From Closterium sp. NIES-65 (Eukaryota; Streptophyta; Zygnematophyceae; Desmidiales; Closteriaceae), in contig CANXME010002582.1 in the NCBI GenBank assembly GCA_948144175.1, positions 62,001-126,000 on the forward strand: a stretch of DNA of 64,000 nucleotides. Direction: 5' to 3'. This document shows, one piece after another, positions 1-64,000 of this stretch. The notes below the pieces were generated by a model. That model saw only the letters and a list, made by a program, of their open reading frames with translations. It was not told where the DNA came from and did not search any database. A program made the position numbers and the translations under genes. Each line of letters begins with the position of its first letter. The stretch's first letter is position 1.

Positions 1-2917
1 TCAGCGCCAATGAATTCTCCTCCATTGTCGGTGCGGATCACCTTCACCTTATGTCCGCTCTCCCTTTGTGCTCTCGGCATCCACTCCTTAAGAACAGCCG
101 TGTTAGAGACTAAGGACGGAGTGAATGAAGATTAGGTGCCAAAAATTCTCAAAATCGTTGGCTTAGAATTCTGGACAGAAAACGTCGACTTCACAAGAAA
201 CGTTGTCGACGAAAAGCGCACTGTTAGAATCGTCTTAAACTCGAGTATGTTGTAGCCTGTAACCAGGGCTATCTTTCCCAATTTGAATCGTATCAAATGG
301 TGGAGTAAATCTCGAGTTATGATTTTCGGCGCACTAGGGGGTATGCTGCCACATGCTTAACTCAATCACAATGGTTCTCACAAGTTCCACAAAGTTACAC
401 ACAAGAGAGTTAGGGTAGCACTAAACCAGGTAGGAGGGAAGAGGAGGACGAGAGGGAAGGTCCCAAGAGATTCCCCAACCAAGGAAACCCCATGCCACAC
501 AATTCCCTTCCCCATAGGCAACCCCACTTTCACATTTGTCACTTTCCCATGCCATCCACCTCAACCCACTTGGCCACACTTGCCAACCTGGTTTGGCTTC
601 ACCCAACCACATGGCAGCATTCTACAGTGATGGGTTCGAATTCCCAACCCCCAAAAGTCTGTACCCCATATTGAGTCAACCCCACAACTTCCCATAGTCG
701 CCACAACCGAAGTACAGAAAGCATACGAACTCCAACGTTCGTAACTTTCTTGATATTGCTCCGATCGCGACGATTCTTGGCTCGTCGGAAAGATCTTGAG
801 CAGTGGAGTCACTTCAGATATCTGCTCAAGCCAAATAACATTCACACACACACTCAGAAAATCCAAATTGCATCAAACACAAATTCTTGCGCACGCTCAT
901 TTCACACATGCAACGCACGAACACATGATGGGAGGCAGACAGACGTGAATGAAAATGATAGCATCACATAACAAGCCGCTGCCACCTCCCCCTTAGTCTT
1001 GAGAGGGTACACCCACACCGCACGCGTGTGGTCGTCCACAATTGTCAAGAAGTAGCGGCTGCCCGAGAGAGAAAGGGCCCTCGTGGGGCCCACCACATCC
1101 ATGTGCACTAGTGCAAGTGGTGCCTTTGCTGGTCCTATGCTGCTGCTGAAGGGAAACTTCGTGAATTTGGTCTCAAGGCAGGTAGGGCAGCTCCCAATCT
1201 CCTTTGCTCCCCCCTTCACCTCCAGCCCCTTCAAGCACCCATCCTTTACCAACTTCTGCAGCATAGGAATGTTCACATGGCACAGCCTCTCATGCCACGT
1301 CTCCCAATCAGCCTCACCACTCCCAGATGAAGCCTTTGCCCATGCAGCTGTCGCATCCACACCAGCAAGCACCTCACCATGTGGCTGTTGTGGCTGCTGC
1401 ACCTTCTTGATTGCATCCAGGGCCCCATCAGTTGGTGCAGTCTCCTCTCCTCCCGCTGTTGCTTTAGCCGCTGGCGCTGCCTTTGCCGTTGCTGGTGGTT
1501 TCCCCTTCCAAGGGATGATGGGCAGCTGCCACAAGTCCTTGATGCAGCTGCTCTTCTCCTCCAAATTCCACAGCAGCAACTTCCCAAGCTTTGCACGGCA
1601 GCTGGTTGGGCCGAACGTAACTTTGGCCTTGCTTTTCTGCAGCCGGCGCACAGAGAGGAGGTTAGCGGATAAACCTTCAACCAACAGCACATTTCCCAGC
1701 CCCACAAGCCTCCCATTAGTTCCTATAACCTTGGCATTCCCAACACCAATCACAGGGAGCAAGGCACCTGAAGCGGCAGCCACAAACTTTATCTTCCCAG
1801 GAGGTTTTACCTCATCAAGCAAATCTGCCCGTGGGGTCATATGACTCGTGCAACCTGAATCGATCACCTAGTGAGTGAGGGGGTGCATCACAACCTTCCC
1901 AACTGAACCCACATCACCCCCACTCCCTTGCACGTCCTCAACCATGAGGAACATCCCAGGGTCGGCTTTACCTTGTGCACCATCACCTTGTGCACCTGAA
2001 CCTTGCACAGCACCACCTCGTGCACGTTCACCACTTGGCGGCTTCATGCCTGGAGGCGCCCATCCTTCAGGCCGGCTGAAACACTTAAACCATGGGTGTC
2101 CAGCCTTCTTGCAGTACCAGCACGCACCCTCCATTCGGGTACTCCCCCTGCCACCAGAGCTCCTATGCCCCTCATTGTAGTTACCTCGGCCTCTCCCTCT
2201 GCCAAAGCCTCTCCCACGGCCTCGGCCTCTCCCTCCCCCTCTCCCTCTGCTGCCTCCTGCAGCTCCATACCCCTCAGCAGTTTTGTTGGCAGCACCACCT
2301 CCAGTGTGGCGCCTGCGGAAGTCCTCCTGCAGGATCTGCTGCCGTAGCCACTCAGGCGTCCATTTGTCCTGCTGAACGTTGAGGGTGGGGATGAGGTTGT
2401 CCCACGAGTTGTCGAGCACCGAGATGATCTTGGTGCATTGTTGCATCTGCGACACTTCGCTGCCCGCCGCTGCCATCCTCGCATAGGTGTCCTTGATCTT
2501 GTCAAGGACCGGCTTCACATCATCTCCCGGCCGCATGGGGAGGGCAGCCAACTCCTTCTCCAATACGATCACCATCGGCAGCGTGTTGGGTTGAACCACG
2601 TCGCGTAGCAGCTTCCACGCCTTCGGTCCCGAGTCATCGAGCTCCACCAAATCCTTGATATGCTGGAACATGTCGTTGTTGACCGACTGTAGAATCAAGT
2701 CGTACAGCACCGCGCTCCGCTCAATCCACCGATCGCGGGCATCTCCTTCCTCCGGCATCTTCTCTTCTCCCATAGCCAATTTTAGCAGCTTGTAGCGCTT
2801 GAAGGCGCTCCTCATCCGCCCACTCCATTCCTCATAGTTGGAGCCATCCAATGCCTCAATCTTGGATGGTGGCGGCTCACTCTTCTTCTCAGCTGCTTCT
2901 CCACTCCCTTGACTCAT
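1..2917 (-). pseudogene. Broken copia gag-pol (gag, zinc knuckle, protease, integrase start)
   Basis: The reading frame starts at the ATG at 2917-2915 (MSQGSGEAAEKK); an upstream in-frame TTG was not used. Gag contains the retrotransposon-gag region beginning IEALDGSNYEEWSGRM, a Gly/Arg-rich stretch and a CCHC knuckle (CWYCKKAGHPWFKC). At 1868-1870 a TAG replaces the Trp codon seen in A2 just before the protease motif VIDSGCTSHM, so gag is cut off from pol. The frame then continues through protease and the HHCC integrase zinc finger (WHERLCH...CPTC) to about 979. There an 873-bp solo LTR intervenes, and the integrase core resumes at 100-1 with the IRTDNGGEF block. Two independent lesions make this a pseudogene. 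It may still be transcribed, but it cannot supply pol in one piece. Confidence 0.92.
101..973 (-). mobile_element. Solo LTR of copia-A nested in A1 integrase
   Basis: The 873-bp block begins TGTTAGAGACTAAGG and ends CATCACATAACA, the reverse-strand ends of copia-A LTRs (TGTTA...TAACA). It is flanked by a perfect 5-bp duplication, AGCCG, at 96-100 and 974-978. The sequence on either side is continuous integrase coding sequence once the LTR and one AGCCG are ignored. A lone LTR with an intact target duplication is what remains after recombination between the two LTRs of a full element. The family was therefore active after A1 had inserted. Confidence 0.95.
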
Positions 2918-3139
2918 CTCCTCTTCTCCCAATCAGAGGTTTCAGCTCCCCCTTTTGCTGGTCAATATGTAGATCCACACAATCTTCACAATTGTCGGCG
3001 CCAACGAAATTTCGGCAGAGTTTCCCCTTAGCGGAAGTCACATTCAACCTCCAGAACTCCACTTAGGCACGCCCACAGGCCATGGTGGGTCTAGGAGGGT
3101 CTTCACACTTCAGTAGACTCTCCACAAAGTCCTTAATCA

Positions 3140-3151
3140 GCTCTGATACCA
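3140..3151 (-). other. Primer binding site of A1 (initiator tRNA-Met type)
   Basis: The reverse complement reads TGGTATCAGAGC, the classic plant retrotransposon primer site complementary to the 3' end of initiator tRNA-Met. It starts two bases inside the 5' LTR, as in A2. Confidence 0.9.
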
Positions 3152-3153
3152 CT

Positions 3154-4033
3154 TGTTATAGAGACTAAGGATCGAGTCTGTGAAGATTAGGAGCCTAAAT
3201 TTCTCAAAATCGTTGGCTTGAAATTCTGGACAGAAACCGCGACTTCCCAAGAAACGTTGTCGACGAAACGTGCACTGTTATAATCATCTCAAACTCGAGT
3301 ATGTTATAGCCCTTGTTTGTGGCTATCATTCCCAATTTGAATCGTATCGAACGGTGGAGTAAATCTCGAGTTATGCTTCTCGGCGCACCAGGGGGTATGC
3401 TGCCACATAGAAATTAAATTCACTCACAACAGTTTCACAAGTTCACAAGAGTTGCACACAAGAGAGTTAGAGTAGCACTAAACCAGGTAGGAGGAAAGAG
3501 GAGGACGAGAGGGAAGGTCCCAAGGAGTCCCCAACCAAAGAAAACTCCATGCCACACAATTCCTTTCCCCATAGGCAACCCAACTTTGACCTTTGTCACT
3601 ATCCCAACCTCCACAATCCACCTCAACCCAACTTGGCCACACTTGCCAACCTGGTTTGGTTTCTCCCAACCAATTGGCAGCAACTACAGTAGTAGTGACG
3701 AGTTTCCCAACCCCCAAAAGTCTGTACCCCATATTGAGTCAACCCCACAACTCTCCATGGTCACCACAACCAAATATCAAAAGCATACGAACTCCAACGT
3801 TCGTAACTTTCTTGTTCGTGCTCCGATTGAAGTGATTCTTGGTTCGTCGGAAAGCTCTTGAGCAGTGGAGTCACATCAGATATCTGCTCAAGCCAAATAA
3901 CATTCACACACACTCAGAAAATCCAAACCACAGAAAACACAAATTCTTGCGCACGCTCATTTCACACATGCAACGCACGAACACATGATGGGAGGCAGAC
4001 AGACGTGAATGCAAATGATAGCATCACATAACA
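3154..4033 (-). repeat. 5' LTR of A1
   Basis: This 880-bp LTR has TGTTA...TAACA ends and is homologous throughout to the A2 LTRs. Its inner edge is fixed by the adjacent primer site and its outer edge by the switch to satellite A at 4034. Confidence 0.92.
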
Positions 4034-5589
4034 CTCATAGGCTCTTATTCCCTCTCACCCACTCTCATACGCTCTCATTCCCTCTCACCCACTCTCAAAC
4101 GCTCTCATTCCCTCTCACCCACTCTCATACGCTCTCATTCCTTCTCACCCACACTCATACGCTCTCATTCCCTCTCACCCACTCTCATACGCTCTCATTA
4201 CCTCTCACCCACTCTCATACGCTCTCATTCCCTCCCACCCACACTCATACGCTCTCATTCCCTCTCACCCACTCTCATACCCTCTCATTCCCTCTCACCC
4301 ACTCTCATACGCTCTCATTCCCTCTCACCCACTCTGAAACGCTCTCATTCCCTCTCACCCACTCTCTCACGCTCTCATTCCTTCTCACCCACTCTCATAC
4401 GCTCTCATTCCCTCTCACCCACTCTCATACGCTCTCATTCCCTCTCACCCACTCTCATACGCTCTCATTCCCTCCCACCCACACTCAGACGCTCTCATTC
4501 CCTCTCACCCACTCTCTCACGCTCTCATTCCCTCTCACCCACTCTCATACGCTCTCATTCCCTCTCACCCACTCTCATACTCTCTCATTCCCTCTCACCC
4601 ACACTCATACGCTCTCATTCCCTCTCACCCACTCTCATACTCTCTCATTCCCTCTCACCCACTCTCATACGCTCTCATTCCCTCTCACCCACTCTCATAC
4701 GCTCTCATTCCTTCTCACCCACTCTCATACGCTCGCATTCCCTCTCACCCACTCTCATACGCTCTCATTTCCTCTCACCCACTCTCTCACGCTCTCATTC
4801 CCTCTCACCCACTCTCATACGCTCTCCGTCCCTCTCACCCACTCTCATACCCTCTCATTCCCTCTCACCCACACTCATACGCTCTCGTTCCCTCTCACCC
4901 ACACTCATACGCTCTCATTCCCTCTCACCCACTCTCAAACGCTCTCATTCCCTCTCACCCACTCTCATACGCTCTCATTCCCTCTCACCCACTCTCATAC
5001 GCTCTCATTCCTTCTCACCCACTCTCATACGCTCTCATTCCCTCTCACCCACTCTCATACGCTCTCATTACCTCTCACCCACTCTCATACGCTCTCATTC
5101 CCTCCCACCCACACTCATACGCTCTCATTCCCTCTCACCCACTCTCATACCCTCTCATTCCCTCTCACCCACTCTCATACGCTCTCATTCCCTCTCACCC
5201 ACTCTGAAACGCTCTCATTCCCTCTCACCCACTCTCTCACGCTCTCATTCCTTCTCACCCACTCTCATACGCTCTCATTCCCTCTCACCCACTCTCATAC
5301 TCTCTCATTCCCTCTCACCCACTCTCATACGCTCTCATTCCCTCTCACCCACTCTCATACGCTCTCATTCCTTCTCACCCACTCTCATACGCTCGCATTC
5401 CCTCTCACCCACTCTCATACGCTCTCATTTCCTCTCACCCACTCTCTCACGCTCTCATTCCCTCTCACCCACTCTCATACGCTATCCGTCCCTCTCACCC
5501 ACTCTCATACCCTCTCATTCCCTCTCACCCACACTCATACGCTCTCGTTCCCTCTCACCCACACTCATACGCTCTCATTCCCTCTCACC

Positions 5590-8500
5590 CACTCTCTCAT
5601 GCTCTCATTCCCTCTCACCCACTCTCTCACGCTCTCATTCCCTCTCACCCACTGTCATACACTCTCATTCCCTCTCACCCACTCTCTTACGCTCTCATTC
5701 CCTCTCATCCACTCTCATACGCTCTCATTCCGTCCCACCCACACTCATACACTCTCATTCCCTCTCACCCACTCTCATACCCTCTCATTCCCTCTCACCC
5801 ACTCTCTTACGCTCTTATTCCCTCTCACTCACTCTCATGCACTCTCATTCCCTCTGACCCACTCTCATACGCTCTCATTCCCTCTCACCCACACTCATAC
5901 GCTCTCATTCCCTCTCGCCCACTCTCATACGCTCTCATTCCCTCTCACCCACTCTCATACGCTCTCATTCCCTCTCACCCACTCTCATACGCTCTCATTC
6001 CCTCTCACCCACTTCATAGGCTCTTAATCCCTGTCACCCACTCTCATATGCTCTCATTCCCTCTAACCCACTCTCATACGCTCTCATTCCCTCTCACCCA
6101 CTCTCAAACGCTCTCATTCCCTCTCACCCACTCTCATACGCTCTCATTCCCTCTCACCCACTCTCATACGCTTTCATTCCCTCTCACCCACTCTCATACC
6201 CTCTCATTCCCTCTCACCCACTCTCATACGCTCTCATTCCCTCTCACCCACTCTCATACGCTCTCAATCCATCTCACCCACTCTCTCACGCTCTCATTCC
6301 TTCTCACCCACTCTCATACGCTCTCATGCCCTCTCACCCACTCTCATACGCTCTCATTCCCTCTCACCCACTCTCATACGCTCTCATTCCCTCTCAACCA
6401 CTCTCATACGCTCTCATTCCGTCTCACCCACTCTCATACTCTCTCATTCCCTCTCACCCACTCTCATACGCTCTCATTCCCTCTCACCCACTCTCATACG
6501 CTCTCATTCCCTCTCGCCCACTCTCATACGCTCTCATTCCCTCTCACCCACTCTCATACGCTCTCATTCCCTCTCACCCACTCTCATACGCTCTCATTCC
6601 CTCTCACCCACTCTCATAGGCTCTTAATCCCTGTCACCCACCCTCATATGCTCTCATTCCCTCTAACCCACTCTCATAGGCTCTCATTCCCTCTCACCCA
6701 CTCTCAAACGCTCTCATTCCCTCTCACCCACTCTCATACGCTCTCATTCCCTCTCACCCACTCTCATACGCTCTCATTCCCTCTCACCCACTCTCATACG
6801 CTCTCATTCCCTCTCACCCACTCTCATACGCTCTCATTCCCTCTCACCCACTCTCATACCCTCTCATTCCCTCTCACCCACTCTCATACGCTCTTATTCC
6901 CTCTCACCCACTCTCATACGCTCTCATTCCATCTCACCCACTCTCTCACGCTCTCATTCCCTCTCACCCACTCTCATACGCTCTCATGCCCTCTCATCCA
7001 CTCTCATACGCTCTCATTCCCTCTCACCCACTCTCATACGCTCTCATTCCCTCTCACCCACTCTCATACGCTCTCATTCCATCTCACCCACTCTCTCACG
7101 CTCTCATTCCTTCTCACCCACTCTCATACGCTCTCATGCCCTCTCACCCACTCTCATACGCTCTCATTCCCTCTCACCCACTCTCTCACGCTCTCATTCC
7201 CTCTCACCCACTCTCATACGCTCTCATTCCCTCTAACCCACTCTCATACGCTCTCATTCCCTCTCACCCACTCTCATACGCTCTCATTCCCTCTCAACCA
7301 CTCTCATACGCTCTCATTCCCTCTCACCCACTCTCATACTCTCTCATTCCCTCTCACCCACACTCATACGCTCTCATTTCCTCTCACCCACTCGCATACT
7401 CTCTCACTCCCTCTCACCCACTCTCATACGCTCTCATTCCCTCTCACCCACTCTCATACGCTCTCATTCCTTCTCACCCACTCTCATACGCTCGCATTCC
7501 CTCTCACCCACTCTCATACGCTCTCATTTCCTCTCACCCTCTCTCTCACGCTCTCATTCCCTCTCACCCACTCTCATACGCTCTCCGTCCCTCTCACCCA
7601 CTCTCATACCCTCTCATTCCCTCTCACCCACACTCATACGCTCTCATTCCCTCTCACCCACTCTCATACGCTCTCATTCCCTCCCACCCACTCTCATACG
7701 CTCTCATTCCCTCTCACCCACTCTCATACGCTCTCATTTCCTCTCACCCACTCTCTCACGCTCTCATTCCCAATCACCCACTCTCATACGCTCTCCGTCC
7801 CTCTCACCCACTCTCATACGCTCTCATTCCCTCTCACCCACACTCATACGCTCTCATTCCCTCTCACCCACACTCATACGCTCTCATTCCCTCTCACCCA
7901 CTCTCTCACGCTCTTATTCCCTCTCACCCACTCTCTCACGCTCCCATTCCCTCTCACCCACTGTCATACCCTCTCATTCCCTCTCACCCACTCTCTTACG
8001 CTCTCATTCCCTCTCACCCACTCTCATACACTCTCATTCCCTCTAACCCACTCTCATACGCTCTCATTCCCTCTCAACCACTCTCATACGCTCTCATTCC
8101 CTCTCGCCCACTCTCATACGCTCTCATTCCCTCTCTCCCACTCTCATACGCTCTCATTCCCTCTCACCCACTCTCATACGCTCTCATTCCCTCTCTCCCA
8201 CTCTCATACGCTCTCATTCCCTCCCACCCACACTCATACGCTCTCATTCCCTCTCACCCACTCTCATACCCTCTCATTCCCTCTCACCCACTCTCTTACG
8301 CTCTCATTCCCTCTCACCCACTCTCATATGCTCTCATTCCCTCCCACCCACACTCATACGCTCTCATTCCCTCCCACCCACTCTCATACCCTCTCATTCC
8401 CTCTCACCCACTCTTTTACGCTCTCATTCCCTCTCACCCACTCTCATACACTCTCATTCCCTCTAACCCACTCTCATACGCTCTCATTCCCTCTCACCCA

Positions 8501-11500
8501 CTCTCATACGCTCTCATTCCCTCTCGCCCACTCTCATACGCTCTCATTCCCTCTCACCCACTCTCATACGCTCTCATTCCCTCTCACCCACTCTCATACG
8601 CTCTCATTCCCTCTCACCCACTCTCATACGCTCTCATTCCCTCCCACCCACACTCATACGCTCTCATTCCCTCTCACCCACTCTCATACCCTCTCATTCC
8701 CTCTCACCCACTCTCTTACGCTCTCATTCCCTCTCACCCAGTCTCATATGCTCTCATTCCCTCTAACCCACTCTCATACGCTCTCATTCCCTCTCACCCA
8801 CTCTCATACGCTCTCATTCCCTCTCGCCCACTCTCATACGCTCTCATTCCCTCTCACCCACTCTCATACGCTCTCATTCCCTCTCACCCACTCTCATACG
8901 CTCTCATTCCCTCTCACCCACTCTCTCACGCTCTCATTCCCTCTCACCCACTCTCATACGCTCTCCGTCCCTCTCACCCACTCTCATACCCTCTCATTCC
9001 CTCTCACCCACACTCATACGCTCTCATTCCCTCTCACCCACTCTCATACGCTCTCATTCCCTCTCACCCACTCTCATACGCTCTCATTCCCTCCCACCCA
9101 CTCTCATACGCTCTCATTCCCTCTCACCCACTCTCATACGCTCTCATTTCCTCTCACCCACTCTCTCACGCTCTCATTCCCTATCACCCACTCTCATACG
9201 CTATCCGTCCCTCTCACCCACTCTCATACCCTCTCATTCCCTCTCACCCACACTCATACGCTCTCATTCCCTCTCACCCACACTCATACGCTCTCATTCC
9301 CTCTCACCCACTCTCATACGCTCTCATTCCCTCTCACCCACTCTCATACGCTCTCATTCCCTCTCACCCACTCTCTCACGCTCTCATTCCCTCTCACCCA
9401 CTCTCTCACGCTCTCATTCCCTCTCACCCACTCTCATACGCTCTCCGTCCCTCTCACCCACTCTCATACCCTCTCATTCCCTCTCACCCACACTCATACG
9501 CTCTCATTCCCTCTCACCCACTCTCATACCCTCTCATTCCCTCTCACCCACTCTCATACGCTCTCATTCCCTCTCACCCACTCTGAAACGCTCTCATTCC
9601 CTCTCACCCACTCTCTCACGCTCTCATTCCTTCTCACCCACTCTCATACGCTCTCATTCCCTCTCACCCACTCTCATACGCTCTCATTCCCTCTCACCCA
9701 CTCTCATACGCTCTCATTCCCTCCCACCCACACTCAGACGCTCTCATTCCCTCTCACCCACTCTCTCACGCTCTCATTCCCTCTCACCCACTCTCATACG
9801 CTCTCATTCCCTCTCACCCACTCTCATACTCTCTCATTCCCTCTCACCCACACTCATACGCTCTCATTCCCTCTCACCCACTCTCATACGCTCTCATTTC
9901 CTCTCACCCACTCTCTCACGCTCTCATTCCCTCTCACCCACTCTCATACGCTCTCCGTCCCTCTCACCCACTCTCATACCCTCTCATTCCCTCTCACCCA
10001 CACTCATACGCTCTCGTTCCCTCTCACCCACACTCATACGCTCTCATTCCCTCTCACCCACTCTCAAACGCTCTCATTCCCTCTCACCCACTCTCATACG
10101 CTCTCATTCCCTCTCACCCACTCTCATACGCTCTCATTCCTTCTCACCCACTCTCATACGCTCTCATTCCCTCTCACCCACTCTCATACGCTCTCATTAC
10201 CTCTCACCCACTCTCATACGCTCTCATTCCCTCCCACCCACACTCATACGCTCTCATTCCCTCTCACCCACTCTCATACCCTCTCATTCCCTCTCACCCA
10301 CTCTCATACGCTCTCATTCCCTCTCACCCACTCTGAAACGCTCTCATTCCCTCTCACCCACTCTCTCACGCTCTCATTCCTTCTCACCCACTCTCATACG
10401 CTCTCATTCCCTCTCACCCACTCTCATACTCTCTCATTCCCTCTCACCCACTCTCATACGCTCTCATTCCCTCTCACCCACTCTCATACGCTCTCATTTC
10501 CTCTCACCCACTCTCTCACGCTCTCATTCCCTCTCACCCACTCTCATACGCTATCCGTCCCTCTCACCCACTCTCATACCCTCTCATTCCCTCTCACCCA
10601 CACTCATACGCTCTCGTTCCCTCTCACCCACACTCATACGCTCTCATTCCCTCTCACCCACTCTCTCATGCTCTCATTCCCTCTCACCCACTCTCTCACG
10701 CTCTCATTCCCTCTCACCCACTGTCATACACTCTCATTCCCTCTCACCCACTCTCTTACGCTCTCATTCCCTCTCATCCACTCTCATACGCTCTCATTCC
10801 GTCCCACCCACACTCATACACTCTCATTCCCTCTCACCCACTCTCATACCCTCTCATTCCCTCTCACCCACTCTCTTACGCTCTTATTCCCTCTCACTCA
10901 GTCTCATGCACTCTCATTCCCTCTGACCCACTCTCATACGCTCTCATTCCCTCTCACCCACACTCATACGCTCTCATTCCCTCTCGCCCACTCTCATACG
11001 CTCTCATTCCCTCTCACCCACTCTCATACGCTCTCATTCCCTCTCACCCACTCTCATACGCTCTCATTCCCTCTCACCCACTCTCATAGGCTCTTAATCC
11101 CTGTCACCCACTCTCATATGCTCTCATTCCCTCTAACCCACTCTCATACGCTCTCATTCCCTCTCACCCACTCTCAAACGCTCTCATTCCCTCTCACCCA
11201 CTCTCATACGCTCTCATTCCCTCTCACCCACTCTCATACGCTTTCATTCCCTCTCACCCACTCTCATACCCTCTCATTCCCTCTCACCCACTCTCATACG
11301 CTCTCATTCCCTCTCACCCACTCTCATACGCTCTCAATCCATCTCACCCACTCTCTCACGCTCTCATTCCTTCTCACCCACTCTCATACGCTCTCATGCC
11401 CTCTCACCCACTCTCATACGCTCTCATTCCCTCTCACCCACTCTCATACGCTCTCATTCCCTCTCAACCACTCTCATACGCTCTCATTCCCTCTCACCCA

Positions 11501-14500
11501 CTCTCATACTCTCTCATTCCCTCTCACCCACTCTCATACGCTCTCATTCCCTCTCACCCACCCTCATACGCTCTCATTCCCTCTCGCCCACTCTCATACG
11601 CTCTCATTCCCTCTCACCCACTCTCATACGCTCTCATTCCCTCTCACCCACTCTCATACGCTCTCATTCCCTCTCACCCACTCTCATAGGCTCTTAATCC
11701 CTGTCACCCATCCTCATATGCTCTCATTCCCTCTAACCCACTCTCATACGCTCTCATTCCCTCTCACCCACTCTCAAACGCTCTCATTCCCTCTCACCCA
11801 CTCTCATACGCTCTCATTCCCTCTCACCCACTCTCATACGCTCTCATTCCCTCTCACCCACTCTCATACGCTCTCATTCCCTCTCACCCACTCTCATACG
11901 CTCTCATTCCCTCTCACCCACTCTCATACCCTCTCATTCCCTCTCACCCACTCTCATACGCTCTCATTCCCTCTCACCCACTCTCATACGCTCTCATTCC
12001 ATCTCACCCACTCTCTCACGCTCTCATTCCCTCTCACCCACTCTCATACGCTCTCATGCCCTCTCACCCACTCTCATACGCTCTCATTCCCTCTCACCCA
12101 CTCTCATACGCTCTCATTCCCTCTCACCCACTCTCATACGCTCTCATTCCATCTCACCCACTCTCTCACGCTCTCATTCCTTCTCACCCACTCTCATACG
12201 CTCTCATGCCCTCTCACCCACTCTCATACGCTCTCATTCCCTCTCACCCACTCTCTCACGCTCTCATTCCCTCTCACCCACTCTCATACGCTCTCATTCC
12301 CTCTAACCCACTCTCATACGCTCTCATTCCCTCTCACCCACTCTCATACGCTCTCATTCCCTCTCAACCACTCTCATACGCTCTCATTCCCTCTCACCCA
12401 CTCTCATACTCTCTCATTCCCTCTCACCCACACTCATACGCTCTCATTCCCTCTCACCCACTCGCATACTCTCTCATTCCCTCTCACCCACTCTCATACG
12501 CTCTCATTCCTTCTCACCCACTCTCATACGCTCGCATTCCCTCTCACCCACTCTCATACGCTCTCATTTCCTCTCACCCTCTCTCTCACGCTCTCATTCC
12601 CTCTCACCCACTCTCATACGCTCTCCGTCCCTCTCACCCACTCTCATACCCTCTCATTCCCTCTCACCCACACTCATACGCTCTCATTCCCTCTCACCCA
12701 CTCTCATACGCTCTCATTCCCTCCCACCCACTCTCATACGCTCTCATTCCCTCTCACCCACTCTCATACGCTCTCATTTCCTCTCACCCACTCTCTCACG
12801 CTCTCATTCCCAATCACCCACTCTCATACGCTCTCCGTCCCTCTCACCCACTCTCATACCCTCTCATTCCCTCTCACCCACACTCATACGCTCTCATTCC
12901 CTCTCACCCACTCTCTCACGCTCTTATTCCCTCTCACCCACTCTCTCACGCTCCCATTCCCTCTCACCCACTGTCATACCCTCTCATTCCCTCTCACCCA
13001 CTCTCTTACGCTCTCATTCCCTCTCACCCACTCTCATACACTCTCATTCCCTCTAACCCACTCACATACGCTCTCATTCCCTCTCAACCACTCTCATACG
13101 CTCTCATTCCCTCTCGCCCACTCTCATACGCTCTCATTCCCTCTCTCCCACTCTCATACGCTCTCATTCCCTCTCACCCACTCTCATACGCTCTCATTCC
13201 CTCTCTCCCACTCTCATACGCTCTCATTCCCTCCCACCCACACTCATACGCTCTCATTCCCTCTCACCCACTCTCATACCCTCTCATTCCCTCTCACCCA
13301 CTCTCTTACGCTCTCATTCCCTCTCACCCACTCTCATATGCTCTCATTCCCTCCCACCCACACTCATACGCTCTCATTCCCTCCCACCCACTCTCATACC
13401 CTCTCATTCCCTCTCACCCACTCTTTTACGCTCTCATTCCCTCTCACCCACTCTCATACACTCTCATTCCCTCTAACCCACTCTCATACGCTCTCATTCC
13501 CTCTCACCCACTCTCATACGCTCTCATTCCCTCTCGCCCACTCTCATACGCTCTCATTCCCTCTCACCCACTCTCATACGCTCTCATTCCCTCTCACCCA
13601 CTCTCATACGCTCTCATTCCCTCTCACCCACTCTCATACGCTCTCATTCCCTCCCACCCACACTCATACGCTCTCATTCCCTCTCACCCACTCTCATACC
13701 CTCTCATTCCCTCTCACCCACTCTCTTACGCTCTCATTCCCTCTCACCCAGTCTCATATGCTCTCATTCCCTCTAACCCACTCTCATACGCTCTCATTCC
13801 CTCTCACCCACTCTCATACGCTCTCATTCCCTCTCGCCCACTCTCATACGCTCTCATTCCCTCTCACCCACTCTCATACGCTCTCATTCCCTCTCACCCA
13901 CTCTCTCACGCTCTCATTCCCTCTCACCCACTCTCATACGCTCTCCGTCCCTCTCACCCACTCTCATACCCTCTCATTCCCTCTCACCCACACTCATACG
14001 CTCTCATTCCCTCTCACCCACTCTCATACGCTCTCATTCCCTCTCACCCACTCTCATACGCTCTCATTCCCTCCCACCCACTCTCATACGCTCTCATTCC
14101 CTCTCACCCACTCTCATACGCTCTCATTTCCTCTCACCCACTCTCTCACGCTCTCATTCCCTATCACCCACTCTCATACGCTATCCGTCCCTCTCACCCA
14201 CTCTCATACCCTCTCATTCCCTCTCACCCACACTCATACGCTCTCATTCCCTCTCACCCACACTCATACGCTCTCATTCCCTCTCACCCACTCTCATACG
14301 CTCTCATTCCCTCTCACCCACTCTCATACGCTCTCATTCCCTCTCACCCACTCTCTCACGCTCTCATTCCCTCTCACCCACTCTCTCACGCTCTCATTCC
14401 CTCTCACCCACTCTCATACGCTCTCCGTCCCTCTCACCCACTCTCATACCCTCTCATTCCCTCTCACCCACACTCATACGCTCTCATTCCCTCTCACCCA

Positions 14501-14560
14501 CTCTCATACGCTCTCATTCCCTCTCACCCACTCTCATACGCTCTCATTCCCTCCCACCCA
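5590..14560 (+). repeat. About 5-kb higher-order duplication inside satellite A
   Basis: The same series of rare variant units recurs about 5.0-5.07 kb apart. The CTCTCATGC variant at about 5595 recurs at about 10665. The motif with CTCTTAATCCCTGTC at about 6620 recurs at about 11690. CAATCACCC at 7771 recurs at 12811, and CTATCACCC at 9181 recurs at 14161. The offset drifts from 5070 to 4980 bp through whole-unit losses. This is a tandem segmental duplication of about 167-169 units inside the array. Boundaries are approximate. Confidence 0.8.
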
Positions 14561-15249
14561 CTCTCATACGCTCTCATTTCCTCTCACCCACACTCATACG
14601 CTCTCATTCCCTCTCACCCACACTCATACGCTCTCATTCCCTCTCACCCACTCTCTCACGCTCTTATTCCCTCTCACCCACTCTCTTACGCTCCCATTCC
14701 CTCTCACCCACTGTCATACCCTCTCATTCCCTCTCACCCACTCTCTTACGCTCTCATTCCCTCTCACCCACTCTCATACACTCTCATTCCCTCTAACCCA
14801 CTCTCATACGCTCTCATTCCCTCTCAACCACTCTCATACGCTCTCATTCCCTCTCGCCCACTCTCATACGCTCTCATTCCCTCTCACCCACTCTCATACG
14901 CTCTCATTCCCTCTCACCCACTCTCATACGATCTCATTCCCTCTCTCCCACTCTCATACGCTCTCATTCCCTCTCACCCACACTCATACTCTCTCATTCC
15001 CTCTCACCCACTCTCATACCCTCTCATTCCCTCTCACCCACTCTCTTACGCTCTCATTCCCTCTCACCCACTCTCATATGCTCTCATTCCCTCTAACCCA
15101 CTCTCATACGCTCTCATTCCCTCTCACCCACTCTCATACGCTCTCATTCCCTCTCGCCCACTCTCATACGCTCTCATTCCCTCTCACCCACTCTCATACG
15201 CTCTCATTCCCTCTCACCCACTCTCATACGCTCTCATTCCCTCTCACCC

Positions 15250-17240
15250 ACTCTCATCCGCTCTCATTTCCTCTCACCCATTCTCTCACGCTCTCATTCC
15301 CTCTCACCCAATCTCATACGCTCTCTGTCCCTCTCACCCACTCTCATACCCTCTCATTCCCTCTCACCCACACTCATACGCTCTCATTCCCTCTCACCTA
15401 CTCTCATACGCTCTCATTCCCTCTCACCCACTCTCATACGCTCTCATTCCCTCCCACCCAATCTCATACGCTCTCATTCCCTCTCTCCCACTCTCATACG
15501 CTCTCATTCCCTCCCACCCACACTCATACGCTCTCATTCCCTCTCACCCACTCTCATACCCTCTCATTCCCTCTCACCCACTCTCTTACGCTCTCATTCC
15601 CTCCCACCCACACTCATACGCTCTCATTCCCTCTCACCCACTCTCATACCCTCTCATTCCCTCTCACCCACTCTCATACGCTCTCATTCCCTCCCACCCA
15701 ATCTCATACGCTCTCATTCCCTCTCTCCCACTCTCATACGCTCTCATTCCCTCCCACCCACACTCATACGCTCTCATTCCCTCTCACCCACTCTCATACC
15801 CTCTCATTCCCTCTCACCCACTCTCTTACGCTCTCATTCCCTCTCACCCACTCTCATCCGCTCTCATTTCCTCTCACCCACTCTCTCACGCTCTCATTCC
15901 CTCTCACCCACTCTCATACGCTCTCTGTCCCTCTCACCCACTCTCATACCCTCTCATTCCCTCTCACCCACACTCATACGCTCTCATTCCCTCTCACCTA
16001 CTCTCATACGCTCTCATTCCCTTTCACCCACTCTCATACGCTCTCATTCCCTCCCACCCAATCTCATATGCTCTCATTCCCTCTAACCCACTCTCATACG
16101 CTCTCATTCCCTCTCACCCACTCTCATACGCTCTCATTCCCTCTCGCCCACTCTCATACGCTCTCATTCCCTCTCACCCACTCTCATACGCTCTCATTCC
16201 CTTTCACCCACTCTCATACGCTCTCATTCCCTCTCACCCACTCTCATCCGCTCTCATTTCCTCTCACCCACTCTCTCACGCTCTCATTCCCTCTCACCCA
16301 CTCTCATACGCTCTCTGTCCCTCTCAACCACTCTCATACCCTCTCATTCCCTCTCACCCACTCTCATACGCTCTCATTCCCTCTCACCTACTCTCATACG
16401 CTCTCATTCCCTCTCACCCACTCTCATACGCTCTCATTCCCTCCCACCCAATCTCATACGCTCTCATTCCCTCTCTCCCACTCTCATACGCTCTCATTCC
16501 CTCCCACCCACACTCATACGCTCTCATTCCCTCTCACCCACTCTCATACCCTCTCATTCCCTCTCACCCACTCTCTTACGCTCTCATTCCCTCCCACCCA
16601 CACTCATACGCTCTCATTCCCTCTCACCCACTCTCATACCCTCTCATTCCCTCTCACCCACTCTCATACGCTCTCATTCCCTCCCACCCAATCTCATACG
16701 CTCTCATTCCCTCTCTCCCACTCTCATACGCTCTCATTCCCTCCCACCCACACTCATACGCTCTCATTCCCTCTCACCCACTCTCATACCCTCTCATTCC
16801 CTCTCACCCACTCTCTTACGCTCTCATTCCCTCTCACCCACTCTCATCCGCTCTCATTTCCTCTCACCCACTCTCTCACGCTCTCATTCCCTCTCACCCA
16901 CTCTCATACGCTCTCTGTCCCTCTCACCCACTCTCATACCCTCTCATTCCCTCTCACCCACACTCATACGCTCTCATTCCCTCTCACCTACTCTCATACG
17001 CTCTCATTCCCTCTCACCCACTCTCATACGCTCTCATTCCCTCCCACCCAATCTCATATGCTCTCATTCCCTCTAACCCACTCTCATACGCTCTCATTCC
17101 CTCCCACCCACTCTCATACGCTCTCATTCCCTCTCGCCCACTCTCATACGCTCTCATTCCCTCTCACCCACTCTCATACGCTCTCATTCCCTCTCACCCA
17201 CTCTCATACGCTCTCATTCCCTCTCACCCACTCTCATCCG
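15250..17240 (+). repeat. 990-bp higher-order repeat inside satellite A
   Basis: Variant units recur at a 990-bp spacing (33 units). CTCATCCGC occurs near 15253 and 16243, and again near 15853 and 16843. CCCACCCAATCTC occurs at 15451 and 16441, and at 15691 and 16681. A nested 240-bp spacing is visible within each copy. Confidence 0.75.
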
Positions 17241-18167
17241 CTCTCATTTCCTCTCACCCACTCTCTCACGCTCTCATTCCCTCTCACCCACTCTCATACG
17301 CTCTCTGTCCCTCTCACCCACTCTCATACGCTCTCATTCCCTCCCACCCACACTCATACGCTCTCATTCCCTCTCACCCACTCTCATACCCTCTCATTCC
17401 CTCTCACCCACTCTCTTACGCTCTCATTCCCTCTCACCCACTCTCATATGCTCTCATTCCCTCTAACCCACTCTCATACGCTCTCATTCCCTCTCACCCA
17501 CTCTCATACGCTCTCATTCCCCCTCGCCCACTCTCATACGCTCTCATTCCCTCTCACCCTCTCTCATACGCTCTCATTCCCTCTCACCCACTCTCATACG
17601 CTCTCATTCCCTCTCACCCACTCTCATACGCTCTCATTTCCTCTCACCCACTCTCTCACGCTCTCATTCCCTCTCACCCACTCTCATACGCTCTCCGTCC
17701 CTCTCACCCACTCTCATACACTCTCATTTCCTCTCACCCACACTCATACGCTCTCATTCCCTCTCACCTACTCTCATACGCTCTCATTCCCTCTCACCCA
17801 CTCTCATACGCTCTCATTCCCTCCCACCCAATCTCATACGCTCTCATTCCCTCTCACCCACTCTCATACGCTCTCATTCCCTCACACCCACTCTCATACA
17901 CTCTCATTCCCTCTCACCCACACTCATACGCTCTTATTCCCTCTCACCCACTCTCATACGCTCTCATTCCCTCCCACCCACACTCAGACGCTCTCATTCC
18001 CTCTCAACCACTCTCATACCCTCTCATTCCCTCTCACCCACTCTCATACCCTCTCATTCCCTCTCACCCACACTCATACGCTCTCATTCCCTCTCACCCA
18101 CACTCATACGCTCTCATTCCCTCTCACCCACTCTCATACCCTCTCATTCCCTCTCACCCACTCTTTT

Positions 18168-19039
18168 TGTTGTGTGATGCAACCATATGCATTCACGTCT
18201 GTCTGCCTCCCATCATGTGTTTGTGCGTTGCATGCGTAGTGTGAGCGTGTGCAAGAAATTTGTGTCTTGTGTGGTTTGGATTTTCTCTCTCTGTGTGTGT
18301 GTATGTTATTTGGCTTGAGCAGTTATTTGAAGTGATTCCTCTACTCAAGAGCTTTCTGACAAACCAAGAATCATCGCGATCGGAGCACAACCAAGAAAGT
18401 TACGAACATTGGAATTCGTATGCTTATATATTTTGGTTGCAGCTACTTTGGGAAGTTTTGGCATTGACTCAATATGGGGTACAGACTTGTGGGGGTTGGA
18501 AAATTCGAACCCATCACTGTAGATGCTGCCAAGAGGTTGGGTGAAGCCAAACCAGGTTGGTAAGTGTGGCCAAGTTGTGGTGACGTGGATGGCATGGGTT
18601 GGAAAGTGACAAAGGTCAAAGTTTGTTGCCTATGGGGAAGGGAATTGTGTGGCATGGGGTTTCCTTGGTTGAGGACTCTCTCTTGGGACCTTCCCTCTCG
18701 TCCTCCTCTTCCCCTCCTACCAGGTTTAGTGCTACTCTAATATTCTTTTGTGGGACTTGTGAGTTAATTGTGATCGAGTTAAATTTCTGTGGCAGCATAC
18801 CCCCTAGTGCGCCGAAACACATAACTCAAGATATTCTCCATATTTTGATACGTTTCAAATTGGGAAATGTAGCCACGTTCTAGTGCTACAACATATTCAC
18901 ATTTCGTGGGATTCTAACAGTGCACGTTTTGTCGACAACGTTTCTTGTGAAGTCAACGTTTCTGTCTAGAAATTGAGACTAACGATTTTGAGAAATTTGG
19001 GCACCTAATCTTCATAGACTCCGTCCTTAGTCTCTAACA
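18168..19039 (+). mobile_element. Solo LTR of copia-A in satellite A (left arm)
   Basis: This 872-bp LTR has ends TGTTGTGTGATGC...TCTCTAACA and the same orientation as A2. It is flanked by a perfect 5-bp duplication, CTTTT, at 18163-18167 and 19040-19044. Satellite A continues on both sides in the same polarity. Its mirror copy in the right arm (56217-57088) has the same length and the complementary duplication AAAAG, so the insertion predates the palindrome. Confidence 0.95.
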
Positions 19040-21193
19040 CTTTTACGCTCTCATTCTCTCTCACCCACTCTCATACGCTCTCATTCCGTCTAGCCCACTC
19101 TCATACGCTCTCATTCCCTCTCACCCACTCTCATACACTCTCATTCCCTGTCACCCACTCTCATACGCTCTCATTCCCTCTCACCCACTCTCATACGCTC
19201 TCATTCCCTCTCACCCACTCTCATACGCTCTCATTCCCTCTCACCCACTCTCATACGCTCTCATTCCCTCTCACCCACTCATACGCTCTTGTTCCCTCTC
19301 ACCCACTCTCATACGCTCTCATTCCCTCCCACCCACACTCAGACGCTCTCATTCCCTCTCAACCACTCTCATACCCTCTCATTCCCTCTCACCCACTCTC
19401 ATACGCTCTCATTCCCTCTAACCCACTCTCATACGCTCTCATTCCCTCTCACCCACGCTCAGACGCTCTCATTCCCTCTCGCCCACTCTCATACGCTCTC
19501 ATTCCCTCTCACCCACTCTCATACGCTCTCATTCCCTCTCACCCACTCTCATACGCTCTCATTCCCTCTCACCCACTCTCATACGCTCTCATTCCCTCTC
19601 ACCCACCCTCATACGCTCTCATTCCCTCTCACCCACTCTCATACGCTCTCATTCCCTCTCACACACTCTCATACGCTCTCATTCCCTCTCACCCACACTC
19701 ATACGCTCTCATTCCCTCTCACCCACTCTCATACCCTCTCATTCCCTCTCACCCACTCTCTTACGCTCTCATTCCCTCTCACCCACTCTCATACGCTCTC
19801 ATGCCCTCCCACCCACACTCATACGCTCTCATTCCCTCTCACCCACTCTCATACCCTCTCATTCCCTCTCACCCACTCTCTTACGCTCTCATTCCCTCTC
19901 ACCCACTCTCATACACTCTCATTCCCTCTAACCCACCCTCATACGCTCTCATTCCCTCTCACCCACTCTCATACGCTCTCATTCCCTCTCGCCCACTCTC
20001 ATACGCTCTCATTCCCTCTCACCCACTCTCATACGCTCTCATTCCCTCTCACCCACTCTCATACGCTCTCATTCCCTCTCACCCACTCTCATACGCTCTC
20101 ATTCCCTCTCACCCACTCTCTCAGGCTCTCATTCCCTCTCACCCACTCTCATACGCTCTCATTCCCTCTAACCCACTCTCATACGCTCTCATTCTCTCTC
20201 ACCCACTCTCATACGCTCTCATTCCCTCTCACCCACTCTCATACGCTCTCATTCCCTCTCACCCACTCTCATACGCTCTCATTCCCTCTCACCCACTCTC
20301 ATACACTCTAATTCCCTCTAACCCACTCTCATACACTCTCATTCCCTCTCACGCACTCTCATACGCTCTCATTCCCTCTCGCCCACTCTCATACGCTCTC
20401 ATTCCCTCTCACCCACTCTCATACGCTCTCATTCCCTCTCACCCACTCTCATACGCTCTCATTCCCTCTCGCCCACTCTCATACGCTCTCATTCCCTCTC
20501 ACCCACTCTCTCAGGCTCTCATTCCCTCTCACCCACTCTCATACGCTCTCACTCCCTCTAACCCACTCTCATACGCTCTCATTCTCTCTCACCCACTCTC
20601 ATACGCTCTCATTCCCTCTCACCCACTCTCATACGCTCTCATTCCCTCTCACCCACTCTCATACTCTCTCATTCCCTCTCACCCACTCTCATACGCTCTC
20701 ATTCCCTCTCACCCACTCTCATACGATCTTATTCCCTCTCACCCACACTCATACGCTCTCATTCCCTCTCACCCACTCTCATACCCTCCCATTCCCTCTC
20801 ACCCTCTCTCTTACCCTCTTATTCCCTCTCACCCACTCTCATACGCTCTCATTCCCTCCCACCCACACTCACACGCTCTCATTCCCTCTCACCCACTCTC
20901 ATACCCTCTCATTCCCTCTAACCCACTCTCATACGCTCTCATTCCCTCTCACCCACTCTCATACGCTCTCATTCCCTCCCACCCACACTCATACGCTCTC
21001 ATTCTCTCTCACCCACTCTCATTCGCTCTCATTCCATCCCACCCACTCTCTTACGCTCTCATTCCCTCTCACCCACTCTCATACACTCTCATTCCCTCTA
21101 ACCCACTCTCATACGCTCTCATTCCCTCTCACCCACTCTCATACGCTCTCATTCCCTCCCACCCACACTCATACGCTCTCATTCCCTCTCACC
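19040..21193 (+). repeat. Satellite A array, second block (left arm), about 72 units
   Basis: The same 30-bp unit and polarity as 4034-18167 continue after the solo LTR. One unit near 19279 lacks two bases. The block ends abruptly at the TGCGG terminus of copia-B. The corresponding right-arm block (54481-56216) is 418 bp shorter, equal to fourteen units with a 2-bp slip. Confidence 0.95.
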
Positions 21194-22066
21194 TGCGGAG
21201 ATTCACTCTACAACGGTAGTGAGCTAAACTACAGGGTTGGCACGAACTACTAGAGGTGATCGTATCTTTGCTTGGTTCCTTAGTGCTTGCACATTCACGG
21301 GAGAAATTGGCAAGAGTTTCCACTTGCAAAGTTGAGAATCCCAGAATAATGCAAGAAGCAAAGACAACTATGACTACATCAGGCACCTAGCAACCCTGCA
21401 GCTAGCCTGGTCGACCGCCAGCGCAGCTCGGTCGACCGCCTGCCAGCATTGCGTAGAGGAGCCGCGCCAGCACTGCAGAAGGGCGACCTGCCAACAAAGC
21501 AGGTCGACGGCGTGCCCCGTAGAACACAGCAGTGCGCGCGCTCGCAGGTGTGCGCAGACGATTGGCCTGTCTTGCCTCGTTGGGCATCCGTCGGCTGTTG
21601 TCTGCGCCTGACGAGCAACATCGACTTCAAGATACCAGCCCAAAGTCGCCTGCTCCATCGCGATCTCGACGACGTTCGCGAGCCTCCGCAGAACTCGTCG
21701 AGCAGGTTACCCGGTCGACTTGGTCGACTCCTGGTACTCTGGTCGACCCCCACGTGCCTCCGGTCGACCACTGGGTCCCTCTGGTCGACCACCAGGCGCT
21801 CCTGGTCGACCACAACTCCCGTCGAGCTACCCCCTGGTCGGCAGACCCCTTCCGTCGACCAGAACTGCTCTGTCTACTTCCCTGTCGAAGTGCAGGTCGA
21901 CGGACTGCTTCATCGACCTCCCTGACGGCCCACCCGTCGCACAGACCAGTCAGTTGCAGCTGTCGAGCTCCTTGGTCGACAGCAACACCACAGCGGTCCG
22001 CTGCAGCTCGACGTACCCTGTCGAGCAGCTATCCCACTGTGAACAGTCGGCTTCTACTCCCGTGCA
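21194..22066 (-). repeat. 3' LTR of copia-B (left arm)
   Basis: The 873-bp LTR has ends TGCGG...GTGCA on the plus strand. It is several percent diverged from its partner at 27510-28384, which points to an old insertion. About 21710-21910 holds at least eight GTCGAC palindromes spaced roughly 15-25 bp apart. Confidence 0.9.
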
Positions 22067-22224
22067 TCCGACCAAGTCGTCGTCGTTGCCCAAGCGAGGG
22101 CGGGGCCAACACTCCATTCCTGTTAACACTCCCCTGTCGCGCTCACGCTTGGGCCTCCAGCCCACACGGCAGTACTCCACGGAGAAAACTCGTCCTCGGC
22201 GTGCACCCCACACACAGCACACCG

Positions 22225-25200
22225 TCACTGCACCAGCCGTGCAGAAGGGCACGGCACCTGCTGCTGCACCTCGTCGTCGCCGTCGCCGATGTCGACCAGG
22301 CGAACTTGGCCGATGGCGATAGAGCACCGGTTGAAAGCCGGAAAATGCAGCGCCTTTGTCAGGAAGTCCACCGGCTGCTTGGTGGTAGGGATGTAGTTCA
22401 GCACAAATTTCCCGCGCCTCACCATGTGCTGCAGCCAGGCGTAGCGTCGCTCCATGTGCTTGAGGTAGCCCGTCAGCCCCAAGCCCTCAGGGACCGTGAT
22501 TGCCGACTTGTTGTCGACGCGGAGGATGGTCGGCTTCCCAGCGTCGAGCAGCTTGAATTCCGCAAGGAGGAAGCAAAGTGGACGCCCCTCTTTGCCGGCG
22601 TCTGTTGCCGCCACGTACTCCGACTCGGTCGATGAGAATGTCGCGCACTTGATGCGCGAGCTCGACAAGGAGACTGCAGCCCCTCCGTAGACGAACACGT
22701 AGCCTCCCGTGCTCGTCCGGTTCTACTTGTCGCCCGCGTCGTCGGCATCGACGTAGCGGATCAGCTCCAACGATTCTGGTCCACCGCCAAACTCCAGGGC
22801 AGTGTCGCGGGTGTCGGCGAGGTAGGCGAGACAACGGTCGACCTCGCGCCAATGCTGGTCGCTCCTCACCGTGAGGCCGCTCCCCAGCTTGCTGCAGGCG
22901 AACGCGATGTCCGGCCTGGTCGTCGTCGCCGCAAATTGCAGCGAGCCTACCTTCTGCCGGTACTCCTCCTCCTCGCGCTCTTGAGCCTCTTCGTCGTCGA
23001 ACGTCAGCTGAGCGTAGGCGTCAACCAAGACTGGCATCTTCGGGACTCGACCGCCCTGCTCCTCGTCGATGAAGCGCCTGCGCAGCTTGTTGGCGTAGCC
23101 CTGCTGGTGCAGCCACAGCTTCCTGGCCGGCCTGTCGCGCAAGATCTCCAGCCCAAGGTACTTCACCACTGGGGAGATCTCACGGAGCTCAAAGTCGGCC
23201 TCCAGCAGCTCTTTCAGCTCCTTCAGCATCGCGGTGCTGCTGCTAGCGGCAAGCAGGTTGTCGACGTAGACCAGCACCCAGCAGGTCACTCCGTCGCCTC
23301 CGACCTTGAAGTAGAGTGCCTCGTCGACCTGGCTCTTCTTCCAGCCAGCGCCCAGCAGCACACCGTCGAGAGCCCTGTACCACAGCAGCGGCGACTGCTT
23401 CAGCCCGTAGAGGCTCTTCAGCAGCTTACACACCCGGCCGGTCCCGTCGTTGAAATAGTCCGGCTGGTACATGTAGAGCACCCTGTCAAGCTTGCTCTGC
23501 AGGAAAGCGTTCTTCATGTCGAGCTGCATCAGGTTGAGATCGAGGACGGCGACTATGCTGAGGAAGATCCTCAGCGTGACGTAGCTGCTCACCGGGGAGT
23601 ACGTCTCGTCGTAGTCAGCGCCGTACACCTGCGTGAAGCCCTTCACGACTAGCCTCGCCTTCTCGCGCTCGACGGTGTCGTTGATGCGGTACTTGGTCGT
23701 CAGCACCCATCGGTTTTTCATAATGTTCACCCCGCGTGGGCGTTTGACCAGCTCCCAAGTCCCCATAGCGATGAGGCTACGGATTTCTTCTTCCATGGCG
23801 GCCTTCACTGCCTCGCCCTTCCAGCTCGACAACGCCTCCTTCACCGTCATCGTGGCGATGTCCCAGCGGTGTTCGGGGTCAGCATGCACGTCAGGGTCGA
23901 GCTCCAGCAGATCTTCATCCTCCTCGGCATCGTCGTACAGCAGGTCGTCGTCGACCTCGTCGTACACCGTGGTGAAGGCAGCTGGCGGTAGGCAGGCATG
24001 TAAGCACAACCGCTCCGGCGGCCGTCGAGCTCGACCTGTACGTCGCAGCTCGGGCTTCGTGATCGGCACTTCCATTACATCACTATCGGTAGACTCACCC
24101 GCCGACAGCTCCCCTTTCTCGTCAACGAGAATGTCGTCGACCCGCTGCTTCGACCCTTCAACCGGCTGTTCCTCTGCTGCTGCCTTCGACAACTCTCCTG
24201 TCGACCGCTCCGGCTGCCGCTCCCCTGTCGAGTATCCCCCTGCCGATGCCTCCTGTTCGACCGGCTCCCCTGTCTGGTACTCCCCTGTCGTCGACGGCTT
24301 CCCATCGTAGTCGACGAGCTTGGCGCCTTGTCGTCCACCGGCGATGCCACTGGCCGGCGCCACAGGCGATGCCTCAAGGCTCCCCTCATCGTTGGTGGCC
24401 GACACAGGTGTCGACGCAGGAAGATCGGCGACGGGAGAGGGAGGAGCAAGGACAGGGGAAAGTGGAGGAACCTCCACAACATCTTCATCAGCAGGCTCGT
24501 CGACTTCGGCGAGCAGGGGAACCGTCGCCGTCGAGGTGTCCGTAGGCGAGTGTACCTGCGTCCGCCCCGATGCCGGCCCATACTTCGCCTTCCACACCTC
24601 CAGCGACAGCGTCTCGTAGAAGATCACCTCGACCGACGTGACCACCTTGCTGTCTGTCAGGTCGAGCATCTCCCAGCCCTTACTCTCCGACGACACACCC
24701 AGGTGAAGTCCCCAGCGAGCCTTCGGAGCCAGCTTCCCACCGCGCTGCTGCTCGGGAACCATAAACTGCACCATGCAGCCCCACACCCGCGCCAGCGTAA
24801 GGTCGGGCTTCTGCCCGGTCAACAGTTGGTACGCAGTCGTTCCCGGTGGCGTCGTCAATCGCTCCAAGCAGTTGCGCACCCAGACCGCTTGTCGTAGAGC
24901 AAGGTGCCACCAGTGGTGCTGCACGCCCATGTGCAGCAGCATCGTCCGCACGGACTCGACGACCGTGCGCATCTCCCGCTTAGCCATGCCATTCTGCTGC
25001 GGAGTGTAGGGGCACGTCAGGTCGTGGACGATGCCCTTCCCGTCGACGAAGTTGGTGAACGCCTTCCCGAGGAACTCCCCTCCTCGATCGGAGCGAAGTG
25101 ACAGCACCGACTTCTTCGTCTGCCGTTCCACTAGCGCCAGCCACCGCTGAAACTCCCGCAGCACGTCGCTCTTCCTAGCGACCGGCATTGCCCATACAAA

Positions 25201-25938
25201 TCGAGTATGGCGATCCTTCAGCAGCAGGAAGTACAAGCTGCCATCCTTGGCTGCTACTCGAAATGGCCCGCACAAGTCAATGTGCACGACAGCCAGCGCC
25301 TCCGCTGCGTCCGAGCCCTTGGCAGGGAAGGTGTGCCGCGCCAGCTTTCCTCCAACGCACGAGACACACGGCGGGTCTCCTCCGGTCGACAACGTGATGT
25401 CGAGCCCAGTAGCAACATCATGCTTCGCCGAGCTCTTGATCGTGTCGACGCTGACGTGTGCGAGCCGCGCATGCATCCTGTCGGGGGTCGTCTTCGTCGC
25501 GGAGATGATCGTCCGCAGAGCCACCACCTCGGTCGACGGCGACTGCGTCGAGCAGGGGCAAAGGTCGGTGCAGAGTATCCGTCCGGTGTAGCGTGCTCGA
25601 CCGAGCACCGCCCCAGTCGCGGCGACGAGCATCATCTCATCGCCATCGCCCTGCAGCAGCACTCCACTCTCCTTCACCTGGCCAGCAGATAACAGGTTTG
25701 CCTGTACGCCCGGAACGTAGAGTACGTCGGGGATGAGGACCCGCTTCCCGGCCTCCCCTTGCAGAGCAACGGTTCCGCGACCCTCGACAGGCTGCAATGC
25801 CCCGTTGAACCGATGCACGTGCTTCACCCCGTCGCTCGGCCCCATTTCGACGAAGACCGACTTCTTCCCCATCCGGTGGTGGGAGCACGCGCTGTCGAGC
25901 AGCACCGCCATCGGGTTGGCCTGCACAGCTGCCGCCAC
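22225..25938 (-). pseudogene. Copia-B pol: protease, integrase, RT, RNase H (dead, left arm)
   Basis: In transcript order the frame shows an aspartic protease region (LLDSACSHHRMG, with Ala in place of the Gly of the usual D-S-G), an HHCC finger (HARLAHVS...CVSC), and the integrase core. The core has VHIDLCGP and LRSDRGGEF, then NGMAKREM, where Lys (24979-24981) sits at the catalytic Glu position of D-x35-E. Next come the RT (LDMKNAFLQSKLD) and a YVDN box (23257-23268) in place of YVDD. A TAG at 22723-22725 splits RT from RNase H, which continues in frame (GGYVFVYGG, STESEYVAA, LRVDNKSA, DFLTKAL). The frame opens with GTG; the first ATG falls just before the protease. It lies +1 relative to gag, so no simple gag-pol fusion is possible. 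Confidence 0.9.
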
Positions 25939-25951
25939 TGCTTGGAAGTCC

Positions 25952-27412
25952 TCACCAGCGAGACCGTCGGCTCCACCACGCCTCCCCGTCGCCGCGGCTC
26001 TTGCCGCTGGAGCTGTCGACGTCTTTCGTCGACGACGTCTTCTTCGACGCTTGCTTCTCCTTGCGGGGCTTCTCTACTCGACGCGGGCGACGACTGGCCG
26101 ATCGTCCGCGGCCTCCCTTGTTGTCGTCCTCGTCACTGTCATCGCGGTCGGGGCACTCGAAGGAGAGATGGTCAGGGTCGCCGCAGATCCAGCACTCCCG
26201 CCGTCGACCACCACCTCGTTGACCCTTGTCCCGCGTCGACCTCTTCTCGTCGACGTCCTTCGTCGACCGCCCACCTCCGCTACCACCTCCGCCTGGCTTC
26301 CCGCGCTGTTCCTGCTGATAATTCGGCTTCGTCGGTGCAGCGTAACTCGCCTGCGGAAGGAACTCCGTGGGCTGCTCTGCCTCCTGCATCGCCTCATCTT
26401 GGAGAATGTAGCTGGTGATGGAGTCCTCGTCGAGGGACTCACGCGTGCCGGGCACCATCATCATCCTCTTCATGAGATTGTAGCTGCGCGGCAAGCCCTT
26501 GACGATGTGGGTGATGTAGGACGCCGTCGAGTATTCGGGGCCCGCCATTCGCATTTCAGCCAGGATCCGTCGAGCACGGTTGCAGTAATCCGTCGCCGAC
26601 TCCTGCTCGCCCATCCAAATGTGAGTCATCTTCTCCTCTAACTGTCCGATGTACAGGTCGTCCCTGACCTGGTACGTCGATATGATGAAGCGCCATGCCT
26701 CGTGACCAGCATCCAGTCTTTCTCGACAGCTCCTGAGCGCCAGCTGCACCACCGGCGAGCAGCACCTCGAGATGACCATGAAGGTGAGCAGGTGAGCAGA
26801 ACGAAACTCCCCGCGCAGCCCGACATCCTCCTCGGGCGGAATTGGCACGGTGCCGTCGGCGAAGCCCTTCAGCCCGGCGACCTCCAGCTGAGGTTCGATC
26901 GACTCCCTCCAGGTGATGAGATCCCGTCGACCTTGCAGCGGAGCGACGGTGATTCGATCCGGCGAAAACTTGAAGTAGCCATACGCCGGTGCAATCCCGC
27001 CCGCCGTCACACGCGTCGTCGCCAAGAGCCCGCCACCACTTCGTAGAGGAGAGCGACGTCGAACATCGACGTTGGCGTGCGAGCTGCCTGCAGCCGCCGT
27101 CGACCGCTGCACTCGCGCCTGGATTCCGTCGACACCACCGTCGGCCTTGATCACTCCTCTCTGCCTCGTGCCTTCGTTGCCGCTGACTCGTGCACCACCG
27201 TCGACCTCGTCGTCGACGCCACCTTCGTTGCGCACCGGTCGAGGACAAGTAGGACGGGAAGGGTGTTCAGTCGCCCACTGCGACCGGATGCCCAACTCGG
27301 CGATCACCAAGGGGATCGTCCCGTACTCGCCATCCGCGTGGCGTCTCCTCGCGTCAGCCAAACGTGCCTCCAAGGTGTCCGTTACACCCGCATCAACCAC
27401 GGGGTCGACCAT
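25952..27412 (-). CDS. Copia-B gag (left arm)
   Basis: A 486-codon frame starts at the ATG at 27412 (MVDPVVDAGVTD). It contains a retrotransposon-gag core (about residues 145-330, including ITWRESIEPQLEVAGLKGF and HIWMGEQESATDYCNRAR), a Gly-rich linker and one CCHC knuckle, CWICGDPDHLSFEC. An acidic and then basic tail (DDSDEDDNKGGRGRSASRRPRR) follows. Gag would package element RNA into cytoplasmic particles. The C-terminus (AWWSRRSRW) differs from the right-arm copy because 19 bp present there are missing here, which changes the frame into pol. It is an intact frame, but part of an element whose pol is dead. Confidence 0.85.
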   Translation of the reverse strand: MVDPVVDAGVTDTLEARLADARRRHADGEYGTIPLVIAELGIRSQWATEHPSRPTCPRPVRNEGGVDDEVDGGARVSGNEGTRQRGVIKADGGVDGIQARVQRSTAAAGSSHANVDVRRRSPLRSGGGLLATTRVTAGGIAPAYGYFKFSPDRITVAPLQGRRDLITWRESIEPQLEVAGLKGFADGTVPIPPEEDVGLRGEFRSAHLLTFMVISRCCSPVVQLALRSCRERLDAGHEAWRFIISTYQVRDDLYIGQLEEKMTHIWMGEQESATDYCNRARRILAEMRMAGPEYSTASYITHIVKGLPRSYNLMKRMMMVPGTRESLDEDSITSYILQDEAMQEAEQPTEFLPQASYAAPTKPNYQQEQRGKPGGGGSGGGRSTKDVDEKRSTRDKGQRGGGRRRECWICGDPDHLSFECPDRDDSDEDDNKGGRGRSASRRPRRVEKPRKEKQASKKTSSTKDVDSSSGKSRGDGEAWWSRRSRW

Positions 27413-27470
27413 GGCGACTATCGCTGTTGCCGGCCTACGAACGACTTAGTAGGTGCAAAAGTCGGCTCCT

Positions 27471-27509
27471 ATCTGAAGGTCGCGTGTTCGTTCCACGCTC
27501 ACCGCACCA
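27471..27509 (-). other. Extended primer site: 39-nt copy of the 3' part of tRNA-Phe
   Basis: Directly inside the 5' LTR, the plus strand reads ATCTGAAGGTCGCGTG, then TTCGTTCC, then ACGCTCACCGCACCA. This matches the end of plant tRNA-Phe from the anticodon stem to the terminal CCA, as I recall that sequence. The only mismatch in 39 nt is T at 27491 in place of A at tRNA position 58 in the T loop. The CCA is post-transcriptional, so this is a copied tRNA end, not a tRNA gene. The same sequence is at 48146-48184 in the right arm. Confidence 0.85.
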
Positions 27510-28384
27510 TGCGGAGATGCACTCTACAACGGTAGTGAGCTAGACTACAGGGTTGGCACAAACTACTAGAGGTGATCGTAGCTTTTCTTGGTTCCTTAGT
27601 GCTTGCACATTCACGGGAGAAATTGGCAAGAGTTTCCACTAGCAAAGTCGAGAATCCAAGAATAATCCAAGAAGCAATGACAACAATGACTACATCAGTG
27701 CACCTAGCAACCTTGCAGCTAGCCTGGTCGACCGCCAGCGCAGCTCGGTCGACCGCCTGCCAGCATTGCGTAGAGGAGCCGCGCCAGCACTGCAGAAGGG
27801 CGACCTGCCAACAAAGCAGGTCGACGGCGTGCCCCGTAGAACACAGCAGTGCGCGCGCTCGCAGGTGTGCGCAGACGATTGGCCCGACTTGCCTCGTTGG
27901 GCATCCGTCGGCTGTTGTCTGCGCCTGACGAGCCACATCGACTTCGGGATACCAGCCCGAAGTTGCCTGCGCCATCGCGATCTCGACGACGTCCGCGAGC
28001 CTCCGCAGAACTCGTCGAGCAGGTTACCCGGTTGACCTGGTTGACCCCTGGTGCTCTGGTCAACCTCCCAGGTGCCTCCGGTCGACCACTGGGTTCCTCT
28101 GGTCGACCACCAGGTGCTCCTGGTCGACCACAACTCCCGTCGAGCTACCCCCTGGTCGACGGACCCCTTCCGTCGACCAAAACTGCTCTGTCGACCTCCC
28201 GGTCGAACTGTAGGTCGACGGACTGCTTCGTCGACCTCCCGGACGGCCCACCCGTCGCAGTGACTAGTCAGTTGCAGTTGTCGAGCTCCTTGGTTGACAG
28301 CAACACCACAGCGGTCCGCTGTAGCTCGACGTACCCTGTCGAGCAGCTATCCCACTGTGAATAGTCGGCTGCTACTCCCGTGCA
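27510..28384 (-). repeat. 5' LTR of copia-B (left arm)
   Basis: The 875-bp LTR is bounded by the tRNA-Phe primer site and by satellite B. In its GTCGAC-rich zone (about 28030-28075) several copies have become GTTGAC or GTCAAC, CpG-transition changes absent from the 3' LTR. Confidence 0.9.
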
Positions 28385-31190
28385 TATGACCAGGGATGAG
28401 AGTGCACGAGAGTGAAAGGGAGTGTATGATAGTGTATGAGTGTGTATGGGAGTGTATAGGAGGGGATGAGAGTGTATATGATAGTGTATGAGTGGGTATG
28501 AGTGGGTACGAGAGGGTATGAGAGTGTATGAGAGGGAATGACATGGGATGAGAGGGGATGAGAGCGTATGAGTGTGTATGAGTGTGTATGGGAGTGTATA
28601 AGAGGGGATGAGAGTGTATATGAGTGTATATGAGTGGGTAAAAGAGGGTATGAGAGTATATGAGAGGGAATGAGATGGGATGAGAGGGGATGAGAGGGGA
28701 TGAGAGTGAATGAGAGTGTATGGAAGTGTATGGGAGTGGATGAGAGCGGATTAGGGGGTATGAGTGTGTATGAGTGTGGATGAGAGTGTTTAAGAGTGTC
28801 TGATAGTGCATGAGAGAGGATGAGAGGAGTTGAGAGTGTATGAGAGTGGATGAGGAGGGTTTAGAGTGTGTAAGAGAGTGTATGAGAGTGTGTGAGAGTG
28901 TATGAGATGGGATGATAGGGGATGAGAGGGGATGAGAGGGGATGATAGGGGATGACCAGGGATGAGAGTGCACGAGAGTGAAAGGGAGTGTATGATAGTG
29001 TATGAGTGTGTATGGGAGTGTATAGGAGGGGATGAGAGTGTATATGATAGTGTATGAGTGGGTATGAGTGGGTACGAGAGGGTATGAGAGTGTATGAGAG
29101 GGAATGACATGGGATGAGAGGGGATGAGAGCGTATGAGTGTGTATGAGTGTGTATGGGAGTGTATAAGAGGGGATGAGAGTGTATATGAGTGTATATGAG
29201 TGGGTAAAAGAGGGTATGAGAGTATATGAGAGGGAATGAGATGGGATGAGAGGGGATGAGAGGGGATGAGAGTGAATGAGAGTGTATGGAAGTGTATGGG
29301 AGTGGATGAGAGCGGATTAGGGGGTATGAGTGTGTATGAGAGGGGATGAGAGTGTTTAAGAGTGTCTGATAGTGCATGAGAGAGGATGAGAGGAGTTGAG
29401 AGTGTATGAGAGTGGATGAGGAGGGTTTAGAGTGTGTAAGAGAGTGTATGAGAGTGTGTGAGAGTGTATGAGATGGGATGATAGGGGATGAGAGGGGATG
29501 AGAGGGGATGATAGGGGATGACCAGGGATGAGAGTGCACGAGAGTGAAATGGGGTGTATGAGAGTGTATGAGTGTGTATGGGAGTGTATATGAGGGGATG
29601 AGAGTGTATATGATAGTCTATGAGTGGGTATGAGTGGGTACGAGAGTGTATGAGTGTATGAGAGGGAATGAGATGGGATGAGAGGGGATGAGAGGGGATG
29701 AGAGTGAATGAGAGTGTATGATAAGTGATGATGAGAGGGTATGAGAGTTTAGGAGAGTGGATGAGAGTGGTTGAGAGTGTATGAGAGTGTATGTGAGGGG
29801 ATGAGAGTGTAAGAGAGTGTATGAGAGTGAACGAGAGGGGATGTGAAGGGATGAGAGGGGATGAGAGTATATGAGAGGGGATGAGAGTATATGAGAGGGG
29901 ATGAGAGTGTGTGAGATAGGATGAGAACGGATGATAGGAAATGAGTGTGTATGAGAGTGAATGGGTGTGTATGAGGGGATGGGAGTGTATGAGAGTGAGT
30001 GTAGGAGATTGAATGAGAGTGGTTGAGAGTGTATGAGAGTGTATGAGAGAGGATGAGAGTGTATGAGAGTATATGAGAAGGGATGAGAGTGTATGAGTGT
30101 GTACGGGAGAGTATGACGGGATGATAGTGTATATGATAGTGGATGGGAGGGTATGAGAGTGTACAAGAGTGTATGAGAGTGTATGAGAGGGGATGAGTGT
30201 GTATGAGAGGGGATGAGATTGTATGAGAGGGGGTGTGAGGGGATAAGAGGGGATGAGTGTGAATGAGAGTGTATGGAAGTGTATGAGAGTGGATGAGAGC
30301 GGATTAGGGGGTATGAGTTTGTATGAGAGGGGATGAGAGTGTATCAGACAGTGGATGAGAGGGGATGAGAGTGTATCAGACAGTGGATGAGAGGGGATGA
30401 GAGCGAATAAGGGTGTATGTGAGTGTATGAGAGAGGATGAGGGGTTGAGAGTGTATGCGAGTGGATGAGGAGTGATGAGAGTGTGTAAGAGAGTGTATGA
30501 GAGTGTGTGAGAGTGTATGAGAGGGGATGAGAGGGGATGAGAGGGGATGAGAGGGGATGTGAGGGGATGAGTGTGAATGAGAGTGTATGAGAGTGTATGA
30601 GTGTGTATGGGAGTGTATAAGAGGGGATGAGAGTGTATATGAGTGTATATGAGAGTGGGTACGAGAGAGTATGAGAGTGTATGAGAGGGAATGACATGGG
30701 ATGAGAGGGGATGAGAGCGTATGAGAGTGAATGAGAGTGTATGGGAGTGTATAAGAGGGGATGAGAGTGTATATGAGTGTATATGAGTGGGTACGAGAGG
30801 GTATGAGAGGGAATGAGAAGGGATGAGAGAGGATGAGAGGGGATGAGAGTGAATGAGAGTGTATGATAAGGAATGATGAGAGAGTATGAGAGTTTGGGAG
30901 AGTGGATGAGAGTGGTTGAGAGTGTATGAGAGTGAATGAGAGGGGATGAGAAGGGATGAGAGTGTATGAGAGTGTACGAGAGTGAATGAGAGGGGATGAG
31001 AAGGGATGAGAGGGAAAGAGAGGGAATGAGAGGGAATGAGAGGGAATGAGAGTGAATGAGAGGGGATGAGAGGGAACGGGAGTGTGTGTGAGGGGATGAG
31101 AGGGGATGAGTGTGTACGAGAGGGGGTGAGCGAGAGGGATTGAGAGGGGATGAGTGTGTATGAGAGGGGGTGTGCGAGAGGGATGGAGAG
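28385..31190 (-). repeat. Satellite B array (left arm)
   Basis: On the minus strand this is an irregular run of decamers such as CTCTCATCCC, CTCTCATACA, CTCTCATTCA and CACTCATACA. It shares the CTCTCA head with satellite A but has no 30-bp ordering. On the plus strand it is purine-rich, so its polarity is opposite to the neighbouring satellite A across copia-B. Long open frames here come from the repeat composition, and I do not call genes. The array fades near 31190 into unique sequence. Confidence 0.92.
28397..29528 (-). repeat. 566-bp higher-order unit of satellite B, two tandem copies
   Basis: The landmark CCAGGGATGAGAGTGCACGAG recurs at about 28390, 28956 and 29522, giving two nearly identical 566-bp intervals. 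The right arm has three (45561-47258). The outermost landmark abuts the copia-B LTR. Confidence 0.9.
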
Positions 31191-31380
31191 AAGACTCAAC
31201 GTAGCTAGAGGGGACTAGAGAGCAGTCAAGCACGAGATAGCATAAAAGAAAAGCTTGGCACGAGAGAGGGAATTGACGTAATCGAGGCTTTGGCCGGGGA
31301 TGACACGGCATGCGAGGGAGTGAGGAAAGGTGGGTAGGAGACAAGAGAGCACGAGAGGGGAGGCTAGCAGACGAGAGTGC
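31191..31380. other. Unassigned unique sequence beside satellite B (left arm)
   Basis: This is non-repetitive, moderately purine-rich sequence grading out of satellite B. I see no convincing coding frame, RNA gene or transposon end. It is mirrored at about 43709-43898. Confidence 0.6.
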
Positions 31381-31735
31381 ATGGGCACCCTGGCCTCGGC
31401 GGTGGCCAGAGAGGCGCGACGCGCTGAGCGGCGGGTTAGCGCATCACGGTGGCGGATCGTCGCAATGCGCCCGGCAGGGTGGCCGCATTGTGCATTGCGA
31501 CGGCGGCGGCCTGGTAGGCGCGATGCGCGGAGCGGCCAAAAGCAGGACGCAATGCGCATCACGGCGGCGGCAGCCCGGTTGGCGCGATGCGCTTTGCGGC
31601 CCGAAGCTGGCCGCAATGCGCATCGCGGCGGCGGCTGCTCCTGATCGTCGCGATGCATCTCGCGACGATCGGGCCCGATGCATCGGGCGATGTGCTGTTC
31701 GGCGCGCCGGTTTGTGGGCGCATCGCGACAGCGGT
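31381..31735. repeat. GC-rich minisatellite (left arm)
   Basis: Imperfect units of about 64 bp are rich in GCGATGCGC, GCAATGCGC and CGGCGGCGGC. GCGATGCGC recurs near 31520 and 31584, and CAATGCGC near 31550 and 31614. The end near 31650-31690 contains self-complementary pieces around GATCGTCGCGATGCAT. Open frames across it run on both strands and look compositional. It is mirrored at 43354-43708. Confidence 0.75.
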
Positions 31736-32039
31736 CTGATCGACTTTATTCATTCATATTAGTAGTAATTTTCGAGTACCAAGGGACTAAACGTGAATGG
31801 ATGGGTAAAGGCTTTAGGGCTAAGGCACGCACCGTTGGTAGACGTCAGGTGCTACTAACGAACGCCTTGGATGCGTGAACGGGAAGCCAGCTGGCGAAAG
31901 CTATAGCTACTAGTAATAGCGTGAGGAATAGCTGATGGCGGGAAGTAAGTTGGAGAGCTGCGATGGGGTCAAGGTTCTGTACTTGGTTGGAACCGTAGCG
32001 GGCAGGGGGGTGTACAGCACGTCGGGTCGTGGTGTGGTC
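31736..32039. other. Unassigned sequence between minisatellite and ABCG-like exon
   Basis: This 0.3-kb unique stretch is present in both arms almost unchanged. Short frames occur, but none has a recognisable domain. It could be intronic or intergenic sequence of the ABCG-like locus that follows. Confidence 0.5.
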
Positions 32040-32083
32040 ATGAAGTATGCCTATGAGGCACTGGCGATCAACGAGTTTGGCAG
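32040..32083 (+). pseudogene. ABCG-type transporter exon fragment a
   Basis: The sequence translates to MKYAYEALAINEFG and ends CAG before a GTGAGG donor at 32084. YAYEALAINEF resembles the conserved segment near the end of the ABC2 membrane domain in ABCG (WBC) half-transporters. It is nearly the same as the end of fragment b, so one duplicates the other. The left arm's homology to the right arm ends inside it, at 32074 (ATCAACGA). Confidence 0.45.
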
Positions 32084-32463
32084 GTGAGGAGTGGGTTTAA
32101 CCTGTATGCTGAGGGTGACACTGCATGCAGTGGAATGGCATCCCGGACGGCTGGGTCTGGCTGCACTACCTCTCGCCCATGAACTATGCTTATGAAGCGC
32201 TGACGATCAACCAAGTTTGGCAGGTGAGAAATCGGCACCCTTTTGCTGGGGACATGAGTATGGGTGGAATAATGTGGGCATCACTTCTCGCCATCTTCCA
32301 CTTCACTATCTTTCCCCACCATCTCCCACTCCGCACCATCTTTCCCCACCGTCTCCCACTCCTCAGCACCAATCCCCAATCTCCATTTCTCTCCTGAATC
32401 ATCACCCCACCAGGCCCGGAGGACCCTGTTACTTGGAAGCTGGCACAATGTTTGATAATACAC
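32075..32463 (+). other. Centre-side flank present only once, between left arm and hAT
   Basis: These 389 bp have no counterpart in the right arm. They hold the end of ABCG-like fragment a, fragment b (32131-32223), a pyrimidine-rich intron-like stretch, and a possible further exon start after CACCAG at about 32413. Sequence immediately left of the hAT terminus is TAATACAC. Confidence 0.8.
32131..32223 (+). pseudogene. ABCG-type transporter exon fragment b
   Basis: A 93-bp exon-like block lies between a TGCATGCAG acceptor and a CAG/GTGAGA donor. It encodes WNGIPDGWVWLHYLSPMNYA and then YEALTINQVWQ. GWVWLHYLSP followed by YAYEAL and an N-[EQ] pair is typical of the extracellular-loop and last-helix region of ABCG half-transporters. 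The last codons read NQVW rather than NEFG because of one extra base relative to fragment a. No other part of a transporter gene is in the window, so this is a gene fragment or an exon of a disrupted gene. Confidence 0.5.
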
Positions 32464-32478
32464 CAGGGACGTCGCTAG
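32464..32478 (+). repeat. hAT left terminal inverted repeat
   Basis: CAGGGACGTCGCTAG is a perfect inverted match to 43000-43014. The CAGGG start is typical of hAT ends. Confidence 0.93.
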
Positions 32479-32492
32479 GATCTGAGGCAGCC

Positions 32493-32533
32493 TGATGGAG
32501 CAGACGGGCCCTTCGGGCCCGTCTGCTTCATCA
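32493..32533. repeat. Subterminal hairpin of the hAT
   Basis: Two 19-bp arms with one mismatch surround a TTC loop (32512-32514), centred on GGGCCC-TTC-GGGCCC. It lies 15 bp inside the left terminal repeat. No equivalent hairpin is evident at the right end. Confidence 0.85.
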
Positions 32534-32770
32534 GTGGGCTGAGTGATGCCCTGTCTGGTGGATCAGGATTTTCCAAAATCTCTGTCTGATCTGTCAGATC
32601 TTAAAGCACTGGCTTGTCAGTTTTTTTTTTTTTTTTTGGGTTGCATTGCATCAACTCTGGCAGAAGTTAAAGCTTCATCAATATTACGGTAAAAGAACTA
32701 TCAAATAAAAAATTATGTAACTACTGGTGAGGTGTTATTACACTACAAATTACATCTACTCTAGTCTAGT
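32534..32770. other. hAT left subterminal region and transposase 3' UTR
   Basis: This is non-coding. It contains clustered CTGAT/ATCAG motifs up to about 32612 and a run of 17 T (32621-32637), which is an A tract on the transposase strand. Confidence 0.6.
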
Positions 32771-34930
32771 CTACTCAGTGTCAGACTCTACTATTGTGGC
32801 GCGGACATCAAGCCCATTGTCATCATCACTGTCGTCCGACACTGCTACAGCTGCACGTGCTTTGCCCTTCTTAGAGGTCCTCCGCCTGACCACGTCCTCC
32901 TCATCATCTTCGTCTTCATTGGAGGCAGCAGCTGACGTTCCTCTCTCGGCCTTCCGCTTTGGGGCTCTCTCTGGAGTGTTCTTCTTGGTCGTCACTTCCT
33001 TAGCAGGGCGCCTCTTCTTTGCGCTCCTCCAAGCAGCCACCACGTCCTCCCAGTTCGGCTCGTACTGCAGGAGCGATACCGACATCAGGTCCGCCAGGCG
33101 TGTGTTGCACAGATTCCCGCGGAGCCACGATTTGATGATGTTTTGCCTCGAGAAGCCGCGCTCGCACTCGACGGTGCTCAGCGGCAGCACAGCGAGGGCG
33201 ATCCAGATGCGGACCATGTTGGGGTAGCTCGTCTCCCAGTCGTCGCTGCGCAACATGTGCTTGAGGCCGGCGTGGAAGGTCTGGTCCTTGTACTGCGAGG
33301 CCATCATCTTGGTAAACGGCACCAGTTCTCGTCCCGCCTTTTTCCAGCTCACTCCTGCTCACGCACAATTGCAAGTACAAGAGGGGCGGGGGCCAACGGG
33401 GAGATAAGTCAGTGGCGGTACCATATCACCAAGCGTGTAACATTGATGCACAAAAGAGACGCACAGATTACCTGGAAGTACGCACTTCTCCGCACTGAAC
33501 AGCGTGCGGAGAGACTGGAACCAGGCTTGGCAGAGGCGGTCTCTCTTCGCGCTTCCCTCGGGGTACGCGTCAGGCAGGAAAAGCTTCGCTCCGGTGAGGG
33601 TGTCTAGGCTCTCCATCCGCTTCAGGAGGTGCTTCACAACTTCCTGCGCAAACAGGCGGGTTACAGTGATGCATGATTCTATGTCGCCTTTTGACTTCTG
33701 TCCCTTGATGGCGTCCTCGTGCAGCATGAAAGTGTGTTTAACGGGACTTCCCTCCCCATCCATGCCTTCGACCGTCACCTCCCGCTTGTCCAACGCTCCG
33801 TGCTTCTCCATGAACTCGGTGAGCAACTCGCTATCCTCAGCGTAGTTGACGCCGTGCTCGATGTATCGCTGCTTTAGCTTGTCGCACGTGTTGTGGACCA
33901 TTGATGCCACCCGGGTGATGTCCACCTGCACACGGCAAGAAGCCAACGTCAGACACGTTCGAGTGCATGAACATCAGCACGGACCTCTCTACTGCTCACC
34001 ATGCGCCGTTGAAACTTGAGGTTCAGCTCGTTGAGCAGTTTCAGCACATCTGCCAGGAAAAACAGGAAGAAGTGGAACTTGAAACTCGAGACTGTCTTGT
34101 AGGCCTTCTTGTCTTGCTCCCACAACACCACTATCGCCGCCGGTAGGACTTCCACGAGCCTCCGAATCGCATCGCCACGCGCCAGCCATCGAACGTCTTT
34201 AAAACCCTGCACCTCCAGAGACGTCTCGTGCAGGATGTGTTGTAGCTCCATGAACCGGGAGTGCAAGACGATGCTCCTCCCCAAGTTCTCTGTGATGCTC
34301 CGCACGACCGTGTCGACCATGCTGAGGTCGGGCACCGCCTCCGCCGCGTCCTTCGCGGCGAGAGCCTCCCTGCAAGTGTGCAAAAAGAAGCGGTTAGAAC
34401 ACTGAAAAACGTCTGACAACAAGATCATACACCACCGCTAGAGAGATTTTGTCATCGCACCTGTGAGCGATGCAGTGGCACGTCACCAGGTGTGGGACTC
34501 GCAGTTTCAGCTGGGTCCCCACTCCAGCCTGTGAACCCCGCATCACGCTCGCGCCATCCGTACTAATGCCCGTCAGTTTCATGATGTCGACGCCCGTCAT
34601 GGCCAAATGGGCGAGAAGTACTGTCAGCAGAGACGACGCGTCGCACTTCTCGACTGTCAGGTGCCCAAACAGCTCGGTGACGACCTCGGCGTCGCGAATG
34701 AAGCTAAGATAGACTATCATGTGCTTGCCTCTGCGCCGGTCGGTACTCTCGTCGAGTTGAATTCCTAAGAACGGAGACGCCTGGATGTGGCGCATCTGCT
34801 GCTGCCTCAGGTTGGTGACGATCGCTTCGGTAATTTCACGGAAGCCGTACCTGCACAACACAGTGAATGTGGTATTAGTCGTAGTGACAATAAAAACACA
34901 AACCAAGAAAGACTTTCACTCACGCTGACT

Positions 34931-34935
34931 GGTAT
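34931..34935 (+). repeat. Target-site duplication of A2, left copy
   Basis: GGTAT is repeated exactly at 41444-41448, immediately outside the two A2 LTRs. Confidence 0.97.
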
Positions 34936-35812
34936 TGTTATGTGATGCTATCATTTGCATTCACGTCTGTCTGCCTCCCATCATGTGTTCGTGCGTTGCA
35001 TGTGTGAAATGAGCGTGCGCAAGAATTTGTGTTTTTCTGTGGTTTGGATTTTCTGAGTGTGTGTGAATGTTATTTGGCTTGAGCAGATATTTGAAGTGAC
35101 TCCACTGCTCAAGATCTTTCCGTTGAGCCAAGAATCGTCGCGATCGGAGCAATATCAAGAAAGTTACGAACGTTGGAGTTCGTATGCTTTCTGTACTTCG
35201 GTTGTGGCGACTATGGGAAGTTGTGGGGTTGACTCAATATGGGGTACAGACTTTTGGGGGTTGGGAATTCGAACCCATCACTGTAGAATGCTGCCATGTG
35301 GTTGGGTGAAGCCAAACCAGGTTGGCAAGTGTGGCCAAGTGGGTTGAGGTGGATGGCATGAGTTGGGAAAGTGACAAATGTGAAAGTGGGGTTGCCTATG
35401 GGGAAGGGAATTGTGTGGCATGGGGTTTCCTTGGTTGGGGAATCTCTTGGAACCTTCCCTCTCGTCCTCCTCTTCCCTCCTACCTGGTTTAGTGCTACCC
35501 TAACTCTCTTGTGTGTAACTTTGTGGAACTTGTGAGAACCATTGTGATTGAGTTAAGCATGTGGCAGCATACCCCCTAGTGCGCCGAAAATCATAACTCG
35601 AGATTTACTCCACCATTTGATACGATTCAAATTGGGAATGATAGCCCTGGTTACAGGCTACAACATACTCGAGTTTGAGATGATTCTAACGGTGCACTTT
35701 TCGTCGACAACGTTTCTTGTGAAGTCGACGTTTTCTGTCCAGAATTCTAAGCCAACGATTTTGAGAATTTTTGGCACCTAATCTTCGTAGACTACGTCCT
35801 TAGTCTCTAACA
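34936..35812 (+). repeat. 5' LTR of A2
   Basis: The 877-bp LTR runs from TGTTATGTGATGC to TCTCTAACA. The edge is fixed by the duplication outside and the primer site two bases inside. Confidence 0.96.
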
Positions 35813-35814
35813 AG

Positions 35815-35826
35815 TGGTATCAGAGC
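35815..35826 (+). other. Primer binding site of A2 (initiator tRNA-Met)
   Basis: TGGTATCAGAGC is complementary to the 3' end of plant initiator tRNA-Met and starts minus-strand synthesis. Confidence 0.93.
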
Positions 35827-36048
35827 TGATTAAGGACTTTGCGGAGAGTCTACGGAAGTGTGAAGACCCTCCTAGACCCACCATTGCCTGTGGGCGTGCC
35901 TAAGTGGAGTTCTGGAGGTTGGATGTGACTTCCGCTAAGGGGAAACTCTGCCGAAATTTCGTTGGCGCCGTCACTTGTGAAGATTGTGTGGATCTACATT
36001 GTGACCAGCAAAGGGGGGAGCTGAAACCTCTGATTGAGAGCAGAGGAG

Positions 36049-39000
36049 ATGAGTCAAGGGAGTGGAGAAGCAGCTGAGAAGAAGAGTGAGCCGCCACCAT
36101 CCAAGATTGAGGCATTGGATGGCTCCAACTACGAGGAATGGAGCGGGCGGATGCGGAGCGCCTTCAAGCGCTACAAGCTGCTCAAAATTGCAATGGGAGA
36201 GGAGAAGATGCCGGGGGAAGGAGACGCCCGCGATCGGTGGATTGAGAAGAGCGCGGTGCTGTACGACTTGATTCTACAGTTGGTCAACAACGACATGTTC
36301 CAGCATATCAAGGATTTGGTGGAGCTCGATGACTCGGGACCGAAGGCGTGGAAGCTGCTACGCGACGTGGTTCAACCCAACACGCTGCCGATGGTGATCG
36401 TATTGGAGAAGGAGTTGGCTGCCCTCTCCATGCGGCCGGGAGATGATGTGAAGCCGGTCCTTGACAAGATCAAGGACACCTATGCGAGGATGGCAGCGGC
36501 GGGCAGCGAAGTGTCGCAGATGCAACAGTGCACCAAGATCATCTCGGTGCTCGACAACTCGTGGGACAACCTCATCCCCACCCTCAACGTTCAGCAGGAC
36601 AAATGGACGCCTGAGTGGCTACGGCAGCAGATCCTGCAGGAGGACTTCCGCAGGCGCCACACTGGAGGTGGTGCTGCCAACAAAACTGCAGAGGGGTATG
36701 GAGCTGCAGGAGGCAGCAGAGGGAGAGGGGGAGGGAGAGGCCGAGGCCGTGGGAGAGGCTTTGGCAGAGGAAGAGGCCGAGGTGACTACAATGAGGGGCA
36801 TGGGAGCTCTGGTGGCAAGGGGAGCACCCGAATGGAGGGTGCTTGCTGGTACTGCAAGAAGGCTGGACACCCATGGTTCAAGTGTTTCAGCCGGCCTGAG
36901 GGATGGGCGCCCCCAGGCATGAAGCCGCCAAGTGGTGAACGTGCACGAGGTGGCGCTGTGCAAGGTTCAGGTGCACAAGGTGATGGTGCACAAGGTAAAG
37001 CCGACCCTGGGATGTTCCTCATGGTTGAGGATATGCAAGGGAGTGGGGGTGATGTGGGTTCAGTAGGGAAGGTTGTGATGCACCCTCTCACTCACTGGGT
37101 GATCGATTCAGGTTGCACGAGTCATATGACCCCACGGGCAGATTTGCTTGATGAGGTAAAACCTCCTGGGAAGATCAAGTTTGTGGCTGCCGCTTCAGGT
37201 GCTTTGCTCCTTGTGATTGGTGTTGGGAATGCTAAGGTAATGGGAGCCAATGGAGAGCTCGTGGGGCTTGGGAATGTGCTGTTGGTTGAAGGTTTGTCCG
37301 CTAACCTTCTTTCTGTGCGCCGGCTGCAGAAGAGCAAGGCTGAAGTTACCTTCGGCCCAACCAGCTGCCGTGCAAAGCTTGGGAAGTTGCTGCTGTGGAA
37401 CTTGGAGGAGAAGAACAGCTGCATCAAGGACCTATGGCAGCTGCCCATCATCCCTTGGAAGGGGAAACCACCAGCAACGGCAAAGGCAGCGGCAGCGGGT
37501 AAAGCAACTGCGGGAGGAGAGGAGACTGCACCAACTGCTGGGGCCCTAGATGCAGTCAAGAAGGTGCAGCAGCCACAGCAATCACATGGTGAGGTGCTTG
37601 CTGGTGTGGATGCAACCGCTGCATGGGCAAAGGCTTCATCCGGGAGTGGTGAGGCCGATTGGGAGACGTGGCACGAGAGGTTGTGCCACATCAACATTCC
37701 GATGCTGCAGAAATTGGTGAAGGATGGGAACCTGAAGGGATTGGAGGTGAAGGGGGCAGCAAGGGAGATTGGGAGCTGCCCTACATGCCTTGAGACCAAG
37801 TTCACGAAGTTTCCCTTCAGCAGCAGCACGGGACCAGCGAAGGCTCCACTTGCACTTGTGCACATGGACGTGGTGGGCCCCACGAGGGCCCCTTCTCTCT
37901 CGGGCAGCCGCTATTTCCTGACCATTGTGGATGACCACACACGTGCGGTGTGGGTCTACCCTCTCAAGACTAAGGGGGAGGTGGCAGCGGCTGTTCTCAA
38001 GGAGTGGATGCCAAGAGCACAAAGGGAGAGCGGACACAAAGTGAAGGTGATCCGCACCGACAATGGGGGAGAGTTCATTGGCACTGTTTTTGAGGCGGTG
38101 CTGAAGAAGAAGGGGATCCAGCATCAGCTCACGGTGCCCTACAACCCTGAGCAGAACAGCGTGGCTGAGCGGTTCAACCGGACCCTGCAGGAAGGTGCTC
38201 GCACTCTCCTTGGGCGTGCAGGGCTGCCGGATCCGTTTTGGGTGACTGCACTACGGCAGGTCGTTGTGGTGAAGAACAGGGTGCTCGCAACTGTGGGGGA
38301 CAAGCAGTGGGTGCCTTACACCAAGTGGTATGGGAGTGCACCAGCAGTCAACATGCTGAGAGCCTACGGCTGCATGGTGGTGTTTCATGTGCCGAAGGAG
38401 AAGAGGAGAAAGTTGGAAGCTTCTGGAAGATGGGGTGTGCACTTGGGACTTGCGAAGGACCACAAGGGCTGGCTCATATGGGACTTGACCAGCCAGCAGC
38501 TGACTGTGTCAAGGGACGTGAAGTTCCTGGAGTCCTTGTACTACAAGGAGTGGAAGCAGCAGCAGCAAAAGCTTCCTACGACACCGCTGATCGTTGAGGC
38601 CGATGAGATGCAGCGGCCTTCGAGGCAAGTGGAGGTTGCCATCTCAGAGGAGGAGATCTCTGGGGTGACTGAGGATGGGGGAGAACCTGAGGTGGTGGAG
38701 CAGCAGCAGCAGCAGCAGCAGCCGCAGCAGCAGCAGCCGCAGCAGCAGCAGCAAGATGCTCCACGAGGTGCCGCACGTACGGCTGACCGTCCTAAGAGGG
38801 ATGTGCGCCCTCCTAACCGGCTGACCTATCCGAGCTTTGGGAAGCCGAAGGTGGTACGGGCTGGGAGTGTGGCTGAGCAGTGTGATGAGGAGGAGATAGC
38901 GCACTGCTACTGGGCAGCCGTCCCTGAGCCCAAGACGCTTACTGAGGCCTTGAGTGGGCCCGATGCTGAGAAGTGGAAGCAGAGTGTGAAGGAGGAGTAC

Positions 39001-40509
39001 GACTCACTGCTGGAGAATGAGACGTGGGAGCTGTGTGAGCTGCCTCCTGGGAAGAAGGCAATCTCTTCGAAGCTGATCTTCAGGCACAAGTATGGACCTG
39101 ATGGGGAGCTGACGCGCTACATGTCAAGGCTTGTCGTCAAGGGGTTCCAGCAGACGAAGGGGAAGGATTTTGATGAGCTCTATGCTCCTGTGGGAAAAGG
39201 CACAACACTGAGAGTGTCTTTGGCGATGGCCGCATACCGTGGATGGCGGGTAAAGCAGCTGGACATTACCACCGCCTTCCTCAATGGAGTCATTCTGGAG
39301 GAGCTGTACATGCTGCAGCCTGAGGGGTTGGATGATGGGAGCGGCAGGGTGTGCAGGCTGAAGAAGGCCATCTATGGCCTGAAGCAGGCTCCTCGTGCAT
39401 GGTACCACAAACTGGAGGAGACACTGCTGGCTGGGGGGTTCAAGAAGAGTGAGTGCGATCACAGCTTGTTCCTGCTGCAAGAGAAGGAGCAGTTTCTCAT
39501 GCTCCTGGTGTATGTGGACGACATACTGCTCTTCTCTGAGTCGTCTGCAATGATTGAGCGTGTGGAGGAGATGCTGGAAATGCAGTTCAAGTGCTCCAAG
39601 ATGGGAGATGTGAAGTACTACCTTGGGATGCATGTGGAGAGGGACCTTGACAAGGGAGTGTTGAGGTTGCACCAGAGAAAGTATTGTGAGGGGCTGGCTG
39701 AGAAGTATGGGCTGCAAGATGGAGGAAAGCCAGCCACCCCACTGCCTTCGGGGTTCACTGTGGAGCCCTGTGCTGATGAGGAGGTGGTGGGTGAGAGTGA
39801 CAGGAAACGTTTTCATTCCATGGTGGGGGCACTCAACTATGCGGCTAACCACACACGGCCTGACATTGCCTTTGCAACATCTAGGCTTGCCAGTGTGGTT
39901 TCACGCCCCAGTCATGAGCAGCTGGAAGCGGCCAAGAGGTTGGTCCGCTATGTGAGTGCAACGGCATCAGTGGGTTTGGAGTACAGTGCTGTGCGACAGA
40001 GGCTACAGAGGGGTGCAGCTGACTTGAGCAAGGGGGAGATGCGCCTAACGTGCTACACCGACGCTAGCTTCAACTCTGTGAAGTCGGATGGCACCAGCAT
40101 TGGAGGCTATGTGTGCCTCTTTGGAGGTGGTGCAGTGAGCTGGCGCAGCAAGAAGCAGAACGAGGTGGGGCTGTCCTCGTGTGAGACAGAGTACATGGCC
40201 CTTCATCATGGGGCAAAGGAGGTGGTGTGGCTGAGGCGTTTGCTAGAGGAGATTTGGGTTGGTCAAAAGGAGCCGACTGTGATTTTCTGTGACAATGAGT
40301 CAACTGTGAAGCTTGCGAAGAATGCCTGTCTTCATGGCCTGACAAAGCACATCAGGCCTAAGTGGCATTGGACGAGGAGGCTCCTGGATAAGGAGGTTCG
40401 ACTGGAACTTGTGAAAAACCAGCAACAGGCGGCTGACATTCTCACCAAACGCCTGGCTGAATCTAAGCATTGGAAGGGCATGAAGCTTGCTGGGATGAGT
40501 GTGCATTGA
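36049..40509 (+). CDS. Copia gag-pol polyprotein, intact (A2)
   Basis: A 1486-residue polyprotein starts at the ATG at 36049 (MSQGSGEAAEKK); an in-frame TTG 15 bp upstream is not needed. Order: retrotransposon gag (about 25-215), Gly/Arg-rich stretch, CCHC knuckle C266-C279, aspartic protease DSG at 353-355, HHCC integrase finger (H542, H547, C577, C580), and integrase core D607, D671, E707 with exact D-x35-E spacing. A poly-Gln linker encoded at about 38698-38750 follows. Then come the RT with D1072 and YVDD 1155-1158, and RNase H with D1338, E1381 and D1415. This domain order defines Ty1/copia. The protein would form cytoplasmic particles, copy element RNA and integrate the DNA. No frameshift or stop was found. 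It serves as the reference for recognising damage in A1. Confidence 0.96.
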   Translation: MSQGSGEAAEKKSEPPPSKIEALDGSNYEEWSGRMRSAFKRYKLLKIAMGEEKMPGEGDARDRWIEKSAVLYDLILQLVNNDMFQHIKDLVELDDSGPKAWKLLRDVVQPNTLPMVIVLEKELAALSMRPGDDVKPVLDKIKDTYARMAAAGSEVSQMQQCTKIISVLDNSWDNLIPTLNVQQDKWTPEWLRQQILQEDFRRRHTGGGAANKTAEGYGAAGGSRGRGGGRGRGRGRGFGRGRGRGDYNEGHGSSGGKGSTRMEGACWYCKKAGHPWFKCFSRPEGWAPPGMKPPSGERARGGAVQGSGAQGDGAQGKADPGMFLMVEDMQGSGGDVGSVGKVVMHPLTHWVIDSGCTSHMTPRADLLDEVKPPGKIKFVAAASGALLLVIGVGNAKVMGANGELVGLGNVLLVEGLSANLLSVRRLQKSKAEVTFGPTSCRAKLGKLLLWNLEEKNSCIKDLWQLPIIPWKGKPPATAKAAAAGKATAGGEETAPTAGALDAVKKVQQPQQSHGEVLAGVDATAAWAKASSGSGEADWETWHERLCHINIPMLQKLVKDGNLKGLEVKGAAREIGSCPTCLETKFTKFPFSSSTGPAKAPLALVHMDVVGPTRAPSLSGSRYFLTIVDDHTRAVWVYPLKTKGEVAAAVLKEWMPRAQRESGHKVKVIRTDNGGEFIGTVFEAVLKKKGIQHQLTVPYNPEQNSVAERFNRTLQEGARTLLGRAGLPDPFWVTALRQVVVVKNRVLATVGDKQWVPYTKWYGSAPAVNMLRAYGCMVVFHVPKEKRRKLEASGRWGVHLGLAKDHKGWLIWDLTSQQLTVSRDVKFLESLYYKEWKQQQQKLPTTPLIVEADEMQRPSRQVEVAISEEEISGVTEDGGEPEVVEQQQQQQQPQQQQPQQQQQDAPRGAARTADRPKRDVRPPNRLTYPSFGKPKVVRAGSVAEQCDEEEIAHCYWAAVPEPKTLTEALSGPDAEKWKQSVKEEYDSLLENETWELCELPPGKKAISSKLIFRHKYGPDGELTRYMSRLVVKGFQQTKGKDFDELYAPVGKGTTLRVSLAMAAYRGWRVKQLDITTAFLNGVILEELYMLQPEGLDDGSGRVCRLKKAIYGLKQAPRAWYHKLEETLLAGGFKKSECDHSLFLLQEKEQFLMLLVYVDDILLFSESSAMIERVEEMLEMQFKCSKMGDVKYYLGMHVERDLDKGVLRLHQRKYCEGLAEKYGLQDGGKPATPLPSGFTVEPCADEEVVGESDRKRFHSMVGALNYAANHTRPDIAFATSRLASVVSRPSHEQLEAAKRLVRYVSATASVGLEYSAVRQRLQRGAADLSKGEMRLTCYTDASFNSVKSDGTSIGGYVCLFGGGAVSWRSKKQNEVGLSSCETEYMALHHGAKEVVWLRRLLEEIWVGQKEPTVIFCDNESTVKLAKNACLHGLTKHIRPKWHWTRRLLDKEVRLELVKNQQQAADILTKRLAESKHWKGMKLAGMSVH

Positions 40510-40554
40510 GGGTGCATGCTTGAGCTATGGCATGTGGGATGATGGTTGGCAGCC

Positions 40555-40564
40555 AGAGGGGGAG
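40555..40564 (+). other. Polypurine tract of A2
   Basis: AGAGGGGGAG lies two bases before the 3' LTR, the expected plus-strand primer. The 40510-40554 stretch between the stop codon and this tract is short non-coding sequence. Confidence 0.85.
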
Positions 40565-40566
40565 TT

Positions 40567-41443
40567 TGTTATGTGATGCTATCATTTGCATTCACGTCTG
40601 TCTGCCTCCCATCATGTGTTCGTGCGTTGCATGTGTGAAATGAGCGTGCGCAAGAATTTGTGTTTTTCTGTGGTTTGGATTTTCTGAGTGTTTGTGAATG
40701 TTATTTGGCTTGAGCAGATATTTGAAGTGACTCCACTGCTCAAGATCTTTCCGACGAGCCAAGAATCGTCGCGATCGGAGCAATATCAAGAAAGTTACGA
40801 ACGTTGGAGTTCGTATGCTTTCTGTACTTCGGTTGTGGCGACTATGGGAAGTTGTGGGGTTGACTCAATATGGGGTACAGACTTTTGGGGGTTGGGAATT
40901 CGAACCCATCACTGTAGAATGCTGCCATGTGGTTGGGTGAAGCCAAACCAGGTTGGCAAGTGTGGCCAAGTGGGTTGAGGTGGATGGCATGAGTTGGGAA
41001 AGTGACAAATGTGAAAGTGGGGTTGCCTATGGGGAAGGGAATTGTGTGGCATGGGGTTTCCTTGGTTGGGGAATCTCTTGGGACCTTCCCTCTCGTCCTC
41101 CTCTTCCCTCCTACCTGGTTTAGTGCTACCCTAACTCTCTTGTGTGTAACTTTGTGGAACTTGTGAGAACCATTGTGATTGAGTTAAGCATGTGGCAGCA
41201 TACCCCCTAGTGCGCCGAAACTCATAACTCGAGATTTACTCCACCATTTGATACGATTCAACTTGGGAAAGATAGCCCTGGTTACAGGCTACAACATACT
41301 CGAGTTTGAGACGATTATAACTGTGCACTTTTCGTCGACAACGTTTCTTGTGAAGTCGACGTTTTCTGTCCAGAATTCTAAGCCAACGATTTTGAGAATT
41401 TTTGGCACCTAATCTTCGTAGACTACGTCCTTAGTCTCTAACA
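40567..41443 (+). repeat. 3' LTR of A2
   Basis: This 877-bp LTR is the same length as the 5' LTR with about ten substitutions. Differences include GTTTGTG in place of GTGTGTG, and CCGACGAGCC in place of CCGTTGAGCC. Confidence 0.96.
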
Positions 41444-41448
41444 GGTAT
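41444..41448 (+). repeat. Target-site duplication of A2, right copy
   Basis: GGTAT matches 34931-34935. Reading the hAT gene across one copy keeps exon 1 in frame up to a GTGAGT donor. Confidence 0.97.
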
Positions 41449-42383
41449 GTCCCTATGGACTTGTCCGGGATGTGCGGCGTCTGAAGCTCACCCAACAGGC
41501 GAACAAGATCAATAAACAGGGAGATGGGGGAATCGGATTTGCAGATAAATAGCACGACCAGCATCAGTTGTTTCAACCGAGAAGTCTCGTTGTCGTCGTT
41601 TTTGAACTGCTCAATGCCCCTCTGTGCAACCTTACCGCCTTCGGCGCGAAGCTTGGCTTTGACTGCGTCTTGATGCTTGAGGCTGAGCGCGTGCTTCCGC
41701 ATTGTTTGCCGCTGGATATCAACGCCACCTTCGCCGTATTTACCAAACTTCCAGTGGGCTGGACCGTGAGCCATGCATATACTGCACTTCATGCACGGCG
41801 TCCCGTCCTTCCTCTGCGTGATAATCAGCCACTTGAAGTTGTCGCGCCAAAATTCCTTGGACAGCTCGTGGAGCTTCTCCATAAGCGCGTCTGGATCAGG
41901 GACGTGGATGGTGCTCCTGGAAGGCCCAGGATCACCTGTGGGATGAGCTGCTGGTGCTGTTGATGCAGCAGCAGCCTCAACTCTAGGCTCTGGCGTGGGT
42001 CCTGACACGATGCGGACGTGAGGAACCCCCGTCTTTGCAATACGCAGCGTGCTCTGGGTATATCGGCCTGCCTTTGGGAATCGTCCCACGGCAGTACCAC
42101 GTGAAGTGCTAGGTGCCGCTTGCGATCTAGGATTAGCTCTAATCCGTGCAGAGGTACTAGGGGAGACAGGCGGTGTGCTACTGAAAGCCCGTCTAGCATT
42201 AACAGCAGGCCAGTCTACAGGAGCGACATCCTGCCGATTCGGGGAAGAAGACGGTGGTACGCGTGTCGGCGAAGAGGCGCCTAACACGGCGGCTGGCTGG
42301 GAACGGCGTAGGAAATCGAGGCCCGTGACAGGTGGTTTGGGCCGTGGGGTGGGTGATTCGGCAGTTTCCGTGTCGTCCGCCAT

Positions 42384-42999
42384 GGCGAGAGGGCGGACTT
42401 ACGTGACTAAGGCGATAACCGTCTGCAATCGCTGTGAAAATGGCTAGGTAGGGCGTTTGCAAGAGGAGGCTGGAGAAGAAGGACCCCCCCGAAACCCCAA
42501 CGCCCGACCACAGAGCCTTGTTGACGAACCGCGCATGGATCCCGAAAACTGTGGGTGGCACCACTTGACTGTGGTGAACCCAAACCGCGCTTCCCGAACC
42601 TTCGGCAGGCGCCGAAATTGTGGGTTTGTGGTGCTGGATTGATGACTGTTGTACTAAACTAGCCAATCCCACACTTGTGGCAGGCCACGTACGATAGAAA
42701 CACGTGGGAACACGGGGGGCGGCGTGCATGATGCATACACTCCGGTAATCACGGCAAAACACCCACACCACGCCTTGCTCACGCGTGAATCACGCCTAAG
42801 GGTAGAAAGATTCGGTAACAGACTAAACCCGAAAGTACTCCTGATGTATCAGAGGAACATGGAAAACGTTTCTGATGGGTCTGATATAGCAAAACAGCAT
42901 TTCTGAATGAACAGATTTCACTAAGTCCTGATTTTTGAATTATCAGATTAAATCAAAAAGTTACCCTCCAATATAGGACAAACAGACAAAAAATTTCTG
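42384..42999 (-). promoter_or_regulatory. hAT 5' region and right subterminal repeats
   Basis: This is the non-coding stretch upstream of the transposase ATG and should hold its promoter; no TATA box is convincing. About 42840-42960 carries several TCTGAT/ATCAGA motifs (for example near 42848, 42872, 42881 and 42948). They match the subterminal motif at the other end and are probable transposase-binding sites. Confidence 0.5.
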
Positions 43000-43014
43000 C
43001 TAGCGACGTCCCTG
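43000..43014 (-). repeat. hAT right terminal inverted repeat
   Basis: CTAGCGACGTCCCTG is the exact reverse complement of 32464-32478. Right-arm homology to the left arm starts at the next base. Confidence 0.93.
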
Positions 43015-43049
43015 TCGTTGATCGCCAGTGCCTCATAGGCATACTTCAT
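43015..43049 (-). pseudogene. ABCG-type exon fragment a, mirror copy
   Basis: The minus strand encodes MKYAYEALAIN and is cut at the hAT end after ATCAACGA. It is the counterpart of 32040-32074. Confidence 0.45.
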
Positions 43050-43353
43050 GACCACACCACGACCCGACGTGCTGTACACCCCCCTGCCCGCTACGGTTCC
43101 AACCAAGTACAGAACCTTGACCCCATCGCAGCTCTCCAACTTACTTCCCGCCATCAGCTATTCCTCACGCTATTACTAGTAGCTATAGCTTTCGCCAGCT
43201 GGCTTCCCGTTCACGCATCCAAGGCGTTTGTTAGTAGCACCTGACGTCTACCAACGGTGCGTGCCTTAGCCCTAAAGCCTTTACCCATCCATTCACGTTT
43301 AGTCCCTTGGTACTCGAAAATTACTACTAATATGAATGAATAAAGTCGATCAG
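43050..43353. other. Unassigned sequence (right arm)
   Basis: This is the mirror of 31736-32039. I see no recognisable gene, RNA or transposon end. Confidence 0.5.
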
Positions 43354-43708
43354 ACCGCTGTCGCGATGCGCCCACAAACCGGCGCGCCGAACAGCACATC
43401 GCCCGATGCATCGGGCCCGATCGTCGCGAGATGCATCGCGACGATCAGGAGCAGCCGCCGCCGCGATGCGCATTGCGGCCAGCTTCGGGCCGCAAAGCGC
43501 ATCGCGCCGACCGGGCTGCCGCCGCCATGATGCGCATTGCGTCCTGCTTTTGGCCGCTCCGCGCATCGCGCCTACCAGGCCGCCGCCGTCGCAATGCGCA
43601 ATGCGGCCACCCTGCCGGGCGCATTGCGACGATCCGCCACCGTGATGCGCTAACCCGCCGCTCAGCGCGTCGCGCCTCTCTGGCCACCGCCGAGGCCAGG
43701 GTGCCCAT
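43354..43708. repeat. GC-rich minisatellite (right arm)
   Basis: This is the mirror of 31381-31735 with a few substitutions, some at CpG sites. The same roughly 64-bp degenerate unit is present. The sequence at 43709-43898 is unassigned, mirroring 31191-31380. Confidence 0.75.
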
Positions 43709-43898
43709 GCACTCTCGTCTGCTAGCCTCCCCTCTCGTGCTCTCTTGTCTCCTACCCACCTTTCCTCACTCCCTCGCATGCCGTGTCATCCCCGGCCAAA
43801 GCCTCGATTACGTCAATTCCCTCTCTCGTGCCAAGCTTTTCTTTTATGCTATCTCGTGCTTGACTGCTCTCTAGTCCCCTCTAGCTACGTTGAGTCTT

Positions 43899-46800
43899 CT
43901 CTCCATCCCTCTCGCACACCCCCTCTCATACACACTCATCCCCTCTCAATCCCTCTCGCTCACCCCCTCTCGTACACACTCATCCCCTCTCATCCCCTCA
44001 CACACACTCCCGTTCCCTCTCATCCCCTCTCATTCACTCTCATTCCCTCTCATTCCCTCTCATTCCCTCTCTTTCCCTCTCATCCCTTCTCATCCCCTCT
44101 CATTCACTCTCGTACACTCTCATACACTCTCATCCCTTCTCATCCCCTCTCATTCACTCTCATACACTCTCAACCACTCTCATCCACTCTCCCAAACTCT
44201 CATACTCTCTCATCATTCCTTATCATACACTCTCATTCACTCTCATCCCCTCTCATCCTCTCTCATCCCTTCTCATTCCCTCTCATACCCTCTCGTACCC
44301 ACTCATATACACTCATATACACTCTCATCCCCTCTTATACACTCCCATACACTCTCATTCACTCTCATACGCTCTCATCCCCTCTCATCCCATGTCATTC
44401 CCTCTCATACACTCTCATACTCTCTCGTACCCACTCTCATATACACTCATATACACTCTCATCCCCTCTTATACACTCCCATACACACTCATACACTCTC
44501 ATACACTCTCATTCACACTCATCCCCTCACATCCCCTCTCATCCCCTCTCATCCCCTCTCATCCCCTCTCATACACTCTCACACACTCTCATACACTCTC
44601 TTACACACTCTCATCACTCCTCATCCACTCGCATACACTCTCAACCCCTCATCCTCTCTCATACACTCACATACACCCTTATTCGCTCTCATCCCCTCTC
44701 ATCCACTGTCTGATACACTCTCATCCCCTCTCATCCACTGTCTGATACACTCTCATCCCCTCTCATACAAACTCATACCCCCTAATCCGCTCTCATCCAC
44801 TCTCATACACTTCCATACACTCTCATTCACACTCATCCCCTCTTATCCCCTCACACCCCCTCTCATACAATCTCATCCCCTCTCATACACACTCATCCCC
44901 TCTCATACACTCTCATACACTCTTGTACACTCTCATACCCTCCCATCCACTATCATATACACTATCATCCCGTCATACTCTCCCGTACACACTCATACAC
45001 TCTCATCCCTTCTCATATACTCTCATACACTCTCATCCTCTCTCATACACTCTCATACACTCTCAACCACTCTCATTCAATCTCCTACACTCACTCTCAT
45101 ACACTCCCATCCCCTCATACACACCCATTCACTCTCATACACACTCATTTCCTATCATCCGTTCTCATCCTATCTCACACACTCTCATCCCCTCTCATAT
45201 ACTCTCATCCCCTCTCATATACTCTCATCCCCTCTCATCCCTTCACATCCCCTCTCGTTCACTCTCATACACTCTCTTACACTCTCATCCCCTCACATAC
45301 ACTCTCATACACTCTCAACCACTCTCATCCACTCTCCTGAACTCTCATACCCTCTCATCATCACTTATCATACACTCTCATTCACTCTCATCCCCTCTCA
45401 TCCCCTCTCATCCCATCTCATTCCCTCTCATACACTCATACACTCTCGTACCCACTCATACCCACTCATAGACTATCATATACACTCTCATCCCCTCTTA
45501 TACACTCCCATACACACTCATACACTCTCATACACCCCATTTCACTCTCGTGCACTCTCATCCCTGGTCATCCCCTATCATCCCCTCTCATCCCCTCTCA
45601 TCCCCTATCATCCCATCTCATACACTCTCACACACTCTCATACACTCTCTTACACACTCTAAACCCTCCTCATCCACTCTCATACACTCTCAACTCCTCT
45701 CATCCTCTCTCATGCACTATCAGACACTCTTAAACACTCTCATCCCCTCTCATACACACTCATACCCCCTAATCCGCTCTCATCCACTCCCATACACTTC
45801 CATACACTCTCATTCACTCTCATCCCCTCTCATCCCCTCTCATCCCATCTCATTCCCTCTCATATACTCTCATACCCTCTTTTACCCACTCATATACACT
45901 CATATACACTCTCATCCCCTCTTATACACTCCCATACACACTCATACACACTCATACGCTCTCATCCCCTCTCATCCCATGTCATTCCCTCTCATACACT
46001 CTCATACCCTCTCGTACCCACTCATACCCACTCATACACTATCATATACACTCTCATCCCCTCCTATACACTCCCATACACACTCATACACTATCATACA
46101 CTCCCTTTCACTCTCGTGCACTCTCATCCCTGGTCATCCCCTATCATCCCCTCTCATCCCCTCTCATCCCCTATCATCCCATCTCATACACTCTCACACA
46201 CTCTCATACACTCTCTTACACACTCTAAACCCTCCTCATCCACTCTCATACACTCTCAACTCCTCTCATCCTCTCTCATGCACTATCAGACACTCTTAAA
46301 CACTCTCATCCACACTCATACACACTCATACCCCCTAATCCGCTCTCATCCACTCCCATACACTTCCATACACTCTCATTCACTCTCATCCCCTCTCATC
46401 CCCTCTCATCCCATCTCATTCCCTCTCATATACTCTCATACCCTCTTTTACCCACTCATATACACTCATATACACTCTCATCCCCTCTTATACACTCCCA
46501 TACACACTCATACACACTCATACGCTCTCATCCCCTCTCATCCCATGTCATTCCCTCTCATACACTCTCATACCCTCTCGTACCCACTCATACCCACTCA
46601 TACACTATCATATACACTCTCATCCCCTCCTATACACTCCCATACACACTCATACACTATCATACACTCCCTTTCACTCTCGTGCACTCTCATCCCTGGT
46701 CATCCCCTATCATCCCCTCTCATCCCCTCTCATCCCCTATCATCCCATCTCATACACTCTCACACACTCTCATACACTCTCTTACACACTCTAAACCCTC

Positions 46801-47270
46801 CTCATCCACTCTCATACACTCTCAACTCCTCTCATCCTCTCTCATGCACTATCAGACACTCTTAAACACTCTCATCCACACTCATACACACTCATACCCC
46901 CTAATCCGCTCTCATCCACTCCCATACACTTCCATACACTCTCATTCACTCTCATCCCCTCTCATCCCCTCTCATCCCATCTCATTCCCTCTCATATACT
47001 CTCATACCCTCTTTTACCCACTCATATACACTCATATACACTCTCATCCCCTCTTATACACTCCCATACACACTCATACACACTCATACGCTCTCATCCC
47101 CTCTCATCCCATGTCATTCCCTCTCATACACTCTCATACCCTCTCGTACCCACTCATACCCACTCATACACTATCATATACACTCTCATCCCCTCCTATA
47201 CACTCCCATACACACTCATACACTATCATACACTCCCTTTCACTCTCGTGCACTCTCATCCCTGGTCATA
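43899..47270 (+). repeat. Satellite B array (right arm)
   Basis: An irregular CTCTCA-headed decamer array, pyrimidine-rich on the plus strand. It is nearly identical to the left-arm array over 43899-45560, then carries one more 566-bp unit. Its outer end (CCTGGTCATA) abuts the copia-B LTR. Confidence 0.92.
45561..47258 (+). repeat. 566-bp higher-order unit of satellite B, three tandem copies
   Basis: The landmark TCCCTGGTCAT occurs at 45561, 46127, 46693 and 47259, each 566 bp apart. The left arm has two intervals. Later copies share small differences, for example CTCATCCACACTC where the first copy has CTCATCCCCTCTC. Confidence 0.92.
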
Positions 47271-48145
47271 TGCACGGGAGTAGCAGCCGACTATTCACAG
47301 TGGGATAGCTGCTCGACAGGGTACGTCGAGCTACAGCGGACCGCTGTGGTGTTGCTGTCAACCAAGGAGCTCGACAACTGCAACTGACTAGTCACTGCGA
47401 CGGGTGGGCCGTCCGGGAGGTCGACGAAGCAGTCCGTCGACCTACAGTTCGACCGGGAGGTCGACAGAGCAGTTTTGGTCGACGGAAGGGGTCCGTCGAC
47501 CAGGGGGTAGCTCGACGGGAGTTGTGGTCGACCAGGAGCACCTGGTGGTCGACCAGAGGAACCCAGTGGTCGACCGGAGGCACCTGGGAGGTTGACCAGA
47601 GCACCAGGGGTCAACCAGGTCAACCGGGTAACCTGCTCGACGAGTTCTGCGGAGGCTCGCGGACGTCGTCGAGATCGCGATGGCGCAGGCAACTTCGGGC
47701 TGGTATCCCGAAGTCGATGTGGCTCGTCAGGCGCAGACAACAGCCGACGGATGCCCAACGAGGCAAGTCGGGCCAATCGTCTGCGCACACCTGCGAGCGC
47801 GCGCACTGCTGTGTTCTACGGGGCACGCCGTCGACCTGCTTTGTTGGCAGGTCGCCCTTCTGCAGTGCTGGCGCGGCTCCTCTACGCAATGCTGGCAGGC
47901 GGTCGACCGAGCTGCGCTGGCGGTCGACCAGGCTAGCTGCAAGGTTGCTAGGTGCACTGATGTAGTCATTGTTGTCATTGCTTCTTGGATTATTCTTGGA
48001 TTCTCGACTTTGCTAGTGGAAACTCTTGCCAATTTCTCCCGTGAATGTGCAAGCACTAAGGAACCAAGAAAAGCTACGATCACCTCTAGTAGTTTGTGCC
48101 AACCCTGTAGTCTAGCTCACTACCGTTGTAGAGTGCATCTCCGCA
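47271..48145 (+). repeat. 5' LTR of copia-B (right arm)
   Basis: The 875-bp LTR runs from TGCACGGGAGTAG to CTCCGCA. It contains the GTCGAC-rich zone near 47400-47640, with some sites decayed to GTTGAC or GTCAAC as in the left arm. Confidence 0.9.
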
Positions 48146-48184
48146 TGGTGCGGTGAGCGTGGAACGAACACGCGACCTTCAGAT
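48146..48184 (+). other. Extended tRNA-Phe-derived primer site (right arm)
   Basis: It starts TGGTGCGGTGAGCGTGGAAC immediately inside the LTR. It is the exact reverse complement of 27471-27509, with the same single mismatch (A at 48164) opposite tRNA position 58. Confidence 0.85.
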
Positions 48185-48242
48185 AGGAGCCGAGTTTTGC
48201 ACCTACTAAGTCGTTCGTAGGCCGGCAACAGCGATAGTCGCC

Positions 48243-49850
48243 ATGGTCGACCCCGTGGTTGATGCGGGTGTAACGGACACCTTGGAGGCACGTTTGGCTG
48301 ACGCGAGGAGACGCCACGCGGATGGCGAGTACGGGACGATCCCCTTGGTGATCGCCGAGTTGGGCATCCGGTCGCAGTGGGCGACTGAACACCCTTCCCG
48401 TCCTACTTGTCCTCGACCGGTGCGCAACGAAGGTGGCGTCGACGACGAGGTCGACGGTGGTGCACGAGTCAGCGGCAACGAAGGCACGAGGCAGAGAGGA
48501 GTGATCAAGGCCGACGGTGGTGTCGACGGAATCCAGGCGCGAGTGCAGCGGTCGACGGCGGCTGCAGGCAGCTCGCACGCCAACGTCGATGTTCGACGTC
48601 GCTCTCCTCTACGAAGTGGTGGCGGGCTCTTGGCGACGACGCGTGTGACGGCGGGCGGGATTGCACCGGCGTATGGCTACTTCAAGTTTTCGCCGGATCG
48701 AATCACCGTCGCTCCGCTGCAAGGTCGACGGGATCTCATCACCTGGAGGGAGTCGATCGAACCTCAGCTGGAGGTCGCCGGGCTGAAGGGCTTCGCCGAC
48801 GGCACCGTGCCAATTCCGCCCGAGGAGGATGTCGGGCTGCGCGGGGAGTTTCGTTCTGCTCACCTGCTCACCTTCATGGTCATCTCGAGGTGCTGCTCGC
48901 CGGTGGTGCAGCTGGCGCTCAGGAGCTGTCGAGAAAGACTGGATGCTGGTCACGAGGCATGGCGCTTCATCATATCGACGTACCAGGTCAGGGACGACCT
49001 GTACATCGGACAGTTAGAGGAGAAGATGACTCACATTTGGATGGGCGAGCAGGAGTCGGCGACGGATTACTGCAACCGTGCTCGACGGATCCTGGCTGAA
49101 ATGCGAATGGCGGGCCCCGAATACTCGACGGCGTCCTACATCACCCACATCGTCAAGGGCTTGCCGCGCAGCTACAATCTCATGAAGAGGATGATGATGG
49201 TGCCCGGCACGCGTGAGTCCCTCGACGAGGACTCCATCACCAGCTACATTCTCCAAGATGAGGCGATGCAGGAGGCAGAGCAGCCCACGGAGTTCCTTCC
49301 GCAGGCGAGTTACGCTGCACCGACGAAGCCGAATTATCAGCAGGAACAGCGCGGGAAGCCAGGCGGAGGTGGTAGCGGAGGTGGGCGGTCGACGAAGGAC
49401 GTCGACGAGAAGAGGTCGACGCGGGACAAGGGTCAACGAGGTGGTGGTCGACGGCGGGAGTGCTGGATCTGCGGCGACCCTGACCATCTCTCCTTCGAGT
49501 GCCCCGACCGCGATGACAGTGACGAGGACGACAACAAGGGAGGCCGCGGACGATCGGCCAGTCGTCGCCCGCGTCGAGTAGAGAAGCCCCGCAAGGAGAA
49601 GCAAGCGTCGAAGAAGACGTCGTCGACGAAAGACGTCGACAGCTCCAGCGGCAAGAGCCGAGGCGACGGGGAGGCGTCGTGCTCGATGGTCGGCGTGGTG
49701 GAGCCGACGGTCTCGCTGGCGAGGACTTCCAAGCAGTGGCGGCAGCTGTGCAGGCCAACCCGATGGCGGTGCTGCTCGACAGCGAGTGCTCCCACCACCG
49801 GATGGGGACGAAGTCGGTCTTCGTCAAAATGGGGCCGAGCGACGGGGTGA
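48243..49850 (+). CDS. Copia-B gag (right arm)
   Basis: A 535-codon frame starts at the ATG at 48243. It has the gag core and the CCHC knuckle C407-x2-C410-x4-H415-x4-C420. The C-terminal tail is longer than in the left copy because 19 bp (about 49676-49694) are retained. The frame therefore runs on past the start of pol and overlaps it by at least 172 nt, with pol in the -1 frame. Whether this reflects a natural -1 shift or an old frameshift mutation cannot be decided here. Confidence 0.85.
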   Translation: MVDPVVDAGVTDTLEARLADARRRHADGEYGTIPLVIAELGIRSQWATEHPSRPTCPRPVRNEGGVDDEVDGGARVSGNEGTRQRGVIKADGGVDGIQARVQRSTAAAGSSHANVDVRRRSPLRSGGGLLATTRVTAGGIAPAYGYFKFSPDRITVAPLQGRRDLITWRESIEPQLEVAGLKGFADGTVPIPPEEDVGLRGEFRSAHLLTFMVISRCCSPVVQLALRSCRERLDAGHEAWRFIISTYQVRDDLYIGQLEEKMTHIWMGEQESATDYCNRARRILAEMRMAGPEYSTASYITHIVKGLPRSYNLMKRMMMVPGTRESLDEDSITSYILQDEAMQEAEQPTEFLPQASYAAPTKPNYQQEQRGKPGGGGSGGGRSTKDVDEKRSTRDKGQRGGGRRRECWICGDPDHLSFECPDRDDSDEDDNKGGRGRSASRRPRRVEKPRKEKQASKKTSSTKDVDSSSGKSRGDGEASCSMVGVVEPTVSLARTSKQWRQLCRPTRWRCCSTASAPTTGWGRSRSSSKWGRATG

Positions 49851-52800
49851 AGCACGTGCATCGGTTCAACGGGGCATTGCAGCCTGTCGAGGGTCGCGGA
49901 ACCGTTGCTCTGCAAGGGGAGGCCGGGAAGCGGGTCCTCATCCCCGACGTACTCTACGTTCCGGGCGTACAGGCAAACCTGTTATCTGCTGGCCAGGTGA
50001 AGGAGAGTGGAGTGCTGTTGCAGGGCGATGGCGATGAGATGATGCTCGTCGCCGCGACTGGGGCGGTGCTCGGTCGAGCACGCTACACCAGACGGATACT
50101 CTGCACCGACCTTTGCCCCTGCTCGACGCAGTCGCCGTCGACCGAGGTGGTGGCTCTGCGGACGATCATCTCCGCGACGAAGACGACCCCCGACAGGATG
50201 CATGCGCGGCTCGCACACGTCAGCGTCGACACGATCAAGAGCTCGGCGAAGCATGATGTTGCTACTGGGCTCGACATCACGTTGTCGACCGGAGGAGACC
50301 CGCCGTGTGTCTCGTGCGTTGGAGGAAAGCTGGCGCGGCACACCTTCCCTGCCAAGGGCTCGGACGCAGCGGAGGCACTGGCTGTCGTGCACATTGACTT
50401 GTGCGGGCCATTTCGAGTAGCAGCCAAGGATGGCAGCTTGTACTTCCTGCTGCTGAAGGATCGCCATACTCGATTTGTATGGGCAATGCCGGTCGCTAGG
50501 AAGAGCGACGTGCTGCGGGAGTTTCAGCGGTGGCTGGCGCTAGTGGAACGGCAGACGAAGAAGTCGGTGCTGTCGCTTCGCTCCGATCGAGGAGGGGAGT
50601 TCCTCGGGAAGGCGTTCACCGACTTCGTCGACGGGAAGGGCATCGTCCACGACCTGACGTGCCCCTACACTCCGCAGCAGAATGGCATGGCTAAGCGGGA
50701 GATGCGCACGGTCGTCGAGTCCGTGCGGACGATGCTGCTGCACATGGGCGTGCAGCACCACTGGTGGCACCTTGCTCTACGACAAGCGGTCTGGGTGCGC
50801 AACTGCTTGGAGCGATCGACGACGCCACCGGGAACGACTCCGTACCAACTGTTGACCGGGCAGAAGCCCGACCTTACGCTGGCGCGGGTGTGGGGCTGCA
50901 TGGTGCAGTTTATGGTTCCCGAGCAGCAGCGCGGTGGGAAGCTGGCTCCGAAGGCTCGCTGGGGACTTCACCTGGGTGTGTCGTCGGAGAGTAAGGGCTG
51001 GGAGATGCTCGACCTGACAGACAGCAAGGTGGTCACGTCGGTCGAGGTGATCTTCTACGAGACGCTGTCGCTGGAGGTGTGGAAGGCGAAGTATGGGCCG
51101 GCATCGGGGCGGACGCAGGTACACTCGCCTACGGACACCTCGACGGCGACGGTTCCCCTGCTCGCCGAAGTCGACGAGCCTGCTGATGAAGATGTTGTGG
51201 AGGTTCCTCCACTTTCCCCTGTCCTTGCTCCTCCCTCTCCCGTCGCCGATCTTCCTGCGTCGACACCTGTGTCGGCCACCAACGATGAGGGGAGCCTTGA
51301 GGCATCGCCTGTGGCGCCGGCCAGTGGCATCGCCGGTGGACGACAAGGCGCCAAGCTCGTCGACTACGATGGGAAGCCGTCGACGACAGGGGAGTACCAG
51401 ACAGGGGAGCCGGTCGAACAGGAGGCATCGGCAGGGGGATACTCGACAGGGGAGCGGCAGCCGGAGCGGTCGACAGGAGAGTTGTCGAAGGCAGCAGCAG
51501 AGGAACAGCCGGTTGAAGGGTCGAAGCAGCGGGTCGACGACATTCTCGTTGACGAGAAAGGGGAGCTGTCGGCGGGTGAGTCTACCGATAGTGATGTAAT
51601 GGAAGTGCCGATCACGAAGCCCGAGCTGCGACGTACAGGTCGAGCTCGACGGCCGCCGGAGCGGTTGTGCTTATATGCCTGCCTACCGCCAGCTGCCTTC
51701 ACCACGGTGTACGACGAGGTCGACGACGACCTGCTGTACGACGATGCCGAGGAGGATGAAGATCTGCTGGAGCTCGACCCTGACGTGCATGCTGACCCCG
51801 AACACCGCTGGGACATCGCCACGATGACGGTGAAGGAGGCGTTGTCGAGCTGGAAGGGCGAGGCAGTGAAGGCCGCCATGGAAGAAAAAATCCGTAGCCT
51901 CATCGCTATGGGGACTTGGGAGCTGGTCAAACGCCCACGCGGGGTGAACATTATGAAAAACCGATGGGTGCTGACGACCAAGTACCGCATCAACGACACC
52001 GTCGAGCGCGAGAAGGCGAGGCTAGTCGTGAAGGGCTTCACGCAGGTGTACGGCGCTGACTACGACGAGACGTACTCCCCGGTGAGCAGCTACGTCACGC
52101 TGAGGATCTTCCTCAGCATAGTCGCCGTCCTCGATCTCAACCTGATGCAGCTCGACATGAAGAACGCTTTCCTGCAGAGCAAGCTTGACAGGGTGCTCTA
52201 CATGTACCAGCCGGACTATTTCAACGACGGGACCGGCCGGGTGTGTAAGCTGCTGAAGAGCCTCTACGGGCTGAAGCAGTCGCCGCTGCTGTGGTACAGG
52301 GCTCTCGACGGTGTGCTGCTGGGCGCTGGCTGGAAGAAGAGCCAGGTCGACGAGGCACTCTACTTCAAGGTCGGAGACGACGGAGTGACCTGCTGGGTGC
52401 TGGTCTGCGTCGACAACCTGCTTGCCGCTAGCAGCAGCACCGCGATGCTGAAGGAGCTGAAAGAGCTGCTGGAGGCCGACTTTGAGCTCCGTGAGATCTC
52501 CCCAGTGGTGAAGTACCTTGGGCTGGAGATCTTGTGCGACAGGCCGGCCAGGAAGCTGTGGCTGCACCAGCAGGGCTACGCCGACAAGGTGCGCAGGCGC
52601 TTCATCGACGAGGAGCAGGGCGGTCGAGTCCCGAAGACGCCAGTCTTGGTTGACGCCTACGCTCAGCTGACGTTCGACGACGAGGAGGCTCAAGAGCGCG
52701 AGGAGGAGGAGTACCAGCAGAAGGTAGGCTCGCTGCAATTTGCGGCGACGACGACCAGGCCGGACATCGCGTTCGCCTGGAGCAAGCTGGGGAGCGGCCT

Positions 52801-53416
52801 CACGGTGAGGAGCGACCAGCATTGGCGCGAGGTCGACCATTGTCTCGCCTACCTTGCCGACACCCGCGACACTGCCCTGGAGTTTGGCGGTGGACCAGAA
52901 TCGTTGGAGCTGATCCGCTACGTCGATGCCGACGACGCGGGCGACAAGTAGAACCGGACGAGCACGGGAGGCTACGTGTTCGTCTACGGAGGGGCCGCAG
53001 TCTCCTTGTCGAGCTCGCGCATCAAGTGCGCGACATTCTCATCGACCGAGTCGGAGTACGTGGCGGCAACAGACGCCGGCAAAGAGGGGCGTCCACTTTG
53101 CTTCCTCCTTGCGGAATTCAAGCTGCTCGACGCTGGGAAGCCGACCATCCTCCGCGTCGACAACAAGTCGGCAATCACGGTCGCTGAGGGCTTGGGGCTG
53201 ACGGGCTACCTCAAGCACATGGAGCGACGCTACGCCTGGCTGCAGCACATGGTGAGGCGCGGGAAATTTGTGCTGAACTACATCCCTACCACCGAGCAGC
53301 CGGTGGACTTCCTGACAAAGGCGCTGCATTTTCCGGCTTTCAACCGGTGCTCTATCGCCATCGGCCAAGTTCGCCTGGTCGACATCGGCGACGGCGACGA
53401 CGAGGTGCAGCAGTAG
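49679..53416 (+). pseudogene. Copia-B pol: protease, integrase, RT, RNase H (dead, right arm)
   Basis: Domain order is as in the left copy. Protease reads LLDSECSHH (Glu where the left arm has Ala and active enzymes have Gly). The integrase core has VHIDLCGP, then D at 50585-50587, then Lys at 50693-50695, exactly 36 codons on, where D-x35-E needs Glu. The RT box reads CVDN (52406-52417), one residue worse than the YVDN of the left copy. A TAG at 52949-52951 ends the RT frame, and RNase H continues in frame to the TAG at 53414-53416. No ATG lies before the protease; the frame opens with GTG. It is non-functional by several independent changes. Confidence 0.9.
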
Positions 53417-53607
53417 GTGCCGTGCCCTTCTGCACGGCTGGTGCGGTGACGGTGTGCTGTGTGTGGGGTGCATGCCGAGGACGAGTTTTCTCCGTGGAGT
53501 ACTGCCGTGTGGGCTGGAGGCCCAAGCGTGAGCGCGACAGGGGAGTGTTAACAGGAATGGAGTGTTGGCCCTGCCCTCGCTTGGGCAACGCCGACGACTT
53601 GGTCGGA

Positions 53608-54480
53608 TGCACGGGAGTAGCAGCCGATTGTTCACAGTGGGATAGCTGCTCGACAGGGTACGTCGAGCTGCAGCGGACCGCTGTGGTGTTGCTGTCGACC
53701 AAGGAGCTCGACAACTGCAACTGACTGGTCTGTGCGACGGGTGGGCCGTCAGGGAGGTCGACGAAGCAGTCCGTCGACCTGCAGTTCGACAGGGAAGTCG
53801 ACAGAGCAGTTTTGGTCGACAGAAGGGGTCTGCCGACCAGGGGGTAGCTCGACGGGAGTTGTGGTCGACCAGGAGCGCCTGGTGGTCGACCAGAGGGACC
53901 CAGTGGTAGACCGGAGGCACGTGGGGGTCGACCAGAGTACCAGGAGTCGACCAAGTCGACCGGGTAACCTGCTCGACGAGTTCTGCGGAGGCTCGCGAAC
54001 GTCGTCGAGATCGCGATGGAGCAGGCGACTTTGGGCTGGTATCCTAAAGTGGATGTTGCTCGTCAGGCGCAGACAACAGCCGACAGATGCCCAACGAGGC
54101 AAGACAGGCCAATCGTCTGCGCACACGTGCGAGCGCGCGCACTGCTGTGTTCTACGGGGCACGCCGTCGACCTGCTTTGTTGGCAGGTCGCCCTTCTGCA
54201 GTGCTGGCGCGGCTCCTCTACGCAATGCTGGCAGGCGGTCGACCGAGCTGCGCTGGCGGTCGACCAGGCTAGCTGCAGGGTTGCTAGGTGCCTAATGTAG
54301 TCATTGTTGTCTTTGCTTCTTGCATTATTCTGGGATTCTCAACTTTGCTAGTGGAAACTCTTGCCAATTTCTCCCATGAATGTGCAAGCACTAAGGAACC
54401 AAGCAAAGATACGATCACCTCTAGTAGTTCGTGCCAACCCTGTAGTTTAGCTCACTACCGTTGTAGAGTGAATCTCCGCA
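53608..54480 (+). repeat. 3' LTR of copia-B (right arm)
   Basis: The 873-bp LTR is close to 21194-22066 (a few percent or less different by eye) and less similar to its own 5' LTR. It ends CTCCGCA, and satellite A starts at the next base. Confidence 0.9.
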
Positions 54481-56216
54481 GGTGAGAGGGAATGAGAGCG
54501 TATGAGTGTGGGTGGGAGGGAATGAGAGCGTATGAGAGTGGGTGAGAGGGAATGAGAGCGTATGAGAGTGGGTTAGAGGGAATGAGAGTGTATGAGAGTG
54601 GGTGAGAGGGAATGAGAGCGTAAGAGAGTGGGTGGGATGGAATGAGAGCGTATGAGAGTGGGTGAGAGAGAATGAGAGCGTATGAGTGTGGGTGGGAGGG
54701 AATGAGAGCGTATGAGAGTGGGTGAGAGGGAATGAGAGCGTATGAGAGTGGGTTAGAGGGAATGAGAGGGTATGAGAGTGGGTGAGAGGGAATGAGAGCG
54801 TGTGAGTGTGGGTGGGAGGGAATGAGAGCGTATGAGAGTGGGTGAGAGGGAATGAGAGGGTAAGAGAGAGGGTGAGAGGGAATGAGAGGGTATGAGAGTG
54901 GGTGATAGGGAATGAGAGCGTATGAGTGTGGGTGAGAGGGAATAAGAGCGTATGAGAGTGGGTGAGAGGGAATGAGAGCGTATGAGAGTGGGTGAGAGGG
55001 AATGAGAGCGTATGAGAGTGGGTGAGAGGGAATGAGAGCGTATGAGAGTGGGCGAGAGGGAATGAGAGCGTATGAGAGAGGGTGAGAGGGAATGAGAGCG
55101 TATGAGAGTGGGTTAGAGGGAATGAGAGTGTATGAGAGTGGGTGAGAGGGAATGAGAGCGTAAGAGAGTGGGTGAGAGGGAATGAGAGGGTATGAGAGTG
55201 GGTGAGAGGGAATGAGAGCGTATGAGTGTGGGTGGGAGGGCATGAGAGCATATGAGAGTGGGTGAGAGGGAATGAGAGCGTAAGAGAGTGGGTGAGAGGG
55301 AATGAGAGGGTATGAGAGTGGGTGAGAGGGAATGAGAGCGTATGAGTGTGGGTGAGAGGGAATGAGAGCGTATGAGAGTGTGTGAGAGGGAATGAGAGCG
55401 TATGAGAGTGGGTGAGAGGGAATGAGAGCGTATGAGAGTGGGTGAGAGGGAATGAGAGCGTATGAGAGTGGGTTAGAGGGAATGAGAGCGTATGAGAGTG
55501 GGTGAGAGGGAATGAGAGCGTAAGAGAGTGGGTGAGAGGGAATGAGAGGGTATGAGAGTGGGTGAGAGGGAATGAGAGCGTATAAGTGTGGGTGAGAGGG
55601 AATGAGAGTGTATGAGAGTGGGTGAGAGGGAATGAGAGCGTATGAGAGTGGGTGAGAGGGAATGAGAGCGTATGAGGGTGGGTGAGAGGGAATGAGAGCG
55701 TATGAGAGTGGGTGAGAGGGAATGAGAGCGTATGAGAGTGGGTTAGAGGGAATGAGAGCGTATGAGAGTGGGTGAGAGGGAATGAGAGCGTAAGAGAGTG
55801 GGTGAGAGGGAATGAGAGGGTATGAGAGTGGGTGAGAGGGAATGAGAGCGTATAAGTGTGGGTGAGAGGGAATGAGAGTGTATGAGAGTGGGTGAGAGGG
55901 AATGAGAGCGTATGAGAGTGGGTGAGAGGGAATGAGAGCGTATGAGGGTGGGTGAGAGGGAATGAGAGCGTATGAGAGTGGGTGAGAGGGAATGAGAGCG
56001 TATGAGAGTGGGTGAGAGGGAATGAGAGCGTATGAGAGTGGGTGAGAGGGAATGAGAGCGTATGAGAGTGGGTGAGAGGGAATGAGAGCGTATGAGAGTG
56101 GGTGACAGGGAATGAGAGTGTATGAGAGTGGGTGAGAGGGAATGAGAGCGTATGAGAGTGGGTTAGACGGAATGAGAGCGTATGAGAGTGGGTGAGAGAG
56201 AATGAGAGCGTAAAAG
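54481..56216 (-). repeat. Satellite A array, inner block (right arm), about 58 units
   Basis: The 30-bp satellite A unit is read on the minus strand, mirror of 19040-21193 but 418 bp shorter. A block of about six units repeats at roughly 240-bp spacing (TATAAGTGTG near 55581 and 55851). Confidence 0.93.
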
Positions 56217-57088
56217 TGTTAGAGACTAAGGACGGAGTCTATGAAGATTAGGTGCCCAAATTTCTCAAAATCGTTAGTCTCAATTTCTAGACAGAAACGT
56301 CGACTTCACAAGAAACGTTGTCGACGAAACGTGCACTGTTAGAATCCCACAAAATGTGAATATGTTGTAGCACTAGAACGTGGCTACATTTCCCAATTGG
56401 AATCGTATCAAAATATGGAGAATATCTTGAGTTATGTGTTTCGGCGCACTAGGGGGTATGCTGCCACAGAAATTTAACTCGATCACAATTAACTCACAAG
56501 TCCCACAAAAGAATATTAGAGTAGCACTAAACCTGGTAGGAGGGGAAGAGGAGGACGAGAGGGAAGGTCCCAAGAGAGAGTCCTCAACCAAGGAAACCCC
56601 ATGCCACACAATTCCCTTCCCCATAGGCAACAAACTTTGACCTTTGTCACTTTCCAACCCATGCCATCCACGTCACCACAACTTGGCCACACTTACCAAC
56701 CTGGTTTGGCTTCACCCAACCTCTTGGCAGCATCTACACTGATGGGTTCGAATTTTCCAACCCCCACAAGTCTGTACCCCATATTGAGTCAATGCCACAA
56801 CTTCCCAAAGTAGCTGCAACCAAAATATATAAGCATACGAATTCCAATGTTCGTAACTTTCTTGGTTGTGCTCTGATCGCGACGATTCTTGGTTTGTCAG
56901 AAAGCTCTTGAGTAGAGGAATCACTTCAGATAACTGCTCAAGCCAAATAACATACACACACAAAGAGAGAGAAAATCCAAACCACACAAGACACAAATTT
57001 CTTGCACACGCTCACACTACGCATGCAACGCACAAACACATGATGGGAGGCAGACAGACGTGAATGCATATGGTTGCATCACACAACA
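56217..57088 (-). mobile_element. Solo LTR of copia-A in satellite A (right arm)
   Basis: An 872-bp mirror copy of 18168-19039, flanked by AAAAG at 56212-56216 and 57089-57093, the complement of CTTTT in the left arm. Only a few substitutions separate the two copies. Confidence 0.95.
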
Positions 57089-58379
57089 AAAAGAGTGGGT
57101 GAGAGGGAATGAGAGGGTATGAGAGTGGGTGAGAGGGAATGAGAGCGTATGAGTGTGGGTGAGAGGGAATGAGAGCGTATGAGTGTGGGTGAGAGGGAAT
57201 GAGAGGGTATGAGAGTGGGTGAGAGGGACGGAGAACGTATGAGAGTGGGTGAGAGGGAATGAGAGCGTGAGAGAGCGAGTGAGAGGAAATGAGAACGTAT
57301 GAGAGTGGGTGAGAGGGAATGAGAGCGCATGAGAGTGGGTGAGAGGGAATGAGAGCATATGAGAGAGGGTGAGAGGGAATGAGAGCGTATGAGAGTGGGC
57401 GAGAGGGAATGAGAGCGTCTGAGCGTGGGTGAGAGGGAATGAGAGCGTATGAGAGTGGGTTAGAGGAAATGAGAGCGTATGAGAGTGGGTGAGAGGGAAT
57501 GAGAGGGTATGAGAGTGGTTGAGAGGGAATGAGAGCGTCTGAGTGTGGGTGGGAGGGAATGAGAGCGTATGAGAGTGGGTGAGAGGGAATAAGAGCGTAT
57601 GAGTGTGGGTGAGAGGGAATGAGAGCGTATGAGAGTGGGTGAGAGGGAATGAGAGCGTATGAGAGTGGGTGAGAGGGATTTAGAGCGTATGAGATTGGGT
57701 GGGAGGGAATGAGAGCGTATGAGAGTGGGTGAGAGGGAATGAGAGCGTATGAGAGTAGGTGAGAGGGAATGAGAGCGTATGAGTGTGGGTGAGAGGGAAT
57801 GAGAGGGTATGAGAGTGGGTGAGAGGGACAGAGAGCGTATGAGAGTGGGTGAGAGGGAATGAGAGCGTGAGAGAGTGGGTGAGAGGAAATGAGAGCGTAT
57901 GAGAGTGGGTGAGAGGGAATGAGAGCGTATGAGAGTGGGTGAGAAGGAATGAGAGCGTATGAGAGTGGGTGAGAGGGAATGAGAGCATATGAGAGTGGGC
58001 GAGAGGGAATGAGAGCGTATGAGAGTGGGTGAGAGGGAATGAGAGCGTATGAGAGTGGGTTAGAGGGAATGAGAGCATATGAGAGTGGGTGAGAGGGAAT
58101 GAGAGCGTAAGAGAGTGGGTGAGAGGGAATGAGAGGGTGTGAAAGTGGGTGAGAGGGAATGAGAGCGTATGAGTGTGGGTGGGAGGGAATGAGAGCGTAT
58201 GAGAGTGGGAGAGAGGGAATGAGAGCGTATGAGATTGGGTGGGAGGGAATGAGAGCGTATGAGAGTGGGTGAGAGGGAATGAGAGCGTATGAGAGTAGGT
58301 GAGAGGGAATGAGAGCGTATGAGTGTGGGTGAGAGGGAATGAGAGGGTATGAGAGTGGGTGAGAGGGACGGAGAGCGTA

Positions 58380-60900
58380 TGAGAGTGGGTGAGAGGGAAT
58401 GAGAGCGTGAGAGAGTGGGTGAGAGGAAATGAGAGCGGATGAGAGTGGGTGAGAGGGAATGAGAGCGTATGAGATTGGGTGAGAGGGAATGAGAGCGTAT
58501 GAGAGTGGGTGAGAGGGAATGAAAGCGTATGAGAGTGGGCGAGAGGGAATGAGAGCGTATGAGAGTGGGTGAGAGGGAATAAGAGCGTATGAGAGTGGGT
58601 TAGAGGGAATGAGAGCGTATGAGTGTGGGTGAGAGGTAATGAGAGCGTATGAGAGTGGGAGAGAGGGAATGAGAGCGTATGAGAGTGGGTGAGAGGGAAT
58701 GAGAGCGTATGAGAGTGGGTGAGAGGGAATGAGAGCGTATGAGAGTGGGCGAGAGGGAATGAGAGCGTATGAGAGTGGTTGAGAGAGAATGAGAGCGTAT
58801 GAGAGTGGGTTAGAGGGAATGAGAGTGTATGAGAGTGGGTGAGAGGGAATGAGAGCGTAAGAGAGTGGGTGAGAGGGAATGAGAGGGTATGACAGTGGGT
58901 GAGAGGGAATGGGAGCGTGAGAGAGTGGGTGAGAGGGAATAAGAGCGTGAGAGAGTGGGTGAGAGGGAATGAGAGCGTATGAGTGTGGGTGAGAGGGAAT
59001 GAGAGCGTATGAGAGTGGGTGAGAGGGAATGAGAGCGTATGAGAGTGGGTGAGAGGGAATGAGAGCGTATGAGAAGTGGCGAGAGGGAATGAGAGCGTAT
59101 GAGAGTGGGTGAGAGGGAATGAGAGCGTATGAGAGTTGGTTAGAGGGAATGAGAGCATATGAGAGTGGGTGAGAGGGAATGAGAGCGTAAGAGAGTGGGT
59201 GAGAGGGAATGAGAGGGTATGAGAGTGGGTGAGAGGGAATGAGAGCGTATGAGTGTGGGTGGGAGGGAATGAGAGCGTATGAGAGTGGGTGAGAGGGAAT
59301 GAGAGCGTATGAGAGTGGGTGAGAGGGAATGAGAGCGTATGAGAGTGGGCGAGAGGGAATGAGAGCGTATGAGAGTGGGTGAGAGGGAATGAGAGCGTAT
59401 GAGAGTGGGTTAGAGGGAATGAGAGTGTATGAGAGTGGGTGAGAGGGAATGAGAGCGTAAAAGAGTGGGTGAGAGGGAATGAGAGGGTATGAGAGTGGGT
59501 GAGAGGGAATGAGAGCGTATGAGTGTGGGTGGGAGGGAATGAGAGCATATGAGAGTGGGTGAGAGGGAATGAGGGCGTAAGAGAGTGGGTGAGAGGGAAT
59601 GAGAGGGTATGAGAGTGGGTGAGAGGGACGGAGAGCGTATGAGAGTGGGTGAGAGGGAATGAGAGCGTGAGAGAGTGGGTGAGAGGAAATGAGAGCGGAT
59701 GAGAGTGGGTGAGAGGGAATGAGAGCGTATGAGATTGGGTGAGAGGGAATGAGAGCGTATGAGAGTGGGTGAGAGGGAATGAAAGCGTATGAGAGTGGGC
59801 GAGAGGGAATGAGAGCGTATGAGAGTGGGTGAGAGGGAATAAGAGCGTATGAGAGTGGGTTAGAGGGAATGAGAGCGTATGAGTGTGGGTGAGAGGTAAT
59901 GAGAGCGTATGAGAGTGGGAGAGAGGGAATGAGAGCGTATGAGAGTGGGTGAGAGGGAATGAGAGCGTATGAGAGTGGGTGAGAGGGAATGAGAGCGTAT
60001 GAGAGTGGGCGAGAGGGAATGAGAGCGTATGAGAGTGGTTGAGAGGGAATGAGAGCGTATGAGAGTGGGTTAGAGGGAATGAGAGTGTATGAGAGTGGGT
60101 GAGAGGGAATGAGAGCGTAAGAGAGTGGGTGAGAGGGAATGAGAGGGTATGACAGTGGGTGAGAGGGAATGGGAGCGTGAGAGAGTGGGTGAGAGGGAAT
60201 AAGAGCGTGAGAGAGTGGGTGAGAGGGAATGAGAGCGTATGAGTGTGGGTGAGAGGGAATGAGAGCGTATGAGAGTGGGTGAGAGGGAATGAGAGCGTAT
60301 GAGAGTGGGTGAGAGGGAATGAGAGCGTATGAGAAGTGGCGAGAGGGAATGAGAGCGTATGAGAGTGGGTGAGAGGGAATGAGAGCGTATGAGAGTTGGT
60401 TAGAGGGAATGAGAGCATATGAGAGTGGGTGAGAGGGAATGAGAGCGTAAGAGAGTGGGTGAGAGGGAATGAGAGGGTATGAGAGTGGGTGAGAGGGAAT
60501 GAGAGCGTATGAGTGTGGGTGGGAGGGAATGAGAGCGTATGAGAGTGGGTGAGAGGGAATGAGAGCGTATGAGAGTGGGTGAGAGGGAATGAGAGTGTAT
60601 GAGAGTGGGTGAGAGGGAATGAGAGCGTATGAGAGTGGGTGAGAGGGAATGAGTGCGTATGAGAGTGGGTGAGAGGGAATGAGAGCGTATGAGAGTGGGT
60701 TAGAGGGAATGAGAGTGTATGAGAGTGGGTGAGAGGGAATGAGAGCGTAAAAGAGTGGGTGAGAGGGAATGAGAGGGTATGAGAGTGGGTGAGAGGGAAT
60801 GAGAGCGTATGAGTGTGGGTGGGAGGGAATGAGAGCATATGAGAGTGGGTGAGAGGGAATGAGGGCGTAAGAGAGTGGGTGAGAGGGAATGAGAGGGTAT
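58380..60900 (-). repeat. 1260-bp higher-order duplication inside satellite A
   Basis: Rare variants recur 1260 bp (42 units) apart. GAGAAGTGGCGAG occurs near 59072 and 60332. GGGAGCGTGAGAG occurs near 58911 and 60171. GAGAGGTAATGAG occurs near 58631 and 59891. Confidence 0.82.
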
Positions 60901-62870
60901 GAGAGTGGGTGAGAGGGAATGAGAGCGTATGAGTGTGGGTGGGAGAGTATGAGAGCGTATGAGAGTGGGAGAGAGGGAATGAGTGCGTATGAGAGTGGGT
61001 GAGAGGGAATGAGAGCGTATGAGAGTGGGTGAGAGGGAATGAGAGCGTATGAGAGTGGGCGAGAGGGAATGAGAGCGTATGAGAGTGGTTGAGAGGGAAT
61101 GAGAGCGTATGAGAGTGGGTTAGAGGGAATGAGAGTGTATGAGAGTGGGTGAGAGGGAATGAGAGCGTAAGAGAGTGGGTGAGAGGGAATGAGAGGGTAT
61201 GACAGTGGGTGAGAGGGAATGGGAGCGTGAGAGAGTGGGTGAGAGGGAATAAGAGCTTGAGAGAGTGGGTGAGAGGGAATGAGAGCGTCTGAGTGTGGGT
61301 GAGAGGGAATGAGAGCGTATGTGTGTGGGTGAGAGGGAATGAGAGGGTATGAGAGTGGGTGAGAGGGACGGAGAGCGTATGAGAGTGGGTGATAGGGAAT
61401 GAGAGCGTGAGAGTGGGTGAGAGGAAATGAGAGCGTATGAGAGTGGGTGAGAGGGAATGAGAGCGTATGAGAGTGGGTGGGAGGGAATGAGAGCGTATGA
61501 GAGTGGGTGAGAGGGAATGAGAGCGTATGAGTGTGGGTGAGAGGGAACGAGAGCGTATGAGTGTGGGTGAGAGGGAATGAGAGGGTATGAGAGTGGGTGA
61601 GAGGGACGGAGAGCGTATGAGAGTGGGTGAGAGGGAATGAGAGCGTGAGAGAGTGGGTGAGAGGAAATGAGAGCGTATGAGAGTGGGTGAGAGGGAATGC
61701 GAGCGTATGAGAGTGGGTGAGAAGGAATGAGAGCGTATGAGAGTGGGTGAGAGGGAATGAGAGCGTATGAGAGTGGGTGAGAGGGAATGAGAGCGTATGA
61801 GAGTGGGTTAGAGGGAATGAGAGTGTATGAGAGTGGGTGAGAGGGAATGAGAGCGTAAAAGAGTGGGTGAGAGGGAATGAGAGCGTATGAGAGTGGTTGA
61901 GAGGGAATGAGAGCGTATGAGAGTGGGTGAGAGGGAATGAGAGCGTGAGAGAGTGGGTGAGAGGGAATGAGAGCGTCTGAGTGTGGGTGGGAGGGAATGA
62001 GAGCGTATGAGAGTGGGTGAGAGGGAATGAGAGCGTATGAGAGTGGGTGAGAGGGCATGAGAGCGTATGAGAGTGGGTGAGAAGGAATGAGAGCGTGAGA
62101 GAGTGGGTGAGATGGAATGAGAGCGTATGAGAGTGGGTGAGAGGGAATGAGAGCGTATGAGAGTGGGTGAGAGGGAATGAGAGGGTATGAGAGTGGGTGA
62201 GAGGGAATGAGAGCGTATGAGAGTGGGTGAGAGGGAATGAGAGCGTATGAGAGTGGGTGAGAGGGAATGAGAGCGTATGAGAGTGGGTGAGAGGGAATGA
62301 GAGCGTATGAGAGTGGGTGAGAGGGAATGAGAGCGTTTGAGAGTGGGTGAGAGGGAATGAGAGCGTATGAGAGTGGGTTAGAGGGAATGAGAGCATATGA
62401 GAGTGGGTGACAGGGAATAAGAGCCTATGAGAGTGGGTGAGAGGGAATGAGAGCGTATGAGAGTGGGTGAGAGGGAATGAGAGCGTATGAGAGTGGGTGA
62501 GAGGGAATGAGAGCGTATGAGAGTGGGCGAGAGGGAATGAGAGCGTATGAGTGTGGGTGAGAGGGAATGAGAGCGTATGAGAGTGGGTCAGAGGGAATGA
62601 GAGTGCATGAGAGTGAGTGAGAGGGAATAAGAGCGTAAGAGAGTGGGTGAGAGGGAATGAGAGGGTATGAAAGTGGGTGAGAGGGAATGAGACTGTATGA
62701 GTGTGGGTGGGACGGAATGAGAGCGTATGAGAGTGGATGAGAGGGAATGAGAGCGTAAGAGAGTGGGTGAGAGGGAATGAGAGTGTATGACAGTGGGTGA
62801 GAGGGAATGAGAGCGTGAGAGAGTGGGTGAGAGGGAATGAGAGCATGAGAGAGTGGGTGAGAGGGAATGA

Positions 62871-62960
62871 GAGTGTGTGAGAGGGGATGAGAGGGGATGA
62901 GAGGGGATGGGAGGGGTTGAGAGCGGATGAGATTGGATGAGAGTGGATGAGAGCGTATGA
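62871..62960 (-). repeat. Satellite B-like decamer island inside satellite A
   Basis: About eight or nine consecutive decamers of the type GAGAGGGGAT and GAGAGTGGAT interrupt the 30-bp register. This is the satellite B pattern, in the same polarity as the surrounding satellite A. Confidence 0.75.
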
Positions 62961-64000
62961 GAGAGTATGAGAGTGGTTGAGAGGGAATGAGAGAGTATGA
63001 GAGTGGGTGAGAGGGAATGAGAGCGTATGAGAGTGGGTGAGAGGGAATGAGAGCGTATGAGTGTGGGTGAGAGGGAACGAGAGCGTATGAGTGTGGGTAA
63101 GAGGGAATGAGAGGGTATGAGAGTGGGTGAGAGGGACGGAGAGCGTATGAGAGTGGGTGAGAGGGAATGAGACCGTGAGAGAGTGGGTGAGAGGAAATGA
63201 GAGCGCATGAGAGTGGGTGAGAGGGAATGAAAGCGTATGAGAGTGGGTGAGAAGGAATGAGAGCGTATGAGAGTGGGTGAGAGGGAATGAGAGCGTATGA
63301 GAGTGGGTGAGAGGGAATGAGAGAGTATGAGAGTGGGTGAGAGGGAATGAGAGCGTATGAGTGTGGGTGAGAGGGAATGAGAGCGTATGAGAGTGGGTGA
63401 GAGGGAATGAGAGCGTATGAGAGTGGGTGAGAGGGAATGAGAGCGTGAGAGAGTGGGTGAGAGGGAATGAGAGCGTCTGAGTGTGGGTGGGAGGGAATGA
63501 GAGCGTATGAGAGTGGGTGAGAGGGAATGAGAGCGTATGAGAGTGGGTGAGAGGGAATGAGAGCGTATGAGAGAGGGCGAGAGGGAATGAGAGCGTATGA
63601 GAGTGGGTGAGAGGGAATGAGAGCGTATCAGAATGGGTTAGAGGGAATGAGAGTGTATAAGAGTGGGTGAGAGGGAATGAGAGCGTAAAAGAGTGGGTGA
63701 GAGGGAATGAGAGGGTATGAGAGTGGGTGAGAGGGAATGAGAGCGTATGAGAGTGGTTGAGAGGGAATGAGAGCGTATGAGAGTGGATGAGAGGGAATGA
63801 GAGCGTATGAGAGTGGGTTAGAGGGAATGAGAGCGTATGAGAGTGGGTGAGAGGGAATGAGAGCGTGAGAGTGTGGGTGAGAGGGAATGAGAGGGTATGA
63901 GAGAGGATGAGAGGAAATGAGAGCGTATGAGAGTGGGTGAGAGGGAATGAGAGCGTTTGAGAGTGGTTGAGAGGGAATGAGAGCGTATGAGAGTGGATGA

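Follow-up and report, generated by a model that had tools for sequence, protein, structure and literature searches.

Two oppositely oriented sister hAT elements at the breakpoints of a 51.9-kb inversion in Closterium sp. NIES-65

Transposon-bounded inversions in other systems

Naturally occurring inversions whose breakpoints carry hAT copies have already been published. In the Atlantic cod, one hAT family lies at both breakpoints of natural inversions that are attributed to ectopic recombination (PMC12368964). The cod inversions are large-scale and involve hAT-derived tandem miniature elements, whereas the locus described here involves one full-size pair of which all four flanks were read; the term target-site duplication is absent from the cod text. 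The Galileo inversion 2z3 of Drosophila buzzatii, likewise ascribed to ectopic recombination (PMC2775673), resembles the present locus in having opposite copies at both breakpoints and exchanged target-site duplications. The Galileo copies are chimeric, whereas the two copies described here (hAT1 and hAT2) are exclusive sisters that show no sign of chimerism.

Another route to such structures is sister-chromatid transposition or hybrid-element insertion, described for Ac/Ds and P elements, in which the ends of two copies are paired (PMC3744419, PMC8225341), as they may have been here. Ac/Ds is a hAT system that duplicates 8 bp, and the new duplication lies on the moved ends and the old one on the unmoved ends. 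Those cases come from genetic stocks, whereas the Closterium event is old and is reconstructed from sequence alone. Maize inversions produced by reversed-ends transposition (PMC8225341) are also similar, each breakpoint having a hAT and the two sharing one 8-bp duplication, but they need two prior elements, so that two old duplications of different sequence would be expected on the unmoved ends. At the Closterium locus both unmoved ends carry TAATACAC, and reversed-ends transposition was rejected for this reason. Transposon-bounded inversions are often ascribed to homologous recombination, and in the papers cited here one-step alternative transposition is known mainly from genetic stocks. Recombination and hybrid-element insertion make opposite predictions on intermediate alleles, and the Closterium locus offers four junctions, two haplotype contigs and other copies of the same family.

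The hAT1 element

The window is the whole stretch of 64,000 nucleotides that was analysed (positions 62,001 to 126,000 of contig CANXME010002582.1, here C2284). Within it lies one breakpoint, the first, of an inversion of 51.9 kb between two opposite sister hAT copies. The element at this breakpoint, hAT1, occupies 32464..43014 on the plus strand (C2284:94464-105014) and is 10,551 bp long including a nested Copia-type retrotransposon. It has the short terminal inverted repeats of a hAT DNA transposon, with the termini CAGGGACGTCGCTAG at 32464 and 43014 identical at 15/15 bp at both ends. On the minus strand a zf-C17orf113 domain scores above the cut-off, and DUF4371 (E 3.8e-6) and Dimer_Tnp_hAT (E 0.003) match below it. 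The open frames on this strand, with their intron-like gaps, suggest a hAT transposase-like gene with a 5' exon at 41444..42398 and 3' exons at 32771..34915. Two further exon frames gave no relevant domain match, and querying solved structures with the 3' exon frame returned no transposase.

The Copia-type element (about 34937..41443, plus strand) is flanked on both sides by the target duplication GGTAT and, judging from the frames, parts the putative 5' exon from the 3' exons. It is present in hAT1 of both C2284 and a second contig, C2075, which was taken as the other haplotype; hAT2 lacks it, and its Copia site is uninterrupted.

The second element and the inverted segment

The 8-bp flanks of hAT1 are unlike, with TAATACAC on the left (32456..32463, plus strand) and TCGTTGAT on the right (43015..43022). 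Their partners lie outside the window at hAT2 (C2284:156884-175714), which stands 51.9 kb downstream in the orientation opposite to hAT1. The right flank of hAT2 is TAATACAC (C2284:156876-156883, and also in C2075) followed by CCGTGGCGCC, the continuation found at empty sites; the TAATACAC beside hAT1 is the left half of the original target-site duplication of hAT1. On the minus strand the right flank of hAT1 reads ATCAACGA, one half of a second target-site duplication of which the other copy adjoins the left end of hAT2 (left flank ATCAACGAGTTTGG, C2284:175715-175722). Opposite copies therefore stand at both breakpoints with their target-site duplications exchanged crosswise, and the 51,869 bp between them (C2284:105015-156883) are inverted.

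All four junctions recur in C2075; over two compared stretches of 18.6 and 17.0 kb its identity to C2284 is 99.4% and 99.5%, with mismatches of 0.24% and 0.41%. A further contig, C443, contains hAT2 with both of its flanks.

Palindrome arms and the tandem array

The initial annotation had taken hAT1 for the centre of a palindrome, formed when the right end of the element attacked the sister chromatid 389 bp upstream with an 8-bp stagger, so that the right arm would be a sister copy of the left. Its description of the junctions is accurate to the base. Right-arm homology starts at 43015, the base after the right terminal repeat; the right flank is exactly the reverse complement of ATCAACGA at 32067..32074 (plus strand), where left-arm homology stops; 389 bp of ABCG-like sequence (32075..32463, plus strand) separate that point from hAT1; and the left and right flanks of the element do differ. 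The ATCAACGA at 32067..32074 is uninterrupted and represents the target site in a paralogous copy that no element occupies, and the 389 bp that run from this paralogous target position to hAT1 are uninterrupted in hAT-free units.

The left arm (20727..32074, plus strand) consists of satellite, LTR element, satellite and ABCG exon, and the right arm (43015..54947, minus strand) begins the 51,869-bp inverted segment that runs past the window. Leftward from 32074 and rightward from 43015 the arms differ by 6 mismatches and no gaps in 3,689 bp, a length that excludes a chance match. They stay collinear to 11.3 kb, through a common LTR element and despite differing in length by 566 and 19 bp; beyond this they match in satellite words only, out of register. 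The innermost 6 kb are 99.9% identical, but divergence is patchy, from 0.04% to 1.0% by stretch, with 7 differences in 6,070 sites against 53 in 5,228 (Fisher p = 1e-11). Rather than sister copies, the arms are taken to be adjoining units in a direct tandem array, the left arm being the end of a unit b and the right arm the end of a unit c that is now inverted.

Comparison of the segment from unit a to unit b (C2284:23724-94074) with the re-inverted segment from b to c (156883 to 105015) points the same way. Both ends match in the same direction, and the unique 31-mers in common number 15,036 direct and 2,786 reverse. Against this, the order does not fully agree in the middle, and the lengths (70.4 vs 51.9 kb) differ by 18.5 kb. 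Scored unit ends share one orientation (3/3 on C2284 and 3/3 on C2075), and five other places have arm-type units in which neither site holds a hAT. A location of hAT1 and hAT2 in two adjacent units (b and c) of a direct tandem array is strongly indicated. The apparent palindrome is better explained as an edge of an inversion within an older tandem array; a transposon can stand at the centre of a palindrome that is no inverted duplication, since a plain inversion in such an array suffices.

Kinship of the two elements

Left positions 156 and 1418 have states private to hAT1 and hAT2 (5/5 rows, against 0/12 other rows). At the right end, the pair T...A occurs in exactly five places, every one of them hAT1 or hAT2, and the form C...C is found in 13 of 16 further close copies. 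Private variants at both ends, absent from the other scored copies, make hAT1 and hAT2 sister copies. Independent insertion of two distant family members was ruled out, the two being exclusive sisters among the scored copies. In all seven differences between them that can be polarised, the outgroup rows (at the right end, one outgroup copy only) lack the derived state. These differences give no sign of chimerism, which would in any case not be visible in a young identical pair.

Elsewhere in the family, exact 8-bp target-site duplications, as made by hAT elements, flank 10 of the 13 other copies read; C697 and C1450, counted among the 10, have identical flanks and are thus probably one site. 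The remaining three are a copy on C1992 with a damaged end and two copies on C1697 with non-matching flanks, and the count leaves out C665, C2325 and a third C1697 copy. At C1659 a further pair in opposite orientation, with ordinary duplications, is separated by 98 bp. Recombination among copies of the family is suggested by states resembling gene conversion at left positions 731, 987 and 994.

Origin of the inversion

Recombination between opposite elements and one-step hybrid-element insertion fit the locus about equally well. The explanation to which we lean slightly is local copying of the hAT followed by homologous recombination that flipped the segment between the copies. The element would have stood first in unit b with the duplication TAATACAC, and a nearby copy in opposite orientation would then have been made in unit c with the duplication ATCAACGA. 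Homologous recombination between the two would have inverted the intervening segment and, because units b and c were direct repeats, would have brought their ends face to face as a palindrome; retrotransposons would have entered hAT1 and hAT2 in separate events. The opposite pair at C1659 and the conversion-like states support two steps. Their order is not seen, since no uninverted allele of the interval is among the places scored in this genome (paralogous empty units exist) and an ordinary second-site insertion with ATCAACGA on both sides (E2) was not found in this genome. The lack of any sign of chimerism also weighs against recombination, and on the argument of Delprat et al. (2009; PMC2775673) identical copies point to hybrid-element insertion. 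A freshly made hAT pair under recombination would look identical too.

Hybrid-element insertion in one step, into the next unit, is a serious competitor that we put at somewhat below even. Once the DNA had replicated, the right end of the element from one chromatid and the left end of the same element from its sister would have been cut, paired and inserted at ATCAACGA, 52 kb away, and the joining that avoids a circle would give arm b, hAT, inverted segment, hAT and the rest of unit c. A single event with one founder would thereby predict all four flanks, with TAATACAC on the unmoved ends and ATCAACGA on the moved ends, and copies identical when made, as is consistent with exclusive sisters whose seven polarised differences are private. 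Exclusive-sister status would equally follow from a recent local copy. No intermediate allele is needed, and neither haplotype contig shows one. Accounts of the reaction exist for Ac/Ds (PMC3744419, PMC8225341), and in PMC2775673 it figures as a look-alike of ectopic recombination. It has left no independent trace here, as the reciprocal empty donor with its footprint would be in another lineage, and according to PMC8225341 alternative transposition is rarer than standard transposition even in active systems. The transposase-like gene of hAT1 itself is now interrupted by Copia, though Copia appears later. An unlikely form of hybrid-element insertion involves a single hAT on sister chromatids or homologues paired one unit out of register. 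Such pairing would have left a spatial distance of only 389 bp between the unit-b donor and the unit-c target, so that a very local transposition would yield a 52-kb inversion; if true, the locus would be a natural fossil of one-element sister-chromatid transposition with four junctions kept in two haplotypes, and would illustrate the channelling of such events by tandem arrays.

These comparisons leave little of the proposed attack on the allelic site 389 bp upstream, which is now hardly credible. The flanks within the window alone are compatible with it, as is the near identity of the innermost arms, but its product would be expected to mirror the left side toward the chromosome end, and the inverted part instead stops after 51.9 kb at the opposite hAT2 with crosswise flanks. 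The patchy arm divergence, the unequal segment lengths and the hAT-free units in five other places (L006-L010) also speak against it, and it survives only with a later second rearrangement. What endures of the initial annotation is the use of ends: the right end lies on one side of the target and the left end on the other, as transposition using the ends of two sister copies would leave them. An allelic target is not supported, but the reaction class itself keeps a substantial probability. The 8-bp stagger is not independent evidence within the window, because TCGTTGAT simply makes up the opening 8 bp of the homology between the arms; only the other copy of ATCAACGA, at the left end of hAT2, turns the stagger into evidence. 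That copy is also the one anticipated beside a left terminus, as a mark of a bystander hAT, except that the terminus belongs to hAT2. The predicted hAT with TAATACAC on both sides is absent from the places scored. So is a palindrome without a hAT, and with both target-site duplications accounted for, the element is not a late bystander. An earlier palindrome that then received a hAT, followed by a deletion beginning at the left terminus of the element, would by itself explain the unlike flanks, but it does not predict TAATACAC and the continuation of the hAT1 site at the right end of the second element; contradicted by this junction, it has a negligible probability. Misassembly of two ordinary hAT insertions through their common sequence is very improbable. 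Satellites and repeats abound in the region, and its contigs are short and overlapping (C443 repeats the end of C2284), but all four junctions recur in two contigs that are 0.24% and 0.41% apart in mismatches over the compared stretches, the longest uninterrupted stretch common to hAT1 and hAT2 is about 2.4 kb, and the nested elements differ between them, with Copia in hAT1 of both contigs.

Relative ages

The split between hAT1 and hAT2 is marked by 13 differences in 2,397 left sites and 5 in 930 right sites, and the repeats of the nested Copia differ at 10 of 876 sites (11 of 881 in the BLAST alignment). A first impression that the Copia repeats are older than the split was dropped. Only three of the repeat differences are common to both haplotype contigs, so that the ages are compatible, and the counts are too low to put the events in sequence. 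hAT2 contains two LTR-like insertions whose short repeats are 94-96% identical; these also look older than the hAT1-hAT2 split.

Inversion between two hAT elements

The termini of the hAT element at 32464-43014 (hAT1) are 15 bp long and identical, and its 8-bp flanks are unlike each other: TAATACAC borders the element on the left and ATCAACGA (read TCGTTGAT) borders it on the right. The genome was searched over 874 Mb in 2,400 contigs, including contig C2284, in which the window occupies positions 62001-126000. A second family copy (hAT2; 18,831 bp), opposite in orientation to hAT1, lies beyond the window at C2284:156884-175714. The right flank of hAT2 is TAATACAC followed by CCGTGGCGCC, and empty sites continue identically after TAATACAC; its left flank is ATCAACGAGTTTGG. 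Re-inverting the 51,869 bp between the two elements yields two ordinary insertions, TAATACAC/TAATACAC and ATCAACGA/ATCAACGA. Therefore, the structure is an inversion with exchanged target duplications.

The junctions are not an error of one contig. Contig C2075, taken as the other haplotype (99.4% and 99.5% identity to C2284 over 18.6 and 17.0 kb), shows all four flanks again, around its copies of hAT1 (196102-206643) and hAT2 (127045-145803). Contig C443, probably of the same haplotype as C2284, covers the hAT2 end of C2284 again, including the flank on either side, at 99.87% identity across 26.6 kb. All three contigs with such junctions are in the inverted state, and the genome search found no uninverted contig among the candidates scored (40 of 89).

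Kinship of the two elements

The two elements differ at 12-14 of 2,397 left-end sites and at 4-5 of 930 right-end sites. All five hAT1/hAT2 rows are distinct from each of the 12 other rows compared at left positions 156 and 1418, and three further left positions set the pair apart in four of five rows (the comparison leaves aside the short L023, two redundant duplicate partial rows, and family copies lacking a locus). The general right-end pattern occurs at 18 places; the form with T and A is found at five, all hAT1 or hAT2, and the remaining 13 have C and C. Three copies on contig C1697 match neither form. These private left positions and the T/A word show that hAT1 and hAT2 are exclusive sister copies among the family copies scored. 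For all seven polarisable fixed differences (three left sites with 12 outgroup rows and four right sites with one outgroup copy, the hAT2 right end being taken from C2284 and C443 only), the derived state is missing from the outgroup rows. At left positions 731, 987, and 994, where the remaining four hAT1/hAT2 rows show the derived state, hAT1 of C2075 (compared over 32464-34060) agrees with the 12 rows from elsewhere in the family, likely as a result of gene conversion.

Mechanism of the inversion

The inversion could have arisen if the hAT made a nearby copy in opposite orientation and homologous recombination between both copies then flipped the interval, a route to which we give, as a matter of judgement, about an even chance. 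In its support, the genome has both ingredients: the conversion-like states in hAT1 of C2075 and, at C1659:126367-134522, two opposite hATs of the same family (L026 and L027) that lie 98 bp apart with their own intact target duplications. Alternatively, the right end of one chromatid and the left end of its sister may have inserted jointly, as a hybrid element, at ATCAACGA in the next unit, which by the same judgement is possible but falls short of an even chance. According to a study of Drosophila Galileo, ectopic recombination and hybrid insertion have strikingly similar outcomes, with elements that are chimeric and identical, respectively (PMC2775673). hAT1 and hAT2 appear identical in origin, which favors hybrid insertion, but a young local pair would also appear so. 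Alternative transposition is described as rarer than standard transposition in a maize study, which also gives duplication criteria (PMC8225341).

Reversed-ends transposition is ruled out, as both unmoved ends bear TAATACAC. On C1697, the flanks were read for two of three copies, the third lying at 452.8 kb. The two, at ~485.7 and ~546.2 kb (L029, L030, L061, and L062), share one orientation and the unmatched flanks CTGTGAGT and TTGTCGAG; either the duplication has decayed, or another rearranged element has been amplified in a different array.

Inversions of this kind are already known from Galileo (PMC2775673) and from Ac/Ds in maize stocks (PMC8225341). Similarly, hAT-derived elements lie at natural breakpoints in Atlantic cod, where ectopic recombination has been proposed (PMC12368964). 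In the open-licence literature, partly surveyed, no natural example turned up of two full-size hATs within a tandem array whose duplications are exchanged, which is weak evidence of absence.

Probable tandem array and origin of the palindrome

The right arm of the palindrome begins at the base after the last base of hAT1, as the initial annotation stated and as the termini, flanks, and arm alignment confirm. Beside the center the arms are identical at 3,683 of 3,689 gapless sites, and collinearity extends to 11.3 kb, across satellite and an LTR element. It had also been proposed that the right hAT end attacked the sister chromatid 389 bp upstream, making the right arm a sister copy of the left. 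This is not supported: the inverted part ends at hAT2 with the exchanged flanks, and a sister copy would start uniform, whereas the arms differ at 7 of 6,070 sites near the center and 53 of 5,228 farther out (excluding satellite length differences and a 43-site stretch between the zones with four mismatches and a gap). The uneven divergence suggests instead that the arms are paralogues, on the reading that the units form a direct tandem array, changed later.

The 425-bp unit end (32040-32464) occurs without a hAT at nine other places among the scored genome matches, some perhaps alleles of one another: four are ABCG-type (L003, L004, L005, and L014) and five (L006-L010) carry the window's satellite-side arm. 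Three units are oriented alike on C2284 (23.3, 94.0, and 175.7 kb) and three on C2075. Segment a-b, which starts with TAATACAC in unit a and stops with ATCAACGA in unit b, spans 70.4 kb. Both of its ends match those of segment b-c (51.9 kb, turned back) in the same direction, over 5.5 kb at the start and ~14 kb with gaps at the end; the middle, much of it satellite to which unique words are blind, has fewer direct runs in partly disturbed order. The two segments share 15,036 unique 31-mers in direct and 2,786 in reverse orientation. These matches are the basis for reading the units as a direct array. Flipping of the b-c interval would have set the end of unit c facing the end of unit b, producing the palindrome. 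In units that measure 52 and 70 kb on C2284, the hAT1 and hAT2 insertion sites occupy paralogous positions separated by 389 bp; such a coincidence may reflect a preference for the unit's gene-like part or one-unit out-of-register pairing.

Most of the outer arms (4034-21193 and 54481-64000) consists of a 30-bp satellite whose composition is very skewed (CTCATACGCTCTCATTCCCTCTCACCCACT on the plus strand), with 10-bp-period relatives at 28396-31122 and 43967-47259. A G+C-rich tandem repeat of 64-bp period lies by the ABCG exon in both arms (31501-31635 and 43433-43609); two of the first four arm mismatches fall within the left array and three within the right. Similar ABCG-like exon pieces stand in tandem at 32038-32085 and 32178-32224. 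The upstream piece is joined to other sequence in arm-type units and is preceded by CTCTCGCCC in L003, L004, L005, and L014.

Nested elements

A Copia element nested in hAT1 is bounded by GGTAT on both sides, and the corresponding hAT2 site is uninterrupted. It is present in hAT1 of both C2284 and C2075, with three of its LTR differences common to both contigs, and is thus consistent with the order hAT1/hAT2 split, Copia insertion, and haplotype divergence. Since the Copia parts the 5' and 3' frames of a transposase-like gene, hAT1 would now need transposase from elsewhere. hAT2 contains two other insertions with LTR-like ends.
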